A DNA stretch of 64,000 nucleotides from Balneolaceae bacterium (lineage in GTDB: Bacteria > Bacteroidota > Rhodothermia > Balneolales > Balneolaceae), in NCBI GenBank assembly GCA_007134695.1, contig SLKI01000020.1:1-64000 (forward strand). Reading direction: 5' to 3'. A program made the translations under genes and the position numbers. Numbering within the stretch: position 1 is the stretch's first letter; every line of letters begins with the position of its first letter. The notes below the pieces were generated by a model. It had not been told where the DNA came from. It worked only from the letters and a program-made list of their open reading frames with translations, and did not search any database. Shown here one piece after another: positions 1 through 64,000 of this stretch.

Positions 1-1
1 C

Positions 2-244
2 TATGTAGATATTTATAATTACTGGCGGGCGCGCGACCGCGGTGAGATTCTAACCAGGCACCGTATAGCAGATGATCCGGGTGAAGAGTTTGGTGTGATT
101 ATGCCTCTTGAGAGTGACTGGCAAGAGCTGATGGAACTATTTTTTGAGGAGGATGGCGGCTTTCTGTATTCCGGCCGCTATCGTGATATCATGGAAACTC
201 ACCTAGGGCCGGAACTGGCCGAACTGCTTTTGGAAGTACTGTGA
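2..244 (+). CDS. C-terminal fragment, probable transporter substrate-binding protein
   Basis: An open frame enters from the left edge and ends at a TGA at 242-244, giving the last 80 residues of a protein. The tail contains the stretches FGVIMPLESDW and FLYSGRYRDIM. These resemble the end of family 3 periplasmic solute-binding domains, where a mostly charged-to-hydrophobic segment with a W precedes a terminal helix. That assignment rests on general resemblance only: the ligand-binding core lies outside the window. The next gene begins 22 nt downstream on the same strand, so the two may be co-transcribed. It could also belong to another alpha/beta protein family. Confidence 0.5.
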   Translation, partial: YVDIYNYWRARDRGEILTRHRIADDPGEEFGVIMPLESDWQELMELFFEEDGGFLYSGRYRDIMETHLGPELAELLLEVL

Positions 245-266
245 ACAATATTAAAAGGTAACCGAC

Positions 267-1202
267 ATGATGGATAATCAACGAAAAGGTCTGCATCACA
301 TTACAGTATTGGGAGGTGACGGTCAGCGAACGACCGATTTTTATGTTCAGGATTTGGGATTGAGGCTGATCATGAAAACGGTAAACCAGGATGACCCCTC
401 CACCTATCATCTCTTTTTTGTGAACGGAACGTCTCAAATCGGCTCGAGCCTGACCTTTTTCCCCTGGCCGATGGCTGTACAAGGCAAGCCCGGCAGTGGT
501 GAAGCAACGGTTGTCTCGTTTGCCGCCCCCCCCGGTTCGATCGACTATTGGGTGAAGCGTTTCGGGGAGAAAAACATCACATTTAACGGGCCCTTCGAGC
601 GGTTCGGCAAGCAGGTGATCTCCTTTCAGGATCCAGATCTATTAAACCTTGAGCTTGTTTTTGATGAGGAAGCAGACCCGGTACCGGCCTGGAAGAACGG
701 CACGGTGCCCCAAGAGTATGGAATACGAGGCTTTTGGAGCACTACCATGAAGCTCGTGGAGAAGGGGGCAACGGGTAAACTGTTAACGGATGTTTTCGGA
801 TTTGAAAAAGCGGATGAACAGGAAAATCAAACTCTCTACAAAACCGGCAGCAAAGTAGGAGGATATGTAATACTCGAAAAGGTGGAACCCAAACAGGGGC
901 AAACGGGCCGGGGAACCATTCACCATGTTGCTTTTCGGGCCAGAGATGAGGAAGAGCAGATTAAAATGCAGAAAGAGGTACGAAGCCGTGGCTTCTATCC
1001 GACAGACGTGATAGATCGACACGTTTTCCGATCGGTCTACTTTAAATCGCCGGGCGGTGTTTTATTTGAAATTGCTACGGATGGTCCCGGATACAGTGCT
1101 GTTCAAAACGAAGATGAACTGGGCAAAAAGCTCTGGCTGCCATCCCGTCTGGAAAGCCGAAGAGAGATGATCGAAAAAAGATTGCCCGAAATTCGTCTAT
1201 AA
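267..1202 (+). CDS. VOC-family ring-cleaving dioxygenase (MhqO/MhqA-like)
   Basis: This 311-residue protein has two vicinal-oxygen-chelate modules. The first opens with GLHHITVLGGD and continues with KTVNQDDPSTYHLFF and LTFFPWP, which are hallmarks of the MhqO/MhqA-type ring-cleaving dioxygenases. The second begins around residue 150 and carries TIHHVAF and the C-terminal LFEIATDGPGY. The probable metal ligands are the histidines of HHIT and HHVAF and the glutamate of FEIATD. Family members open hydroquinone- or catechol-type rings with Fe(II) in the cytoplasm and are often linked to quinone detoxification. That is only suggestive here, although menaquinone genes lie downstream. ATG 267 was chosen; ATG 270 is equally possible. 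It converges with the chemoreceptor gene, 18 nt away. Confidence 0.85.
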   Translation: MMDNQRKGLHHITVLGGDGQRTTDFYVQDLGLRLIMKTVNQDDPSTYHLFFVNGTSQIGSSLTFFPWPMAVQGKPGSGEATVVSFAAPPGSIDYWVKRFGEKNITFNGPFERFGKQVISFQDPDLLNLELVFDEEADPVPAWKNGTVPQEYGIRGFWSTTMKLVEKGATGKLLTDVFGFEKADEQENQTLYKTGSKVGGYVILEKVEPKQGQTGRGTIHHVAFRARDEEEQIKMQKEVRSRGFYPTDVIDRHVFRSVYFKSPGGVLFEIATDGPGYSAVQNEDELGKKLWLPSRLESRREMIEKRLPEIRL

Positions 1203-1220
1203 TTTGAACTGCAACTACGT

Positions 1221-2894
1221 TTAGAAATCACTCAGATCATCTCCATCCAGTGGGATCAACTCGTTTGCTTTAACTGATGATTGTTTCTGTTTGTGGGGGG
1301 TTGTTCCGTTACCGGGTTCGACTGATTCTCCACCGGACAATCTATTTCGACCACTTTTATCTTTCGAAAAAGACTTTGCTTCTGGAGAAATTGATCTGCT
1401 TTTTTGTGTTCGCCTTGTATTATTAGCTGTGTTAATTTTCTGATTGCGGAGTCCAGACTGTGTATTTTCATCGTTCCCCACAATCTGTATCAACTGGTCA
1501 ACAACCTGCTGCAGTTCCGCTGCCTGCGAACTCAATTCCTCAGCCGCGCTGGCACTTTCCTCGCTTGAGGAAGCGTTTTGTTGTACAGTTTTATCCATCT
1601 CACTCATCACACTGTTAATTTCGGCAATACCTGTGGCCTGTTCTTTACTGGCGGCGACAATTTCGAGTACCAGTGTGCCGACCTGGGAAACACTTTCTTT
1701 GATTTGCTCCAGGTTCTCTGATACCTCTTCAGCTACATGAGCGCCTCTTTCGGTGCTTTCCTGGGACTTTTCAATCAACTCCGAGGTGTCCCGTGCTGCA
1801 TCGGCGCTTCTCTGCGCCAGGTTACGAACCTCTTCGGCTACAACGGCAAAACCTTTTCCTGCCTCCCCGGCTCGTGCCGCTTCGACAGCTGCATTCAAGG
1901 CAAGCAGATTGGTCTGGAAAGCAATATCATCGATCGTTTTCAGGATTTTTGAAGTTTCCTGAGAGGAAGTTTGTATCTCCTCCATCGCCCCGGACATCCG
2001 CTGCATAGCTTCCACACCCTTTTCGACCCTCGGCTCGGTATCTTTCATAGCAACCTCAGCCTGTTCTGCATTTTGTGAACTCTGGGTCGTTTGTGCCGAC
2101 ATCTCCTCCAGTGAAGAGACCGTTTGCTGAAGCCCGGCCGCCTGTTCGCTTGCACTTTCCGAAAGCTCCTGACTTGAGCCGGAGAGCTGTTGCGAAGAGA
2201 CAGTAACCTGATCCGCACCGGAAGTTAGAATTGAGATGACATTTTTCAACGGCCCAACTATTGAGCTTGTAATTGAGTAGGCGAGTGCAAGGTTGATAAA
2301 CAGGGCAAGAGCCATTACGGAGAGGATGACAGTCCATGCTGTACCCACACTGGATTGTATATTTTCCCCTGCAATTACACCATTTTCTTCGTTCCAGTCC
2401 ATCAATTCACCGGTCAGGTCGGTAAGGTTTGCCGAGGCATCAAAAAGTACTCCGATCGATTCCCTGGCACTTTCTTTCTGATTGTTTTGACTCAGCCCAA
2501 GGATTTCGTCCCGGAGCTGTGCCCATGCCTGGTAGGCTCTTTCTGTACGCTCATACAACTGCCGATCTTCAGATTCTATGATACTGGTTTCATAGTCTCG
2601 AAAATCATTCCGATATCTGTTTTTATACTCATCAAGCTGAGATTCATACATTCTTTCATCGGTTTGATTATCGGACAAGATGTGCATCTGAACCAGTGCA
2701 AATTCCTGCCTTGCCCATGCATCGATACCACCGGCCAATGCCGTACCCGGAAGTGCATCATAGACGACCACATCAGAGATTCTTTCAATTTGATTGATCT
2801 GCATCAAGGCAAATACACCGAGTATAATGGTCATCAGGATGGCCGAACCGAAGCCAAAATACATTTTCGTTTTCAAGTCTTTATTTTTAAACAT
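1221..2894 (-). CDS. Methyl-accepting chemotaxis protein
   Basis: This is a 557-residue chemoreceptor. An N-terminal membrane segment (about 10-32) is followed by a helical periplasmic sensor of the four-helix-bundle type (about 33-185). The second membrane segment lies at about 185-210. Only a short HAMP-like stretch ([13 protein letters not shown]) follows before the coiled-coil signalling domain. The hairpin tip that binds CheA and CheW is clear: [20 protein letters not shown], followed by [15 protein letters not shown]. After about residue 465 the chain becomes a low-complexity, basic and serine-rich linker, then the acidic tail [11 protein letters not shown]. Such tails may tether adaptation enzymes, as the E. 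coli NWETF pentapeptide does; that is inference. A purine-rich GGTGGAG lies just before ATG 2894. No che genes are in the window, so its signalling partners are elsewhere. Confidence 0.93.
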
Positions 2895-3085
2895 TATTCT
2901 CCACCATTAAATTTTCAGTGCATCCAGATAACGTTCCGATTATCGGCTGCTGATTGATACTTCGTAAGTGTAAAACGAACTAATAAAGGAGAGAGTCAAT
3001 CATTTGGCAGAGTTGTAACCGCTATGAAGAGCTGAGAAGAATGAACTTAAATACGTTAATTTTGAGCTTGTATTTTTAAACTACT

Positions 3086-4582
3086 TCAGCCTTGCTTGCT
3101 GTTTTCCCGATACAGCTCGCGCAACAGATTCCGGTTGATTTTCCCCGAGTCGGTGAGAGGAAATTCGTCGATGGGAGTGAACAGTTTAGGCACCTTGTAA
3201 CCCGGTAGTTCTGATTTCAGACGCTCCGCCAATTCATCAATAATCAGATCTCTGTCTCCGGATTCTTCAGTAAGCTTGATGAAGGCGATCACCTGCTGTC
3301 CCCACTCTTCATCTTCCACGCCGAGAACCACCGCTTCACTGATTTCCGGCAGCCGTTCAAGTTCCGTCTCTACTTCAGTGGGGTTGACATTTTCGCCGCC
3401 TGAAATTATCAGGTCTTCGCGCCGGGAATGGATGAAAAGATGTTGGAGCCGGTTGATATGCCCGATATCTCCGGTATGAAACCATCCCTCGTTATCAAAC
3501 CGCTTCCGATTGATCTTCGAATCGAGGTAACCGTCAAATACCTGGGGGCCTTTCAGCCAGATGCTTCCCTCTTCGAGCGCAGGAAGCGGATTTCCGTCTA
3601 CATCCCGGATCTCAACCCGGTTGGGACGAAAAGGACGACCGACGCTGGTTTTGGAGATATGGGCTCCTTTTGGAGAGAGGATGGGGTTGGCTGCAATCTG
3701 GCCGGCCGTTTCGGTCATGCCGTAGCTGGTGACGATCGGCACTCCCAATGTTTCCGATTGCTGAATCAATGTCAGGGAGATTGGGCCACCGCCGAGAAGC
3801 AACGCTTTGAATTCACGGTGGACATGAAGATTCCCCAGAGCGATCATCCTTTTTAGCATAGTGGGAACCATCGAGGCGGCCTGAATCAGCCGGTTTTCAG
3901 AGAGAAATTGAATCGACAGCTCCGGATTGAACCGCTCCATCAGGTAGATACCCGTATGGTACAACAGGCTCCGCAAGACAACAGTAAGCCCGCCCATGTG
4001 GTGCAGGGGCAGGCAGAGCAGCCAGAAACGTCCAGGGTCCGGCCGAAAGTTTTCCTCTGAGGCATGGGCTGCAAATAGAATTTGACGCCGTTTTACAGGG
4101 ACAATTTTGGGAGTCCCGGTCGAACCGGAGGTGAGCACATATCCAGCCAGTAATTCCGGTGCCTGTGAGCTGAATAGCTCCGGATCACCGGCCGGCTCTA
4201 TCATCAGAAGTTCCGGCGGGACTTCAAGAGCAGGGAATTCGGCAAAGGTGTTTGGAGACAGGTCTGATTCGACTACAGCACCCGGTTTGAGGCGGCCGGT
4301 CAGGTGTTTTAATTCCTTTTCGGAGATGGAATTGGGAAGGATAATAAACGGAATTCTGAGCAGCCAGCAGGATGCAATCAGAAATACCAATCTGTCGCTG
4401 TTTTCAGACCAGAGGTAGAGCGGCGATGTTTCGTCGATCTGAAACGCATCAACCCGGTTTTTGAACCATGTCGCAAAACTGTAGAGATGGTGATAGTCAT
4501 ACAGATCGGTCTCGGTTGCGAGAAATAGCGCATCTCCTTTCGGGAGTTTGTATTCCGGTGTATTGAATCGAGAGTTGCTCAT
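3086..4582 (-). CDS. menE: o-Succinylbenzoate-CoA ligase (MenE)
   Basis: This 498-residue ANL-superfamily adenylate-forming enzyme activates o-succinylbenzoate to its CoA thioester in menaquinone synthesis. The P-loop-like core LTSGSTGTPKIVPVK lies near residue 150. It is followed by the A5 motif GMTETAGQI, the A7 motif GWFHTGDIG, the hinge region ISGGENVNPTEVE, and a C-terminal lysine in the region DSGKINRNLL. The family alone would allow another acyl-CoA ligase. The position decides it: the gene is 15 nt downstream of menC in a menA-menC-menE minus-strand operon. The ATG at 4582 fits the family length. Confidence 0.93.
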   Translation of the reverse strand: MSNSRFNTPEYKLPKGDALFLATETDLYDYHHLYSFATWFKNRVDAFQIDETSPLYLWSENSDRLVFLIASCWLLRIPFIILPNSISEKELKHLTGRLKPGAVVESDLSPNTFAEFPALEVPPELLMIEPAGDPELFSSQAPELLAGYVLTSGSTGTPKIVPVKRRQILFAAHASEENFRPDPGRFWLLCLPLHHMGGLTVVLRSLLYHTGIYLMERFNPELSIQFLSENRLIQAASMVPTMLKRMIALGNLHVHREFKALLLGGGPISLTLIQQSETLGVPIVTSYGMTETAGQIAANPILSPKGAHISKTSVGRPFRPNRVEIRDVDGNPLPALEEGSIWLKGPQVFDGYLDSKINRKRFDNEGWFHTGDIGHINRLQHLFIHSRREDLIISGGENVNPTEVETELERLPEISEAVVLGVEDEEWGQQVIAFIKLTEESGDRDLIIDELAERLKSELPGYKVPKLFTPIDEFPLTDSGKINRNLLRELYRENSKQG

Positions 4583-4597
4583 AAACTTGAGACAGCC

Positions 4598-5668
4598 TCA
4601 ACTGGATGATTTCTCGTTCAGTAATCTGGTGTTACACTTCTCAAAATCGGGCGCCCATGAAAATCGTTCGGGCTCAAGATGGGCTGATGCGGACTGTTCT
4701 GCAATCAGATCCTCGGTAAACATCCGGACGGTATCCAGGCCGTGGGCCAGCGAATCGGACCCGACGATTCCGGCCAGGCGTATGACCGCCGATCTGCCGA
4801 CAGCCGATTCCAGCGTGGAGGTCACGACAACCTTTGGGGTCCGTTCAGCCTTCCGGTCAAACAAACGAATCAGTTGCGGCAAATCGCCGAAAAGGGTCGG
4901 TTTGAGAATCAAAACATCAACAATATGTTTATCCAAAGCTTCGCGAAAGGTTTCCGGAGATTCAAGACTCTCGTCCAGGGCGACCTGGATAGAATATTGC
5001 TGTTTAAAAGCAGATAACTTTTCCAGTTTGGCATCTGCGAATGGTTCCTCGATATAATCGATCGGCAACTCCGAAACCTGTTCAGCGAACCGGCAGGCGG
5101 TTTCATAGGTCCAGCTTCGGTTGGCATCGAGACGGAAACGGATCTCCGGAAGTTCTCCGGCCAGCCTTTTAAGTAGCGGAACCAGGTGGAGCGGTTCACT
5201 GTCTGCCTTGATCTTGAATGCACGGTACCCCTCCCCGAATCGGTGATGTACCATTGAAAGCAGCTGTTCTTCAGGGACAAGCCCGATAAGGGCATTAACC
5301 TCGACCGATTGCTCGTCCGGTTTGACGGCATTCGCCGGGTCACGTTGCTCCAGCAGTTGAAACCCCAGACACGAGATCGCAAAAGCCGCCGAGGAGGGTG
5401 GTTTCATCACAAGAATTTTCTCCTGCAGCTCCTTGAAACTTTTCAGACTTTCCAGGAAGAAGTCGATTTCGCCGCTATTTTGCTCAAGATATGCTTCAGT
5501 TTCCGCTTTTGACTCTCTGGAAAAGCCGGGCAGAGGTGCGGCTTCGGCTGCAATATCGACCTGCTGGTGTTGGTATCTGAGAATCACTCCTTCCCGTTTT
5601 TCCCAGTTACGTCCGGCAGCCTGGAAAGGCGATGTGAAAGGTAGTGAATATGAATAGAGTGTAATCAC
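4598..5668 (-). CDS. menC: o-Succinylbenzoate synthase (MenC)
   Basis: An enolase-superfamily enzyme that dehydrates SHCHC to o-succinylbenzoate. The superfamily catalytic elements are in order: FKIKAD (the KxK general-base pair), RLDANRSW, YIEEPF, ALDES and LKPTLFGD. These supply the lysines and the three metal-binding acidic residues. The frame is open upstream to 5776, but that would place 36 proline- and arginine-containing residues over the end of menA. The likely start is the GTG at 5668, which opens the family-typical beginning VITLYSYSLPF. It overlaps the menA stop as GTGA, indicating translational coupling. This gives 356 residues. Confidence 0.92.
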   Translation of the reverse strand: MITLYSYSLPFTSPFQAAGRNWEKREGVILRYQHQQVDIAAEAAPLPGFSRESKAETEAYLEQNSGEIDFFLESLKSFKELQEKILVMKPPSSAAFAISCLGFQLLEQRDPANAVKPDEQSVEVNALIGLVPEEQLLSMVHHRFGEGYRAFKIKADSEPLHLVPLLKRLAGELPEIRFRLDANRSWTYETACRFAEQVSELPIDYIEEPFADAKLEKLSAFKQQYSIQVALDESLESPETFREALDKHIVDVLILKPTLFGDLPQLIRLFDRKAERTPKVVVTSTLESAVGRSAVIRLAGIVGSDSLAHGLDTVRMFTEDLIAEQSASAHLEPERFSWAPDFEKCNTRLLNEKSSS

Positions 5669-6561
5669 AGCGACTGCAGGTAGATTCCTGTTGCCAGTAA
5701 AAGCCCGAACACTACCATGAATTTGGCTGTCTGTTCGAGAGTTTGGTTCAGCTCTTGTTTCTGTTGATGGCTCCATACAGTTCGAAGCCTGAATGCAATA
5801 TAAGGAAGTCCAAGCAGAGGCAGATAGATGGCTGTATTATAATCGAATCGCAGGTTCAGGATCGGAAGTGTGAGGTAGGCCAGAAGCAGCATCACCAGGT
5901 ATTCTCCTTTAAGGACACGCTCTCCAAACATCACCCCCAGAGTTCGCTTGCCGGAAATTCGGTCCTGCTCTACGTCACGGAGATTGTTGACCACCAGGAT
6001 GTTGACGCAGAGTGCACCAATTGGAAGTGAGAGCCAGAACGCTTCGGCCGACCATGAAAGAGCATTGACATAATAGGTGCCGGCTACGGCAACCAGGCCG
6101 AAAAAAATAAAGACGAAAAGATCACCCAGGCCATTATAGCCGAGCGGAAAAGGCCCTCCTGTGTAGAGAATTCCGAACAGGATAGAGAAAACACCGATCC
6201 AGAATATGACCCAGCCGCCGATCCATACCAGGTAGAGGCCTGCGATAAATGCAATCAGCATGGTGGTGATGGTTGCCCGGAGCATCGCATTCGGCCGAAT
6301 CAGCCCGGCAGCTGTCATTCGAGTAAAACCGATGCGGTCGTCATTATCAGCTCCTTTTTTGTAGTCGTAGTAGTCATTGGCAAAATTTGTACCGATCTGA
6401 ATAGCCAAGGCACAGAACAATGCAATCAGGCTGGCAGCAGGAGAGAATAGCCCGTGAGACCACGCCAGTATTGAACCGATCAGTACCGGTGTTACCGAAG
6501 CTGGCAGGGTTTGAGGGCGAGCAGCATGCACCCAGTGTATAAATTTTTTATTCCAGGCCAA
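5665..6561 (-). CDS. menA: 1,4-Dihydroxy-2-naphthoate polyprenyltransferase (MenA)
   Basis: This 298-residue integral membrane UbiA-family prenyltransferase attaches the polyprenyl side chain to DHNA, giving demethylmenaquinone. The first aspartate-rich motif NFANDYYDYKKGAD (around residue 55-70) binds the prenyl diphosphate with magnesium. The second motif is NNLRDVEQDRISGKRTLG. About eight hydrophobic segments span the rest. The N-terminal WVHAARPQTLPASVTPVL is diagnostic for MenA over other UbiA enzymes. It is the first gene of the menA-menC-menE operon. The 319-nt gap upstream is shared with the divergent glutamine synthetase gene. Confidence 0.95.
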   Translation of the reverse strand: MAWNKKFIHWVHAARPQTLPASVTPVLIGSILAWSHGLFSPAASLIALFCALAIQIGTNFANDYYDYKKGADNDDRIGFTRMTAAGLIRPNAMLRATITTMLIAFIAGLYLVWIGGWVIFWIGVFSILFGILYTGGPFPLGYNGLGDLFVFIFFGLVAVAGTYYVNALSWSAEAFWLSLPIGALCVNILVVNNLRDVEQDRISGKRTLGVMFGERVLKGEYLVMLLLAYLTLPILNLRFDYNTAIYLPLLGLPYIAFRLRTVWSHQQKQELNQTLEQTAKFMVVFGLLLATGIYLQSL

Positions 6562-6880
6562 TGAGTTTGAGGTGTTGATTTCATGTGGATAAAATCAGGC
6601 GCTAAAGATAGCCAAATTGAGACCGCCTAAAAAAATTGCGCAAAATATGGAATGTCATAAAATAGTTTCAGACAAAAACGCGGTAAAGGGGTGATTAGAT
6701 TAAATAATTATTGACAAAAACACTTTTAACCTTTTTGAGTTAATTGTTAATAAATTTTGGATTAAAAAGTTTTGACATGTCCGTCGGGCGCTCTATCTTT
6801 GATACGGACTCGGCCAATCCCGGCTGAACTGCCCGTTTCATCAATAAGACAACATCATCTGCAAACAGCAAAACAGACCC
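6562..6880. other. Divergent intergenic region between menA and glnN
   Basis: This 319-nt gap separates divergent starts and contains no convincing ORF. The central part (about 6640-6775) is strongly A+T rich. It holds the glnN promoter described separately. I found no matching promoter for menA, whose own control region should lie in the menA-proximal part. No riboswitch fold was recognised. Confidence 0.7.
6771..6801 (+). promoter_or_regulatory. Bacteroidota-type promoter for glutamine synthetase III
   Basis: TTTG at 6771-6774 and TATCTTTG at 6794-6801 are separated by exactly 19 nt. This matches the known Bacteroidota -33/-7 consensus (TTTG, about 19 nt, TAnnTTTG). Transcription would start near 6808, giving an untranslated leader of about 70 nt before ATG 6881. 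No strong Shine-Dalgarno sequence precedes the start, as is common in this phylum. This is the best promoter match I found in the window. Confidence 0.75.
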
Positions 6881-9058
6881 ATGCCGCATACTACAAGACG
6901 ATATGATACGCTAGCCGCAGCTACCAGCTGGAAACCCGTACCCAACGGGGATAGCCGTATGGAAATCACCGAGATTTTCGGTGAAAACATATTGACCCTT
7001 CAGGGGCTGAAGGAGAGGCTTCCAAAAAGCGTCTGGGGTGAGCTCGACAAGACGGTAAACGAAGGTAAACCGCTGAACATTTCGGTAGCCGATGCGGTGG
7101 CCGTTGCTATGAAGGACTGGGCCATCGAAAGAGGAGCTACACACTACACGCACTGGTTTCAGCCCCTCACCGGTGCAACCGCCGAGAAACATGACAGTTT
7201 TATTACACCCAACCAGGGTGGTGGAGCAGTTGCCGAGTTTTCGGGCAAGGATCTGATTCAGGGAGAGCCGGACGCATCCAGTTTTCCGAGCGGCGGGCTC
7301 AGGCCGACCTTCGAAGCGCGCGGTTACACCGCCTGGGATCCCACCTCACCGGTCTTTCTGGTAGAGAATCAGAACGGAACCTATCTGGCCATACCTACGG
7401 CATTTGCTTCTTATGTAGGGGATTCACTTGACCACAAGACTCCGCTTCTGCGCTCCATTGAGGCTCTGGATCGTCAGGCAAAACGTGCACTGAAACTATT
7501 CGGAGTTGACGAAAAGCGGGTTGTAGCAACGGTAGGTTGTGAACAGGAATATTTTCTGGTAGACCAGGAGTTTTTCTACCGACGGCCCGACCTGATGACT
7601 GCCAATCGCACTCTGGTCGGCGCCAAACCTCCCCGGGGCCAGGAGATGGACGACCATTATTTCGGTTCCATACCGGAAAGGGTACTCTCCTTTATGCTGG
7701 AGGCGGAAAAAGAGCTCTACCGATTGGGTATACCGGTCAAAACCCGCCATAACGAGGTGGCGCCTAGTCAATATGAGATCGCACCGATATTTGAAACCTG
7801 CAATATTGCCGCCGACCATCAACAGCTGCTGATGCTGACTCTCAAACGGGTAGCCAAGAAATATGGCCTGGAGTGTCTGCTTCATGAAAAACCGTTTGAC
7901 GGTGTGAACGGCAGCGGAAAACACCTCAACTGGTCAATGGCAACCAGCAATGGTATCAACCTGCTGGAACCCGGGGAAAGTCCGCATAAGAATATGCAGT
8001 TCCTCTTCTTTTTCGGAGCGGTCATCAAGGCGGTATACAAACATCAGGACCTTCTGCGAATATCGATCGCAAGTGCGGGCAACGATCATCGTCTCGGTGC
8101 CAATGAAGCACCTCCGGCAATTATGTCGGCTTTTGTTGGTGAGCAGCTCGAAGATATCATAGAGCAGATGTTAAACGGCGGTGTCAAGGAGTCGAAAAAA
8201 GGAGGGCTGCTCGGGCTGGGCACTCCGGTACTTCCCGATCTTCCGCTTCACGCCGGCGACCGGAACCGTACATCACCGTTTGCCTTTACGGGGAACAAGT
8301 TCGAATTCCGTGCAGTGGGTTCCGACCAGTCGATATCATTTCCGATTGTCGTACTCAATACGATAATTGCCGAAGCGATCGACGAACTCTGCACCAGTCT
8401 TGAGGAAGCGATCGAAGATGAGCCGGACTTCGAGAAAGCGCTGGCCGAAGTACTTAAGCAAACGTTTTCCGAATCCCGGGATATCATATTTAACGGCGAC
8501 GGCTATTCTGAAGAGTGGCAGCAAGAAGCTGAGAAGAGAAATCTGCTCAACCTCAGGACTGCAGCCGATGCCTTGCCAAAGTTGACCGACAAGAAAAATA
8601 TTGATCTGTTCGGGAACTACAAGGTGCTTTCGAAACGAGAGATCGAGTCGAGGCTCGAGATCTGGGCAGAACAGTATGTGACGACACTTACGATCGAGAT
8701 CGATACCACAGAGTCGATCGCCAAGACGATGGTCTATCCGGCAACGGTACGCTATATCGAAGAGCTGTCGACAGCGGTGAAGCAAACAAAAGATCTCGGA
8801 CTCGATGCTTCCGGTTCGGAATCGATGCTGCAGACTGTCAATAACGGACTCAACGACCTGGGCAGAGCGCTCGGCAAGCTGCGTGATGTTCAAAAAACTA
8901 TCGAGGCAGACAAACCGGTAGAGTTGGCCGGTGAATATCGGGGCAAGATCCTGCCCGTCATGACGGAGATTCGGGATGCAATCGATTTTCTCGAACGATA
9001 TGTGGCCGACGACTACTGGCCGCTTCCGGTCTATCGCGAGATGCTGTTTGTTAAATAG
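6881..9058 (+). CDS. glnN: Glutamine synthetase type III
   Basis: This 725-residue GSIII enzyme makes glutamine from glutamate, ammonia and ATP in the cytoplasm. Its length is typical of GSIII (about 700-730 residues), against about 450-470 for GSI. Active-site elements are visible: [10 protein letters not shown] (about 218), [16 protein letters not shown] (about 288), [11 protein letters not shown] (about 345), [10 protein letters not shown] (about 405) and [12 protein letters not shown] (about 470). The helical C-terminal region after about residue 600 is the GSIII-specific extension. It has a good promoter of its own and is followed, 107 nt later, by two exported amidohydrolase-type genes on the same strand. 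GSIII is a common glutamine synthetase in Bacteroidota. Confidence 0.97.
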
Positions 9059-9165
9059 TGTGATTTCTCATTTTAGGAGTTCATCCTTGACTGGTTGGCT
9101 GAAAGACAGTTAATTAACAATCTCTTGCTACTGACTGAACATCTTTCAACCACCAATATCAGGCG

Positions 9166-9984
9166 ATGATTGTACGAAGAGTTCTCATTACCCTAGCTGC
9201 TTCGGCGCTGGCAGCCGGCTGCGTCGAGATCGAATATCAGCCGCAAGACGCAGACACCAGGATGCTTACCGAAGGTCGATGGGTAGACTTGACTCACGAC
9301 TTCTCCGATGAGACGATCTACTGGCCAACCTCGGAAACCTTCCATCTCGACACGGTTTTTGCCGGCCACACCGATGAAGGTTTCTATTATGAAGCGTTTT
9401 CGTTTTGCACAGCCGAACATGGCGGAACGCATCTGGACGCTCCAATCCATTTTGCCGAGGGAAAACAGCGAGTCGATGAGATTGGCCTGGATCAGCTGAT
9501 CGGTAAAGCTGTGGTAGTCGACTTGTCTGGCCCGGTGGCCGAAGATCGCAACTATCAGATCCGGATCAGTGATCTTGTCGCCTGGGAAGAGGAGAATGGG
9601 ATGATACCGGACGGTTCTATCCTCCTGCTCTACACCGGTATGAGCAGTAAATGGCCCGACCCCGAACGCTATCTCGGTACTGCATTGCGCGGCGAGGAGG
9701 CACTTGCAGAACTGAGCTTTCCCGGTATTCATCCAGAAACGGCGCGCTGGCTTGTGGAAAACCGGACGATCAAGGCGGTCGGCCTGGATACCCCCAGCCT
9801 CGATTACGGCCGTTCCACACAGTATGAGTCCCATCAGATCTTTTTTGAAGAGAATATCCCCGGGTTTGAGAATCTGGCCAACCTCGGAGAACTTCCGCCC
9901 GTCGGAGCTTTTGTGGTTGCCCTGCCGATGAAGATTCGACACGGCAGCGGGGCACCGCTGAGAATTGTTGCCAATGTACAGTAA
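9166..9984 (+). CDS. Cyclase-family metal hydrolase, lipoprotein (kynurenine formamidase-like)
   Basis: A 272-residue member of the cyclase/kynurenine-formamidase superfamily. The metal-binding signature HGGTHLDAPIHF (HxxxDxPxH) lies near residue 85-96, and WVDLTHDFSDETIYWP, typical of the family start, precedes it. The N-terminus is a lipoprotein signal with lipobox LAAGC, placing the enzyme in the periplasm or on the outer membrane. Family members hydrolyse amides or lactams, for example formylkynurenine and isatin; the substrate here is unknown. The M20 amidohydrolase gene begins 34 nt downstream. The pair may release ammonia or amino acids for the upstream glutamine synthetase, which is inference. 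Confidence 0.85.
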   Translation: MIVRRVLITLAASALAAGCVEIEYQPQDADTRMLTEGRWVDLTHDFSDETIYWPTSETFHLDTVFAGHTDEGFYYEAFSFCTAEHGGTHLDAPIHFAEGKQRVDEIGLDQLIGKAVVVDLSGPVAEDRNYQIRISDLVAWEEENGMIPDGSILLLYTGMSSKWPDPERYLGTALRGEEALAELSFPGIHPETARWLVENRTIKAVGLDTPSLDYGRSTQYESHQIFFEENIPGFENLANLGELPPVGAFVVALPMKIRHGSGAPLRIVANVQ

Positions 9985-10018
9985 CCTGAAACCACTTAAC
10001 ATTAACCGGATATTTCTT

Positions 10019-11338
10019 ATGAAACGCTCGATCCTTTATATTTCTTCCCTGCTCCTTTTTGCCGTTATTTTTACTCCCGAACCGGCATCCGCCCAGGAAT
10101 TCGACTGGCGTGCCCATATCGAGGAGCGTACTGACGAAATTTTTGACCAGGTAATTGAGTGGCGTCGGTATTTTCACCAGTATCCCGAACTGTCGAACCG
10201 GGAATTTGAAACCGCTGCTTATATCGAAGAGTTTTTAACCGGCCTGGGGCTTGAAGTTGAAACCGGAATCGCCCATACCGGTGTGGTGGCTCTTCTGGAA
10301 GGGGGGCAGCCCGGCCCGGTTGTCGGGCTCAGGGCGGATATGGATGCTCTTCCGGTTCAGTCGAGAGTAGATTTACCCTTTTCTCCGATGGTAACCGGCG
10401 AATATCTGGGGGAAGAGGTGCCGGTTTCGCACGCCTGCGGCCATGACACACACATGGCTATGTTGATGGGAGTGGCTCAAATTCTGACTGAGGTGCAGGA
10501 AGAACTTCCGGGTACGATCAAGTTTATCTTTCAGCCCGCTGAAGAGGGAGCTCCTCCGGGAGAAGAGGGCGGTGCCGAACTAATGGTGGCCGAAGGTGTG
10601 ATGGAGAACCCGGATCTGGACGTGGTCTTTGGTCAGCACATCTCGTCCCAGACACCGGTTGGGCAGATCAACTACCGGCAGGGCGGTATTATGGCCGCAT
10701 CCGACCGATTTGAAATTACCGTACATGGTGAGCAGACACACGGGTCGACACCCTGGACCGGAATCGACCCGATCACGGTTTCTGCCCAGATTATTAACGG
10801 GCTGAACACAATTGTCGCCCGTCAGACCGAACTGACCAAAGAAGCGGCAGTGATTTCAGTCGGTATTATTCGCAGCGGCGTGCGTAACAACATCATTCCG
10901 GAAAAGGCTGAAATGGTCGGTACCATTCGGACGCTCGATACGGAGATGCAGGATAAGATCCATGAAGATATCCGCCGCACGGCAACGAAGATCGCCGAAA
11001 GCATGGGTGCAACGGCTGAAGTGGAAATTTTTCGCGGCTATCCGGTGACGTATAACGACCCCGACCTGACCGAAGAGATGCTGCCAACACTTCAGGATGT
11101 GGCAGGCAGCGATCGGGTGGTCCACATCAACCCGATAACCGGAGCTGAAGACTTCTCATTCTTTCAAATGGAGGTGCCGGGGCTCTACTATTTTGTCGGC
11201 GGCATGGACCCCGACATGAACCCGGCAGACGCACCTCCGCATCATACACCCGACTTCTATATCAACGAGGAGGGGATGCGGATCGGTGTCAAGTCCCTGG
11301 CCCGGCTTGCTATCGACTATATGCTGGAGCATCAGTAG
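10019..11338 (+). CDS. Exported M20-family amidohydrolase
   Basis: A 439-residue M20D-type amidohydrolase with a Sec signal peptide (cleavage after PEPASA near residue 26). Metal-binding motifs are GLRADMDALPV, HACGHDTHMAMLMG, QPAEEGAPPGEEGG and the late EDFSFF. The cysteine and histidine in HACGHDTHM and the glutamate pair in PAEEG are the expected di-metal ligands. The dimerisation domain lies between about 210 and 325. Relatives hydrolyse N-acyl amino acids, hippurate or indoleacetyl conjugates; the substrate here is unknown. The frame is open from 9965, but ATG 10019 gives the signal peptide and avoids overlap with the upstream gene. It converges with menB, 62 nt away. Confidence 0.93.
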   Translation: MKRSILYISSLLLFAVIFTPEPASAQEFDWRAHIEERTDEIFDQVIEWRRYFHQYPELSNREFETAAYIEEFLTGLGLEVETGIAHTGVVALLEGGQPGPVVGLRADMDALPVQSRVDLPFSPMVTGEYLGEEVPVSHACGHDTHMAMLMGVAQILTEVQEELPGTIKFIFQPAEEGAPPGEEGGAELMVAEGVMENPDLDVVFGQHISSQTPVGQINYRQGGIMAASDRFEITVHGEQTHGSTPWTGIDPITVSAQIINGLNTIVARQTELTKEAAVISVGIIRSGVRNNIIPEKAEMVGTIRTLDTEMQDKIHEDIRRTATKIAESMGATAEVEIFRGYPVTYNDPDLTEEMLPTLQDVAGSDRVVHINPITGAEDFSFFQMEVPGLYYFVGGMDPDMNPADAPPHHTPDFYINEEGMRIGVKSLARLAIDYMLEHQ

Positions 11339-11400
11339 GCCAGGGCCGGTACTTTTTTTAGCAGGTGCTCACCGGTCATCTGGTACGGGAAATCTGAGCG

Positions 11401-12234
11401 TTATAGGGAAATCCAGGGAAACGGTTTGTAATCCGGCTTGCGTTTCTCCAGGAATGCATTACGGCCCTCTTCCGCTTCGTCGGTCATGTAAGCCAGGCGA
11501 GTTGCCTCTCCCGAAAATACCTGCTGGCCAACCATGCCGTCATCCACCAGGTTGAATGCAAATTTGATCATTCGGATCGCGGTGGGGCTTTTTGCAAGGA
11601 TCTCCTGCGCCCACTGGACTGCGCGATCCTCCAGCTCATTGTGCGGTACCGCCTCGTTGATCATCCCCATCTCGAAGGCTTCCTGCGCGTTGTAGTTACG
11701 CCCCAGCATAAAGATTTCCCGAGCGCGTTTCTGGCCTATCTGGCGGGCGAGAAGTGCCGAACCGAAACCACCGTCGAAACTGGCCACATCGGCATCGGTC
11801 TGCTTAAAGATGGCATGCTCTTTACTTGCGAGTGTCAGGTCGCAAACGACATGCAGGCTGTGGCCGCCTCCGACCGCCCAGCCGGGCACCACACAGATCA
11901 CTACCTTGGCCATAAAACGAATGATGCGCTGAATTTCCAATACATTTAGTCGGGGAACTCCGTCGTCTCCGGCATACCCGGTCCGCGTTCGTACATTTTG
12001 ATCGCCGCCGGAACAGAAGGCGTAGCCCCCATCATCCGCCGGCCCCTCGCCGGTCAGCAGAATCACCCCGATCTTAGAATCCTCGCGGGCGTCGATCAAC
12101 GCTTCCTGAAGTTCAAACAGGGTTTTCGGACGAAATGCATTGCGTACTTCGGGGCGGTTGATCGCAATTCTGGCGATTCCATCCATCTTTTTGTAAGTGA
12201 TATCTTCGAACGTCTTTACCGTGTTCCAGTTCAT
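11401..12234 (-). CDS. menB: 1,4-Dihydroxy-2-naphthoyl-CoA synthase (MenB)
   Basis: A 277-residue crotonase-fold enzyme that cyclises o-succinylbenzoyl-CoA to DHNA-CoA. MenB-specific elements are AFCSGGDQNVRTRTGY, GWAVGGGHSLHVVCDLTLAS and SFDGGFGSALLARQIGQKRA, plus the conserved C-terminal end KRKPDYKPFPWI. These separate it from ordinary enoyl-CoA hydratases. It is the last gene of the upper men operon, 6 nt after menH. Confidence 0.97.
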   Translation of the reverse strand: MNWNTVKTFEDITYKKMDGIARIAINRPEVRNAFRPKTLFELQEALIDAREDSKIGVILLTGEGPADDGGYAFCSGGDQNVRTRTGYAGDDGVPRLNVLEIQRIIRFMAKVVICVVPGWAVGGGHSLHVVCDLTLASKEHAIFKQTDADVASFDGGFGSALLARQIGQKRAREIFMLGRNYNAQEAFEMGMINEAVPHNELEDRAVQWAQEILAKSPTAIRMIKFAFNLVDDGMVGQQVFSGEATRLAYMTDEAEEGRNAFLEKRKPDYKPFPWISL

Positions 12235-12240
12235 GTTTTG

Positions 12241-13029
12241 TCAGCTTTTTTTAGGATTTCTGATAAATGTTTGGATCGATTCGGCCCAGCTTTCGGGCCG
12301 GTCCAGATGAATTCGGTGAGCAGCTTCTTTGACAATCTTTGTGTGTGCATTCGGTAATAGTGAGCTCATCCGTTGGTGTATCGACCGATACTTTTGGTCA
12401 AATTCGCCACTGAGGAGTAATACCGGAAGATCGATGGATGAGAGATGCTTTTCCAGGGGTGGCATGATGCCGGCTCCGAAACCTCGAAGTGAAGCTGCCA
12501 TCCAGGCCGGTTTCTGAGCAGACATCACAGAACGATAATCCTTATGTCGCTCGGTAATTTCGGTATCTGAAGGAGCAGAAAAGAGCGGCAGCTGCTGCCA
12601 GTCGTCGAGAAAGCCGGTAAAGTCAGTTTCTATCCGGCAAGCCCTCTTCTCGTCGGCTTTCTGTCGTTCATCTCTTTGCGGTAATTCTGTAATACCAAAC
12701 CCGCTGCTTTCGAGAATTAAACCCTCAAAGAGCCGGGGTTCTGCTGCGGCAAGCTGAAGTGCAAGCCGTCCCCCCATACTGTATCCGTGCAGCCACAGTG
12801 GAGAGAGTTCCAGCCGGTCGAGAATCAGGGTGAGATCCTGAACTTGTTCTTCTGCATTAAAACGCCCGGGATCTTCACTCCCGCCGGTTCTGTCGTGTCC
12901 AAGCAGGTCGATCACGGCAGGGTTGACTGAATCGATCAGCTGCAAAGCCGGAGCGTACAACAGCCGGCCGGATCCCATAAATCCATGCAGCATCAGAAGC
13001 CAGGGAAGCTCCCGACGGTTTTGTAGCAA
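12241..13029 (-). CDS. menH: SHCHC synthase, alpha/beta hydrolase (MenH)
   Basis: An alpha/beta hydrolase of about 262 residues that eliminates pyruvate from SEPHCHC to give SHCHC. The oxyanion-hole motif LMLHGFMGSG, the nucleophile elbow HGYSMGGRLAL (serine), LLSGEFDQK (aspartate region) and KEAAHRIHLDRPE (histidine) form the triad. The start is unclear. The first usable codon is a TTG at 13029, but the upstream in-frame residues (KFPTRHITYFAD) look like the first beta strand of the family. No ATG or GTG precedes them; the only candidate there is a CTG at 13068. The true protein may therefore be 13 or so residues longer. The neighbours menD and menB fix the function. Confidence 0.85.
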   Translation of the reverse strand: MLQNRRELPWLLMLHGFMGSGRLLYAPALQLIDSVNPAVIDLLGHDRTGGSEDPGRFNAEEQVQDLTLILDRLELSPLWLHGYSMGGRLALQLAAAEPRLFEGLILESSGFGITELPQRDERQKADEKRACRIETDFTGFLDDWQQLPLFSAPSDTEITERHKDYRSVMSAQKPAWMAASLRGFGAGIMPPLEKHLSSIDLPVLLLSGEFDQKYRSIHQRMSSLLPNAHTKIVKEAAHRIHLDRPESWAESIQTFIRNPKKS

Positions 13030-13082
13030 ATCGGCAAAATAGGTGATATGTCGCGTCGGAAATTTCAGTGCTCTATCCAGTT

Positions 13083-14222
13083 TTACCGGGTCCCCGGTGC
13101 GGTCGGTTGCAGTGCACTCAGAAGCCAGGCTTCTACCCGGTCTCCCCAGCTTCGCAGTGAGAAACGTTTTTCTGCCTCAAACCGGCAGGTTTGTCGATCG
13201 ATCGATTCGAGTCGGCCGATCGCATGGACGAGCTCTCCGATCCGGCCGGGAGTCGTCAGAAACCCTGTACGCCCGTCATCCACGATCTCCGATGGCCCGC
13301 CGTGGTTATAGCTGATCACCGGTACACCACAGGCGAGCGCTTCGACGGCGACCAGCCCAAAGGCTTCGGTCCAGCGGGATGTCATCAATAAAGCTTTCGC
13401 CGGGCCAAGCTGCTGTTGCATCGCCTCGGTGGGAAGAAAACCTAGATATTCCACTTCACTTTTGCTATAGCTGTCCCGGATCTCCTCCCAGTAGTCTTCC
13501 TGTTCCAGCTTTCCCATCACTTTAAGAGGAGAGCCGGCTTGCCGGGCAGCTTCGCAGGCATCCTCAAGTCCTTTTTCACGGGAGATCCGACCAAGCCAAA
13601 CCAATTTGTTTTCTGTCGATTCATGAAATTTATAGCGATCCAGATCTATTCCGCCGCCCAGTACTGTAAATTTTTCGGAATGTGGAAATGTCTCTGCTTG
13701 CGTCCTGCTGTAACAGGCGAGCCTGCCCGGCGTCGAAGAGGCGAGCCGGCCAATCTCACGGTCCATGGTGTTGTTCATGGAGCTCATCGAAATGTAGTGG
13801 AGAAGGGGAATGTCGAATGAAGGGGTTAGATAGATAGGGAGCCAGTCATAGGCAAAACTGACAATCAGATCGTAATCGTACTGATGTTCTCTGGCGTATT
13901 GAAGCATCCGGGTCAATACAGAGTTTTCCGGATTGGGAGGATGGTCTTCTCGTGTAAATTGCTGAAACGGCGGCTGGAGGGCTCCATCAAGCTGAATCAG
14001 ATTTGCGCCTTCCAGTAACGATCCGGAAGGGGCGACTACGTCGGCCCGGTGCCCCCGATGATCCATCTCGGACAGGAGGTTTCGAAGTGTCAGCTCCACG
14101 CCCCCTCCGCGGCCGGACCCGATCGGCCCGACTGGTGTCGACAGGAGAAGCAGATGGAGCGGTCTTTTGCCCACCGGACTGCTCTTGGGAACTTGGCGAT
14201 CTGGTTCAGATTCTGGATTCAT
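13083..14222 (-). CDS. Glycosyltransferase family 4 within the men operon
   Basis: A 379-residue GT-B glycosyltransferase. The N-terminal domain has the loop STPVGPIGSGRGGGVELTL, and the C-terminal domain begins with NKLVWLGRISREKGLEDACE. The family 4 EX7E region is seen as SRWTEAFGLVAVEALACGVP, with both glutamates present. This is followed by HGGPSEIVDDGRTGFL. The donor and acceptor are unknown. It has no menaquinone role in any pathway I know, yet it lies between menD (67 nt upstream) and menH (53 nt or less downstream) on the same strand. It is therefore probably co-transcribed with them. Confidence 0.85.
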   Translation of the reverse strand: MNPESEPDRQVPKSSPVGKRPLHLLLLSTPVGPIGSGRGGGVELTLRNLLSEMDHRGHRADVVAPSGSLLEGANLIQLDGALQPPFQQFTREDHPPNPENSVLTRMLQYAREHQYDYDLIVSFAYDWLPIYLTPSFDIPLLHYISMSSMNNTMDREIGRLASSTPGRLACYSRTQAETFPHSEKFTVLGGGIDLDRYKFHESTENKLVWLGRISREKGLEDACEAARQAGSPLKVMGKLEQEDYWEEIRDSYSKSEVEYLGFLPTEAMQQQLGPAKALLMTSRWTEAFGLVAVEALACGVPVISYNHGGPSEIVDDGRTGFLTTPGRIGELVHAIGRLESIDRQTCRFEAEKRFSLRSWGDRVEAWLLSALQPTAPGTR

Positions 14223-14289
14223 CGCTCAAAGATATCGAATTCTGCAGCGGGCTCAAGCTTGCACAGGCCAGGGAGGGCTGCCGAACGCA

Positions 14290-16092
14290 TCAGGAGGAGT
14301 CTGTCATCGGGTTCCAGAGAGTTCTGCGCAGTTCCATCGATGCTTCCGGGTCGGTGCGGCACTCGATCAGCAACGGCTTCTTCAGGATTAGCTCGTTCGG
14401 ATCGGCCTGATGAAGCTCATCTAACGTTTCGATTCGATGGTAATCCATCCCGTATGCAGCAGCCAGGCTCTTCAGGTCGACCGATTGGGGGGTTTCAAAG
14501 TAATCGGTAAAATAGTCACCGGCCCCTGAGATCGGCAGCATTCTAAATATCGAGCCGCCGCCGTTGTTAACTGCGATGATGAGAAATGGGGAGGCCAGGT
14601 TATTCACTCCGGCCAATCCGCCTGCGTCGTGCAACAGTGCCAGATCACCGATAAAAAGGGCTGTTTGTTGTTCTGTGGTTTCGCAAAGGCCGATCGCCGT
14701 TGATACGATCCCGTCGATCCCTGCAGCCCCCCGGTTGACGTGAGTTCTGTGATTGGGTACGCCCGACGGTGTAAAGAGTGCGAGGTCCCGAACTGTAAAA
14801 GAGTTGGAGGTCATAACAGTCCATGAGGGAAATAATGATTTTGAAAAATGGTGATAGATCTGACCGTCGGTCAGCGATTTTTTATTACCGAGGTTTGTTT
14901 CCAGCCAATGACCGGCTTGTTGATCGAGTCTATTCCAACTCTCCAGCCAGCTTCTATCTTTTACTGTCAAACCGTCGATCTTCAGCCGGCCGTCACCCAA
15001 AATCAGGCGGTAGTCTGCCGAACCTGTTTCATCCTGCCAGGTTTGGCGGGTATGTAGAGTGATTTTCGGGAAATTTTTCATTTCACGGATCAGTTTCTGT
15101 ACGGCCGGGCCCGTAGGCCAGTCACCTGCCGTTATAAGCAGGTCCGGTGATTCACACCTGCCCTCAAGATTTCGCAATACGATCTCTTGGTGATTCAATA
15201 CTGGGGCTTGAGGGTCCAGATGTGCACCCGGTTCGGCGATGAGCGGCATCTGAAGCTCTGTGGCCATCTGCCGGAGTGTGGATGCGAGGCTGCGAGACAA
15301 TTCATCGGGGCCGGCGATTATCAGCGGCCGTTCGGAGCGGTTGATCAGTCTGGCAAGTTTGTTGCCGAATCGGACAGAGATCTCGACAGCATCTCCGGAT
15401 GTGACTAAAGGTGTGTCAACTACAGTGCCGGCGGCGGAGGTTCTGCCCGCATCAGCAGAAGTCTTACTCTTTGAAGAGATGGGAGAAGCAGGGGTGCCGT
15501 CCCGTCCGATCTGTTCGACCTGCTTGCGGTTTTGCTTGGCCTCTTTCTCAAGCTGCCCGGAGAATGGCTCGAGAGGTTTTCGAAAAGGTGCATTGATCTG
15601 TACGGGCCCGCCGGTCACCCGGGACTCCTCGACTGCCTGGCGGGCCAGGTAATCGAGCCGGTTGTAATCCTCCTCCGAGTCGACCGGTTCACCGAGTTCA
15701 TGGAAAAAGAGAACCGCATCACCGTACAATTTGATCTGATCGATTGTTTGTGAGCTGCCGGTACGGCGCAGATGTGGCGGCCGGTCAGCGGTCAGAAGGA
15801 TCATCGGTACTCCCGAGTGTCGCGCTTCGATCACCGCAGGATAGTAATTGGCCGCTGCCGTGCCGGAAGTGCAGATCAGCAATGCCGGAATTCCGGCAGC
15901 TTTGGCCGATCCGAGAGCCCGGAAGGCGGCGGATCGTTCGTCCAGTACAACCTTTTTTCGAAAACCGGGGTGGGATGCTGCAGCCAATACCAGCGGAGTA
16001 GAACGTGAACCGGGAGAAATATAGAGATTCCGGACTCCATTCTTGTAGAAAGTCCGCATCAGACGGGATGACCAGTGTAAAGAATCATTCAT
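14290..16092 (-). CDS. menD: SEPHCHC synthase (MenD), thiamine-diphosphate enzyme
   Basis: A 600-residue ThDP enzyme that joins isochorismate and 2-oxoglutarate to form SEPHCHC. N-terminal motifs are LYISPGSRSTPLVLAA, VLDERSAAFRALG and LLICTSGTAAANYYPAVIEA, the last carrying the family's TSGTA. The ThDP/Mg motif is GDLALLHDAGGL followed by IIAVNNGGGSIF. Residues around 190-230 form a Ser/Thr/Ala-rich linker that is probably disordered. The frame extends to 16416, but ATG 16092 opens MNDSLHWSSRLMRTFYKNGV, the family-typical start, and overlaps the menF stop by 8 nt. Confidence 0.96.
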   Translation of the reverse strand: MNDSLHWSSRLMRTFYKNGVRNLYISPGSRSTPLVLAAASHPGFRKKVVLDERSAAFRALGSAKAAGIPALLICTSGTAAANYYPAVIEARHSGVPMILLTADRPPHLRRTGSSQTIDQIKLYGDAVLFFHELGEPVDSEEDYNRLDYLARQAVEESRVTGGPVQINAPFRKPLEPFSGQLEKEAKQNRKQVEQIGRDGTPASPISSKSKTSADAGRTSAAGTVVDTPLVTSGDAVEISVRFGNKLARLINRSERPLIIAGPDELSRSLASTLRQMATELQMPLIAEPGAHLDPQAPVLNHQEIVLRNLEGRCESPDLLITAGDWPTGPAVQKLIREMKNFPKITLHTRQTWQDETGSADYRLILGDGRLKIDGLTVKDRSWLESWNRLDQQAGHWLETNLGNKKSLTDGQIYHHFSKSLFPSWTVMTSNSFTVRDLALFTPSGVPNHRTHVNRGAAGIDGIVSTAIGLCETTEQQTALFIGDLALLHDAGGLAGVNNLASPFLIIAVNNGGGSIFRMLPISGAGDYFTDYFETPQSVDLKSLAAAYGMDYHRIETLDELHQADPNELILKKPLLIECRTDPEASMELRRTLWNPMTDSS

Positions 16093-17539
16093 GGAGGGCA
16101 GAAGGTCTCTCTTTGACGGACTTTTGAAGAGCTTCGAGAATCGGTCGGAATTTGAGTTCGGACTCCTTCCATTCGGTTTCTGCTTCCGAATCTTCAACAA
16201 TTCCGCATCCGGCATAAAGTCTGGCCTTGTATCCGTCGATATGAGCGCTCCGGATTGCCACAGAGAATTCACCGTTGCCGGATGGATTGAACCAGCCGAT
16301 CGGTCCGGCATACCAGCCCCGATCCAGTTTCTCGATAGTGCGAATCCAGGGTACGGAACTGTTGCGGGGGTAGCCCCCAACGGCAGGAGTAGGGTGGAGT
16401 GCTCCTGCAAGTTCATGGATCGTTACCCCATCTTGCAAGACAGCCGAGATTGGAGTAAAGAGATGCTGTACGTTATGAAGTCTCTTCAGAACCGGCTTTT
16501 TGGGGTGCTCGATGCGTTCACTGTAGGGGCGTAGTTTGTGACAGATCTCCTTGACGACGATCTGATGTTCTCCTCGGTTTTTCCGATTTGTGATCAATTT
16601 GTTGCCTAGTGCTACATCTTCGACGGCACTTTTACCCCGGGAAATACTGCCGGCCAATCCTTCTGTGTTCATTCGGTTTTTTTTCAGGGCAATCAGCCGC
16701 TCCGGGGTTGCCCCGATAAAGTCGGGGCTGCTGTCGAGGCGGATCAGAAAATTATAGCACTCAGGAAAGGTCTGCCTCAAATGGTACATCACACAAGGGG
16801 TGTTGACCGACTGGCTGGCGTGCAGCTCGACCGCGCGAGCGATCACTATTTTGTCAAAGACGTTGTTGCCGATAAGGTTGCGGCATTTCTCCACTTTATG
16901 GCCCCATCTGTTGCGTTCATCCTCCCGATGCTGAAGTTCAAAAGGGGGACGGTCCGAATGATCGGATGTCTCACCGGTTGTGGATAAGGTCGATTTTCTG
17001 ATCCTTTTTCTGGTCCGGTGATATTTCTCGAGTCGTTCTTCAATTTCGTCCAGGATCTCCTGTCGGGTTTTTCCTTTGGCCCGGAGTGTCAGGGTGAGCA
17101 GCGTCTGCCTGCCGGATTTTAAAAGGGCAGTGGAGGGCAGGAAAAAATGAGCGGCTCCGAACCGGCTCCACGACTTTTCGATATTGTGATCGTAAAATGA
17201 GTATCCGCCGGCCAGGAAGGGTTCTGCCATCGAATGAGATGAGTCCGTGAGCGCCAGATGCTGTTTTTTCAGGCTCCGACTCTGGCGAGAGATCTCCTGA
17301 AAACGATCTTCACCGGTCGCTTTCAGACTACAGGCGACACCGCAGGCAGCGAGTGAGAATCCGCTGTCCGGCTTGTCCCAATAGTAGAGATATGATTCTT
17401 CGTTGTGATATTCGATCCACGCGAGCGGATCAATCTCCGTGACTTCGGTGGTAAACGAAATCCACTCTCCGAGCTCTTGCTGTTTAAGAGCCTGCTCAAA
17501 TCGTTGAATCGATCTTTTTATAGATGTTTCCCGGTACAT
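16085..17539 (-). CDS. menF: Isochorismate synthase (MenF)
   Basis: A 484-residue chorismate-binding enzyme that commits chorismate to menaquinone. The catalytic core shows FDKIVIARAVELHA, FIGATPERLIAL, EGLAGSISRG, NRGEHQIVVKEI, LHPTPAVGGYPR, GWYAGPIGWF and YAGCGIVEDSEAETEWKES. These are the usual isochorismate synthase blocks. The lysine in KIVIARA is the general base that distinguishes these enzymes. The N-terminal 180 residues are divergent. It starts the upper men operon. A sequence resembling a -7 element (TACCTTGG on the minus strand, 17574-17581) lies about 35 nt upstream, without a clear -33 partner. A hairpin with an eight-T loop follows at 17596-17617. Confidence 0.95.
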   Translation of the reverse strand: MYRETSIKRSIQRFEQALKQQELGEWISFTTEVTEIDPLAWIEYHNEESYLYYWDKPDSGFSLAACGVACSLKATGEDRFQEISRQSRSLKKQHLALTDSSHSMAEPFLAGGYSFYDHNIEKSWSRFGAAHFFLPSTALLKSGRQTLLTLTLRAKGKTRQEILDEIEERLEKYHRTRKRIRKSTLSTTGETSDHSDRPPFELQHREDERNRWGHKVEKCRNLIGNNVFDKIVIARAVELHASQSVNTPCVMYHLRQTFPECYNFLIRLDSSPDFIGATPERLIALKKNRMNTEGLAGSISRGKSAVEDVALGNKLITNRKNRGEHQIVVKEICHKLRPYSERIEHPKKPVLKRLHNVQHLFTPISAVLQDGVTIHELAGALHPTPAVGGYPRNSSVPWIRTIEKLDRGWYAGPIGWFNPSGNGEFSVAIRSAHIDGYKARLYAGCGIVEDSEAETEWKESELKFRPILEALQKSVKERPSALHE

Positions 17540-17688
17540 GGATCGTGAAGCTCAACTTCAATGAAAGTCTGCTCCAAGGTAAGAATTCTTTGTGAACTTT
17601 CATTTTTTTTTGAAAGTATCGAAAGAAGTGGCAGCGGACGATCCGTATCGTGCATAGCAGAGGTGTGAGCGGAAGCGATCCTGGCAAC

Positions 17689-17973
17689 TTATCGAGCGTC
17701 GTCGAACTCCCCGTTATCAAATGGGTTGGTTACACCAAAATCTTTGGGGTTATATTCTGCGAGTTCAAAGAAGTAATCCCAGGCCAGTCGGCTTTGACCG
17801 TCATCTTCTACCCAATTCGGGTGGCTCTGTTTGATCAATCCGACAATCCGTTTGGCATAATCCTGACGCTCTTCATGCCCCTCTACCCTGGGGAGTGCGT
17901 CAATCATCAGATCAAGATTGTAGCCGCAGTCGTAGTCCTTCGGTTTTTTCAGTTCTAGAAACATTTCTGTCAT
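17689..17973 (-). CDS. Small DUF4290-like protein
   Basis: A protein of about 94 residues with the segment CGYNLDLMIDALPRVEGHEE, then RQDYAKRIVGLIKQSHPNW and LAWDYFFELAEYN. This arrangement resembles the N-terminal half of DUF4290, a Bacteroidota family of about 200 residues. The present gene would then be a short form. The frame opens with a TTG at 18006; ATG 17973 or ATG 17964 is preferred because the family-like part starts just after them. It lies 149 nt upstream of menF on the same strand. Function is unknown. Confidence 0.6.
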   Translation of the reverse strand: MTEMFLELKKPKDYDCGYNLDLMIDALPRVEGHEERQDYAKRIVGLIKQSHPNWVEDDGQSRLAWDYFFELAEYNPKDFGVTNPFDNGEFDDAR

Positions 17974-18457
17974 TCGACGTTCAAATTTGTCATTTAGAAG
18001 GTTCAATAGTGAGTATGCAGGGCCCTCTCCAAGTTTTAAGACTTGTTACCCCGAAAACTTACTCCGATCCCTCGGTGACAGAGGTCGTTTTGAGATTTAA
18101 GGTAAATGACGGATCCGCTGTTCGTTAACCGGTCTCTTCAATTTTTTTGTAATAGACCGTCAAACAGAACTTTATAACGTTTTCACGATGCAGAATCGAA
18201 TAGCCTGGGTAGAGAATCCATGATACAAAAATTTTCATGAATCCGTAAACACTCTGCTATGATTTCTTGACACATTTTTAAAACGTATTGAAAACGAATC
18301 TCACTGATAGTAAATCATTTTTCAGAACCCGGCGTTCCCCTGCGTCTGCTTGTCGGTGATCATTCTGTCCAATTTCGGCAGATGCAAATAGGATTTCCTA
18401 TATTCACCGGCACAAAATTTTATAATTCCCCGGTACGACATTAAAAAAAGGAGCTTG
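17974..18457. other. Intergenic region upstream of the PLP enzyme
   Basis: About 480 nt without a supported gene, between the divergent DUF4290-like gene and the PLP enzyme. A TTGACA at 18267-18272 has no -10 partner, and this phylum does not use that element. A weak 6-bp inverted repeat (CGGTCT, AGACCG) lies near 18130-18165. A clear Shine-Dalgarno (AAAGGAG, 18447-18453) precedes ATG 18458 and decides that start over the TTG at 18455. I could not identify a riboswitch. Confidence 0.55.
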
Positions 18458-19456
18458 ATGAAAGTGCACAATTCGATTCTCGAAACTATTGGTGATACGC
18501 CGCTTGTGAAACTTGATAAATTGGCTCAAGGAGTGGATGCGACCCTGCTTGCCAAAGTTGAATATTTCAATCCCGGGCACAGTATCAAAGATCGAATTGC
18601 CGTTAAAATGATTGAAGATGCCGAAAAGGAGGGGCTGATCAAACCGGGCGGAACGATTATCGAAGGAACTTCGGGGAATACCGGAATGGGCCTGGCGCTG
18701 GTTGCAGCTGTCAAGGGCTACCGGTGTATCTTTACTATGAACGACAAACAGAGCCAGTCGAAAATCGATCTGCTTCGTGCATTCGGTGCGGAAGTCAAGG
18801 TATGCCCGACAGAAGTGGATCCTGAGGATCCGAGAAGTTACTATTCGGTAGCTAAAAAACTCAGTGAAGAGATCCCCAACTCCTACTATCCCAACCAGTA
18901 CGAAAACTTAAGCAACACCCGCGCACATTATGAAACGACAGGCCCAGAGATTTGGGATCAAACCGAGGGAAGGATTACCCATTATGTAGCCGGTATGGGA
19001 ACCGGCGGAACGATTTCCGGTGTTTCAAAGTATTTGAAAGAGCAAAATGCAGAAGTGACAACGGTTGGGGTCGACAGCGTCGGTTCGGTGTATAAAAAAT
19101 ATTTTGAAACCGGAGAGTTTGATAAAAACGAGATCAAACCCTACTTGACCGAGGGCATTGGTGAAGATCTCATACCTGCAAACATCGATATGGATTTGAT
19201 TGATGCGGTCGTACAGGTTGGTGACAAAGAGGCATTTCTTACAACCCGAAGATTGGCCCGGGAGGAGGGGCTTCTTGTTGGTGGTTCGTGCGGAGCGGCC
19301 GTCTATGGAGCGTTGACCTATGCCAGGGAAAACAACCTGACAAAGGATGATGTGATGGTTATCATACTGCCGGACAGCGGTACAAGATATATTTCAAAGA
19401 TTTTCAATGATGAGTGGATGGATGAACATGGGTTTTTGGATATTGAGAGGAGCTGA
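18458..19456 (+). CDS. PLP-dependent cystathionine beta-synthase / cysteine synthase family enzyme
   Basis: A 332-residue fold-type II PLP enzyme. The Schiff-base lysine is in PGHSIKDRIAVKM (near residue 46), the substrate loop is EGTSGNTGMGLAL, and the phosphate-binding loop is GMGTGGTISG. Stretches such as DPEDPRSYYSVAKKL and NQYENLSNTRAHYETTGPEI resemble cystathionine beta-synthases more than CysK. It would then condense serine with homocysteine. The C-terminal CBS regulatory domains of the eukaryotic enzyme are absent. Without a serine acetyltransferase or cystathionine lyase neighbour, the choice between CBS and O-acetylserine sulfhydrylase stays open. Confidence 0.88.
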   Translation: MKVHNSILETIGDTPLVKLDKLAQGVDATLLAKVEYFNPGHSIKDRIAVKMIEDAEKEGLIKPGGTIIEGTSGNTGMGLALVAAVKGYRCIFTMNDKQSQSKIDLLRAFGAEVKVCPTEVDPEDPRSYYSVAKKLSEEIPNSYYPNQYENLSNTRAHYETTGPEIWDQTEGRITHYVAGMGTGGTISGVSKYLKEQNAEVTTVGVDSVGSVYKKYFETGEFDKNEIKPYLTEGIGEDLIPANIDMDLIDAVVQVGDKEAFLTTRRLAREEGLLVGGSCGAAVYGALTYARENNLTKDDVMVIILPDSGTRYISKIFNDEWMDEHGFLDIERS

Positions 19457-19648
19457 AAGCTCAAGACTCAAAGCTGAATATTGAAAGTGATTATTTGAGG
19501 ATGAATTACCTTGCTTATCATATTCCTCTGTTTAGCATGAGAAGGCGGGCTGTTCGACTCAGCACCTCAATTCAGTTTCCCATAGGCAGGTTTTTTTACC
19601 CACAGAATGCGAATGCGCATTCAGCTTTGAGCTATCACTTTTCAGCTC
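19450..19648. repeat. Pair of 30-bp imperfect inverted repeats (MITE-like)
   Basis: The arm at 19450-19479 and the reverse complement of 19619-19648 both begin GAGCTGAAA and both end CTCAAAGCTGAAT. They match at 24 of 30 positions. The 139 nt between them encode nothing recognisable. The left arm overlaps the last codons and the stop of the PLP enzyme gene. The layout is that of a small non-autonomous element or a degenerate intergenic repeat; no target-site duplication was established. Confidence 0.55.
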
Positions 19649-19688
19649 ATGTTGATACCTGAATCTTAATTTGAATAGGAGTTTCATT

Positions 19689-20024
19689 ATGGAAGAGAAG
19701 AAAACGAAAACCGGAACGGGCCGGCCGCGGCAGAAAAAGATGGAGATCAATTTACCGGAGAGCGAGGCGCAGGGAACCTATTCCAACCTGGTGATGATCA
19801 CTCACTCTCCGTCGGAATTTGTACTCGACTTTATAGCTGTTATGCCCGGGGTTACCAAGGCAAAAGTGGTCAAGAGAATTGTTTTAACGCCGGATCATGC
19901 AAAACGACTGGCAAATGCGCTTAATGATAATGTGAACCGTTACGAAAAGGAGCATGGGACGATCGTGTCAAAAGAGAAGTTCGATATGCCGTTCAACTAC
20001 AGAGGGCCAAAGCCGGAGGCTTAA
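19689..20024 (+). CDS. DUF3467 protein
   Basis: A 111-residue protein matching DUF3467, a small family widespread in Bacteroidota and other bacteria with unknown function. Conserved parts are MEINLPESEAQGTYSNLVMI, HSPSEFVLDFIAVMPGV and RIVLTPDHAKRLANAL. The N-terminal 22 residues are lysine- and glycine-rich, consistent with a nucleic-acid or disordered tail. The frame is open from 19671, but an AGGAG at 19676-19680, 8 nt before ATG 19689, fixes the start. It converges with lptG, 79 nt away. Confidence 0.9.
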   Translation: MEEKKTKTGTGRPRQKKMEINLPESEAQGTYSNLVMITHSPSEFVLDFIAVMPGVTKAKVVKRIVLTPDHAKRLANALNDNVNRYEKEHGTIVSKEKFDMPFNYRGPKPEA

Positions 20025-20103
20025 GCCAATTAATCAACTGCTTCTGTAAACTTCGGTTTCGACCGCATGCCGCTCTTAATGGACAATCTTCCACCGGTTG
20101 TCC

Positions 20104-21186
20104 CTATTTTTTGACATATAGTAGCATACCGATCCCAATCAGCAGGAAGAACAGGTGGGGAAGAATGGCTGCGTGCAGCGGATCGAGTGCACCGGTTGCA
20201 CCGAACGGTTCGAAAATTTCCTTGAGTACCAAATAGATGAAACTTATAGCTATTCCTGCTGCAATATAGAAACCTTTGCCCCCTTTTCTTCGCTCGGCGG
20301 CCAATGCAAATCCGATCAGACATACGACCAGTATAGAGACCGGGTAGAAGACTCTGCCATAAAACTGAACCAGTGGCAGATTCACCTCTCCGGCCCCGAT
20401 ACGTCGGATCGATTCGATATACTGCCTGGCCTCTCGATATGTAAGCTGGTAGATGTCGGAGGTTCTGCGGGCCAGGTCCCTGGGCAGGATATTGAGCTCC
20501 AGTATAATTTCATTGTTGGTAGAGTCGGTGAATGCACCTTCCTGAAACTTTCGTTCGCGAAAGCTTCTGGCCTCCCATGCTTCGAGGGAATCGATCCAGA
20601 CAATCCGGTGTGCAGTAGTCACCTTCGAAATATCGTTGTTTTCACCAAATTCAACTATTCGGAGATTATAGCCGGTGTAGCTTCGATGGTCGTAGTGATT
20701 GACATGAAAAATCGTGTTGGGTGATTCCTGTCTGTATAACCCCCCGCGGTCGATTCGGTCCGCTCTGCTGCTCAGATATTCCTGTTCAAATGCGATTCTA
20801 TCCGCATTGGATTTGGGTATGATGTTTGCATCCAGGTAACTGATAGTTCCGGCCAGTAAAGCGCCAACGAGTAGGTAGGGGAGAGCGAGACGGTAAAGGC
20901 TGATACCGGCAGCTTTGATGGCAGTAATCTCGAGCCTCTCCGACATCTGGCCTGTCAGAAATAGGCAGGCGACAAAAAAGGCGACCGGTACGACCAGCCG
21001 AGTCATTTCTGGTATATAGTTCAGATAGTAATTTTTCCAGATCTGCTCGAGGGACGCTCCTTTGTCGGCAAATTCGTCGCTGTTTTCCGAAAAGTCGATC
21101 AGAATAAAGATGCAGACCAGGACGATCAAGACGAATAGTGTTATCGTCAAAAGTCGGAAAAAAATATATCGGTCCAGTTTTCTCAT
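20104..21186 (-). CDS. lptG: LptF/LptG-family LPS export permease (LptG-like)
   Basis: A 360-residue YjgP/YjgQ permease, the inner-membrane part of the LPS transporter that works with the LptB ATPase. It has three N-terminal membrane segments (about 10-32, 55-78 and 98-120), a soluble periplasmic beta-jellyroll-like region (about 130-265), and three C-terminal segments ending just before the stop. The cytoplasmic coupling helix is recognisable in QMSERLEITAIKAAGISLYR. Its ATG overlaps the stop of the upstream paralogue (ATGA, 21183-21186). The F/G assignment between the two paralogues is tentative. Confidence 0.88.
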   Translation of the reverse strand: MRKLDRYIFFRLLTITLFVLIVLVCIFILIDFSENSDEFADKGASLEQIWKNYYLNYIPEMTRLVVPVAFFVACLFLTGQMSERLEITAIKAAGISLYRLALPYLLVGALLAGTISYLDANIIPKSNADRIAFEQEYLSSRADRIDRGGLYRQESPNTIFHVNHYDHRSYTGYNLRIVEFGENNDISKVTTAHRIVWIDSLEAWEARSFRERKFQEGAFTDSTNNEIILELNILPRDLARRTSDIYQLTYREARQYIESIRRIGAGEVNLPLVQFYGRVFYPVSILVVCLIGFALAAERRKGGKGFYIAAGIAISFIYLVLKEIFEPFGATGALDPLHAAILPHLFFLLIGIGMLLYVKK

Positions 21187-22595
21187 TCTTTGCCGAGCAG
21201 ATTTCTGAAATTAAACGAAGTACTCACCTTCATGGTTAACAGGACTCCCAGGGCTCCCAGCAGAAAGTTGATTCCCCACATACCGATAAAGGGGGAGATA
21301 TAGAGCCTGTCGGCCCACTTTTCACCCTGAATAATAGCGACAAAGAAGATGGTGAGGATTATGGCACTTAGCAGTGCGGCAAATCCGATATTTCCCTTTC
21401 GGGTCAGCATACCGATTGGAGCTCCTACCAGCACAAATATGATGCAAGCAAACGGAATGGAAAACTTTTTGTGGACCTCAACCATATATTCGGCAATACG
21501 CCGCTCCCTCCAGTCGAGATTGCTTCTGAGATTATCCACCTCTGAGGTGTAACGGCTCAGGCTTGAAAGTGCCGAGGAGAGAACTCTCGATTGAATATCC
21601 AGATCTTTAACCTCTTTCAGGGCGATGTGAGATGATACGTAAAGAGGCTCGAAATCGGCCAGTGTGTCGCTTTCGGCTGGAATCAGATGGCTGCGGGTGG
21701 GGCCCGCTCGTTCACGGCCGAGCGAACCAATGTTGTCCATATATTTGGAAAACTCCTTCTCTTGTTCCGTTCTGAGGGTGTCGATCAAGGCCAGCATCGC
21801 CTGAGAGCTCATAGTTCGTTCGGTTCGGCTTCGTTGCTCCGGGTTGGATCTGGAGAATGCCAGGTCCGACAGGTCGAAACTCATCCGGTGCTGCGTAAAA
21901 TCTGAACGCTCCACAGTTTCATCTCCCATACGGGTACCGGGAATATACCGGACGATGACTCCGTCTTGCAGGAATAGAGATAAAGTATATTCGTCAGGAC
22001 TGACCAGCCACCCTCTTTCGGCTTTGATGAAGGCCTGATGACGTTCCCGGGAGGATTCTTGCAAGACGGTAACATCGTAGAGTGTATCACTTCCGGCCGG
22101 GATCTGCTGTGCCAAAAAGGTGAAGCCGTCGATCCCATCGTAAAACACACCCGGCTGCAAGTCGAATGCAGGTTTCTGCATACGGATATCGATAAAAAGG
22201 GTTCGGGCCTTGTGATTGGCCTCGGGGAGTATTTCATTGGCAAAATAGACCAGTCCGCCAAACAGGATGGCGGCGGAGATTAGAACGGGCTTCATCAGAC
22301 TGAAGGGGTTGACGCCCGCCGCTTTGACTGCGGTAAGTTCATTCCATTCGGAAAATCTCCCGAACGCGATCAGTGTTGAGACCAGCACGGCCATCGGAAC
22401 GGCCAGGACGACCATCCAGGCCAGATTGTTTAAAATCAATTCAAGCACAATACGAAAAGTGAGCCCCTTGCCGACGAGCTGGTCGACATAGAGGATCAGG
22501 AACTGCATCAGCAGAATAAACATCACCGTAAAGAAGCAGAAGAGGAAAGGTCCTACATGCTTCTTTAACAACTCTTTCTGCAGTTGATTCATCAT
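21183..22595 (-). CDS. lptF: LptF/LptG-family LPS export permease (LptF-like)
   Basis: A 470-residue YjgP/YjgQ permease and the probable partner of the gene it overlaps. The coupling-helix region is FGRFSEWNELTAVKAAGVNPFSLM. It is about 110 residues longer than its partner. The extra length is in the periplasmic domain (about 250-360), where a helical, charged segment is inserted. Three membrane segments lie on each side. Either ATG 22595 or ATG 22592 may start it. On the minus strand the 439-nt upstream region carries an exact -7 element (TACCTTTG, 22725-22732) but no good -33. Confidence 0.88.
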   Translation of the reverse strand: MMNQLQKELLKKHVGPFLFCFFTVMFILLMQFLILYVDQLVGKGLTFRIVLELILNNLAWMVVLAVPMAVLVSTLIAFGRFSEWNELTAVKAAGVNPFSLMKPVLISAAILFGGLVYFANEILPEANHKARTLFIDIRMQKPAFDLQPGVFYDGIDGFTFLAQQIPAGSDTLYDVTVLQESSRERHQAFIKAERGWLVSPDEYTLSLFLQDGVIVRYIPGTRMGDETVERSDFTQHRMSFDLSDLAFSRSNPEQRSRTERTMSSQAMLALIDTLRTEQEKEFSKYMDNIGSLGRERAGPTRSHLIPAESDTLADFEPLYVSSHIALKEVKDLDIQSRVLSSALSSLSRYTSEVDNLRSNLDWRERRIAEYMVEVHKKFSIPFACIIFVLVGAPIGMLTRKGNIGFAALLSAIILTIFFVAIIQGEKWADRLYISPFIGMWGINFLLGALGVLLTMKVSTSFNFRNLLGKE

Positions 22596-23034
22596 TTATG
22601 GCCGCCTTGACTGCCCGGAGGGCGTTTATTCATTCGAATGATCGATAATAAAACGTTTATCCGGGGGTTTATTTTATTTAAGGTACTCTAAATCCCGATA
22701 TTGACCTCTTCGGAGAACTTTCAACAAAGGTAAGAATATTTTATTATCACTTTGCGAAACAACCCGATTGTCAACTTCAGACCAAATATCACTTCTATCA
22801 GCCAAACGCTACGATACTTAACTTTATCAATGAAAACAGGGACTGATTAAACCCTCTCTATCTCTCTTGCAGATAGAGATTTACAAATGAAACGGCACAC
22901 TTTGACATCCTGTCATTTTGAGCGCTTTCGGGTTTCAGGGACGGCTGATTCAACAGTCATACCGGTTTTATTAATATATCTGAATCTGCCGGGTCGGGTG
23001 ATGTCGCTACTTCCTGGAATAATATCGTAGATCT
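22596..23034. other. Divergent intergenic region between lptF and sprA
   Basis: 439 nt with no supported gene. It holds a minus-strand TACCTTTG at 22725-22732, which fits the -7 half of a Bacteroidota promoter for lptF-lptG and would give a leader of about 120 nt. It also holds a perfect 9-bp hairpin at 22855-22879 (TCTCTATCT, 7-nt loop, AGATAGAGA). The hairpin lies about 155 nt before sprA and lacks the T-run of a terminator. No convincing sprA promoter was found. Confidence 0.6.
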
Positions 23035-26000
23035 GTGAACCCCAACCGTAGTTGCATAACCATCGCCGGTGCGGTAGTAGTCGGCTTGTTACTGGCTCTC
23101 TGCTTTTCGGCAGGTCTCAGTGCCCAGAATGCTGTGTCGGCGGATTCCGATACGATCGATATAGAGCAAACCGGCCCGGAAACGCTTAAAAGAGGTATTT
23201 GGCCCTATTCTCACCGCTGGATCGTCTCCAGGCCCTGGTTCGAACCGGTCCCGCGGCTCCAGTTTGTCCGCCTGTCCGAAGAGGTAATTCGCGTGGAGCG
23301 TCTGCCGTCTGGCAATTTTTTGGCAGAACACCTGCTTCACAATATCCCGATTCGACTTCCAGGTATCTATACATTTGAAGAGTACCAGGAGATCTCCAAA
23401 AGGCATCATAAAATAGAGAATTGGCAGATGCTTATTGCCGAATTCAGGGAGACTGAAGAGGTGGATCGCGGCCTGCTCGATTTCCGATTCACCGTGCCGG
23501 GCGGCCGGGAGTCAGCTTTTACCACAATCTTTGGCCGGCCGGAAGTGAACTTACGTGTCAGCGGTGTGGCCAATATGAATGTGGGAGCTTCGATTCAGCA
23601 AACAGCCGACCCGGCACTGCCTCCTGACCAGCAGACTCGGGTAGATCCAACATTTGACCAGAACCTGCAGCTTAATATTCAAGGTACAGTTGGGGACAAG
23701 CTTACTATCTCAACCGATTGGGACACCGAGCGCGCATTTGACTATCAGAACCGGCTCCATATTGCATATGAAGGGTATGAAGATGAGATTATCCAGAGTG
23801 TCGAGCTGGGAAATGTTTCGATGCAGACCGGGAATACGCTGATACGCGGTTCAGGGTCACTGTTCGGGATTAAATCAGTCGCCGATCTGGGGGCGCTGCG
23901 TCTGACATCGGTCCTCTCCCAGCAGAAAGGAGAGAGCAGAGCGGAGACAATTACCGGCGGATCCCAGGAGAGGCAGATCAACATCCGGCCTGCCGATTAT
24001 GAGAACGACCGTCACTTTTTTATCGACTTTTACACCCGGCAGGAGTTTGAGAGAAGCATGGCCAACCCGCAACAGCGCCTGCAGACGTTACAGATTTCTG
24101 AAGTGAATCTCTGGCTGATGCGGGATCAGGTTCAGGCCGAAGAAGGTGCTCGGCAGGCTGTGGCGTTAACAGAATATGGAGTGGTTCAAAATCCGGACGG
24201 AAGTTACGCTCCGCCCGACAACCGGTTCGATCGATTTGACCAGCAGGAGATTGAAGGATTAAGAGACCCATCCATCGGTGTTTCGGCGTCCGATTTTGGC
24301 CTGGAGGATCCCAGAGATTTTGAGGAAGGATATTTTACCCGGCTCGAAGAAGGCGTCGATTACAGGATCGATCCGGCTTCGGGGTTTGTTTCGCTCGAAC
24401 GAACGCTTGGCTCCAGGGACGTTCTTGCCATCTCTTTCACTTACGTTAACGAGCTGGGTGAGACGGTCAGTGTTGGGGATGTCAATCAGGGGGGGAGCGG
24501 CAGGATCTTTCTGAAGAAACTGCGTGCAAGCAACCAGTCGACCGATCATAAAGCGTTTCCTCTTACCATGCGAAATATCTATTCACTCGGAGCTACCAAT
24601 CTGACGAGAGATCATCTGGATATCGAGCTTCAATATACCGAAGGGAATGTGGCTCAGAACCGGCTGCCGGGCCGAAGTACGACGATCATGCAGGATCTGG
24701 GGCTCGACCGGGTTGATGCGCAGGGAGCACTTGAACCCGACAATCAGATCGATTTTGGTACCGGAACACTGAACGCATCGACCGGAAGAATCATTTTTCC
24801 CTATCTGGAACCTTTCGGAAGTCGCCTGGAGGAGGTGTTGACGGAGGCCGGTGCCGGGGATGCGGAACTGGATCGACTGGTTTACCGTGAACTTTACAGA
24901 GAACGTCAGCGTAATGCAGAACGCTCCTCCAAAAATCAGTTCTACCGGTTTGATGGAGTCGTCAAGGGTGGCGCTCAGGAGAATTTCACCCTCGATATCG
25001 CCCTCGTTGAAGGATCGGTGCGGGTTTTTGCAAACGGTACGGAGCTGCAGGAGGGGATCGACTATCAGGTCGATTACAGTTTCGGGAGCATAACGATTCT
25101 GAATGATCGCTATATCGCACCCGGCCAGGAGATCCGTATCGAATATGAAAATCAGGATCTGATGGCGATCGAGCAGAAGACTTTTACAGGGCTTCGAGCA
25201 GAGTACACAGTAAACAATGATTTACACATCGGCGGTACCTATTTTCGCTACAATGAGCGGCCTCTGGACGATAAAATCCGGATCGGGGATGAGCCGATCA
25301 GCAACATGGTGATCGGATTTGATGCAAATGCCCGTTTTGACGCTCCTTTTCTGACCAGTGCACTGAATGCTCTGCCGCTGCTTTCGACCCGGGAACCTTC
25401 CGAGTTTGAATTCAGCGGTGAGTTTGCGCAATTGCGGCCCGGAGTGGCTCAGACCCGTGCAGTCAGGCGGGCTATCCGGAATGACGAGTTGCATTCGGAT
25501 GAGGAGCGCGGCCTCTCCTATATCGACGATTTTGAGGGGTCGGCAATCACGATCAATATGCGCAACCCGACACGCTGGCACCTGGCCGCAGCACCTGCAG
25601 TGGTCCCCGGATATGATGCGGATGCGATCTATTTTAATGAGCCGCTTGCCCCTCCGGCTACATCACCGCTGGAAGTACAAGCAGACAGGAATGACCTGAG
25701 GTCGAAATTTTCCTGGTATACGATTCCCAGAAATATCCGTTCGATACTCGAAGGGGTGGAATTTACTCCTGAATCGCGACAGGTCCGGGTCAATGACGTA
25801 TTTCCCGGCCGGGAAACATACAATCCCCAGGAGGAGATCATCTCGACGCTCGATCTATTTTATGACCCGACGCGCAGGGGGCCCTATAACTACAATATGG
25901 ATCTTCCCCGGCTGCTGGAGGAGGAGCCGGATCGTACCTGGGGAGGAATGACAGCGGTCATACCATCGGGGCAGGAGGATTTCACCCAGAATAATGTGGA

Positions 26001-29000
26001 GTTCCTCGAATTCTGGGTTCAGCCTCTGTTGCCCGATGGTAGAGAGCCGGGCGCGGCCGACCTCGCCGACTACGATGGGAAAATTTATATCGATATCGGT
26101 ACAGTTTCCGAGGATGTGGTCCCCAATGCAAGACTCAATACCGAAGATGGATTGGCCCACAATCCCGACCTGCTGATCCCGGACCGGCCGGACAATCCTC
26201 GCTCATATATCTCTTCCAACCCTCCGCCCCCGGAGGGTGAGTTTTCAACAGCAGATCGGGAACTGGAGGATGTCGGGCTCGACGGACTTCCTTCTACCGG
26301 TGGGTTTAACGGGCTGAATGAACAGACCGTTTTTGCCGATTTCATTAGCCGTATGCGAGAGCTGTATGGGGCAGATAGTGCGGAATACAGGGCGATTGCC
26401 GACGATCCATCCAACGATAACTATCTGTTTTACGGAGAGTCTGCGATGGAAGGTATGCCGCTGCATGAGAGGTTTCATCGAATGCTGGGGTATTACGAAG
26501 GGAACACTCCGCTGGATCAGAGCGACCGTCGGGCGGTCACCAACCGGCCCAATACCGAAGGATTGGTGAACCCGGCACGGGTTGAGCTTAATAACGCCTA
26601 TTTTCAGTACGAAATCGAATTCAATCCAGCCGATGTCAGCCGTATTAATGCGGGGGGCGGGAAAACATTTATTGAAGATCGTGTACCGGGATCCAGACCA
26701 GTCGATCGCTGGTATCAGGTTCGGATCCCCCTTGAGGAGTTCAAACGTAAAGTTGGACAGATTGAGGATTTCCAGGATATCTCCTATGTACGAATCTGGA
26801 TGTCGGGCTACAAGAAACCATTTACACTCCGTTTTGCAACACTCGAATTTGTCGGCAGCCAGTGGCAGCACTCCGAGCAGATCAACGAAGAGAGTGACCC
26901 TTCAGCGAGCCTTCGGGTTTCGACGGTCAACATCGAGGAGAATGCCAACCGGCGGCCGGTTCCCTACAGGCAGCCACTCGGTTCAATCCGTGCTCAAGAC
27001 CGGGGCACACAGCTTCAGTCGCTGCAAAATGAGCAGTCGATTGTACTCGATGTACAGAATCTGGGCCCGGGAAATCTTCAGATGGTGCGGAGAAACTTTC
27101 CGGGCGGGCTCAATCTACTCCACTATTCCAATATGCGAATGTTCGTTCATGGCGAAGGGTTCGAAGAGAGAGGGGAGGCCGAGCTGGTGATGCGGTTTGG
27201 CAACGACCTGGAAAATAACTATTACGAATATCGTCAACCGGTTACGCCAACCGACATCAACTACCCTTTCCAGGAATATGACCAGGGAGCAGGGGCACGG
27301 CTGGAAGAGGAAGCCGAACAGGTCTGGCTCTATGATGAAAATAGTATGAATATTGTATTGCGCGCTTTCAATCAGCTCAAGCAGCTTCGCAATCAGGAGG
27401 CGCCGGATGATCCGACGCAGGTGTATGAGCGTTTCGATCTACTTGAAGATTCAGTGCCGGGGGCGGTTATCGCCATCAAAGGAAACCCGTCGCTCGACCG
27501 GATCACCCAGGTAGGGATGGGGGTTCGCAATCCCTATGATGCGACAAACCCCGAAAGCCGGGGCCGGCCATCGCTGAACGCCCAGTTCTGGCTTAATGAG
27601 CTTCGGGTTTCCGGTTTTGATAACGAATCGGGATGGGCAGCCAATGCAAAGAGTACTCTCAAACTGGCTGATTTTGCCACGATCAACAGTAACATATCCC
27701 GGCAGACAGACTCGTTTGGAGCTCTCGATTCAAGGCTGGGCCAGCGGCGGTTGTCTGATGAGCTTGCCTATGATGTCAATTCCACTTTTAATCTGGATCG
27801 ATTGATTCCGGATCGATATGGCTGGACGATTCCTCTGACGCTAACGACAAGAAGTTCTACGGTAACTCCCCGGTATTTGCCGAACGAGGGTGATATCCGT
27901 CTCAGTGACTTTGAGCAGGCTATCCGTGCACGAGCCGGCCTGACGGAGAGCCAGCAGGATCAGCTGATCGACGAACGGGTTCGGGAAATTCAGACGTTCC
28001 GCCGATCCTACTCGGTGAATCTGACAAACCTGAACAAAAGGGATTCAAGAAGCCGGATTTCGCGGTATACGCTTGACAATACAACGCTCAATTATGTCTA
28101 TAACACTTCCAGAGCAAGAAATCCACAGTATCAGATGCAGGATGGCTGGAATTTTACAACTTCGGCGCGATACAGCATCAATTTCCGAAATGTCCGTCAT
28201 GCCAGGCCGTTTGCATTCGGTGAAGGCATCACGTTTCTGGACCGCCTCTCCCGGTTTGAGATCGCCTTGATGCCGTCAAATGTGACCACATCAATCCGGA
28301 TGAATCGTACGTATGAAGAGAGAAGAAGGCGAATATTTGATGAGGATGCACCGATGGATCCGCTCCAGCAGACTCACAATTTTACCTACAATACTACACT
28401 TGGTTTTGGCTATAATCCGATCCGTTCGATTACGACCGGGTTTCAGGCTCAAGGCGGATTTGATCTGAGCCGCATAGGAGTTCGTGATGCCGGCTTGACC
28501 GGAATCGACAGTACGGCTACAGAACCGGTGCCGACATTCAGGGTACTTGAACAGCTTTTGACCGACTCGGAAATCTCCCCACGGAGATCGAGTTATCAGG
28601 AGGATTATTCGGGGAGCTGGCGTCCCAATTTCGGTAGATTTCGCCCGATCAGCTGGATGAATTATTCGCTTCAGTACAGCGGCGGTTATCGGTGGGAAAA
28701 CTCACCGTTTGAGTCAAATCTCGGCGCTCGTGTATCTAACAATTTTCGTCTCGACCACAATTTGAGGCTGGAGGTCCGTTCCCTGTTGGACAGGTGGTCG
28801 TTTTACACAGGATTGAGAGATGCCGACAGAGAAGATGCTCGAAGAAGGGATGCCAGGAATGATCTGCCCGGGGAGAACGGAGATCAGCCGGAAGGTGATC
28901 TATACGGCGTTGGAGACCATTTACGGTATGCAGGGCGAAGAGTACTTCTCGGGCTGATGAGTTTTCAGAACTTTCAGCTGACCTGGAACGATGCTAAAAC

Positions 29001-30300
29001 GGGTTCCCAGGCCGGCTACGCCGGCAGCTCCCAGCTTTTTGATATGGTGGGACTGACTGATACATTTTCACCTTCATTCCTCTATCGAATCGGATATCAA
29101 AACAGGATTTCCCGGGAACGGCTAATTGAAAATGTTAGCGATGCTACCATCCAGCTGCCCGCAACCAACACTTTCAGAGATGATTTTCGCCTCCAGACGA
29201 GCATGCTTCCTTTCAGCAACTTCAGTATCGACATCAACTGGGAGACCGGATGGGATGAACGTGAGTCCGAGTCGATTCTTCTCGATCCCGATGGGGAAAT
29301 TTCGTCTGTTCGAAGCGCATCGGGCAATATCAGTTCATCTGTTTGGGCTTTTGGCGGAGGTTACCGCGACTTGTTTGAGAAACAGCTTCAAACGGCATTT
29401 GACGATATTGTCGCTTCCAGCGATACCATCAGTGACCACCGCGGGAATATGGACGGCCGTACGATCCTCAACCGGGTAACATTGCAGGAGGATTTTCGCA
29501 GGGCGTATCTCGGCCCCGGCCGGAGCGCAACCGGAGAGCGAGGTTTTACACCTTTCCCGATGCCGAACTGGAGAATCAACTGGACCGGAATTGAAGAACT
29601 TATTCCCTATCTGGGACGATATATGGAACGGGCGTCGATAACTCATGCATATTCCGGCAGTTATAGAATGAGCTGGACATTCAATAGCAATGCCGGGCCG
29701 CTTCCGCCGCGTCGGGTTGGATCCTATGTTATCGTCGATGAGCGGCCAGAATATGAGCCTTCAACTATCAATGTTGAACGAACATTTTCTCCGCTGCTTC
29801 AATTCAATGTGACCTGGAGCCAGTCTTTGAGAACCCAGTTCGGATATGAGTATAGTAAATTGACGAGCTTTGCTCTTTCCAATATCAACGTGACCGAACG
29901 GGTTTCGAAAGGCTTGACCTTTTCAATGACCTATTCAATGAGAAACTTTCGTCTCCCTTTCTTTCGACAGTTGACTAATGTACTCGACGTCACCGTCAGC
30001 GGCCGGGTGATTGAGGATACGGAACAACGATTTATGCTCGACTCGGATATCGAACGGGCTCTCACAGCAGGTCCGGACGAGATTGTCAAGGATCCGTCTC
30101 TCTATTCGATTTCGCCAAGACAACCTTCGGGGCAGCGGAGAATCAGTGCATCGACCAATGTAGGGTATCGTTTTTCCGATACAGTACAGGCCAATTTTGA
30201 ATATGCGTTCGGTCGGGTCCTTCCGAAATCTTCCCGGACGTTTGATCGGACTACGCACGATATACGGTTCAATATCCGGATCAACTTTCAAGCGGGGTGA
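23035..30300 (+). CDS. sprA: SprA, outer-membrane translocon of the type 9 secretion system
   Basis: A 2421-residue protein, close to the 2403 residues of Flavobacterium johnsoniae SprA. A signal peptide (to about residue 31, ending GLSAQ) is followed by the repeated SprA N-terminal architecture, in which aromatic and Asn/Asp-rich beta strands alternate. Typical stretches are TIFGRPEVNLRVSGVANMNV, RIEYENQDL, RGLSYIDDFEGS and NEEQSIVLDVQNLGPG-like segments. The last 700 residues are strand-rich and end with IRFNIRINFQAG, as expected for the giant barrel. SprA moves folded cargo with a C-terminal sorting domain to the surface. The start is a GTG. The gene is not beside its usual partners and stands between lptF-lptG and rsmI-lnt. 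No cargo with a T9SS sorting domain was seen in this window. Confidence 0.93.
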   Translation: MNPNRSCITIAGAVVVGLLLALCFSAGLSAQNAVSADSDTIDIEQTGPETLKRGIWPYSHRWIVSRPWFEPVPRLQFVRLSEEVIRVERLPSGNFLAEHLLHNIPIRLPGIYTFEEYQEISKRHHKIENWQMLIAEFRETEEVDRGLLDFRFTVPGGRESAFTTIFGRPEVNLRVSGVANMNVGASIQQTADPALPPDQQTRVDPTFDQNLQLNIQGTVGDKLTISTDWDTERAFDYQNRLHIAYEGYEDEIIQSVELGNVSMQTGNTLIRGSGSLFGIKSVADLGALRLTSVLSQQKGESRAETITGGSQERQINIRPADYENDRHFFIDFYTRQEFERSMANPQQRLQTLQISEVNLWLMRDQVQAEEGARQAVALTEYGVVQNPDGSYAPPDNRFDRFDQQEIEGLRDPSIGVSASDFGLEDPRDFEEGYFTRLEEGVDYRIDPASGFVSLERTLGSRDVLAISFTYVNELGETVSVGDVNQGGSGRIFLKKLRASNQSTDHKAFPLTMRNIYSLGATNLTRDHLDIELQYTEGNVAQNRLPGRSTTIMQDLGLDRVDAQGALEPDNQIDFGTGTLNASTGRIIFPYLEPFGSRLEEVLTEAGAGDAELDRLVYRELYRERQRNAERSSKNQFYRFDGVVKGGAQENFTLDIALVEGSVRVFANGTELQEGIDYQVDYSFGSITILNDRYIAPGQEIRIEYENQDLMAIEQKTFTGLRAEYTVNNDLHIGGTYFRYNERPLDDKIRIGDEPISNMVIGFDANARFDAPFLTSALNALPLLSTREPSEFEFSGEFAQLRPGVAQTRAVRRAIRNDELHSDEERGLSYIDDFEGSAITINMRNPTRWHLAAAPAVVPGYDADAIYFNEPLAPPATSPLEVQADRNDLRSKFSWYTIPRNIRSILEGVEFTPESRQVRVNDVFPGRETYNPQEEIISTLDLFYDPTRRGPYNYNMDLPRLLEEEPDRTWGGMTAVIPSGQEDFTQNNVEFLEFWVQPLLPDGREPGAADLADYDGKIYIDIGTVSEDVVPNARLNTEDGLAHNPDLLIPDRPDNPRSYISSNPPPPEGEFSTADRELEDVGLDGLPSTGGFNGLNEQTVFADFISRMRELYGADSAEYRAIADDPSNDNYLFYGESAMEGMPLHERFHRMLGYYEGNTPLDQSDRRAVTNRPNTEGLVNPARVELNNAYFQYEIEFNPADVSRINAGGGKTFIEDRVPGSRPVDRWYQVRIPLEEFKRKVGQIEDFQDISYVRIWMSGYKKPFTLRFATLEFVGSQWQHSEQINEESDPSASLRVSTVNIEENANRRPVPYRQPLGSIRAQDRGTQLQSLQNEQSIVLDVQNLGPGNLQMVRRNFPGGLNLLHYSNMRMFVHGEGFEERGEAELVMRFGNDLENNYYEYRQPVTPTDINYPFQEYDQGAGARLEEEAEQVWLYDENSMNIVLRAFNQLKQLRNQEAPDDPTQVYERFDLLEDSVPGAVIAIKGNPSLDRITQVGMGVRNPYDATNPESRGRPSLNAQFWLNELRVSGFDNESGWAANAKSTLKLADFATINSNISRQTDSFGALDSRLGQRRLSDELAYDVNSTFNLDRLIPDRYGWTIPLTLTTRSSTVTPRYLPNEGDIRLSDFEQAIRARAGLTESQQDQLIDERVREIQTFRRSYSVNLTNLNKRDSRSRISRYTLDNTTLNYVYNTSRARNPQYQMQDGWNFTTSARYSINFRNVRHARPFAFGEGITFLDRLSRFEIALMPSNVTTSIRMNRTYEERRRRIFDEDAPMDPLQQTHNFTYNTTLGFGYNPIRSITTGFQAQGGFDLSRIGVRDAGLTGIDSTATEPVPTFRVLEQLLTDSEISPRRSSYQEDYSGSWRPNFGRFRPISWMNYSLQYSGGYRWENSPFESNLGARVSNNFRLDHNLRLEVRSLLDRWSFYTGLRDADREDARRRDARNDLPGENGDQPEGDLYGVGDHLRYAGRRVLLGLMSFQNFQLTWNDAKTGSQAGYAGSSQLFDMVGLTDTFSPSFLYRIGYQNRISRERLIENVSDATIQLPATNTFRDDFRLQTSMLPFSNFSIDINWETGWDERESESILLDPDGEISSVRSASGNISSSVWAFGGGYRDLFEKQLQTAFDDIVASSDTISDHRGNMDGRTILNRVTLQEDFRRAYLGPGRSATGERGFTPFPMPNWRINWTGIEELIPYLGRYMERASITHAYSGSYRMSWTFNSNAGPLPPRRVGSYVIVDERPEYEPSTINVERTFSPLLQFNVTWSQSLRTQFGYEYSKLTSFALSNINVTERVSKGLTFSMTYSMRNFRLPFFRQLTNVLDVTVSGRVIEDTEQRFMLDSDIERALTAGPDEIVKDPSLYSISPRQPSGQRRISASTNVGYRFSDTVQANFEYAFGRVLPKSSRTFDRTTHDIRFNIRINFQAG

Positions 30301-30315
30301 GGGAGTGAACTATAA

Positions 30316-30360
30316 GCTGACGGCTGAAAGGTGAAGGGGCTTATAGCTGAAAGCTGAAAG
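30316..30360. repeat. Degenerate 7-mer repeat between sprA and lnt
   Basis: Six 7-nt units run between the convergent genes: GCTGACG, GCTGAAA, GGTGAAG and GGGCTTA, then after two bases GCTGAAA twice. The GCTGAAA word also appears in the inverted repeats at 19450-19648. It looks like a dispersed simple intergenic repeat rather than a terminator, since no stem with a T-run is present. Confidence 0.5.
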
Positions 30361-30432
30361 TCTGCTGGTTTCCAGTGGTCTGTATTTCTTGCCTTTTGAG
30401 GGCTTTATGAACTGATAGCGCACTTAACTGCC

Positions 30433-31983
30433 TTATCGCTCCCGTTTTATATAGAGCAACAGCAAAGTGATAGCCGCTCCCAGTAGCATCAGGCCGTTGA
30501 ATGCCATACCGTGACGGGCAAAAAAGGTCAGCTTTTCCGTAGGATAGATCGTATGGGTGAATCCGGTTCGAACCCAGTAATCGGTTTCGACTTTTACGCT
30601 TCCATCCGGTGCAATGATTCCGGAGATACCGTTATTCGCACTTCGAGCGACCCATTGGCGAAATTCGATAGCTCGAAGCCGTGCATAGGCAAAATGCTGA
30701 ACATGGCCGCTGGTTTTACCCCACCAGCCGTCATTAGTAATGATGGTTAGAAACCCGGCGCCATTGCGAACAAATTCTCCGGCCCACTGGGGAAATACCG
30801 AATCGTAACAGATCAGTGCCGGCGTTTTATAATCTCCGATCTGGAAGTTGTTCGCATCCAGTCCTATTCCATATCCGGCGACCTCACCCCAGCTGATCCA
30901 ATCCAGTCGATCCAGTCGGTTAAACGTTTCAACAAATGGGAAGCGTTCGACGACGGGAACGAGCTTGTTCTTTTTATAGATATTCATCAGGCCCGGACGA
31001 TCGTAGTGGAAGGCCGCATTGTAGACATTAAAACTTCGGTTCCCGAACCTGCCGCGTACGACCGGTGGGGGGGGCACATTTTCATAATTGTCAATAAATC
31101 CGGCTCCAGTAATCAGTTGAGTATTCCATCGGACCAGTGAGTCCCGGATCTGTTCGTTGAATCGGTTTTGAACCGGAATTGCGGTTTCAATGGCATTTTC
31201 AGGCCAGATGATCAGATCCGTATCATCGGTTCGTATGGAATCGGAAACTTCCATCAGCAGCTGAATCACTTTGTCGGTACTTTCAAGCCCGCCATAATCC
31301 AGATAGGAGTCGAGGTTGGGCTGTACGATTGCAACATTCAATTCGCCGGAGGGTTCTTCCTGCCAGGTGGCCCAGGAGATGAGTGAGAGCAGCGGAAAGA
31401 GAAGAAACAGGGTTGTGGTCCAAACAAAATGGTTTCGATTCGGGATAGAGATCATCTTCCAGGCGGCTGTGGATACGGCGATAACCCAGAAACTGATTCC
31501 AAGAAATCCCGTATATGAAATGTACTGAATGATCATGGTAGCGTTTGACCATCCGTTTCCGAGGGAGAGCCAGGGCCAGGCCAAATCCCATTGATGATGC
31601 AAAAACTCGTAGCTGACCCAGACGGACCCTGCAAGGAGTGCGGTCCAGAGAAGATGAAGCCTCAATTGCATCAACTTCCGGATCGCCAGAAGTGGTAACA
31701 CCATTAGAAAACTGTTAGCGAGGATCGCCGCCACTCCTCCGCTGATGGTCGCCATCATCAGCCAATAGGTGGTGATGATATTCCAGATAACAAAGCTGAC
31801 ATAGGATTTTATAAACAGATCTCGCCATCCATCGCTCAGTTCCGCAAGTCTGAACAGAAAGATGAAGGCGACAAACTGAAGTATCGGCAGGTCGACCGGC
31901 GGCCAGGAGAGCCCCAGCAATATGCCGGCCGTAATAGAGAGTGACCAGGGTTGATTCCAAAAATAGGTGAACTTGGATTTCAT
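30433..31983 (-). CDS. lnt: Apolipoprotein N-acyltransferase (Lnt)
   Basis: A 516-residue inner-membrane enzyme that adds the third acyl chain to lipoproteins. About seven membrane segments occupy the first 210 residues. The nitrilase domain begins near NVAIVQPNLDSYLDYGG. Catalytic residues are at the expected spacing: Glu in IIWPENAIETAIP (about 262), Lys in YKKNKLVPVVERFPF (about 337) and Cys in PALICYDSVFPQW (about 391). E. coli has 267, 335 and 387. The motif usually read as C-Y-E is C-Y-D here. A last membrane segment precedes the stop. It overlaps rsmI by 4 nt. Confidence 0.93.
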   Translation of the reverse strand: MKSKFTYFWNQPWSLSITAGILLGLSWPPVDLPILQFVAFIFLFRLAELSDGWRDLFIKSYVSFVIWNIITTYWLMMATISGGVAAILANSFLMVLPLLAIRKLMQLRLHLLWTALLAGSVWVSYEFLHHQWDLAWPWLSLGNGWSNATMIIQYISYTGFLGISFWVIAVSTAAWKMISIPNRNHFVWTTTLFLLFPLLSLISWATWQEEPSGELNVAIVQPNLDSYLDYGGLESTDKVIQLLMEVSDSIRTDDTDLIIWPENAIETAIPVQNRFNEQIRDSLVRWNTQLITGAGFIDNYENVPPPPVVRGRFGNRSFNVYNAAFHYDRPGLMNIYKKNKLVPVVERFPFVETFNRLDRLDWISWGEVAGYGIGLDANNFQIGDYKTPALICYDSVFPQWAGEFVRNGAGFLTIITNDGWWGKTSGHVQHFAYARLRAIEFRQWVARSANNGISGIIAPDGSVKVETDYWVRTGFTHTIYPTEKLTFFARHGMAFNGLMLLGAAITLLLLYIKRER

Positions 31984-32663
31984 TCGCTGTAGGTTTTACC
32001 TGAAATTACAATGACAAATTCGCCTTTTATCGATGTGCGCTCTTCCCAGGAGGTCAGAAGCTTGCCAACGGCTCCTCGTTGTATCTCCTCATGTTTTTTT
32101 GTCAGCTCCCTGGCTATACAGATGAGGCGGTTTTCGCCGGCCGCATCCCGTAATTGCCCGAGAGCCTTGATCAGACGATACGGACTTTCGTAGAGAACTG
32201 TGGTAACCTCTCTGTCGGCGATCTCCTCAAACCTCGATTTACGACCCTTTTTTGGGGGGAGAAAGCCTTCGAAGAGGTAACGGTCACTCGGCAGGCCGCT
32301 GGCAGCCAATGCGGTAGTACAGGCGTCCGGGCCGGGAATGACGGATACTTTGTGTCCGGCTTGATGAGCCCGGCGGGTGGCCAGAAATCCCGGATCGGAA
32401 ATTCCAGGCATGCCCGCATCCGTAATCAATGCGATATCCAGACCTTTGTTCAGCATCTCTGCAAGTCGTTCTACCTGTTTGTGTTCGTTGTGCTGGTGAA
32501 AGGGAAAAAGCGACTTTTCGATTCCGTAATGGTTCAGCAAAATGGAGGAAGTTCGGGTATCTTCACAACCGATGCGATCGACTTTCTGCAGTGTATCGAC
32601 CGCACGACTGGAAAAATCCTCCAGATTTCCTATTGGTGTGGCAACGATATAAAGTGTAGACAC
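31980..32663 (-). CDS. rsmI: 16S rRNA (cytidine1402-2'-O)-methyltransferase (RsmI)
   Basis: A 227-residue tetrapyrrole-methylase-fold enzyme that 2'-O-methylates C1402 of 16S rRNA using SAM. Motifs are the N-terminal LYIVATPIGNLEDFSSRAV, CEDTRTSSILL, ALITDAGMPGISDPG, VIPGPDACTTALAASGLPSD and FEGFLPPKKGRK. It lacks the C-terminal extension of the 286-residue E. coli protein, a common short form. The start is GTG 32663. The stop overlaps the lnt ATG. Confidence 0.94.
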   Translation of the reverse strand: MSTLYIVATPIGNLEDFSSRAVDTLQKVDRIGCEDTRTSSILLNHYGIEKSLFPFHQHNEHKQVERLAEMLNKGLDIALITDAGMPGISDPGFLATRRAHQAGHKVSVIPGPDACTTALAASGLPSDRYLFEGFLPPKKGRKSRFEEIADREVTTVLYESPYRLIKALGQLRDAAGENRLICIARELTKKHEEIQRGAVGKLLTSWEERTSIKGEFVIVISGKTYSE

Positions 32664-32702
32664 AATATCGGATTTAACGATTCATTGAACTAACGCCGGA
32701 AA

Positions 32703-32756
32703 AACCGTTTTCTGTTGATTCCGGAAAATTTGTCGGTAATTACATAAAAAACGGTT
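32703..32756. repeat. Perfect 9-bp inverted repeat between rsmI and a VOC gene
   Basis: AACCGTTTT at 32703-32711 and AAAACGGTT at 32748-32756 are perfect reverse complements separated by 36 nt. They lie in the 213-nt divergent gap, 40-93 nt upstream of the rsmI start. The arrangement could be a two-half-site operator or a chance A/T-rich palindrome. No T-run suggests a terminator. Confidence 0.35.
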
Positions 32757-32876
32757 CAAAGATAAGATCAAAAACTCTTAGTTTCTTCCTTTTGCCGGAA
32801 CTTCGGCATGTGACGGTTCGTAGATCAATTTGCCGACAATTGACATATTTTGAACGCTGACCAGAATTAACTCATT

Positions 32877-33269
32877 ATGAAAAATTTTAAACCAACAGGA
32901 ATAAATCATTTGACGATTCGGGTCAACGATATCAGTCGGGCGGAGGAGTTTTATGGTTCTGTCCTTGGTTTTGAGCAGGTCCGCAAAATGGGCGAAAGTA
33001 TGACGGTGTACCGAATTGGATCAGAAGATACCCTTGTTCTTGTTGAAGCGGAAACTGGTTATGACCCCTCTTCCAGAGACTTTCGGGTTGACCATATCGG
33101 TTTTTATCTTGAAAGTCCGGAACAGGTTGATGAAATGGCAAACTATCTTCGTGAACATGAAGTGACCATTCTCAGCGGGCCGGCCAATCGGAAAAAAGGG
33201 CGATTTCTCTTTGCCTCCGACCCCGACGGCAACATGTTCGAGTTTTTCTATGAAGAAAAGGACAACTAA
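32877..33269 (+). CDS. Single-module VOC family protein
   Basis: A 130-residue glyoxalase/bleomycin-resistance-fold protein. Likely metal ligands are His in INHLTIRV (near residue 10), His in VDHIGFYL (near 73) and Glu in NMFEFFYEE near the C-terminus. The order ISRAEEFYGSVLGFEQVRK and ASDPDGNMFEF is standard for the family. Substrates in this family range from methylglyoxal adducts to antibiotics, so the function cannot be assigned. It is not a paralogue of the two-module dioxygenase at the left edge beyond the fold. grpE follows 105 nt downstream. Confidence 0.82.
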   Translation: MKNFKPTGINHLTIRVNDISRAEEFYGSVLGFEQVRKMGESMTVYRIGSEDTLVLVEAETGYDPSSRDFRVDHIGFYLESPEQVDEMANYLREHEVTILSGPANRKKGRFLFASDPDGNMFEFFYEEKDN

Positions 33270-33374
33270 AATTGCGAAACATTGGCAGGAACATTCCGTT
33301 AATTAATAATGGCATGATCATTGTTGGGCGAACTGTGATGGTCAAGCTGAAAAGAAATGACTTGAAATAACAAT

Positions 33375-34058
33375 ATGACTACAGACAATTCGAAAAATCA
33401 GGAAGTAAAAGATCAACATGATGATTCGGCTTCGGCAGGTGAAGAGCACGAACCGGGTCTGGAAGAGAATGAAACCGGGGTAGCTGAACAGTATTCGGAA
33501 AGCCTGACTGCCGATGAATTAAAAGAGAAGTCCAGAGATGATCTCATCGATCAGGTACTGGAACAGTCAGAATTGATTCGTGCACTTAAAGATCAGATGG
33601 CAGAGCTTGATCAGCATATTGAAGAGCTCAACGACAGTAACCTGAGAAAAGCGGCAGAGCTGGACAACTTGCGTAAACGTGTCAATCGCGACCGGGCTCA
33701 AACTTATGAAGCTTCAAGAGCTGCGGCGGTTGAAGCCTTTCTGCCGGTCAACGATGATCTGATCCGAACGCTTAAAGCGATTGAGGAGACAGATGGCTCC
33801 ACGTCGTTGAAGGAATCCGGAATTGAAGATGGAGTACGCCTGGTTGCCGAGAAATTTGAAGAGGTTTTGCGTCGCTACAATGTCGAACGGATCGATCAAA
33901 CCGGTGTGCCGTTTGATGTAGATCTGCATGATGCGATGCTTCGCCAAAAACCGGAAGATGAGGAAATAGATAGCGATATCGTTCTCGAAGTACTAGAAAA
34001 CGGCTATCGGATGGGGGATCGGACGATTCGTCATGCGAAAGTGATCGTCAGTGAATAA
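33375..34058 (+). CDS. grpE: Nucleotide exchange factor GrpE
   Basis: A 227-residue DnaK nucleotide exchange factor. The N-terminal 50 residues are acidic and disordered. A coiled coil spans about 55-110 and contains NLRKAAELDNLRKRVNRDR. The beta-wing domain ends with the family signature VLENGYRMGDRTIRHAKVIV. It lies 44 nt upstream of dnaJ and is probably co-transcribed. There is no hrcA upstream, and no CIRCE operator was found in the 105-nt gap. Confidence 0.95.
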   Translation: MTTDNSKNQEVKDQHDDSASAGEEHEPGLEENETGVAEQYSESLTADELKEKSRDDLIDQVLEQSELIRALKDQMAELDQHIEELNDSNLRKAAELDNLRKRVNRDRAQTYEASRAAAVEAFLPVNDDLIRTLKAIEETDGSTSLKESGIEDGVRLVAEKFEEVLRRYNVERIDQTGVPFDVDLHDAMLRQKPEDEEIDSDIVLEVLENGYRMGDRTIRHAKVIVSE

Positions 34059-34102
34059 AAGAAGTCAGTAGAAGTAATTTGTAATCGAAGTGACAGGACG
34101 TT

Positions 34103-35278
34103 ATGTCGAAACGAGACTATTATGAAATATTAGGGGTTGACCGAAACGCCAGTGACGGTGATATCAAGAAAGCTTACCGAAAGCTGGCAATGAAATACCA
34201 TCCGGACAGAAACAAGGGTGACGATGAAGCGGCCCGAAAATTCAAGGAGGCGGCTGAAGCATATGATGTACTTCGGGATCCGCAGAAAAGGGAGCGTTAT
34301 GACCGATTCGGCCACTCCGGAATAAATGGCGGCTCGGGATTCGGTGGTGCTGGTGATTTTGAAAATGTGAATTTTGAGGACATTTTCAGCCGATTCAGCG
34401 ATATCTTCGGTGGAGATATTTTTGGCGGCGATCCTTTTGGCGGGTCTGCTCGCGGCCGGAGCCGAAGAAAACGGAGTACGGGTAAGCCGGGAAGTGATAT
34501 GAAGTTGTCGGTTTCACTTACGCTGGAAGAGATCGCTATTGGAACCGAGAAGACATTAAAAGTAAAAAAGTTTGTCAAGTGTGGCGAGTGCAGCGGAAGC
34601 GGCGCTGCAACCGAGTCGGATTTCCAGACGTGCGGTACCTGTAACGGGATGGGCGAAGTCCGTCAGGTCTCCCGAACCATGTTTGGGCAGTTTGTCAATG
34701 TACAGGCTTGCCCGGAGTGCCAGGGGGAGGGCCGCATCATCAAGAATAAATGTAACGTCTGCCGTGGAGAAGGCCGTGTAAAAGGGGAGGAGAAAGTGAA
34801 ACTTAATGTTCCTTCAGGTGTCTCTAACGGGAATTACATCACTCTCCGCGGTAAGGGTAATACCGGAATCCGAGGGGGGAACCCCGGAGATCTGATCGTG
34901 CTCATTGAAGAGGAGGAGCATGAAGAGTTTGAGCGGGATGACCATGATATCTACTACGATTTGATGCTGAGTGTTCCGGAAGCTGTCCTGGGTACTGAAA
35001 AGGAGGTCCCTACACTCAAGGGAAAAGCGAAGATCAAGATTGAGGGCGGGATTCAGCCGGGCAAACTGCTTCGGATGAAGGGCCGCGGTATTCAGGGGCT
35101 GCACAACTCCGGAACGGGCGACCAGTATATCCGGGTTGGCGTTTATATTCCCAAAGAGCTCACTCGCGAGGAGCGCAGACATGTAGAGGCGCTAAGAGAC
35201 GGAGAGCATTTTGACGTGGAAAATGCCAAAAACCGGGAGAAAGGATTCTTTTCGAAAATCAAGGATATCTTCGCCTGA
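34103..35278 (+). CDS. dnaJ: Chaperone DnaJ
   Basis: A 391-residue class A J-protein that stimulates DnaK. The J-domain (about 4-68) has the HPD signature in [11 protein letters not shown] Gly/Phe-rich linker (about 72-115) contains [12 protein letters not shown]. The zinc domain (about 150-220) has four CxxCxGxG repeats: [24 protein letters not shown] and CNVCRGEG. The C-terminal substrate-binding domains follow. dnaK is not adjacent. An AGGA precedes the ATG. The stop is only 5 nt from the stop of the convergent TPR gene. Confidence 0.96.
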
Positions 35279-35283
35279 CCTGC

Positions 35284-37308
35284 CTAGGGATCCCGGGCAA
35301 TTTCTCTGGCTTCCTCGCTTCTGCCTGCTCTGTGAAGTGCATCGACAAGATAGTCCTTGAAAATCGGGTCCGATCCTGCTTGTGAGTGGTATCTGACTAG
35401 CCACCTGTCAATTAACTGATCCAATGTGCCGTTCATACGATTCAACCGGATTAATGCACTGTATATTTCCGGGGATGGATCTACACTATTGGCCCTCTCG
35501 TACCACAAGATCGCTTCTTCGAACTCTTCCCGGCTCTCTTTGATCTCTGCAATGGCTATCAATATCGACCTGTTGTCTGAAGCGACATCTACTCCATTTT
35601 TATAAAAAGCCAGTGCCCTGGATTGATCAAATTCCTGATAAAAATTTCCGGCCATTTCATAAATATCCGGGAATTCAGGATGTTGCTCGTTTAAGCTCCA
35701 TACTAACTGTTCAAAAGATTTTTTCGGCAAAGCTTGTTTCCCAAACTCATAAAGATCCCACAAGGATTTTTGCAGGTCTTCAAGCTGTCTATCCTTCGGA
35801 TAAAATGAATATTCTTGCAGATAGGATGTTTGCTGCATGGCAATCTGAGCCTCTATAGCCATAATTTCTTTACGAGTTTGAATGTTATGAATGGATTTGC
35901 TGAAAGCGTTTAGCCATTCATCCCTGTTTTCAGCTTTTTGCGGATTTCTTTGAAGCAACTGCAGATACGCTTCCGGCCAGTTTGCTCCTGCATCTATCGC
36001 TTGATGATAATAGGTCTCGGAAGCACTCTTATCTCCGAGGTTATTCAAAGCTCTTGCTTTCAAAATCAGGGCTATAGAATCGTCCGGGGTGGTCGTGAGA
36101 TATTCCGAAAAATGTGAAAGTGCCAAGTCCGGCCGATCTTTTTGGGAGGCGATTTTTCCCAGTTTTTTCTCAATTTCCCGATCTGCATGACGATCTTCTA
36201 CCTCGCTTAACTCCCTGTAAGCTTCTTTCTTCTTGCCCTCTTGAAACAACAGAGCAGCTTTTGGATGTACGACATCAAAGATAGATCCCTTCTCAATTTT
36301 CAAAGAGTCATAAACGGCAATCGCGCGGTCGATATTCCCATTCAGCTGGTGGGCTTGTGCCATCTCGAGATGTAACTCTTGTTGTTCAGGAAACTGTTCC
36401 TTCATCTTTTCAAGCAGAGCGATGACACCCTCATAGTTCCTTGTGCGATAGTTCAGGTCGAGCAGAAAGTCGTAAATTCTTTTTTCATCAGGATATCGAT
36501 CCAACAATTCATAAAATAGTTCACTGGCCTCTGGTAATCGGCCGGTTTCGATCAAAAGCTGACCGTAAATCAGTGCATTGTTGAGATCATCCGGGTTTTG
36601 CTGGTAAAGCTCACGGTAGTTCTCCCGCACCTCTTCAACTCTGCCCATCTCAAAAAGAGCCTGGTTTCGAAGTGTCGAGAGCTGTTGATCGGACTGCAGA
36701 CGGGAGGAAAGTTGGCGGTAGGCCTGATTCAGGGAGTCGTAATCTTCTGCCATCAAATAGGCATAAAATAAACTTCTGTACACCTCCACATTTTCGGGCA
36801 GCCACTCCTGAGCCTCTTTAAAATTATAAATGGCTGATTCATAATCGGAAGTATCAAGATAGTCCCTGCCAACGATGAGGTGTAACCGCCCTTTAAGTTG
36901 GTAAAGTTGCTCTTTTGAAATGCGTTCTGATTTCAGCAAGCCGGACTCTGCATCAATAATGGTTGTTTCGAGCAACTCCAATGCTTTATCAGGCTGGCTG
37001 ATTCCGGCTTCTACTTCCAAAACTCTCAAGTCCAAACTTTCCGGAAACTTTTCAACAGCTTTGCTTATCCAGTCAAGTGCAATGTCTCTTTGACCTTTGT
37101 TCAAAAAACTGGTGATCAAAATCTGATAAGCCCCTTCATTTAGGTCATACTGAATTATAAGAGGCTCCAGCAGCCGGATTACTTCATCATATTCTTCGTT
37201 TTCGAAATGCGTTGTAATTCTATCCAGTTGTCGGTTTTCACTCAATTGAGCCAGAGAACCGGCTGTTATACTAAAACAGAGAAGTAATGTTATAATGAAC
37301 TGCTTCAT
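35284..37308 (-). CDS. Exported TPR protein, last gene of the giant-surface-protein operon
   Basis: A 674-residue protein with a Sec signal peptide (to about residue 20, ending GSLAQ) and tetratricopeptide-like helical repeats along most of its length. Examples are SAIYNFKEAQEWLPENVEVY, ALIYGQLLIETGRLPEASEL and AILWYERANSVDPSPEIYSAL. There are no membrane segments, lipobox or enzymatic motifs, so it is probably a soluble periplasmic scaffold. It starts 12 nt after the FN3 gene. TPR proteins often hold assembly machinery for surface structures in this phylum; a role in export or assembly of the giant protein is inference. Confidence 0.85.
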   Translation of the reverse strand: MKQFIITLLLCFSITAGSLAQLSENRQLDRITTHFENEEYDEVIRLLEPLIIQYDLNEGAYQILITSFLNKGQRDIALDWISKAVEKFPESLDLRVLEVEAGISQPDKALELLETTIIDAESGLLKSERISKEQLYQLKGRLHLIVGRDYLDTSDYESAIYNFKEAQEWLPENVEVYRSLFYAYLMAEDYDSLNQAYRQLSSRLQSDQQLSTLRNQALFEMGRVEEVRENYRELYQQNPDDLNNALIYGQLLIETGRLPEASELFYELLDRYPDEKRIYDFLLDLNYRTRNYEGVIALLEKMKEQFPEQQELHLEMAQAHQLNGNIDRAIAVYDSLKIEKGSIFDVVHPKAALLFQEGKKKEAYRELSEVEDRHADREIEKKLGKIASQKDRPDLALSHFSEYLTTTPDDSIALILKARALNNLGDKSASETYYHQAIDAGANWPEAYLQLLQRNPQKAENRDEWLNAFSKSIHNIQTRKEIMAIEAQIAMQQTSYLQEYSFYPKDRQLEDLQKSLWDLYEFGKQALPKKSFEQLVWSLNEQHPEFPDIYEMAGNFYQEFDQSRALAFYKNGVDVASDNRSILIAIAEIKESREEFEEAILWYERANSVDPSPEIYSALIRLNRMNGTLDQLIDRWLVRYHSQAGSDPIFKDYLVDALHRAGRSEEAREIARDP

Positions 37309-37320
37309 CGAACGGCAAGA

Positions 37321-39333
37321 TCAATTACCTGAGGTTGCCTGTCTCGGACTGGATGGCCTGCTTTGATTGCCTGAGTGATCAACGGCGTGTACTCGGTACC
37401 ACAATCCTGCTTCACCATCCTCATCAACCCAGTTTGTATCTGATAACGGAGTTTCATGTAACGGCAGGTATTGACCATTTACCAGCGTTGCTCTTTTAAC
37501 GATGTAACCTTTGAGATCGGCAGCCGGTGATGGTTCCCAGGACAACATAACTCCATCTTCTGTTTCAACGGCTAGTACATTTCTTACTGAAGGCGGGGGA
37601 GAGGAGTCATGCATCGAAATGACACTTTCTCGGGTAGGCCGGCTTTCATTGTCCGAAGAGTCGACTGCGGTAACAAAATAGGTGTATTCTGTCCCGAAAT
37701 TGACGTCAGTATCGGCATGAAAGCGATTGTTTTTTGGCTGGTTAATGATCGTGGTATCACGATCGCCGCTTAATTTGTAAAGATTATAGGAAGTAACATC
37801 TGTTGATGGCGATGCTCCCCAGTTCACATTGATTCGGGTATCCTGATAAATGGTAGTCTCGATGCTGGACGGAGGTTCAGGGGGTGTAATGTTTGGCATT
37901 TGAACTACGGTGAAGAGGGTGTCACTTCTTCGGCCCTGACGATTGGCAGATACAACACCATATTCGTAAAACCTTCCTTCAGTGAATCCCTCCCCGGCAA
38001 CTCCATGATCTCTAATAAACTCTTCCATTAATCTGCCTTCATTAACCTGAGAAAATCCTCCTCTTTGATCTCGATCTTCATACGTTCGCCTGAGCACCAC
38101 ATAGGTATTAAATAAATCGTCTTTTTCTGCTGCACCCCATTGGACCTCGATAAATCCCTCTTCACTATTAACTTCTGCTGTAACATCAGATGGAGGCTCC
38201 GGGTATTGTACCGACAAGATATTTTCCATTGCCGGATTTCCCATTTCACTTTCAACGCCATACTCTGATACAGCAATTACATAGTATTGGAAATTAATGT
38301 CGGTCTCGATTGTAGGGTCTCTGAAAAATGGCTGACGCAGATCAATCAACTCTTCTGTGAGCCGAACGCTTTCTTCCGTATCCATATTCACACGATCAAT
38401 ATGATATCCGGCTGTGACCGGGTCGGTGCTTACAGGCCACGTTAATTCCACAACTCCGTCAACCACCCGTGAGTGCACCTCTAAAACAGCAGCGGGTTGA
38501 GTCATATCAATCAGTTCCACTTCCACCGGATCGGATGCAATTCTGTTTTGACCGGTCGCATCTATGGCTTCTACAATAAATTCTGCGCGCTCAACCTGGT
38601 CGATCGCATCAAACGTATAACTGAACTCCGTTTGATCGTCGAACTTGAGCCTGGACTCTTCCGTAACGTTCATGAAGTACTCTTCTGTCTCCGGGCTCAT
38701 ATAAACATCAAACCGCATCACAATATCATCTATGGCCCGTGCCGCCTCGGGGTATTCCCAATAAACATGTATTTCATCGTCTATTCTTTCTGCTTCTACC
38801 TGTTGCGGTTGAACAATTTCCGATTCTTCAACCACCATCGTACCTTCAAAAATAGTACCCGTGGCCGTACCTCGTTGATCCACCTCTTCAATGCGGTAAG
38901 TGACACGCTGATCAACAATCGGTTCTTCATCAATATAGAGTTTGCCATAAGCTTTGGCTATCGGCGGGTAGCTCAGTGAGAGCACCGTTCGGTTAAAGGC
39001 ATCACCCCGTAAGCGAAGAAATGCCTCCTGGGGAGAAGTAACCTCAAGGCCATCCTCAATAACTGGATAAAGTTCTCCCAAAATTCTGCGGAAATCGTGG
39101 CCGGATGAGACGGCATACACAGGCTCATCATTTAACTTCATTTCTTCTCCTGCATGAATTCGATAGATATTAAAACCGTATCCGATGGGCAGCAGATGGT
39201 CATGATAGACGTAAGCGTCTCCATCCGGAGTGAGTATGGCAGCGATATCTTGTGCATTGGCACTTTGATGTACGAGTAAACTCAATACAATCAATTTCAA
39301 ATAAAAAAGAATAAATTTTACAGACAACTTCAT
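37321..39333 (-). CDS. Exported protein with five fibronectin type III domains
   Basis: A 670-residue protein with a Sec signal peptide ending near NAQD (about residue 28). An uncharacterised N-terminal region (about 30-175) is followed by five FN3-like domains (about 180-665). Each has the B-strand tryptophan (EIHVYWEYP, VVELTWPVS, FIEVQWGAA, RINVNWGAS, VMLSWEPSP) and the late tyrosine (for example YTYFVTAVD and LWYRVHAVD). Linkers are proline-rich. No T9SS C-terminal sorting domain, lipobox or enzymatic domain is visible. It lies 21 nt downstream of the giant gene, which also ends in FN3/Ig-like domains, and 12 nt upstream of the TPR gene. A structural or adhesive partner of the giant protein is the simplest reading. 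Confidence 0.83.
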   Translation of the reverse strand: MKLSVKFILFYLKLIVLSLLVHQSANAQDIAAILTPDGDAYVYHDHLLPIGYGFNIYRIHAGEEMKLNDEPVYAVSSGHDFRRILGELYPVIEDGLEVTSPQEAFLRLRGDAFNRTVLSLSYPPIAKAYGKLYIDEEPIVDQRVTYRIEEVDQRGTATGTIFEGTMVVEESEIVQPQQVEAERIDDEIHVYWEYPEAARAIDDIVMRFDVYMSPETEEYFMNVTEESRLKFDDQTEFSYTFDAIDQVERAEFIVEAIDATGQNRIASDPVEVELIDMTQPAAVLEVHSRVVDGVVELTWPVSTDPVTAGYHIDRVNMDTEESVRLTEELIDLRQPFFRDPTIETDINFQYYVIAVSEYGVESEMGNPAMENILSVQYPEPPSDVTAEVNSEEGFIEVQWGAAEKDDLFNTYVVLRRTYEDRDQRGGFSQVNEGRLMEEFIRDHGVAGEGFTEGRFYEYGVVSANRQGRRSDTLFTVVQMPNITPPEPPSSIETTIYQDTRINVNWGASPSTDVTSYNLYKLSGDRDTTIINQPKNNRFHADTDVNFGTEYTYFVTAVDSSDNESRPTRESVISMHDSSPPPSVRNVLAVETEDGVMLSWEPSPAADLKGYIVKRATLVNGQYLPLHETPLSDTNWVDEDGEAGLWYRVHAVDHSGNQSRPSSPRQATSGN

Positions 39334-39354
39334 AGATGGTTGCTTTCGAGAAGT

Positions 39355-42300
39355 TTAAAATGAAAATGATTGAAAGGTAACCGGATTAAAAACGGGTATA
39401 TATGGAGCAGGTACGCTTTCTGTAGCGTTTGATTCCAAACCGGCTGCATTTTGGACTCTTACCGTTACATTCAATTCGTAAACCGAGACATTCGAAGGAA
39501 CATCGTAGGTGACGGTAAGGCTGAAATTATCGTGCCGTACACTCGATATATTGCCGATATCTTCCCACGAAGGTGTGGCAAGATGGTAGGGGAAATCATC
39601 TGGAAGTACCGTAGCATACACACCTGCCACACCGGACACACCATCGTAAATGTTATCGACGGTGATTTCCAGTTTATTCCCGTTGTTTTTTACATCAAGG
39701 CTCACAACCGGTTCAGCAGGGGGGGTGCTGTCCAAAATGATCGGCCCTGTAGAAACGACATCACTTTCCGTATCCTGGTTATTCAGGGCTTTTACGTTGA
39801 AATAAAGTTCCTGGCCTTCGGGTAAATCTGATTTGGAAATCTCGAGATAAGGAGCTGTTGATGAGGGATTAACCATTACCCCAAAAGCCTGATCTAACTC
39901 ATAGTCTGCTTCAAAGTCTACATCAGTATCATCAGGCCAGCTTCTTATGTCGGACGCGCCGGCATTTGTTCCGACAGAATATTGAAACCCTTTTATACCG
40001 GACTCTCCATCATAGGCTCTCTCTTTTAAGTAAATCCTTATATGATCCGGAGCATTGTATCCGGCGATAACCGGTGCTGTTGGAGGATTCGGATCAAATG
40101 GAAACTGAGAATGGGTATAGACTTCACTGGCCAGACCGGCATGGTTTACAGCCCGGATGTGAACATGCATGTAATCATCAAAATCAAATGTAAGGCCGTC
40201 GTGGCGGCTATCTCCACTTGTAATTTCGATATTGGTTTCTTCCGTAGTAAAGCCGTTAAAACTAAACTGCGTATCGGTGTAACCTTCGTCAGTGGTGATC
40301 AGATACTCGTAATGTGATACTCCCGACAAGTTATCTTCTGACGGCTGCCACTCAACTATACCCAGTCCCGGGGTTTCACCGGTACTAAAGCCAGACGTCT
40401 GTTCCGGGTAGGACAAGTTATAACTGGGAGGCAAAGTAACGAAGGGTTCAGCCTCCATAGGTGACTGTCCAAATGGATTAAAAATTCCGGTGAATATCTG
40501 TAATCCCAAATCTTCGGGCGCCTCTGGAGCGGACGGTGGTGTATCGTCATAAACGACGGGTACGGGCACTTCCTCACGAATGCCCAGGTCCCCGATATTG
40601 AAAGCCTCAACCGATAGATAATAGCCTTCACCCGGTTGCATATTAAAAATACGGGTTATGGCTTCAATCAGGTCGGTCCAGTTTCCGGGTTCATCGGGAT
40701 AGCGTTCGGTACTGCCAATTAAATCCGTCGTTCCGATGACATCCTCTCCTCCCACTGAACTGCCTACAGAATATTCATATCCGCGTATGCTTGAAACAGG
40801 TTCGCTTACCAATGCTCTAACTTGAATATTGGCAGGGTCTGAGGTCCAAAAACGTTCAAGCGGCATGGATACAGTTTGAACCTGTTGAGTGATCGGGTTG
40901 TAATTGTTCCAGGTAATCGTCTCCTGTGTTCGGTTGTATTCGGATTCCAGATCCACCATTAAGTCGGTGGGTGGGGCTGTGATCTCAGGGAGAATATTGT
41001 CGCCGGGTGAAGTGCCCTGGCCTCCTCTTGCCACAGGAATTTGAAAAGTTGCCTGCCTTTGTGCCGTTATCCCGCCGGCACTTCGTGCGCGAAGTACAAG
41101 GTCAACGTTTCTAGTACTGGTATTTGCAGATTCATCACAATCATACCACCTTAAAGAACATTCAGCCTGATCTCCCTGTAAATAGGTGTAATGGACAACG
41201 TGATTTGAATAGTTATCCTGATCTGGTGTCCCGACACTTACAAGCTGATTTGAAAATCCTGGTGGATCGGAATCGTATGCATACTCCTGCATATTAATGC
41301 TGACTTCGTACACGCCAACCGGATGATCAATATCCCATCCGATATTTGCCCATCCATAATAATCTGCATCGAATACACCTCCTCCAATTCCGGTATTCAC
41401 ACTGATATCGGAAATTTCCGGTGGTTGCAGTGCTTGCAATATCTCTTCTCTCCGAATTTCATACTGCTCCAGCACACTCAAATCAGATCCATCTGTATCT
41501 CCGTGTAATGTGTAGAGTTGATGTTGAATATTTGACAACCCCTGAATGGGTCCCGAATCTTCCTGTTGTTGTGCGGCTCTTCGTACCTCCACATAATCAT
41601 CGATAATGCTATACAAACTGCCATACATGTTTGCTTTCAGATTGTAAATATCATCTATCAGTTCAGTATGTGCCTCCATGATATCGATAATGTCTTCACG
41701 ATGTACTTGATGGCTTTCAACAAGTTCATTGTTAATAAATTCAGATTTATGTTCAATATATTTTTCATTTCCCAGGATATGCATACTTATCATAAAGTCA
41801 TACGTGTTTTGATAAATACCACTCACATCCAACTCATAATTTGGAATATCATCCATCAGCTCATCTATGATCTCTTGAACTTCTGGATATGCGTTAAATT
41901 GATATGGAGTTCCTGTTGGAGAAGAACTATCGATTAAGTCTTTAAAAATTCTGAGTCTTTCAGCAATAGGTTCTACAAACTCATAAAATCTATCACTCTG
42001 AATAATTGTGTTGTCTGTAGATAAAAATTGACTTCTATCTAAATAGAGCCGATTATTAATGCTATTATCAACATAACCCTCAAGCGGTCCATAGAAGTTA
42101 AACTCTGTATTTTGCTTCACCACAGCCGCAATATTCATTCTATGCCAATATTTATTAGTTAGTGTCGCGTAATACCGATCAATGGCCTGTAATGTATTTT
42201 GGTAATGTTCGGCAACTGCATTGATAGATGGTTGAATCTCTGTATAGTCTACATCAAATTGCGTTATTCCATCGGTGCCAATCATTGAAACTTGGGGCAT

Positions 42301-45300
42301 ATACTGAGCCGTCATGAGGCTCTCCAGCTGCTGAATATTAAGTTCTATGGAGTCGATCACGGCGTGAACCTGATCTTCCATCTCCTCAATAGCTTCAGAA
42401 AAGTCTGCAGCTTGTTGAGATTGACTTGCAGCCAGATCATCATCTACCTGGAAGACAGGAGTATTTCCCTCTCCGATACTTTGTTGAGTAGGTTGATTGA
42501 TAATATTTGCCGGAGAAGAGGCCATGACATCTGTAACGTCATCTCGTAATTCATCCGCTATGTATTCATATTCTATAGCTCGCACAACAGCTTCCTGAAG
42601 CCGGCCCATGGTTTCCTCACTTAATTGGTCCATCATATCCAGGTGATCATTTAAATCATCCTCTGCGGAACTCCAAGACGTGAACCCGCTTGATTCGAGA
42701 TCTTCATCTGTGCGCGTTCCACCCCATTCTTTATACTCTTCCAGGTACCGAAATACCGCATTTGAGCCACCTGTATCACCATATAATTCCAGAAATAACT
42801 CCTCATTTGCATAGATCAGGTTTTTCCACGTCTGGCGAGTTGCCGGATCGGCCGATCGAAAATGATAACCAGCCATTGCAATATCTTCATCGGTTAATTC
42901 CAGACCCGGGGCAGCTACAGCACCCAATTCCGCAGCCAACCCATCCATTGCATCCTGTATCATCTTTTCAAATTCATCAGCCTGAGCCTGTGCTTGTGCA
43001 ATGGTATTGTCGTCAAAGTCGGGCTCTCCTCTTCCGGCATCAACATCAATTGGATGGGTCATTATTTTGATCCAGGCGCTGCCCGATTTACCAATACCTA
43101 ATACACTTGCTGCATATTCACCATATCCAAACAGCTCATATCTCGAGGAAGACCTTCTTACAAAAGCAACATTGATTACAGCCTCACCTGAAATTATTTT
43201 GGCAATATCAATTTCTCCGCCTGCCACTCCGTACGCACCGAAGGGAAGTTCGGCTCCATCATACGTTAGATTCCATATTGAACCCCTCAAATATCCTTTC
43301 AATGTTAATAAACTCCGGTCGATTCCGGCCTCCATTTCCACTTCCAGTAAAAAGCCATCATTACTTGCCATCACTGTACTCGACCCGCCGCTGATTAATC
43401 CCCTGAACAGTTCTACGTCAATTTCTCCGATCAATCCCCACTCGAGTGACTGATTTCCACCGCTGCCGGTATATCCGGCAAAAAATTGAACTCCAGCATC
43501 GGCCGTAATAACCGGATCGAATTCGACGAGAGCCTGAATTGAAGCTTGAATATGCATCCCCTCATTGTAACTTGCTCCCAGGAAGAAAGCTCCGGCCATT
43601 GTGGGAGAACTGTCCATTCCCAGAATGACACCGTCGGCATCCAGGGCCAGATAGCTGTCGGTTATTTCAAAGAATGTTGTGCCTTCCATAACAGATACAA
43701 CATGCAGATGTGCAAATAGCATAAACGAGAACCGCAAGTCTACATCGCTCTCAAGGTTTAACTGATCAGAGGGGCTGTTTCCCGATGTAATCGTTCTGTC
43801 CAAGCCATCAATTGGATCTCCCCTGAGATTGTCGACAGCCGTATATACCATATCCAGTTGTTCAGTTTCCGGCCGATAAAAGAAGCCACCGCCAAAACCG
43901 GAGACAGCTAAAACACCGGGAATAATCGGTAACTCTTGACTTGTTGTTGCTGCTGCAAATAGCCCGAATGAGAGATCATCACCCATTGTAGAGAATCCAC
44001 CCGCAATAACAGCGGAAACTTCCTGTCCTCCTTTGGATAGTTCCACGGAACCGGCAGCAAAGAGCTGGGAACCGTTAATATTTGACTCATAGAGTAAATT
44101 GGCACTGGCCAGGGCATCATCTCTAAGTTGTAGCGAGAAATTGGTAACTGTGAAGGAGATTTCACCGTCTGAAGTTTCGTAAAATAGAACTTCTTCAATT
44201 TCACCGGTGAATGATCCGCCGCCTTCTCCGCTTTGTCCGCCGAGACTCAATTTTAAGGCAGTCTCATCCGATTCATTTTCGCAGGGGCCAAAACAGAGAT
44301 ATTCTACCAGGTTCAGCTGCCGGGTATCAGCTTCACCGCCCCCATTTTGGATATCGTTTAGATCCTGGCCAAACCCTCCGGGTAGATCTCTGCTGAATCC
44401 CTGAGGGTCAGACTCATGTTCGAATGTACCTAATTCAAGGGACGCGATGCCATTCCAGAATTTCAGAGTTACACCCCCTTCGATATTCCCGATTTCATCA
44501 ATCCCTTCCATATTGATGACCATCCCGCCAAAGTTCCCTTCAACCTCATCTATTCCGGGAATTGCAGTTGAGGATAAGCTGCCGCCGAGGCCAATTTCGA
44601 ATAGGTCCTCACTTGAGGAGAGTACATCCGCATCGATCTCTACCGAGAAAAAGCTGTGATCGAACTCAAAACTACCGTTACCTGTAATGTTATATTTCAC
44701 AGGCGATTGGCCGAGCCTGTTTTTGACAGAGATGCCCGGATTTTGCTCCACATTGCCTGACTCCCCCAAATAAATACGCTCATTGCCCATAACGGAGATA
44801 TTTCCGGCAGCGGCTATGTGAGAATCAGTGATATTGGAGGGATCTACATCAAATAAAATATCTGTGATGGTTACGGTCACCTGTGAGCCGAGCTCAATAT
44901 CAAACTCCTCAATTTCTTCAGGGTTGAAATCTGAATCCTCCGGGATTTCTGAATCGACAAAGATTGAACCGTCTATACCATCGCGGCCAAGAATTACATT
45001 CAGATTCCCCGTTTCATCCACCGGCTCCGGAAGTGTAAAAAAGAATGTACTTGACACGCTGATCCCATCTGCTTCATCCCAGTCAAGCCCAACTGAATCA
45101 AGAACAAGATATTCACCGATAATTTCTGCACCATCACCCGCTACTCCCCCGATCTCGAAATTTCCGCCGGTATCAACAGACAGATCTTCGAACTCCATAT
45201 TTTGGTCCAGAAAGGTAAGATCGCCATGATCTATTGAAGCTCCCAGTAATCGTCCCTGGATAAACAGTTCGGCATTGGTAAAACTCCCTGCAAAGGCCCC

Positions 45301-48300
45301 TTCAAAGAAATCGAATTCCTGAGTTCCTTCGATTCCGGCAGTGGCTGCACCAAGCCCGAATACCAACTGTGGGCTATCCTGCAGATTTTCTGCTCCAATC
45401 AGAAGGTCCTTCACAGAAAAGATGAGGTTTTCACCCAGCATCTCTTCGAAGGAGATATGGCCGCTGATCTCCACGATAAATTGATCATCATCTACAGTAA
45501 TGTCTAGAGGATGTTCCTGATCCAGGTTAAACCGGCCCAGGCCCAGGTCTGCAGATTCATGCCCCCCCGGTATCTCGACATCAAACTGCCAACCTTCACT
45601 GTATCCGGCGGTATAAAATATCGGATAGTATTGCCCGTCATCCGTTGTCAGCAGAGAGGTTTCTGCAATACCTGACAACATAAACTCAGCCGGTGAATTG
45701 ATGGAGAGCTGTGCACCATATAATCCCATAATAAACTCACTGTCTGCCGAATCTCCACTGAGTTGTGCTAAAATATCACGCTGAACGACGGGCTCCAGGC
45801 CTTCCTGGTAAAAATCAGTATAGTTCCCAATATCGATCGTTGCCTCCTCGAAACCGCCGGCGCCAATGGTAGTTTCGGCTGAAGCGGTGATATCACCGAA
45901 TGCACCCGGCAGATCTACGGATATGACAGTTGTTAACAGATTTTCTTCGCCATCAATAGCGATTGAATCGAGCGAAACCGGAACGTCCAGAAAGGGTTCG
46001 AGACTCATGGGAGAAACCAACGTGATTTCACCGCCATTAGGCACATAGCTGTCATCCGTAGTCAGTGTGAAATAGGCATCTACATAGGGCTCACCCTGAA
46101 CCTCATCTTCAAGAGCCGGAAAGTGGATGGAAAGCGGTTCCTCATCCGTAGACAGGGTGTAACCTCCCTGCTGATTTGACTCTACATCGATCACCGGATC
46201 CCCATCCTGATCTTTGATAATGGCATATGCAATATCAGAAGAGGGCAGTCCGAGCTTTTCGGGCAGTTGTGCAATCAGAGCATCAATAAAATTAAACCCA
46301 TCCGAATCATACACAGCCAACAGGTTTTCCTGCTCTTGACTGGAGTAGAATTCTGCCCGGCCCCTGTTGACCGCCGGGCTGCTCATGCTGTGGGTAAATT
46401 GATCCTCAAAAACAACATGTAAAGAAGCCATCTCCTGGCCTGCAATTCTAAGAGATGCTCCGGCTTCTCCTGCAAAGTTCAGGCCATCCGAATCTACAAT
46501 AACGGTGCCATCCGCTATCATATTTACAGCTTCTTCAGCCGGCGGCTGATCTGTATCAGCATCTGTTACGGATGCTGTGAACGGTGAAAGCCCTATCTGA
46601 AGGCCGAATCCGGATGATATTTCAGCAAAGCCCGAATCAATTGAAAAATCCGGCAGAGCAAACAGGAGTTGATTGAATGATACAAATATATCCGATTGAC
46701 CGGCTTCCAGGTGTCCATCCGCATCCAGCAAAAAGCCCTGACTAGAGATTTCAGCTTCATTTACCACAAAATCGATGAAAGATGGACCGATTGCAGGCAT
46801 ACTCATCAGGAATGGCTGGTCAATGGCAATTTGCCCGTCTCTGATCTGTCCGGCAATCAGATCAAGCTCAATACTACCCTGTGCCGTTACATCATTTTCC
46901 GGCCCTTGTAGATGTGCAAATAACGTTCCGTCAAACAGGATGTCCTGCTGGTTATTATCATAGTCTAAATAGAGATTACCTACACCCGCCGATAGAGTTA
47001 CAGGCCCCATGGTTACTGATCCGCATGGAGCAATGTTTTCAAGTGTACCATAAAATCCCCGGCCTTCTACAATATCCAATGAATACTGGATATCGGTAAC
47101 ACAATCAGGGTCGGGATCTTCAAAAAACGGAATATTTTCTATCGACCCGGCAAGTGACAGATCCACGCTCTGTCTGATTTCTTCCTCAACTTCACTGGCG
47201 CCAAGTGATCCCAGTATCTCATCAATTTGAAATTCCGGAGGATTGTAGCCGGGAGGGCCCAATGGAATTTGCAAACCTCCAAGAGGTTCATAGGGGGTCA
47301 TTTCACCTGATAATATTCCTTGCTGAATGGTAACGTTCGAAAAGGTCAGTCCATCGGGAGGAGTTATGTCACCAAATTCAAAATCCGGCAGATATATGGA
47401 AAAATCGAGGAACGGGTTGATATCCGGCACCTCTCCGCTGAACCAGTTGTACTCCATCGACTCCAGGGTTCGTAGTGCCAGAGGCTGAAATTCAAATCCG
47501 GCCAGTTCGAAAGAGGGTAACTGTTTCCCATCAAGTGTACCATCATTAATCTCCTGTATGGGAATCGTAAATCCATTGGTGCCTAACTGCAGGCCGTTCA
47601 TGGGGAGGGTAAACCGGTTTTCACCCGCAATATTAAATTCAAAATCGGCATCGAGATCGATCATGAATTCCCAGCCTTCGTCTCTGTCGTAGTTGAAAAC
47701 CGGAATGGAATTTACACGGTTCAGATTCATGGTAAAACGAGACAGATCAACACGAACAGGTTCGTCGGGTGTTAAACCGCTAAAGTCATTCATCACCAAA
47801 GAACCCGGCTGAATATTGAGTTCAAAAGACGAAAGAGATCTGGGCTGATTTCCGGTAACTCCGAACTTGAGTTCACTGCCGATATCTAAATCAAAACCGA
47901 AGCTTGAATCGTCAAAAAGCGACATCGCCAAGGCACCCTGTATATCATTGACTTCAAGTTGCAGATGTTCACTTTGATCAATCAGCGGAATATTAGCTGC
48001 AAGATCTGAAAGTTGAACTTCTCCACTCAACAGGCCGCCTGACGAAACTTTTACCATGGTGTTTGCATCAGATGAAATCCGTTCACCAAAAAGCATTAAA
48101 TCGCCAAACAATTGCAGATATTTACCATCATCGGACAACTGTTCTGATTGTCCGTAGATGATCTCTTCAAGGCTGAAAGGAAGACCAATTTGAGATTGCA
48201 GATCCGACAGAAATTCGTCACCGATCATAACACTCGCGCTACCGGTATCCACACTGAAATTGCCGGGTGAGGCTGTCAGTACAAAGTCCTGAAATTCTAC

Positions 48301-51300
48301 GCCGGCTACAGCAGGGGGGTTGACCTCATCCAGTACAGGCAGTACCAATTCAATGGGAGTTCCCGGTATCGTTTGCAGTTCTATAAGCCCCGGTTCCGGT
48401 TCTTCAAAATCTACGAGCAGTTCCCCTTCATCATCCCTTAATTTTATAAAAGCTATATTGATGGATGGTGCCGGCAGCTTTTCGGGGATGATCTCTTCGG
48501 CCAGGCCGCTGATTAACGGATGAAACCCGCTATTGTCCAGGTAGGCGATCCGGCTGTTGTTATAATAAAAGTCGGCACGACCGGCACCTACGTTAAATGG
48601 ACGCAACTGAAAGCTGAAGTCCTCTGAGAATTGAATTCCGATTTGGCCAAAATTCAGGTTGTCTACCGCAATTCTGCCTCTGGTTTCTCCCGACGTGAAT
48701 ATGCCGGTATGATCCATACCAATTCCGGCACCCAATTCCATAATTATTCCATTATCAGGGGCGTCCGGCACCGTTTCTTCTTCATCCGATAGTGGAACTG
48801 CAGAAAATGATGGGGAATCCCAACCATCATCAAAAGAAACAGCCATCGCAAAACTCCGATCAAAATGGACCTGGCCGGATCTGATCCGATTCTCTTCAAG
48901 ATCCTTTACAACCTGATCGAATGTGGCGCCAATTGTTTCATCGCCAATCAGTAAATCGTTTCTGCCATCTATGTGTAATCCTTCGAGGTCGAATCTGGCT
49001 TCATTGATCTCAAACGACAAAACAGGATCATCTGCGGGAATATCCCAGATGTATGGTTCATCGATCAGAAATTCCAGCTCACTGAAACGGAGGTCCATCA
49101 CATTGTAGACAAATGACCCGTTTACCTCGTGATTTTGGGATAGATGAAGTGTTGCACTGCTTTCAATTTCAGCTTTCTGCTCTCCATCTTCTCCCCGTAA
49201 ATTCAGTGAAGCTTCGTTAAGAGTTGCATCATAAACGGCTATGGGAATCTGGCATGATGACTCTTCGATTGAAAATTCACCATGGATCATTCCATCAATA
49301 AAAGAGACCTCGGATGAAGCGATCTGGCCTGTATCTGCAGTGTCCGTACAGCTTAACGGTAAGCCTGCCTCGTATCCACCTTCAATAAACAGGTTAGTTA
49401 CAGGAGACGCTATAAAATGACCATCAGCCGCCACCCCAAACTCCGAATGCATCGACCCACCAAGAGCCGTTAAGATAATTTTATGACCGCGGGTCAGGTT
49501 GATGGTGCAATTCGATAACGATGTCAATTCCAGGTCTGCAGACAGCTGGCCGGATGTTACTAACCCGTCCTCAATAGCAAGAACGGACCCTGCCAGGCAA
49601 AACGGCAGCCCTGCAGTTTCTGCTATGGACGCCTCGCCGGAAAATTGAAGGTTCCAGTCGCCTGGATCATCACCATCCCACTCAAACCAGGGAAATTGAA
49701 AGCCTTCCAGATCAAGATGATTCATGGAGAGGTTCAATCCATCATGGTTATACTGAGGAAGGTTTCTGTTCAATGTAAATGAAGGAATATCAATTCCGTC
49801 GTTGGTAAGCCTGAATAGTTCATCAGGTTGATGTGACCAGTTATTGAATACAGGGAAAGTAAAGGATGCCTCAAATGGAAAATCAAAATCCCATTCCCCT
49901 GACTCTGTGTTGTACTGAAATTGATCAATCCCGAAATCAGAGAAAATTAACCTTGCAAAGCCGAGGTTCAATTCAGGCTCAGGTATTGTGCAACTATTCT
50001 GTTCTACGTTATGTACGGTAGCTTCCTCGCTATGCAATGAACTTTGAATACGGAATCCGCACGGTTCTGTATTGACGAAATTAAAGCCAAGATGCCCGTT
50101 TACATTTATATCGTATTCCAAATTTTGGCTCGACCTGTTGAATGCCAGTGTCCCGCTGAGTTGAGAAATGGTGTATTCCAGCAACTCCCTTCCATTTGAA
50201 AGATCATAACTGAGAAGTTCACGACAATTCACCTCGGACAGCCACTCTTCTTGTGCAAGATTTACCCGGCTTATCGAACAGTTTGCAGGTTCACCCAAAA
50301 AATGTAGGTCAGCCGTTGCTACCACATCCTGGAAAGGTAAGCGTACCTGAATTTCGTTCAATAAAAGTGTAAAAAGATCGCTCTCAAACGAGACAAGATC
50401 TTCTTCGGCAGTTAACGATCCTTCAAGTCCACGGTTGGTTAGACCTACCGGGCCTTCAACAGTGATCGCCCCAAATTGAAAATCCTCGTAACTGCCGGAA
50501 AGTCTGGCACCGGTTCCGTGGGTATAGTCAAGCTGTGACAAGCTGACCTGCTCAAGGCCGAGCAGTAGTCGCGGAGGAGCATCTTCCAGGTCGATCTGAA
50601 CTTCTCCACCGGAAACAACCGGATTTTCCAGTCCGGTTTTCTGTATCGCAAGAGACTGAATATTTGCGGGTAATGTGATCGGCTCAAGAAGATAGTTCAT
50701 CTCCAGCCGCGCCTGGACCGGGCCGTTGAGAAGGTAGATCGCGTCAAGCTCTGTAACCTGATCTTCACCTAAGTCACTCAGTCCGGTAACATAAAGGATG
50801 TCGGGGATCAGTTCGATCTCTTCCAGTTCGGCCAGTGCCTCAGGATCTGCTGTATCTTCCTTGTAGGTAAAGGTGAAGATCTCACTCTCACCATTATTTC
50901 GAATTGGGAGTTCATTGTTGATGTCACCTGCCGTAACTCTCCAGGCGTAGTTAGCTCCTTCGTTCAGGGGGAGGTACTCATCAGTGTAAACGAGAGAGGT
51001 GGCATTGACTATCGTGGTTTCGAGATGGGGCCGGTTGCCGTCTATTCCATCTTCCGGGGTTTGGCCTTCAAAAAGTTCAACCATCAGGAAATCATACTCC
51101 ATTGTAACATGTCGCTGACTCATAACGGGTGTCCAGCTGAAAACCGGATGGGTCATGGTTAAATTCGCATCATGCGAAGGGGAAGTAAGCCTGGGGGGCT
51201 GAGGATGAGCTACTGTAAAGTGAGCAACGCCTCCATGAACCTGAACTGTACGTCCGGCTGTCGGATTGGCATCAACTTCAAGCCGATAGTTGCCTTCCGG

Positions 51301-51729
51301 CAAAGCTCCCGACTGTATGATTCTGCTTTGAAGATCTCTCCCCAGATCCGATATGATATCTCGTTGTGACCGTTCAAACTGCAGGCGGTCCGTGAGAGGA
51401 GTGAGATTGTTCATTCCTGGAAAAAGTGTTTCGGGCCGGGAGACCTCTTCGACAAGAAGTTCCCTGTCGCGATAAAGCCGGAATACAAATTCAAAATCCA
51501 CAGGTGAAGAACCGCGAGTGATATAATTTGCGTGTAATTGGTACTGTCCCCGGCGAACATTACGCTCAAAGTCGCTGATGTAGGGAGAGGGGAGAATGGA
51601 CGGAATATTAACAACATCAATTTGAACCGTTTCCTGGGCTTCGGCGGAATGAAACGATGTAAAATTGATCAGACAGATGATTAGAAGTGCTTTAGAAAGG
51701 GTGCAGAATGCCTTTAAGCTAAATCTCAT
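39355..51729 (-). CDS. Giant exported repeat protein, 4124 residues
   Basis: The gene is a single uninterrupted frame. A signal peptide (to about residue 31) is followed by an Ig-like N-terminal region (about 35-300) with LPEGNYRLEVDANPTAGR and HPVFSWTP. This resembles the start of large Bacteroidota surface proteins. Residues from about 520 form a strand-rich repeat. Markers align between copies at exactly 740 residues (W613 with W1353; R1051 with R1791), and a weaker third copy begins around W2047. All 14 mature cysteines are paired: 484/502, 557/580, 711/741, 794/826, 1543/1569, 2479/2483 and 3524/3531. Residues 2905-3433 are mostly helical and acidic. FN3/Ig-like domains fill 3434-4124, and the chain ends VTFQSFSF. 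I saw no enzyme motif, membrane span or T9SS sorting domain. Its function is unknown; adhesin or surface filament is inference. Confidence 0.88.
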   Translation of the reverse strand: MRFSLKAFCTLSKALLIICLINFTSFHSAEAQETVQIDVVNIPSILPSPYISDFERNVRRGQYQLHANYITRGSSPVDFEFVFRLYRDRELLVEEVSRPETLFPGMNNLTPLTDRLQFERSQRDIISDLGRDLQSRIIQSGALPEGNYRLEVDANPTAGRTVQVHGGVAHFTVAHPQPPRLTSPSHDANLTMTHPVFSWTPVMSQRHVTMEYDFLMVELFEGQTPEDGIDGNRPHLETTIVNATSLVYTDEYLPLNEGANYAWRVTAGDINNELPIRNNGESEIFTFTYKEDTADPEALAELEEIELIPDILYVTGLSDLGEDQVTELDAIYLLNGPVQARLEMNYLLEPITLPANIQSLAIQKTGLENPVVSGGEVQIDLEDAPPRLLLGLEQVSLSQLDYTHGTGARLSGSYEDFQFGAITVEGPVGLTNRGLEGSLTAEEDLVSFESDLFTLLLNEIQVRLPFQDVVATADLHFLGEPANCSISRVNLAQEEWLSEVNCRELLSYDLSNGRELLEYTISQLSGTLAFNRSSQNLEYDINVNGHLGFNFVNTEPCGFRIQSSLHSEEATVHNVEQNSCTIPEPELNLGFARLIFSDFGIDQFQYNTESGEWDFDFPFEASFTFPVFNNWSHQPDELFRLTNDGIDIPSFTLNRNLPQYNHDGLNLSMNHLDLEGFQFPWFEWDGDDPGDWNLQFSGEASIAETAGLPFCLAGSVLAIEDGLVTSGQLSADLELTSLSNCTINLTRGHKIILTALGGSMHSEFGVAADGHFIASPVTNLFIEGGYEAGLPLSCTDTADTGQIASSEVSFIDGMIHGEFSIEESSCQIPIAVYDATLNEASLNLRGEDGEQKAEIESSATLHLSQNHEVNGSFVYNVMDLRFSELEFLIDEPYIWDIPADDPVLSFEINEARFDLEGLHIDGRNDLLIGDETIGATFDQVVKDLEENRIRSGQVHFDRSFAMAVSFDDGWDSPSFSAVPLSDEEETVPDAPDNGIIMELGAGIGMDHTGIFTSGETRGRIAVDNLNFGQIGIQFSEDFSFQLRPFNVGAGRADFYYNNSRIAYLDNSGFHPLISGLAEEIIPEKLPAPSINIAFIKLRDDEGELLVDFEEPEPGLIELQTIPGTPIELVLPVLDEVNPPAVAGVEFQDFVLTASPGNFSVDTGSASVMIGDEFLSDLQSQIGLPFSLEEIIYGQSEQLSDDGKYLQLFGDLMLFGERISSDANTMVKVSSGGLLSGEVQLSDLAANIPLIDQSEHLQLEVNDIQGALAMSLFDDSSFGFDLDIGSELKFGVTGNQPRSLSSFELNIQPGSLVMNDFSGLTPDEPVRVDLSRFTMNLNRVNSIPVFNYDRDEGWEFMIDLDADFEFNIAGENRFTLPMNGLQLGTNGFTIPIQEINDGTLDGKQLPSFELAGFEFQPLALRTLESMEYNWFSGEVPDINPFLDFSIYLPDFEFGDITPPDGLTFSNVTIQQGILSGEMTPYEPLGGLQIPLGPPGYNPPEFQIDEILGSLGASEVEEEIRQSVDLSLAGSIENIPFFEDPDPDCVTDIQYSLDIVEGRGFYGTLENIAPCGSVTMGPVTLSAGVGNLYLDYDNNQQDILFDGTLFAHLQGPENDVTAQGSIELDLIAGQIRDGQIAIDQPFLMSMPAIGPSFIDFVVNEAEISSQGFLLDADGHLEAGQSDIFVSFNQLLFALPDFSIDSGFAEISSGFGLQIGLSPFTASVTDADTDQPPAEEAVNMIADGTVIVDSDGLNFAGEAGASLRIAGQEMASLHVVFEDQFTHSMSSPAVNRGRAEFYSSQEQENLLAVYDSDGFNFIDALIAQLPEKLGLPSSDIAYAIIKDQDGDPVIDVESNQQGGYTLSTDEEPLSIHFPALEDEVQGEPYVDAYFTLTTDDSYVPNGGEITLVSPMSLEPFLDVPVSLDSIAIDGEENLLTTVISVDLPGAFGDITASAETTIGAGGFEEATIDIGNYTDFYQEGLEPVVQRDILAQLSGDSADSEFIMGLYGAQLSINSPAEFMLSGIAETSLLTTDDGQYYPIFYTAGYSEGWQFDVEIPGGHESADLGLGRFNLDQEHPLDITVDDDQFIVEISGHISFEEMLGENLIFSVKDLLIGAENLQDSPQLVFGLGAATAGIEGTQEFDFFEGAFAGSFTNAELFIQGRLLGASIDHGDLTFLDQNMEFEDLSVDTGGNFEIGGVAGDGAEIIGEYLVLDSVGLDWDEADGISVSSTFFFTLPEPVDETGNLNVILGRDGIDGSIFVDSEIPEDSDFNPEEIEEFDIELGSQVTVTITDILFDVDPSNITDSHIAAAGNISVMGNERIYLGESGNVEQNPGISVKNRLGQSPVKYNITGNGSFEFDHSFFSVEIDADVLSSSEDLFEIGLGGSLSSTAIPGIDEVEGNFGGMVINMEGIDEIGNIEGGVTLKFWNGIASLELGTFEHESDPQGFSRDLPGGFGQDLNDIQNGGGEADTRQLNLVEYLCFGPCENESDETALKLSLGGQSGEGGGSFTGEIEEVLFYETSDGEISFTVTNFSLQLRDDALASANLLYESNINGSQLFAAGSVELSKGGQEVSAVIAGGFSTMGDDLSFGLFAAATTSQELPIIPGVLAVSGFGGGFFYRPETEQLDMVYTAVDNLRGDPIDGLDRTITSGNSPSDQLNLESDVDLRFSFMLFAHLHVVSVMEGTTFFEITDSYLALDADGVILGMDSSPTMAGAFFLGASYNEGMHIQASIQALVEFDPVITADAGVQFFAGYTGSGGNQSLEWGLIGEIDVELFRGLISGGSSTVMASNDGFLLEVEMEAGIDRSLLTLKGYLRGSIWNLTYDGAELPFGAYGVAGGEIDIAKIISGEAVINVAFVRRSSSRYELFGYGEYAASVLGIGKSGSAWIKIMTHPIDVDAGRGEPDFDDNTIAQAQAQADEFEKMIQDAMDGLAAELGAVAAPGLELTDEDIAMAGYHFRSADPATRQTWKNLIYANEELFLELYGDTGGSNAVFRYLEEYKEWGGTRTDEDLESSGFTSWSSAEDDLNDHLDMMDQLSEETMGRLQEAVVRAIEYEYIADELRDDVTDVMASSPANIINQPTQQSIGEGNTPVFQVDDDLAASQSQQAADFSEAIEEMEDQVHAVIDSIELNIQQLESLMTAQYMPQVSMIGTDGITQFDVDYTEIQPSINAVAEHYQNTLQAIDRYYATLTNKYWHRMNIAAVVKQNTEFNFYGPLEGYVDNSINNRLYLDRSQFLSTDNTIIQSDRFYEFVEPIAERLRIFKDLIDSSSPTGTPYQFNAYPEVQEIIDELMDDIPNYELDVSGIYQNTYDFMISMHILGNEKYIEHKSEFINNELVESHQVHREDIIDIMEAHTELIDDIYNLKANMYGSLYSIIDDYVEVRRAAQQQEDSGPIQGLSNIQHQLYTLHGDTDGSDLSVLEQYEIRREEILQALQPPEISDISVNTGIGGGVFDADYYGWANIGWDIDHPVGVYEVSINMQEYAYDSDPPGFSNQLVSVGTPDQDNYSNHVVHYTYLQGDQAECSLRWYDCDESANTSTRNVDLVLRARSAGGITAQRQATFQIPVARGGQGTSPGDNILPEITAPPTDLMVDLESEYNRTQETITWNNYNPITQQVQTVSMPLERFWTSDPANIQVRALVSEPVSSIRGYEYSVGSSVGGEDVIGTTDLIGSTERYPDEPGNWTDLIEAITRIFNMQPGEGYYLSVEAFNIGDLGIREEVPVPVVYDDTPPSAPEAPEDLGLQIFTGIFNPFGQSPMEAEPFVTLPPSYNLSYPEQTSGFSTGETPGLGIVEWQPSEDNLSGVSHYEYLITTDEGYTDTQFSFNGFTTEETNIEITSGDSRHDGLTFDFDDYMHVHIRAVNHAGLASEVYTHSQFPFDPNPPTAPVIAGYNAPDHIRIYLKERAYDGESGIKGFQYSVGTNAGASDIRSWPDDTDVDFEADYELDQAFGVMVNPSSTAPYLEISKSDLPEGQELYFNVKALNNQDTESDVVSTGPIILDSTPPAEPVVSLDVKNNGNKLEITVDNIYDGVSGVAGVYATVLPDDFPYHLATPSWEDIGNISSVRHDNFSLTVTYDVPSNVSVYELNVTVRVQNAAGLESNATESVPAPYIPVFNPVTFQSFSF

Positions 51730-51754
51730 TGGAACTTGAATTGATTAATACTGT

Positions 51755-53551
51755 TCAGAATCTTTGATTGAATGTAAGTCGGGACTCCAGTTCGGAAAAA
51801 CCGACTCCCTCTCCTGTACGGATTGAATGGTTGTTGGCGCGTACAGAAAGCTGCAAACTACCGGTCGAGGTTACCTGGTAGGAGATTCGCCCATTTCCAT
51901 TCATCTGCCACGATACGCTTTGAAATTCCTCTCCGCCATTCATGGCTGGCCGTGTGACTTCATTTCTGGATACACCGCCGCTAACATTGACGGTTAAATC
52001 TCCGTTAAAAAAGAAGTATCCGACGCCGGTATTGATTCCGGCATTAAGGATTTCCGATCCGCCCGTATCGCCAATCATTCCGTTTAAACTGGTATTCAGG
52101 GTTAATCCTCCGTGAAAAGTGATGCTGTATCCGGCCATTCCATTTAAAGTATAGCCATCCGTTCTTGGGCCTGCTCCTCCGTTTCCAAAATCCGATTCGA
52201 ACGTCTGGTAGAAACTGGAGAGTGTCAGGTTGTGGTTTGTACTGTTTCGAGAAAAATTGAGGGAGGGCTGTACCCTGAAATTTTGGGTTGTAAAAAGGCT
52301 GGTTGCAATATCTGGATCGGGAGAGCTGGGCCCGCTTTCGGTTCTGTTCAACGAATATCCTCCGGAAAGCGATATTCCGCGCCCCACATCGGCCGAAAAG
52401 TCGAGAGTATAATCGATCCCGGACTGTGTCTGTGCACGATCACCAAACAGGTTATCTTCATGTAAGCCGATGCTGTTGTTAAGCTGCAATCGCCGGTTGA
52501 ACAGGGCAATTCCGAGATCTGCCGAGTAACGTTGCTGGTCGTCACGAACCGTTCTCAACCCCAGACTTTCATAACCAGGTTGTATACGTTCATAATTGAG
52601 TTGCAGGTCAACAGGATCCAGGTCCAATCGCGTGAAAGCCGATCCGGCCAGGCCCAGCCGTGTACTGCTGCGTACCTCCATAATATTTGTCAAAAAAGAG
52701 GGGACACCTGCTTCACCGGCATCGATGACGTCACTTCGCAAATCCCGGGTCAAAGCCGATATAGAGGCTTCCCCGCCGATCTGCAACAGATTATCAAATA
52801 ATATGAACTGAAATTCAGGAGATACCTGAAGGTTTTCGGCAGGAGGTGATGGGCGCCGACTGCCAAAAAAGTTATCATCCTGAGGGAGTGTGATGGAATC
52901 CTGATCGTCTTTGGCGTAAAAGCCGGATAAAAGAAAATAATTGCCACTTCGATTTCCATAGCCAAATCGGGCACCGTAGAGTAATCGTTCGTAACTGATC
53001 CTGCTCGGTGCGATCTCTTCGGTGAAATCAACAGCGCGCCTGGAGCGCCCCGCTGCTACTTCCAGTATCAACGATCCGGGAGTTAATTCGATATGGGCAC
53101 CGCGAATTCTTGTCCCCCTCAGTCCGAAGTTGGACCAGGTGGGTGAGACGTCTCCTGCAGATAACCGTACCCAGTTCCAGCTTCCGCTAAAACCGAGTTG
53201 ATTGACAGATTGACGAAAGTCGGAATCGTCGGTGTTATATCGAAGGTTGATACTGTAATCGAAACCCATAATAGAAAAGCTGGCATTGGCCGTAGTAACA
53301 TTACCAAGTGGCGCTCTCCTGTTTTCATCCCTGGTCGTTGTGTAACCGTGAGTTTCGTTTGTAACACTACCGGATAAATTGAACAGTTCTATATCCGTAT
53401 CCCCGATCGTGCCTTCTTGTGCCTGACTATCGGCAGGTTTTAAAAATTCAACTCCTGAAAAGCATATAAAAATGCAGATGAGTTGAATAATGAAGGGTGG
53501 GGGGCGAAAATTTTTAAAAATCGCTGAGTGGTTAGTGTTCTTTCCTTGCAT
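51755..53551 (-). CDS. Outer-membrane beta-barrel candidate, first gene of the operon
   Basis: A 598-residue protein with a long N-terminus before a hydrophobic signal segment (about 19-34) and probable cleavage near DSQAQ. The remainder alternates short amphipathic strands with turns rich in Gly, Asn and Asp, for example FDYSINLRYNTDDSDF and ISLSGGYSLNRTES. The C-terminus LESRLTFNQRF ends in the phenylalanine expected of an outer-membrane beta signal. There are no cysteines in the predicted barrel, no plug domain and no TonB box. It is not a PorP/SprF protein by length. It starts the operon and lies 25 nt upstream of the giant gene, so it may anchor or export that protein, as SprF does for SprB in Flavobacterium. 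That comparison is an analogy only. Confidence 0.82.
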   Translation of the reverse strand: MQGKNTNHSAIFKNFRPPPFIIQLICIFICFSGVEFLKPADSQAQEGTIGDTDIELFNLSGSVTNETHGYTTTRDENRRAPLGNVTTANASFSIMGFDYSINLRYNTDDSDFRQSVNQLGFSGSWNWVRLSAGDVSPTWSNFGLRGTRIRGAHIELTPGSLILEVAAGRSRRAVDFTEEIAPSRISYERLLYGARFGYGNRSGNYFLLSGFYAKDDQDSITLPQDDNFFGSRRPSPPAENLQVSPEFQFILFDNLLQIGGEASISALTRDLRSDVIDAGEAGVPSFLTNIMEVRSSTRLGLAGSAFTRLDLDPVDLQLNYERIQPGYESLGLRTVRDDQQRYSADLGIALFNRRLQLNNSIGLHEDNLFGDRAQTQSGIDYTLDFSADVGRGISLSGGYSLNRTESGPSSPDPDIATSLFTTQNFRVQPSLNFSRNSTNHNLTLSSFYQTFESDFGNGGAGPRTDGYTLNGMAGYSITFHGGLTLNTSLNGMIGDTGGSEILNAGINTGVGYFFFNGDLTVNVSGGVSRNEVTRPAMNGGEEFQSVSWQMNGNGRISYQVTSTGSLQLSVRANNHSIRTGEGVGFSELESRLTFNQRF

Positions 53552-53845
53552 TAAAATTAAGCCAACATCCCTTTTACTATTTTAAACTAATAAAAAAGGT
53601 TTTACACTAATTCACAAATTTTAGGACAAATCAATTCTTCAGCCTCAGAATTTAAGGGGCAGGCAAGGATAAAAATACACTAATAATGCACAATAAAATA
53701 TATAATATTAAAAACATTTTAAACAGCTTGAAAGCTCCTCAGCTCCTCAGCTCCTCAGCTCCTCAGCTCCTCAGGTGCTTAGGTGCTCAGGCCATAAAGC
53801 CATCAGGCCATCAGGACATCATTGAAACAACTGCCCCCGCACTAC
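53552..53845. other. Upstream region of the giant operon
   Basis: 294 nt between the operon start and the serine hydrolase gene, which is on the same strand. The part nearest the operon (about 53552-53725) is very A+T rich and should hold the operon promoter, but no exact TTTG/TAnnTTTG pair was found. The part nearest the hydrolase stop is the 8-mer array. Confidence 0.6.
53733..53820. repeat. Array of eleven in-phase degenerate 8-mers
   Basis: Five perfect copies of AGCTCCTC (53733-53772) are followed without a break in phase by AGGTGCTT, AGGTGCTC, AGGCCATA, AAGCCATC, AGGCCATC and AGGACATC (to 53820). Nearly all units begin AG and end TC, so the period of 8 holds over 88 nt while the core changes. 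The array lies 25 nt after the stop-proximal end of the serine hydrolase gene and outside any coding frame. It is not a CRISPR, because the units are contiguous without spacers. Confidence 0.85.
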
Positions 53846-55411
53846 TTACCTGGATCTTTTTTTAAAGGATACTACCCGGTAATAGTTGGTGGGGTAGGCA
53901 CCAACCTGGAGTAATACGGGCCGAAGTGTGAATTGATAGTTCAGAGATTCAACCAGGCCGGACTGGCCAATCGCAAAATGGAGGAACTCTTCTCGTTGGG
54001 CCGGATTTCTCCACACTGCGCGATAGGTATTATAGTGCCAGTGCTCAAGATCCGCAATCAGGTCCGAATCATTCCAAAAGTGTAATTCAAGTCCGTTCTC
54101 ACCTTCCATGACCTCGACTCGCCCATATAGATCATCATAATAGACACCGGTATATGCATCATAATTATCGTGGGTCGGATGGGTGTCCCTGACCCGGGCT
54201 CTTTCTATATCGTTTCGCCGCTCCAAGGCATTTTCATACTGATTCTGATAGCTGGTCCAATAGAGTTCGTTCCAGTCTCTTGGTTCAATTTCCAGATAAT
54301 GATCGATAATCGTGTTGACTACTGCTTCGCGAAATGTGTTAAATACATTGCTAACGACAACAATTCCAAGATTAAGTTCCGGAAGGATGGCAGCCGAAGT
54401 ATTCATACCATCTGTGGCACCTCCATGACTGAGAATCCGGTATCCTTCATATTCTGAAATGCGCCAGCCCAGGCCGTAGGAGATTTGATTGCCATAGGGG
54501 TTTCTGATCGGCAACGCTACCTGGGGCCGATGAATCTCTCTCATCGATTCTCTGCTGATAACCCGGTTTCCATCATACACTCCCGCTTCTCCGAGTTGCA
54601 TTCGAAACCATTGAGCTACTTCATAGACGGATGCATTGACTCCACCTGCCGCTGCTGCATTATCCCAGCTTCTTCTGGGGATCGGCTGAACCTCTCCTTT
54701 GATATACTGATGTGGCCAGGCTGCATTTTCTTCATCACCGATCAAGCTGACACTGGTGTGAGCTCTATCCATGCCGAGCGGCCGAAAAAGCTCCTGAATC
54801 AGATATTCATCCCAGGTTCGTCCGGTAACTGCGGCAACAACTTCACCGGCAACCATATACATCATGTTACTGTAGACATAACTGCTGCGAAACGGTTGTT
54901 CAAAATCGTGATACCGAAGCCGGTAGATCAGCTCGTCTCTTGACTCGGAGGTCATGAACTGCAGCCGGTTACCGAGCATTCGGCCGACTCCGACCTGATG
55001 AGTCAACAGGTCGCGAATCCGAACCTCCTCGGTGACCCAGGGGTCACTCAGTTTAAATCCCGGCAACAGTTCTGCAACCCTGTCGTCCCAGTCGATCAGG
55101 CCCTCATCGACCAGAAGAGCCAGTGTTGCAGCGGTCATATTCTTGGAGACCGATGCGATACCGAAGTGGGTGTGCTCATCAACAGGTGCTTCTTCGCCCA
55201 GTTTGCGAACTCCAAATCCACCCGCCCAGGCGATCGTATCATCTTTCACTACAGCAACCGCCATACCGGGGATTTCCCATTGTTCCATTCCAGCCTGAAC
55301 CCATTCTTCAAAGTTGTCGGGCAGAACGGACTGAGCAATTGCAGCCTGGAAAGAGGCGGCGAACAGCAGAAGTGCGGAGAGAGTGAGCAATCGGGATGCG
55401 GTTCGAATCAT
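53846..55411 (-). CDS. Exported serine hydrolase of the beta-lactamase class C / penicillin-binding fold
   Basis: A 521-residue protein with a signal peptide (to about residue 26, AAIAQ). The nucleophile motif is S87-V-S-K90 in FGIASVSKNMTA. The second motif is the Tyr of YVYSNMMYMVAG. The third position has SHGGATDGM, the HxG form found in esterase-like and DD-peptidase-like members. The C-terminal 110 residues form a separate small beta domain of the type often attached to such hydrolases (DUF3471-like). Substrates of relatives include peptides, esters and D-amino-acid peptides; true antibiotic resistance is not implied. It precedes no recognisable operon partner. Confidence 0.9.
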   Translation of the reverse strand: MIRTASRLLTLSALLLFAASFQAAIAQSVLPDNFEEWVQAGMEQWEIPGMAVAVVKDDTIAWAGGFGVRKLGEEAPVDEHTHFGIASVSKNMTAATLALLVDEGLIDWDDRVAELLPGFKLSDPWVTEEVRIRDLLTHQVGVGRMLGNRLQFMTSESRDELIYRLRYHDFEQPFRSSYVYSNMMYMVAGEVVAAVTGRTWDEYLIQELFRPLGMDRAHTSVSLIGDEENAAWPHQYIKGEVQPIPRRSWDNAAAAGGVNASVYEVAQWFRMQLGEAGVYDGNRVISRESMREIHRPQVALPIRNPYGNQISYGLGWRISEYEGYRILSHGGATDGMNTSAAILPELNLGIVVVSNVFNTFREAVVNTIIDHYLEIEPRDWNELYWTSYQNQYENALERRNDIERARVRDTHPTHDNYDAYTGVYYDDLYGRVEVMEGENGLELHFWNDSDLIADLEHWHYNTYRAVWRNPAQREEFLHFAIGQSGLVESLNYQFTLRPVLLQVGAYPTNYYRVVSFKKRSR

Positions 55412-55493
55412 GGTCCTGTCGTTTTATTGGGTGTTTAGATTTTTTACCCGAAAAGGATTTTCAAGTTAACTGTAGGAAGATGCAAAAAGAGAG

Positions 55494-55533
55494 ATAAATA
55501 AAAAAAAGCCCCGCAACCGGAGTAACGGGGCTT
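55494..55533 (-). terminator. Rho-independent terminator of the M28 peptidase gene
   Basis: AAGCCCCG (55506-55513) and CGGGGCTT (55526-55533) form an 8-bp stem with a 12-nt loop. Read on the minus strand, the stem is followed by a run of T from the A-tract at 55496-55507. It lies about 22 nt after the M28 peptidase stop. It is the clearest terminator in the window. Confidence 0.9.
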
Positions 55534-55554
55534 GTTGAATTGGTAATCGATACT

Positions 55555-57177
55555 TCATTCAGTGACCGGAAAATCAAGTTCACCTTTACGAGGGAGCCTT
55601 TCATCCAGCATCGCGGTATGGTATACAAAAGTGGCTACGATAACTGCGGTACGTTTCAGGTCCTGCTCAACCAGCCTTTCAAAAAGGTCCTGGTTGGAGT
55701 GATGTGTCATGGAAAAGTATTCGATCGGATCCTGAATGAACTGGAATCCGGGAAGGCCGATTCGGTCGAAAGAGAGGTGGTCTGTCCCTCCAGTATTGCC
55801 AAATGAGACGGTAGAGGCGTCCCAATCGGAAAATGGACTCAGCCATGCACGAAAAATCTGACGAAGCTGTTCATTGCCTTGCAGATAGATTCCTCGAACC
55901 TGACCGGTTCCGTTGTCGATATTGTAATAGGCGGAGAGTTTGTCGTAGTGATCTCCCTCGACGAGCTCTCCATCTTCGACATATCCGAAATGATCCGAGA
56001 CATAATGGCGTGAACCGTGAAGCCCCTGCTCCTCATTACCCCAAAGTCCGACACGGATCGTACGGCGGGGTTCGATATCGAGGGTGTTTAAAATTCGCAT
56101 AACCTCCATCATTACAGCGGTGCCGGCTGCATTGTCAGTGGCGCCGGTTCCTGCATGCCATGAGTCGATATGTGCTCCGAGCATCACCACTTCGTCCGAC
56201 AACTCCGGATCTGTTCCCTGAATTTCTGCGATAGAATTGTATCCAAAGAGATCTTCATCCTGAAACTCCACCTCCAGCTCCAGTTCCAGTTGCACCGGAA
56301 TATCTTTCTCAATGAGTCGATAAATTCGCCCGTAGTGCTCCCTTGCCAGAGAAATTTGAGGCACGGCTTCCGGGGCACCCGGTTCGTGGGGTCTAACCCG
56401 GCTTCCCCAGCCGAGAGAAGGATCGTTCGGAAGCTGTGCACCCGATATAGCGATCTGTCCGTACCAGCCTCTGTAGCTCTGATCCAGGATCGCATGCGGG
56501 CGCTCCTCGTGTAGAAGTTTCATGATTTCGTAGTTGAGCTGTGCACGTTCCAGTGCAGCCTGACTTGGCCCGCCGCCTCCACCTTCCGGCCGGCTGAAAT
56601 CTTCTGTTGCATTGGCAAGGCTTAATAGTCGTTCTTCTGAATTACGCATAGCAATCGGATCCCAGGCTGGCTCGGAATCCTGGGGTTCCTGCAGCATCAC
56701 AAACTTGTCTCCGAGTTCACCCCGGTACTGTTCCAGCTCTTCGGCACTATCGACCTGAAGAATCACGACTTCACCGGAAACCGGCCCGTCATGTCCCGAA
56801 GACCAGGCTTTTGGAAAAGAGGTGACCGGAAAGTAGGTGTATGGTGTTGTAGCATGCATCGCATAACGCTTTAGCTCCCAGCCTTTTCCGAAGGGGCCGT
56901 AACGGTGAAGGTGAACGTTGGAAAGGCCCATCTCTTCAAATTGTTGCTGCGTCCATTCGTGGGCTCGGTTTAACTGAGGAGAGTTGGAGAGGCGGGGGCC
57001 GTAGACATCAGTCAGCCAGCTTGCCATCTCCAAAAGCTGCGAATTATTGATTCCTTCCTCTTTGATCAGTTCGACAACGTCATGGTCGACGGTGGGTTCA
57101 TAAATGGATTGTGCAGTCACTGTCTGGCTGAACGTCAGTATCAGGGCGGCCAGCACGCCGATTGTAACTCTGTACAT
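55555..57177 (-). CDS. Exported M28-family metallopeptidase (carboxypeptidase Q-like)
   Basis: A 540-residue zinc peptidase with a signal peptide ending near TVTAQ (residue 23). Di-zinc ligands are seen in order: His in MLGAHIDSWH, Asp in GATDNAAGTAV, the Glu pair in WGNEEQGLHGS, Asp in GGTDHLSFDRIG, and the last His in SMTHHSNQDLFERL. A protease-associated-like insert occupies about 130-260, including PVSGEVVILQVDS. The overall order matches the carboxypeptidase Q/PGCP group that releases amino acids from dipeptides. It has a dedicated terminator downstream. A 280-nt gap without a gene (57178-57457) separates it from the upstream lipoprotein gene. Confidence 0.92.
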   Translation of the reverse strand: MYRVTIGVLAALILTFSQTVTAQSIYEPTVDHDVVELIKEEGINNSQLLEMASWLTDVYGPRLSNSPQLNRAHEWTQQQFEEMGLSNVHLHRYGPFGKGWELKRYAMHATTPYTYFPVTSFPKAWSSGHDGPVSGEVVILQVDSAEELEQYRGELGDKFVMLQEPQDSEPAWDPIAMRNSEERLLSLANATEDFSRPEGGGGGPSQAALERAQLNYEIMKLLHEERPHAILDQSYRGWYGQIAISGAQLPNDPSLGWGSRVRPHEPGAPEAVPQISLAREHYGRIYRLIEKDIPVQLELELEVEFQDEDLFGYNSIAEIQGTDPELSDEVVMLGAHIDSWHAGTGATDNAAGTAVMMEVMRILNTLDIEPRRTIRVGLWGNEEQGLHGSRHYVSDHFGYVEDGELVEGDHYDKLSAYYNIDNGTGQVRGIYLQGNEQLRQIFRAWLSPFSDWDASTVSFGNTGGTDHLSFDRIGLPGFQFIQDPIEYFSMTHHSNQDLFERLVEQDLKRTAVIVATFVYHTAMLDERLPRKGELDFPVTE

Positions 57178-57457
57178 ATCGTTTGGATTTGGTTGATTTC
57201 TTGGATACTCGGTTTAGACTGGATGAATATCCGAATCTTTGAGCAATTCTCGTAAGAGAGATAGAGTGAATAAGCAGATTCTGGTTGTTAAAAAATGTAA
57301 CAAGCCAGTAAAGGAGATTCTGTATATCCGGGGGATAAGAATTGATGCTTCCCGGCAGGCAATCGTATTGAAAGCGCACTCCGCCCGGCAGGTAACTGAT
57401 CCGAAGGAATGAACCACAATCTGTTTAACGGGTTGGGCAATGTTGTCTGCCTGGCGG

Positions 57458-58081
57458 TTATTCGTGGCCCCAGGGCGCCGGAGGTGAATCGACAGATTCA
57501 CTCAGATCGAAGTCAACGCGCCAGGTCCACTCATCACCACGAATCGTACCGTAGGTGTAACGTTCCCCTGGAATAATTTCGACACGCCAGCCGAGGAACT
57601 CACCTTCTTCCTCACTTCTCGGAACCGATTTGAACTCCTGTCGAGACGCCGTCCCCTCATCCACAGAGTACCCTCCATACATGGTAGGCTCATCATCGCT
57701 GCCGTCGGGCCGTCGGTGATCGTGGCGCAACTCCAACCCCTCTTCATGTCGGGTGAAAATCCAGGTTCTGGATCGATCCCAGCTATCATCCTCTTCGATT
57801 TCGATGTGGAATGGGAGTTTAAGCCGGTTTTCATCACACTCCCTGAAATGAACGATGAGCAGTTCGGTGCCGGTAAGCATCTCATCTCCCTCCGGTTCGA
57901 GTGTCAGGCTTCCGGGATACGCATTCCCGCAATGTTCTGCAAGAGCTTCAAAAAATTGATCAAATGGAAGCTGTTCGGGCCTTTCGGGTGCTTCTTCACC
58001 GTTACATCCGGCGAGGGAAAAGAGAAGCATCAGGCAGATAAAAGTGGAGAGAATCGGAGAGGCGGTCGGTTGAATTTTCAT
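57458..58081 (-). CDS. Small lipoprotein of unknown function
   Basis: A 207-residue protein with a lipoprotein signal peptide and lipobox SLAGC (cysteine at about residue 25). The mature part is acidic. It contains HFRECDENRLKLPFHIE, TWIFTRHEEGLELRHDHRRPDG and GWRVEIIPGERYTYGT. The pattern resembles uncharacterised secreted proteins found in several phyla, but I cannot name a family. ATG 58081 is the start; the TTG at 58084 is unnecessary. It lies 9 nt after the purE stop, so it may be read through from purK-purE. Confidence 0.75.
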   Translation of the reverse strand: MKIQPTASPILSTFICLMLLFSLAGCNGEEAPERPEQLPFDQFFEALAEHCGNAYPGSLTLEPEGDEMLTGTELLIVHFRECDENRLKLPFHIEIEEDDSWDRSRTWIFTRHEEGLELRHDHRRPDGSDDEPTMYGGYSVDEGTASRQEFKSVPRSEEEGEFLGWRVEIIPGERYTYGTIRGDEWTWRVDFDLSESVDSPPAPWGHE

Positions 58082-58090
58082 CAATTCGGT

Positions 58091-58579
58091 TTATTTGAGA
58101 TTATCGCTTTTTTTTATCGACTCTTCGGCCATTTTGTTTCGGTGTTGTTCAAGCTTTTGGGCGATCGACTCATCGTGTGTAGAGAGGATACGGGCGGCCA
58201 GAAGTGCTGCATTTTGAGCTTTGCCGATCGCTACTGTTGCCACTGGAACACCATTTGGCATCTGAACAATTGAATAGAGGCTGTCGAGACCGCCAAGTGC
58301 ACTGGTATGTATTGGCACTCCGATGACCGGAAGGGTTGTATAACTGGCCAACATGCCGGGCAGGTGAGCGGCCCCGCCGGCTCCGGCAATAAGCACTTTC
58401 AACCCTTTTGTACGGGCTTCTTTTCCAAATTCTGCCATCATCTCCGGAGTTCGATGGGCCGAAACGACCTGTTTGTGATAGGGAATTTTAAACTCGTCCA
58501 GAAGTTCAGCAGCTTCTTTCATCGTCGGCCAGTCGCTGTCGCTGCCCATTACCAGCCCGATCAGTGGTTGATTCGCCAT
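58091..58579 (-). CDS. purE: N5-CAIR mutase (PurE)
   Basis: A 162-residue class I PurE that converts N5-CAIR to CAIR in purine synthesis. Motifs are [16 protein letters not shown] (the SDSD loop that binds the substrate), [11 protein letters not shown] (catalytic His), [15 protein letters not shown] and [18 protein letters not shown]. The frame extends to 58669, but ATG 58579 opens the family-typical start, so the upstream residues are unlikely to be coding. It lies 164 nt downstream of purK. Confidence 0.96.
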
Positions 58580-58743
58580 AATTGTACTTGTTTCAGGTTT
58601 GTGGGAATCTATGAATTTGGCACGAGATATTGAACTGCAACTCCCGTTAGAGCCGGCAAGAGTTGTCATGCGGCATCATACAGCCACGGAGCTGTCACTC
58701 AAAATGTTGCCGCCCGTGAAGTCTGGTGCAGGAAAACTCTGTT

Positions 58744-59901
58744 TTAAATTTGAATAGGCTGAGCCAGTTTTTTCGCTTTTGGGTAGAGTTCATCAACAGA
58801 TTCACCCAGCAGGGTATAATGCCCCATCTTCCGGCCGACCCTGCTCTCCAGTTTCCCATAGATGTGCAGATGACTATCCTTCTGCTGCATCATTGCTGTT
58901 GCCCCTTCTACGTTTGCAGGGCGATTGTGGGTTCCGAGCAGGTTAATCATCACGGCTGCGGGTTTTCTCATCTTTGAGCTGCCGAGAGGCAACCCGAGGA
59001 CTGCCCGGACATGGTTTTCGAACTGGGAAGTAATACACGCTTCAATCGTATAATGGCCGGAATTGTGGGGTCGCGGTGCCGATTCATTGAGCAGTAGCCG
59101 GCCATCATTTGTCAGAAAAAACTCAAAAGCGAATAATCCTTTTCCGTCGATCGTTTCGGTTGCCGCTACGGCAAGCTCTTGTGCCTTCTTTCTGATAACG
59201 GGGTCGACCGGAGCCGGTGCTTGAACCGCCACACAGATCTGATCCTCCTGGATTGTTTCGCAACAGGGATAAACGACCGTTCCTGTTTCATTACGAGCAA
59301 CCTGAACAGCGAGTTCATGTGTGAAGTTTACAAACGCTTCTGCAAGTATATCACGGCCCTTTTCTCCGCCCAGCTTTTGGTACGCCTTTTTGGCTTCCGC
59401 GAGGTTGCGAACCACGATATTTCCATACCCGTCATACCCTCCTTTCGAGGATTTCAGCAAAAAAGGCCAGCTGTGCTTATCGCCGAATCCGGTCAGATCC
59501 GACTCCGATCGGACCAAAGCATAGGGGGTGACCGGTATACCTGCTTCTTCGAAACTCCTTTTTTCGATCCATTTGTTTTCGATTTTGGCAAAACTTTTGG
59601 CTGAAGGGTAGAGGGGAGTCCCGCTTCGCTCCACCATTTGACGCAGGATCTCTGAATCCAGAAACTCATTTTCAAGGGTGATCAGGTCACATTTTCGGGC
59701 AAATTGTACCAGTTGGTCAAGATCTTCAAACGAACATTGGAAGCTGTGGGGTGTCATCAGTCCAACCGGTTCCTGTTCTTTCCGGTTCGAACATACAGCT
59801 ACCTGAATTCCAAATCGAAAAGCCTGAACAGCCGACATCCGGGCCAGTTGTCCGGCGCCGAGATACCCGAGAACGAATGAGGAGTGCAGCGGTGTCTTCA
59901 T
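58744..59901 (-). CDS. purK: N5-carboxyaminoimidazole ribonucleotide synthase (PurK)
   Basis: A 385-residue ATP-grasp enzyme that carboxylates AIR to N5-CAIR. The N-terminal LGYLGAGQLARMSAVQAF is the family signature. The ATP-grasp core contains PFLLKSSKGGYDGYGN and ILAEAFVNFTHELAVQVARN. It continues with FAFEFFLTNDGRLLLNESAPRPHNSGHYTIE (positions about 260-290). The product feeds PurE directly downstream. A candidate promoter overlaps the 5' region. Confidence 0.96.
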   Translation of the reverse strand: MKTPLHSSFVLGYLGAGQLARMSAVQAFRFGIQVAVCSNRKEQEPVGLMTPHSFQCSFEDLDQLVQFARKCDLITLENEFLDSEILRQMVERSGTPLYPSAKSFAKIENKWIEKRSFEEAGIPVTPYALVRSESDLTGFGDKHSWPFLLKSSKGGYDGYGNIVVRNLAEAKKAYQKLGGEKGRDILAEAFVNFTHELAVQVARNETGTVVYPCCETIQEDQICVAVQAPAPVDPVIRKKAQELAVAATETIDGKGLFAFEFFLTNDGRLLLNESAPRPHNSGHYTIEACITSQFENHVRAVLGLPLGSSKMRKPAAVMINLLGTHNRPANVEGATAMMQQKDSHLHIYGKLESRVGRKMGHYTLLGESVDELYPKAKKLAQPIQI

Positions 59902-59922
59902 GGTTGTGGTTACATAAGTGTT

Positions 59923-59952
59923 GCAAGGTATAGCTGATTTCTCAGTGCCAAA
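59923..59952 (-). promoter_or_regulatory. Candidate Bacteroidota promoter for purK-purE
   Basis: On the minus strand TTTG (59952-59949) is followed after 18 nt by TACCTTGC (59930-59923). This is one base short of the usual 19-nt spacing and matches six of the eight TAnnTTTG positions, counting the two free ones. The leader before ATG 59901 would be only about 15 nt. No PurR-like or riboswitch element was recognised. Confidence 0.4.
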
Positions 59953-60054
59953 TGTACGAATTTTGAATCAGAGGATTTTGTGTCCGAGGTTCGATTGGCC
60001 ACTGATAGTGACTTTAAATTTTTACTATCTTGAGGCGTTAACCGATCGACAACT

Positions 60055-61131
60055 ATGGATATTGAAGCAAAACTTAATCAGATCCGCGAGAGATACGACG
60101 AAATTCAGCAGTTGATGGCGGATCCGGCGATTTACGACCGCCCCGACGACTACCGGGAGCTGACACAGGAATATACTGGCCTGAAGTCGCTGGTAGAGGA
60201 TTTTGACCGATGGAAAGAGATCAGGAAAAACCTGGCCGGCAACCGGGAGATTATCGAATCGGCAGAGGACCCGGAACTTGTCGAAATGGCAAAGTCGGAG
60301 CTTGAACAGCTTGAATCCGAACTGGCCGATCTCGAAGAGTCGATCAAGTTCAAACTGATCCCGAAGGATCCGGATGACTCGAAAGATTGTATCGTCGAAA
60401 TCCGGGCCGGTACAGGAGGAGATGAGGCTGCTATATTTGCAGGTGATCTTTTTGATATGTATCGGCGTTATGCAGACTCCAGAGGATGGAAACTGGAGCC
60501 TTTGAACCTGCAACAAGGAGAGATGGGAGGTTATAAGGAGATTATTTTTCGTCTTCAGGGCGAAGATGTGTTTGGCGAAATGAAGTATGAGAGTGGTGTT
60601 CATCGGGTACAGCGTGTACCGGAAACCGAATCACAGGGACGGGTGCACACCTCGGCGGCGACGGTTGCAGTACTTCCGGAGGCAGAAGAGGTGGATGTAC
60701 AACTCGATATAAGTGATGTACGAGTCGATACGTTTCGATCCAGTGGTGCGGGAGGGCAGCATGTTAACAAGACCGACTCGGCGATTCGACTGACCCATGA
60801 ACCGAGCGGAGTGGTTGTGGAGTGCCAGGAGGAGAGATCGCAACATCAGAATAAAGAGCGTGCACTGACGATGCTCAGAACCCGCTTGTACGATATGGAG
60901 CTGGAACAGCAGCGGGCAGCCAGAGCGGCAGATCGTAAAAGCCAGGTATCGACCGGAGACCGCAGTGCCAAAATCCGAACCTACAACTTTCCACAGGGCC
61001 GGCTGACCGATCACCGCATCAATCTGACTCTCTACAATCTGGACGATATTATGAAAGGAGAGATCGGAGAGGTGATCGAAAAACTGAGGCTGGAAGATAA
61101 CCTGGAAAAGTTGAATGCTGTAATGGATTGA
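60055..61131 (+). CDS. prfA: Peptide chain release factor 1
   Basis: A 358-residue class I release factor for UAA and UAG. The GGQ loop that triggers peptide release is in RSSGAGGQHVNKTDSAIRLTH. PF1-type domains precede it: the N-terminal coiled coil (about 1-100) and the segment VEIRAGTGGDEAAIF. The region with HRVQRVPETESQGRVHTS contains the PxT-type codon-recognition tripeptide (PET) expected for RF1. The RF2-specific SPF tripeptide and programmed frameshift are absent. Confidence 0.96.
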   Translation: MDIEAKLNQIRERYDEIQQLMADPAIYDRPDDYRELTQEYTGLKSLVEDFDRWKEIRKNLAGNREIIESAEDPELVEMAKSELEQLESELADLEESIKFKLIPKDPDDSKDCIVEIRAGTGGDEAAIFAGDLFDMYRRYADSRGWKLEPLNLQQGEMGGYKEIIFRLQGEDVFGEMKYESGVHRVQRVPETESQGRVHTSAATVAVLPEAEEVDVQLDISDVRVDTFRSSGAGGQHVNKTDSAIRLTHEPSGVVVECQEERSQHQNKERALTMLRTRLYDMELEQQRAARAADRKSQVSTGDRSAKIRTYNFPQGRLTDHRINLTLYNLDDIMKGEIGEVIEKLRLEDNLEKLNAVMD

Positions 61132-61291
61132 CAGGCAGCTTCGGGAAAGACCGATTTTAACCAAAGAACAAGCGACTGGTCCAGGAAAATCAAAATGTTG
61201 TAACAGAAGAAACGGCTGGTTTTTAACCCTTTCCACCCGTATCATCCTTTGAGCATTTACAAATTTCGAATCAAAACAAATCTGACTGACT

Positions 61292-61906
61292 GTGAGTTTT
61301 CCAAGCCCATTTTATCGCTGGCGCCCTCATCCCTGGCACGGTCTGGAAGTTGGAGATGACCCGCCAAATATCGTCAATGCTTTTGTCGAGATCACCCCGT
61401 TCGACATGATTAAATATGAGGTGGACAAGAAGACCGGGTATATGCGGGTCGACCGTCCGCAGAGGAGTTCCTCGATGCCGCCGTCTCTTTACGGGTTTAT
61501 TCCGCGAACCTATTGCGGAGACCGGGTCGGAAAGCTGTCGACCCAAACCGACAAGGGAGATGAAGATCCGCTCGACCTGTGCGTGTTAAGTGAGCGGCCG
61601 ATCGACAGGACAGAAGTGATTTTGAGCACCCGGGTTATCGGAGGGATCCACATGATCGACCGCGGAGAGGCGGACGATAAAATCATCACGGTACTGGACA
61701 ACGATAAATATTACCAGAATATCAAAGAAGTGGATGATCTTCCTGAAGTATTGATTGAGCGAATTCGTCACTATTTTGCCACTTATAAACTGATACCCGG
61801 ACAAGATACGAACGACGTTTTTGTAGACAGGGTATTTGACCGGAAACACGCCATCAAGGTTGTGGAAGCTGCCGTCGAAGATTACAAGGAGATGTTCGGC
61901 GATTAA
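61292..61906 (+). CDS. ppa: Inorganic pyrophosphatase, family I
   Basis: A 204-residue soluble pyrophosphatase. Family I active-site elements are [29 protein letters not shown] (the conserved YGFIP), [12 protein letters not shown] (the DxDPxD metal cluster) and [18 protein letters not shown]. The start is a GTG at 61292. The gene follows prfA by 160 nt and drives biosynthetic reactions by removing pyrophosphate. It is slightly longer than the 175-residue E. coli enzyme, with extensions at both ends. Confidence 0.94.
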
Positions 61907-61943
61907 GTCGGTTTTTGCTGAGCCGTCTGCAGGTACACAAATA

Positions 61944-61960
61944 TAAACCGGATCGGTTTA
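61944..61960. other. Short palindromic hairpin after ppa
   Basis: TAAACCG, a 3-nt loop, and CGGTTTA form a perfect 7-bp stem 38 nt after the ppa stop. There is no T-run on either strand, so it is only a weak terminator candidate. The 266-nt region to the next gene holds nothing else I can support. Confidence 0.35.
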
Positions 61961-62172
61961 GTGCCGCTTGATCTCTCGGATTGAATGATTGAACCCCGGC
62001 ATAACCATCGAAACCGGATGCCGCCTTTCGGTTTACCGAAGCTTTGCTATCGAAAATTGAATGTTTTTATTATGTTTTTCAGCCATCTTGCAACACGTTG
62101 CAAATTTCCTGCGTAGAGTTGTTTGCTTAGCAAACCGAAATTTCATCAACCGCCAATACAAATCACTCCGTT

Positions 62173-64000
62173 ATGACTTCATTGCTGCGACTGCTTTTCA
62201 TCTCTTCTCTTTTAATATTCACCGGATTTACCCAGGATCCGCCCGATTCCGAAAATGATGAAAATGGAATTGAACTGAGCCACGAAAATCTGCCGATCGA
62301 ACCGGACCGTACCGTCCATATCCAGACCAATGAGGGAACATGGATGTCGCTGGATATTCACCCGAGCGGAGAAAAGATCATATTTGAATATATGGGCGAC
62401 CTATATGAATTGTCGATCGAGGGGGGCAGTGCAGAACGGCTGACCCGGGGGATGGCGTTCGACAGCCAGCCGCGATACAGTCCGGACGGAAACAAAGTGG
62501 TGTTTGTATCGGATCGAAGCGGCGGAGACAATGTCTGGATTCTGGATCTTGAAGAGATGGAGTTTGAACAGCGGACGCGCGGTAACAATTTTCGAATGCA
62601 ATCTCCGATCTGGACCCCGGACGGCGATTATATCATCGCAGCCCGGGCCGGTTTGAGGTCGGGTGTTCACAAACTCTATATGTATCATGTTGATGGAGGG
62701 AGCGGAACCGAGTTGATGGATACACCAAGTGGGTTGAAGACGATCGAAGCGGCATTTGGCGGGGATGACCGTTATCTGTGGTTTTCACAGCGTGCAGGAG
62801 ACTGGAGCTACAACGCGATCTTCCCGCAATATCAGATTTCAAAATTTGACCTCGATACCGGAGAGCGCCACTTACAGACCTCGCGACTCGGTTCTGCATT
62901 CCGGCCGACACTCTCTCCCGACGGCCGCTGGCTGGTCTACGGAACGCGTCATGAAACCGAAACCGGGCTCCGTATTCGAGATCTGGAAAGCGGAGAGGAG
63001 CGTTGGCTTGCCTATCCAGTGCAGCGGGACGACAAAGAGTCCCGGGCCACCAGGGATGTTCTGCCGGGAATGGCATTTACACCGGACAGCGAGGCTGTGG
63101 TCACAACCTGGGGCGGACGATTATGGCATGTACCGATTGACGAGGGTGCCGAAGTTGAAGAGATCCCCTTTGAAATTGATGCGGAAATTGACCTGGGGCC
63201 CCGCCTCCAATTCAAGTACCCGATTGAAGACACCGAACAGTTTGTGGCCAGGCAGATTCGTGACGGGGTACCGTCTCCGGATGGCAGCCGTTATGCATTC
63301 ACCGTATTGAATGACCTTTATGTGATGGATCTTCCGGATGGAGAACCCCGGCGAGTTACCGATCTTGACCTGGTCGAAGCTTTCCCCACGTGGTCACCAG
63401 ATGGCGAGTGGATCGCATTCGCCACCTGGAACCCTGAAGAAGGCGGCCATATCTATCGTGCTCGAAGCGACGGAAGCCGGCAGACAGAGCGATTAACTGC
63501 AGACCCCGGACTCTACTCTCAGCCCGCCTGGTCGAAAACGCAAAACCGGATTGTTGCAATTCGGGGCGAGATGCGCTCCTACTATCAATCTCCCGGGCCG
63601 TTCGTCCCATTTGCAGCGGACGATCTGATCTGGATATCTGCAGATGGGGGAGAAGCTAATTTTATAGCGAGTACCGACGGCCGCAGTACACCACATTTTG
63701 TGAAAGGGGATGACCGCATCTATCTGCACCATTTTATGCGCGGACTTGTTTCGATCCGGTACGACGGAACCGATGAAAGAGAGCACGTTCGGGTCACCGG
63801 AGGGAGAGCACCCGGGGCTCAGCAGCCACAAAGGGCATCAGTCATTATGATGGCACCGGAAGGAGACCAGGCACTGGCCCAGGTTGGATCCGATATTTAT
63901 ACGGTGACGATTCCCAGAACCGGAGATACAGAAACGATCAGCGTAGCCAATCCCGACGCCGCTTCGTTTCCTGCTCGCAAATTGACAGAAATCGGCGGCC
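62173..64000 (+). CDS. Exported beta-propeller (TolB/PD40-type) amidohydrolase-family protein, 5' part
   Basis: The frame starts at ATG 62173 and stays open for 609 codons to the window edge. A short signal peptide (to about residue 20, TGFTQ) precedes a beta-propeller made of PD40/WD40-like blades. Examples are QPRYSPDGNKVVFVSDRSGG, SPIWTPDGDYIIAARAG, RPTLSPDGRWLVYGT and FPTWSPDGEWIAFATWN. Long exported proteins with this N-terminal part usually carry an amidohydrolase domain behind it. That part is outside the window, so the enzymatic assignment is inference. Prolyl oligopeptidase-like S9 peptidases are the alternative. Shorter reading frames on either strand in this stretch are shadows. 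Confidence 0.85.
   Translation, partial: MTSLLRLLFISSLLIFTGFTQDPPDSENDENGIELSHENLPIEPDRTVHIQTNEGTWMSLDIHPSGEKIIFEYMGDLYELSIEGGSAERLTRGMAFDSQPRYSPDGNKVVFVSDRSGGDNVWILDLEEMEFEQRTRGNNFRMQSPIWTPDGDYIIAARAGLRSGVHKLYMYHVDGGSGTELMDTPSGLKTIEAAFGGDDRYLWFSQRAGDWSYNAIFPQYQISKFDLDTGERHLQTSRLGSAFRPTLSPDGRWLVYGTRHETETGLRIRDLESGEERWLAYPVQRDDKESRATRDVLPGMAFTPDSEAVVTTWGGRLWHVPIDEGAEVEEIPFEIDAEIDLGPRLQFKYPIEDTEQFVARQIRDGVPSPDGSRYAFTVLNDLYVMDLPDGEPRRVTDLDLVEAFPTWSPDGEWIAFATWNPEEGGHIYRARSDGSRQTERLTADPGLYSQPAWSKTQNRIVAIRGEMRSYYQSPGPFVPFAADDLIWISADGGEANFIASTDGRSTPHFVKGDDRIYLHHFMRGLVSIRYDGTDEREHVRVTGGRAPGAQQPQRASVIMMAPEGDQALAQVGSDIYTVTIPRTGDTETISVANPDAASFPARKLTEIGG

What the first reader, a model, noticed from the sequence alone, without database searches (positions are those of the whole stretch)
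35284..53551. Four-gene operon around a 4124-residue exported giant: candidate undescribed surface system
Seen: beta-barrel candidate, giant, five-FN3 protein and TPR protein are on one strand with gaps of 25, 21 and 12 nt. All four have export signals. None has a T9SS sorting domain, although sprA lies 5 kb upstream. Known for comparison: SprB/SprF gliding adhesin loci in Flavobacterium have a giant and an outer-membrane protein, but with different partner genes and repeats. Inferred: the barrel exports or anchors the giant, the FN3 protein is an accessory, and the TPR protein is a periplasmic scaffold.
Basis: partly seen in the sequence, partly recalled or inferred. Interest (0 to 1): 0.85.

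Follow-up and report, generated by a model that had tools for sequence, protein, structure and literature searches.

The report
Barrel-docked giant protein operon, Bacteroidota-wide
A four-gene operon encodes a 4,124-residue exported protein whose front end is a distant relative of the TANFOR domain and which travels, across a whole bacterial phylum, with its own large outer-membrane barrel and a fibronectin-type partner; this suggests how an enigmatic class of giant surface and toxin proteins is held at, or exported through, the outer membrane.

Summary
In detail: four same-strand genes with gaps of 25, 21 and 12 nt, signal-peptide-like N-termini, no T9SS tail, and sprA about 5 kb away. The unit is real. 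In 59 relatives the giant and the barrel co-occur perfectly (14/14 against 0/45), always in the order barrel–giant–FN3, often followed by the TPR gene, in several paralogous copies per genome. The giant is conserved over its whole length in Balneolales, Rhodothermia, Bacteroidia and MAGs labelled Calditrichota, Chlorobiota and Latescibacterota.

It is not wholly undescribed. The giant's first ~290 residues are homologous to the N-terminus of TANFOR proteins, published as Bacteroidetes polymorphic toxins and putative T9SS substrates. New here: this module is tied phylum-wide to a barrel family that matches no Pfam/NCBIfam family (88 of 396 genomes; 12/12 TANFOR genomes have it), plus an FN3 protein. 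In eight loci dock and barrel are fused. AlphaFold gives 26 strands, nearest MtrB and the FimD usher. Most likely the barrel binds the N-terminal dock and holds (perhaps exports) the passenger, resembling two-partner secretion or SprF–SprB but with unrelated parts. Here the passenger is a conserved, disulfide-rich giant without a recognised toxin. Export route and surface exposure remain unproven.

The parts
51755..53551 (-). Outer-membrane beta-barrel partner (598 aa, signal peptide, C-terminal Phe)
   Evidence: AF2 on 15 sequences: pLDDT 79.9, 26 strands; best PDB fold matches MtrB (6r2q_B, E 2.2e-11, TM 0.51) and FimD usher; no Pfam/NCBIfam family
39355..51729 (-). Giant passenger protein, 4124 aa, ~451 kDa, pI ~4
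   Evidence: Conserved over full length in 15 aligned homologs at 25-46% identity; homologs in named MAGs and isolates; size and pI
51196..51636 (-). Giant residues 32-178: TANFOR-like domain, N-terminal half of the 'dock'
   Evidence: HMM-HMM to TANFOR-like set: prob 89, E 2e-6, score 46.6, against at most 19.9 in 20 column-shuffled controls
50854..51195 (-). Giant residues 179-292: Ig/FN3-like domain, second half of the dock
   Evidence: HMM-HMM to the same region of TANFOR-like proteins, E 1.2e-25
48250..50427 (-). Giant residues ~435-1160: beta-rich unit, first copy of a ~740-residue tandem duplication
   Evidence: HMM self-comparison, offset 726-747, best E 6e-58; internal protein match also seen
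45820..48249 (-). Giant residues ~1161-1970: second copy of the duplicated unit
43060..44211 (-). Giant residues 2507-2890: conserved meander of ~21 amphipathic strands around the GFGGGFFY motif
   Evidence: AF2 of residues 1918-2990: pLDDT 78.9, pTM 0.46; strand amphipathicity 0.62 against 0.42+-0.07 shuffled; fold unresolved
41470..43005 (-). Giant residues ~2909-3420: mostly helical stretch
   Evidence: AF2 shows helices at 2909-2984; the rest judged from the sequence (inference)
39358..41442 (-). Giant residues ~3430-4124: Ig/FN3-like domains, no recognised toxin, no conserved C-terminus
   Evidence: Internal repeat 3537-3738 ~ 3849-4010, E 5e-14; no Pfam toxin; C-termini vary
37321..39333 (-). 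Exported tandem FN3 protein (670 aa), conserved third gene
   Evidence: present in 38 of 57 phylum-level barrel loci
35284..37308 (-). Exported TPR protein (674 aa), accessory of the giant-bearing version
   Evidence: Pfam TPR_14/TPR_19 E ~1e-28; homologs in 11 of 14 giant-bearing relatives and 0 of 45 others

Best explanation
The operon encodes a dedicated outer-membrane partner system. All four proteins enter the periplasm by Sec. The 26-stranded barrel inserts in the outer membrane and binds the giant's N-terminal TANFOR-like plus Ig module (the dock) on its periplasmic side or inside its lumen, as a plug. The ~3,800-residue passenger is thereby held at, and probably displayed on, the cell surface as a long, disulfide-stabilised, beta-rich structural or adhesive protein. 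The FN3 protein is a conserved accessory of the dock-barrel pair, and the TPR protein is a periplasmic scaffold added in the giant version. Shown: linkage, order, co-inheritance, homology of the dock to TANFOR, natural dock-barrel fusions, and the 26-strand prediction. Inferred: physical binding, plug topology, surface exposure, passenger function, and the export route (through the barrel itself or through SprA).
For: Co-occurrence 14/14 against 0/45 and one conserved gene order. Mirror-tree correlations among the four proteins. Across the phylum the dock, not the passenger, is what stays with the barrel: 44 of 57 barrel loci carry a dock gene or fusion, 34 with a separate dock gene within 200 nt, and 38 an FN3 gene. 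Passengers vary: 1,350-4,150 aa, RCC1 repeats in one, CarboxypepD_reg in another, and dock-only proteins of 289-332 aa. Eight loci fuse signal peptide-dock-barrel in one chain, a plug-like order. An even strand number (26) puts an N-terminal domain on the periplasmic side or in the lumen (general OMP topology). Twelve conserved paired cysteines. TANFOR relatives carry nuclease toxins with immunity genes, which implies export (PMC7073777). All 12 TANFOR-like genomes have the barrel.
Against: No complex prediction or biochemistry was possible. 13 of 57 barrel loci show no dock within the stretch read; at least one (L166) was cut off, and others may be true exceptions. The giant model has a low pTM (0.46), so the passenger's shape and function are unknown. 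Barrel presence coincides with T9SS in 88/88 genomes, so SprA could be the real exporter, though SprA is common in the phylum (304/396). If the dock stays periplasmic, the passenger might also stay there.
Confidence: 0.6

Rival explanations
1. T9SS substrate with a private anchor: SprA exports the giant by a non-CTD signal, and the barrel only receives and anchors it at the surface, as SprF does for SprB.
For: 88 of 88 genomes with a strong barrel hit have SprA, P = 3e-12; the 7 named genomes tested, including MAGs labelled Latescibacterota and Calditrichota, also have SprA; TANFOR neighbourhoods are enriched in T9SS substrates (PMC7073777); SprF-SprB precedent (PMC9143113).
Against: No type A or B CTD and no conserved C-terminus; the barrel has 26 strands rather than the 14 of the FadL-type PorP/SprF and matches no PorP_SprF model; dock-barrel fusions put the dock on the periplasmic side; the SprA association is confounded by phylogeny.
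Confidence: 0.35
2. Periplasmic mega-scaffold: the giant never leaves the periplasm; the dock tethers it under the barrel and the giant links the outer membrane to other envelope layers.
For: Fusion topology places the dock inside; the TPR and FN3 partners have no export tail; no surface signal was found.
Against: TANFOR relatives carry secreted-type toxin domains with immunity genes (PMC7073777); C-terminal Ig-like arrays and variable passengers are typical of surface proteins (inference).
Confidence: 0.2
3. The giant is a polymorphic toxin like published TANFOR proteins, with a C-terminal toxin and neighbouring immunity gene.
For: Homologous N-terminus.
Against: The body and the C-terminal Ig-like region are conserved across distant relatives, no toxin or immunity family is recognised, and the next genes are FN3 and TPR, conserved in relatives.
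Confidence: 0.05
4. Extracellular electron conduit: the barrel is an MtrB-like sheath for an electron carrier.
For: MtrB is the best structural match.
Against: The partners are not cytochromes: the giant has only 16 cysteines, most in disulfide-like pairs, and no cytochrome family is matched; the resemblance is in barrel size only, TM 0.51 at 10% identity.
Confidence: 0.01

Closest known systems
TANFOR (TIGR02542) polymorphic toxins of Bacteroidetes (PMC7073777)
   Same: Same N-terminal module: the full dock against TANFOR-like proteins gives prob 99.9, E 1e-31; Sec signal; FN3-rich neighbourhoods; T9SS-bearing genomes
   Different: The window giant scores below any TIGR02542 threshold (no match in own genome); no recognised toxin or immunity gene; conserved 3,800-aa body. 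The dedicated barrel partner is not mentioned in the sections of the paper read here
SprF/SprB and PorP/PG1035 (T9SS type B cargo and its anchor barrel, PMC9143113)
   Same: Giant surface protein plus a private outer-membrane barrel encoded next to it; a TPR protein beside the barrel recalls PorE
   Different: Docking end is N-terminal, not a C-terminal type B CTD; barrel of 26 rather than 14 strands; TPR protein matches PorE only weakly (19.9 bits against a cut-off of 600) and shows no OmpA domain among its listed matches
Two-partner secretion (TpsB/TpsA, e.g. FhaC/FHA, CdiB/CdiA; from own knowledge)
   Same: Barrel gene upstream of a very large exoprotein recognised by its N-terminal domain; passengers vary; natural fusions exist
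   Different: No POTRA domains, not an Omp85/ShlB barrel, no TPS domain
MtrB porin of the Mtr conduit, and the fused cytochrome-porin Cyc2 (PMC8406198, title and abstract only)
   Same: 26-stranded barrel wide enough to hold a protein; a fused N-terminal domain plus barrel
   Different: No cytochrome partners; no sequence relationship

Membership tests
TANFOR proteins (TIGR02542) | Score above the curated cut-off of 67 bits | tested here: not met
   No match in own genome; even the relatives that match reach at most 51.7 bits
TANFOR proteins (TIGR02542) | Homologous N-terminal module of ~147 residues followed by an Ig/FN3-like domain | tested here: met
   HMM-HMM E 1e-31 for the whole module, E 2e-6 for the TANFOR part alone, controls far lower
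TANFOR polymorphic toxins | C-terminal toxin domain and adjacent immunity gene | tested here: not met
   No toxin or immunity family in the giant or next genes
T9SS substrates | Type A or type B C-terminal sorting domain | tested here: not met
   No PF18962, TIGR04183 or TIGR04131 match at E<=1
T9SS substrates | Secretion depends on SprA | not testable with these tools
   Only genome co-occurrence is available: 88/88
PorP/SprF anchors | 14-stranded FadL-family barrel matching PorP_SprF models | tested here: not met
   26 strands; no PorP_SprF match in 20 members
Two-partner secretion (T5bSS) | POTRA-bearing Omp85-type TpsB barrel | tested here: not met
   No POTRA or ShlB match; strands begin at residue 57 after the signal peptide
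Two-partner secretion (T5bSS) | N-terminal recognition domain of the exoprotein specific to the partner barrel | tested here: inconclusive
   Dock-barrel linkage and fusions are shown; binding was not tested
MtrB-type conduits | Multihaem cytochrome partner | tested here: not met
   No cytochrome family in partners; few cysteines, in pairs

The most novel reading that the evidence does not exclude
An undescribed, Bacteroidota-wide two-partner outer-membrane system: a 26-stranded barrel exports and anchors TANFOR-docked proteins (toxins, RCC1 proteins, 4,000-residue giants) independently of T9SS, with an FN3 cofactor, convergent with T5bSS.
Probability: 0.3. Interest if true: 0.9.

Novelty: new variant of a known kind. 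Interest (0 to 1): 0.72.

Why it matters
How TANFOR proteins cross the outer membrane is an open question; T9SS was only hypothesised. A dedicated barrel that is linked to, and sometimes fused with, the TANFOR-type module across the phylum (strong hits in 88 of 396 sampled genomes) gives a concrete, testable partner. It also shows that the module carries far more than toxins, including some of the largest conserved exported proteins in the superphylum.

Tried and rejected
Giant as a tandem-repeat adhesin: DNA repeats are absent; the repetition is one ancient ~740-residue duplication. Solved relatives of the giant by sequence: none. Giant core as a second outer-membrane barrel: Foldseek matches LptD, SlpA and apoB only with TM of about 0.2 or less, and strand amphipathicity is weaker than in the true barrel (0.62 against 0.81); left open, not claimed. 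C-terminal Phe of the giant as a beta-signal: not conserved. Phase variation of the operon by the 8-bp repeat: seen only in this genome. Defence system: no PADLOC match.

Full report
What is there. The four ORFs, strands and gaps are exactly as reported. SprA lies at 23035-30300 on the plus strand. None of the four proteins has a T9SS tail, although the genome uses such tails elsewhere. The genome is a 2.7-Mb draft in 129 contigs; its nearest named relatives are Balneolales (mostly MAGs whose isolate names suggest sediment or lake samples, and Gracilimonas amylolytica), with Roseithermus sacchariphilus further out.

The operon is a conserved unit. In 59 relatives, 14 genomes have the giant, and the same 14 have the barrel at E<1e-50, against 0 of 45 others (P = 7.5e-14); FN3 13/14 and TPR 11/14 against 0/45. 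Every fetched locus keeps one strand and the order barrel-giant-FN3, with TPR after FN3 or upstream of the barrel, and mostly short gaps. Several genomes carry several copies. Distance matrices of the four proteins correlate (r 0.45-0.85; at most 20 of 2000 permutations reach the observed value). The giant remains recognisable over ~4,000 residues in MAGs labelled Schleiferiaceae, Calditrichota and Latescibacterota, and over the stretch held in one labelled Chlorobiota, with FN3, TPR and barrel genes beside it in several of them. MAG labels may be wrong: a contig labelled Gammaproteobacteria and one labelled Campbellbacteria carry Balneolales-like giants and look like mis-binned sequence.

Which part is constant. 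Shorter versions keep the barrel and FN3 gene but replace the giant with proteins of 1,350-2,700 aa that share only the first ~290 residues; others are dock-only proteins of 289-332 aa. In 57 phylum-level barrel loci, 44 carry a dock (34 with a separate dock gene within 200 nt) and 38 an FN3 gene, but only 3 the TPR gene and 5 the giant core. In eight loci one chain of 860-1,020 aa contains signal peptide, dock and barrel. The dock is therefore the element coupled to the barrel; the rest is passenger.

Link to TANFOR. TIGR02542 matches some of these shorter proteins weakly, at the dock. HMM-HMM comparison of the order-level dock with TANFOR-like proteins gives prob 99.9, E 1e-31; the TANFOR part alone gives E 2e-6, well above column-shuffled controls. 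All 12 genomes with a TANFOR-like match also have the barrel (P = 8e-9; 2e-7 among SprA-positive genomes), in several cases directly adjacent (coordinates). Jana, Salomon and Bosis (PMC7073777) described TANFOR proteins as polymorphic toxins, found FN3 and T9SS-substrate neighbourhoods, and proposed T9SS export; the barrel does not appear in the sections read. The supplementary tables could not be consulted.

The barrel. AlphaFold on 15 sequences gives 26 strands with alternating short turns and long loops, pLDDT 79.9, pTM 0.65. Nearest solved structures are MtrB (TM 0.51) and the FimD usher, both wide barrels that accommodate proteins. No sequence family matches P0001; a few homologs match generic OMP models.

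The giant. Signal peptide; TANFOR-like domain 32-178; Ig-like 179-292; a ~740-residue tandem duplication spanning ~435-1970; a beta-rich region to ~2890 with the conserved GFGGGFFY motif; helices from ~2909; Ig/FN3-like domains to 4124. Six conserved cysteine pairs indicate a secreted protein. Residues 1918-2990 are predicted as almost all strand, but the global fold is uncertain (pTM 0.46) and no solved fold matches well. The passenger's own function is therefore the weakest part of this account; an adhesive or structural surface role is an inference from its size, acidity and Ig-like array.

Mechanism. The fusions and the even strand number place the dock on the periplasmic side of the barrel or in its lumen. 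The simplest reading is a dedicated partner barrel that captures the N-terminus and holds the passenger at the outer membrane. Whether the barrel is also the conduit (two-partner-like) or SprA exports the passenger and the barrel anchors it (SprF-like) is undecided; the 88/88 co-occurrence with SprA favours some T9SS involvement but is confounded by phylogeny. A purely periplasmic giant is possible but sits poorly with TANFOR relatives that carry toxins.

Verdict. A real, phylum-wide system, part of it known under another name; the barrel-dock-FN3 partnership and the conserved non-toxin giant are the new part. The confidences given to the rivals overlap with that of the best explanation, because the SprF-like rival also includes the dock-barrel binding claimed there.

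Noticed in passing
window 53733-53774: Octamer AGCTCCTC repeated 5.2 times, perfect, ~180 nt upstream of the barrel start in the operon's leader region; could change expression by slippage, but no such repeat was found upstream of 40 other barrel genes.
   Followed up: partly
L049:4733-9835 and L049-L051: 1,400-1,700-aa proteins without a dock but, in L049, with a similar glycine-rich 'GGGAF' beta core, next to barrel plus dock-only genes; L049's copy seems to have a twin-arginine-like signal.
   Followed up: no
L183:11385-14267: Dock followed by RCC1 repeats (Pfam E 3e-58), an unusual passenger beside the barrel gene.
   Followed up: partly
L119 and L142: Contigs in MAGs labelled Gammaproteobacteria and Campbellbacteria encode Balneolales-like giants (45% and 32% identity); probably mis-binned contigs.
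   Followed up: no
L188:106-11566: Three dock proteins (563, 690, 289 aa) beside one barrel; the 690-aa one ends in a sequence like an intramolecular chaperone tail, not confirmed by Pfam.
   Followed up: partly
L026, L027, L122: Operon parts follow one another in tandem (e.g. giant-FN3-TPR then a new barrel or giant), suggesting tandem operon duplication.
   Followed up: no
L035:14285-19450 and L037:410-5131: Proteins of 1,573-1,721 aa with Ig-like/cadherin-like repeats and what reads as a T9SS-type tail sit next to the operon in some relatives.
   Followed up: no
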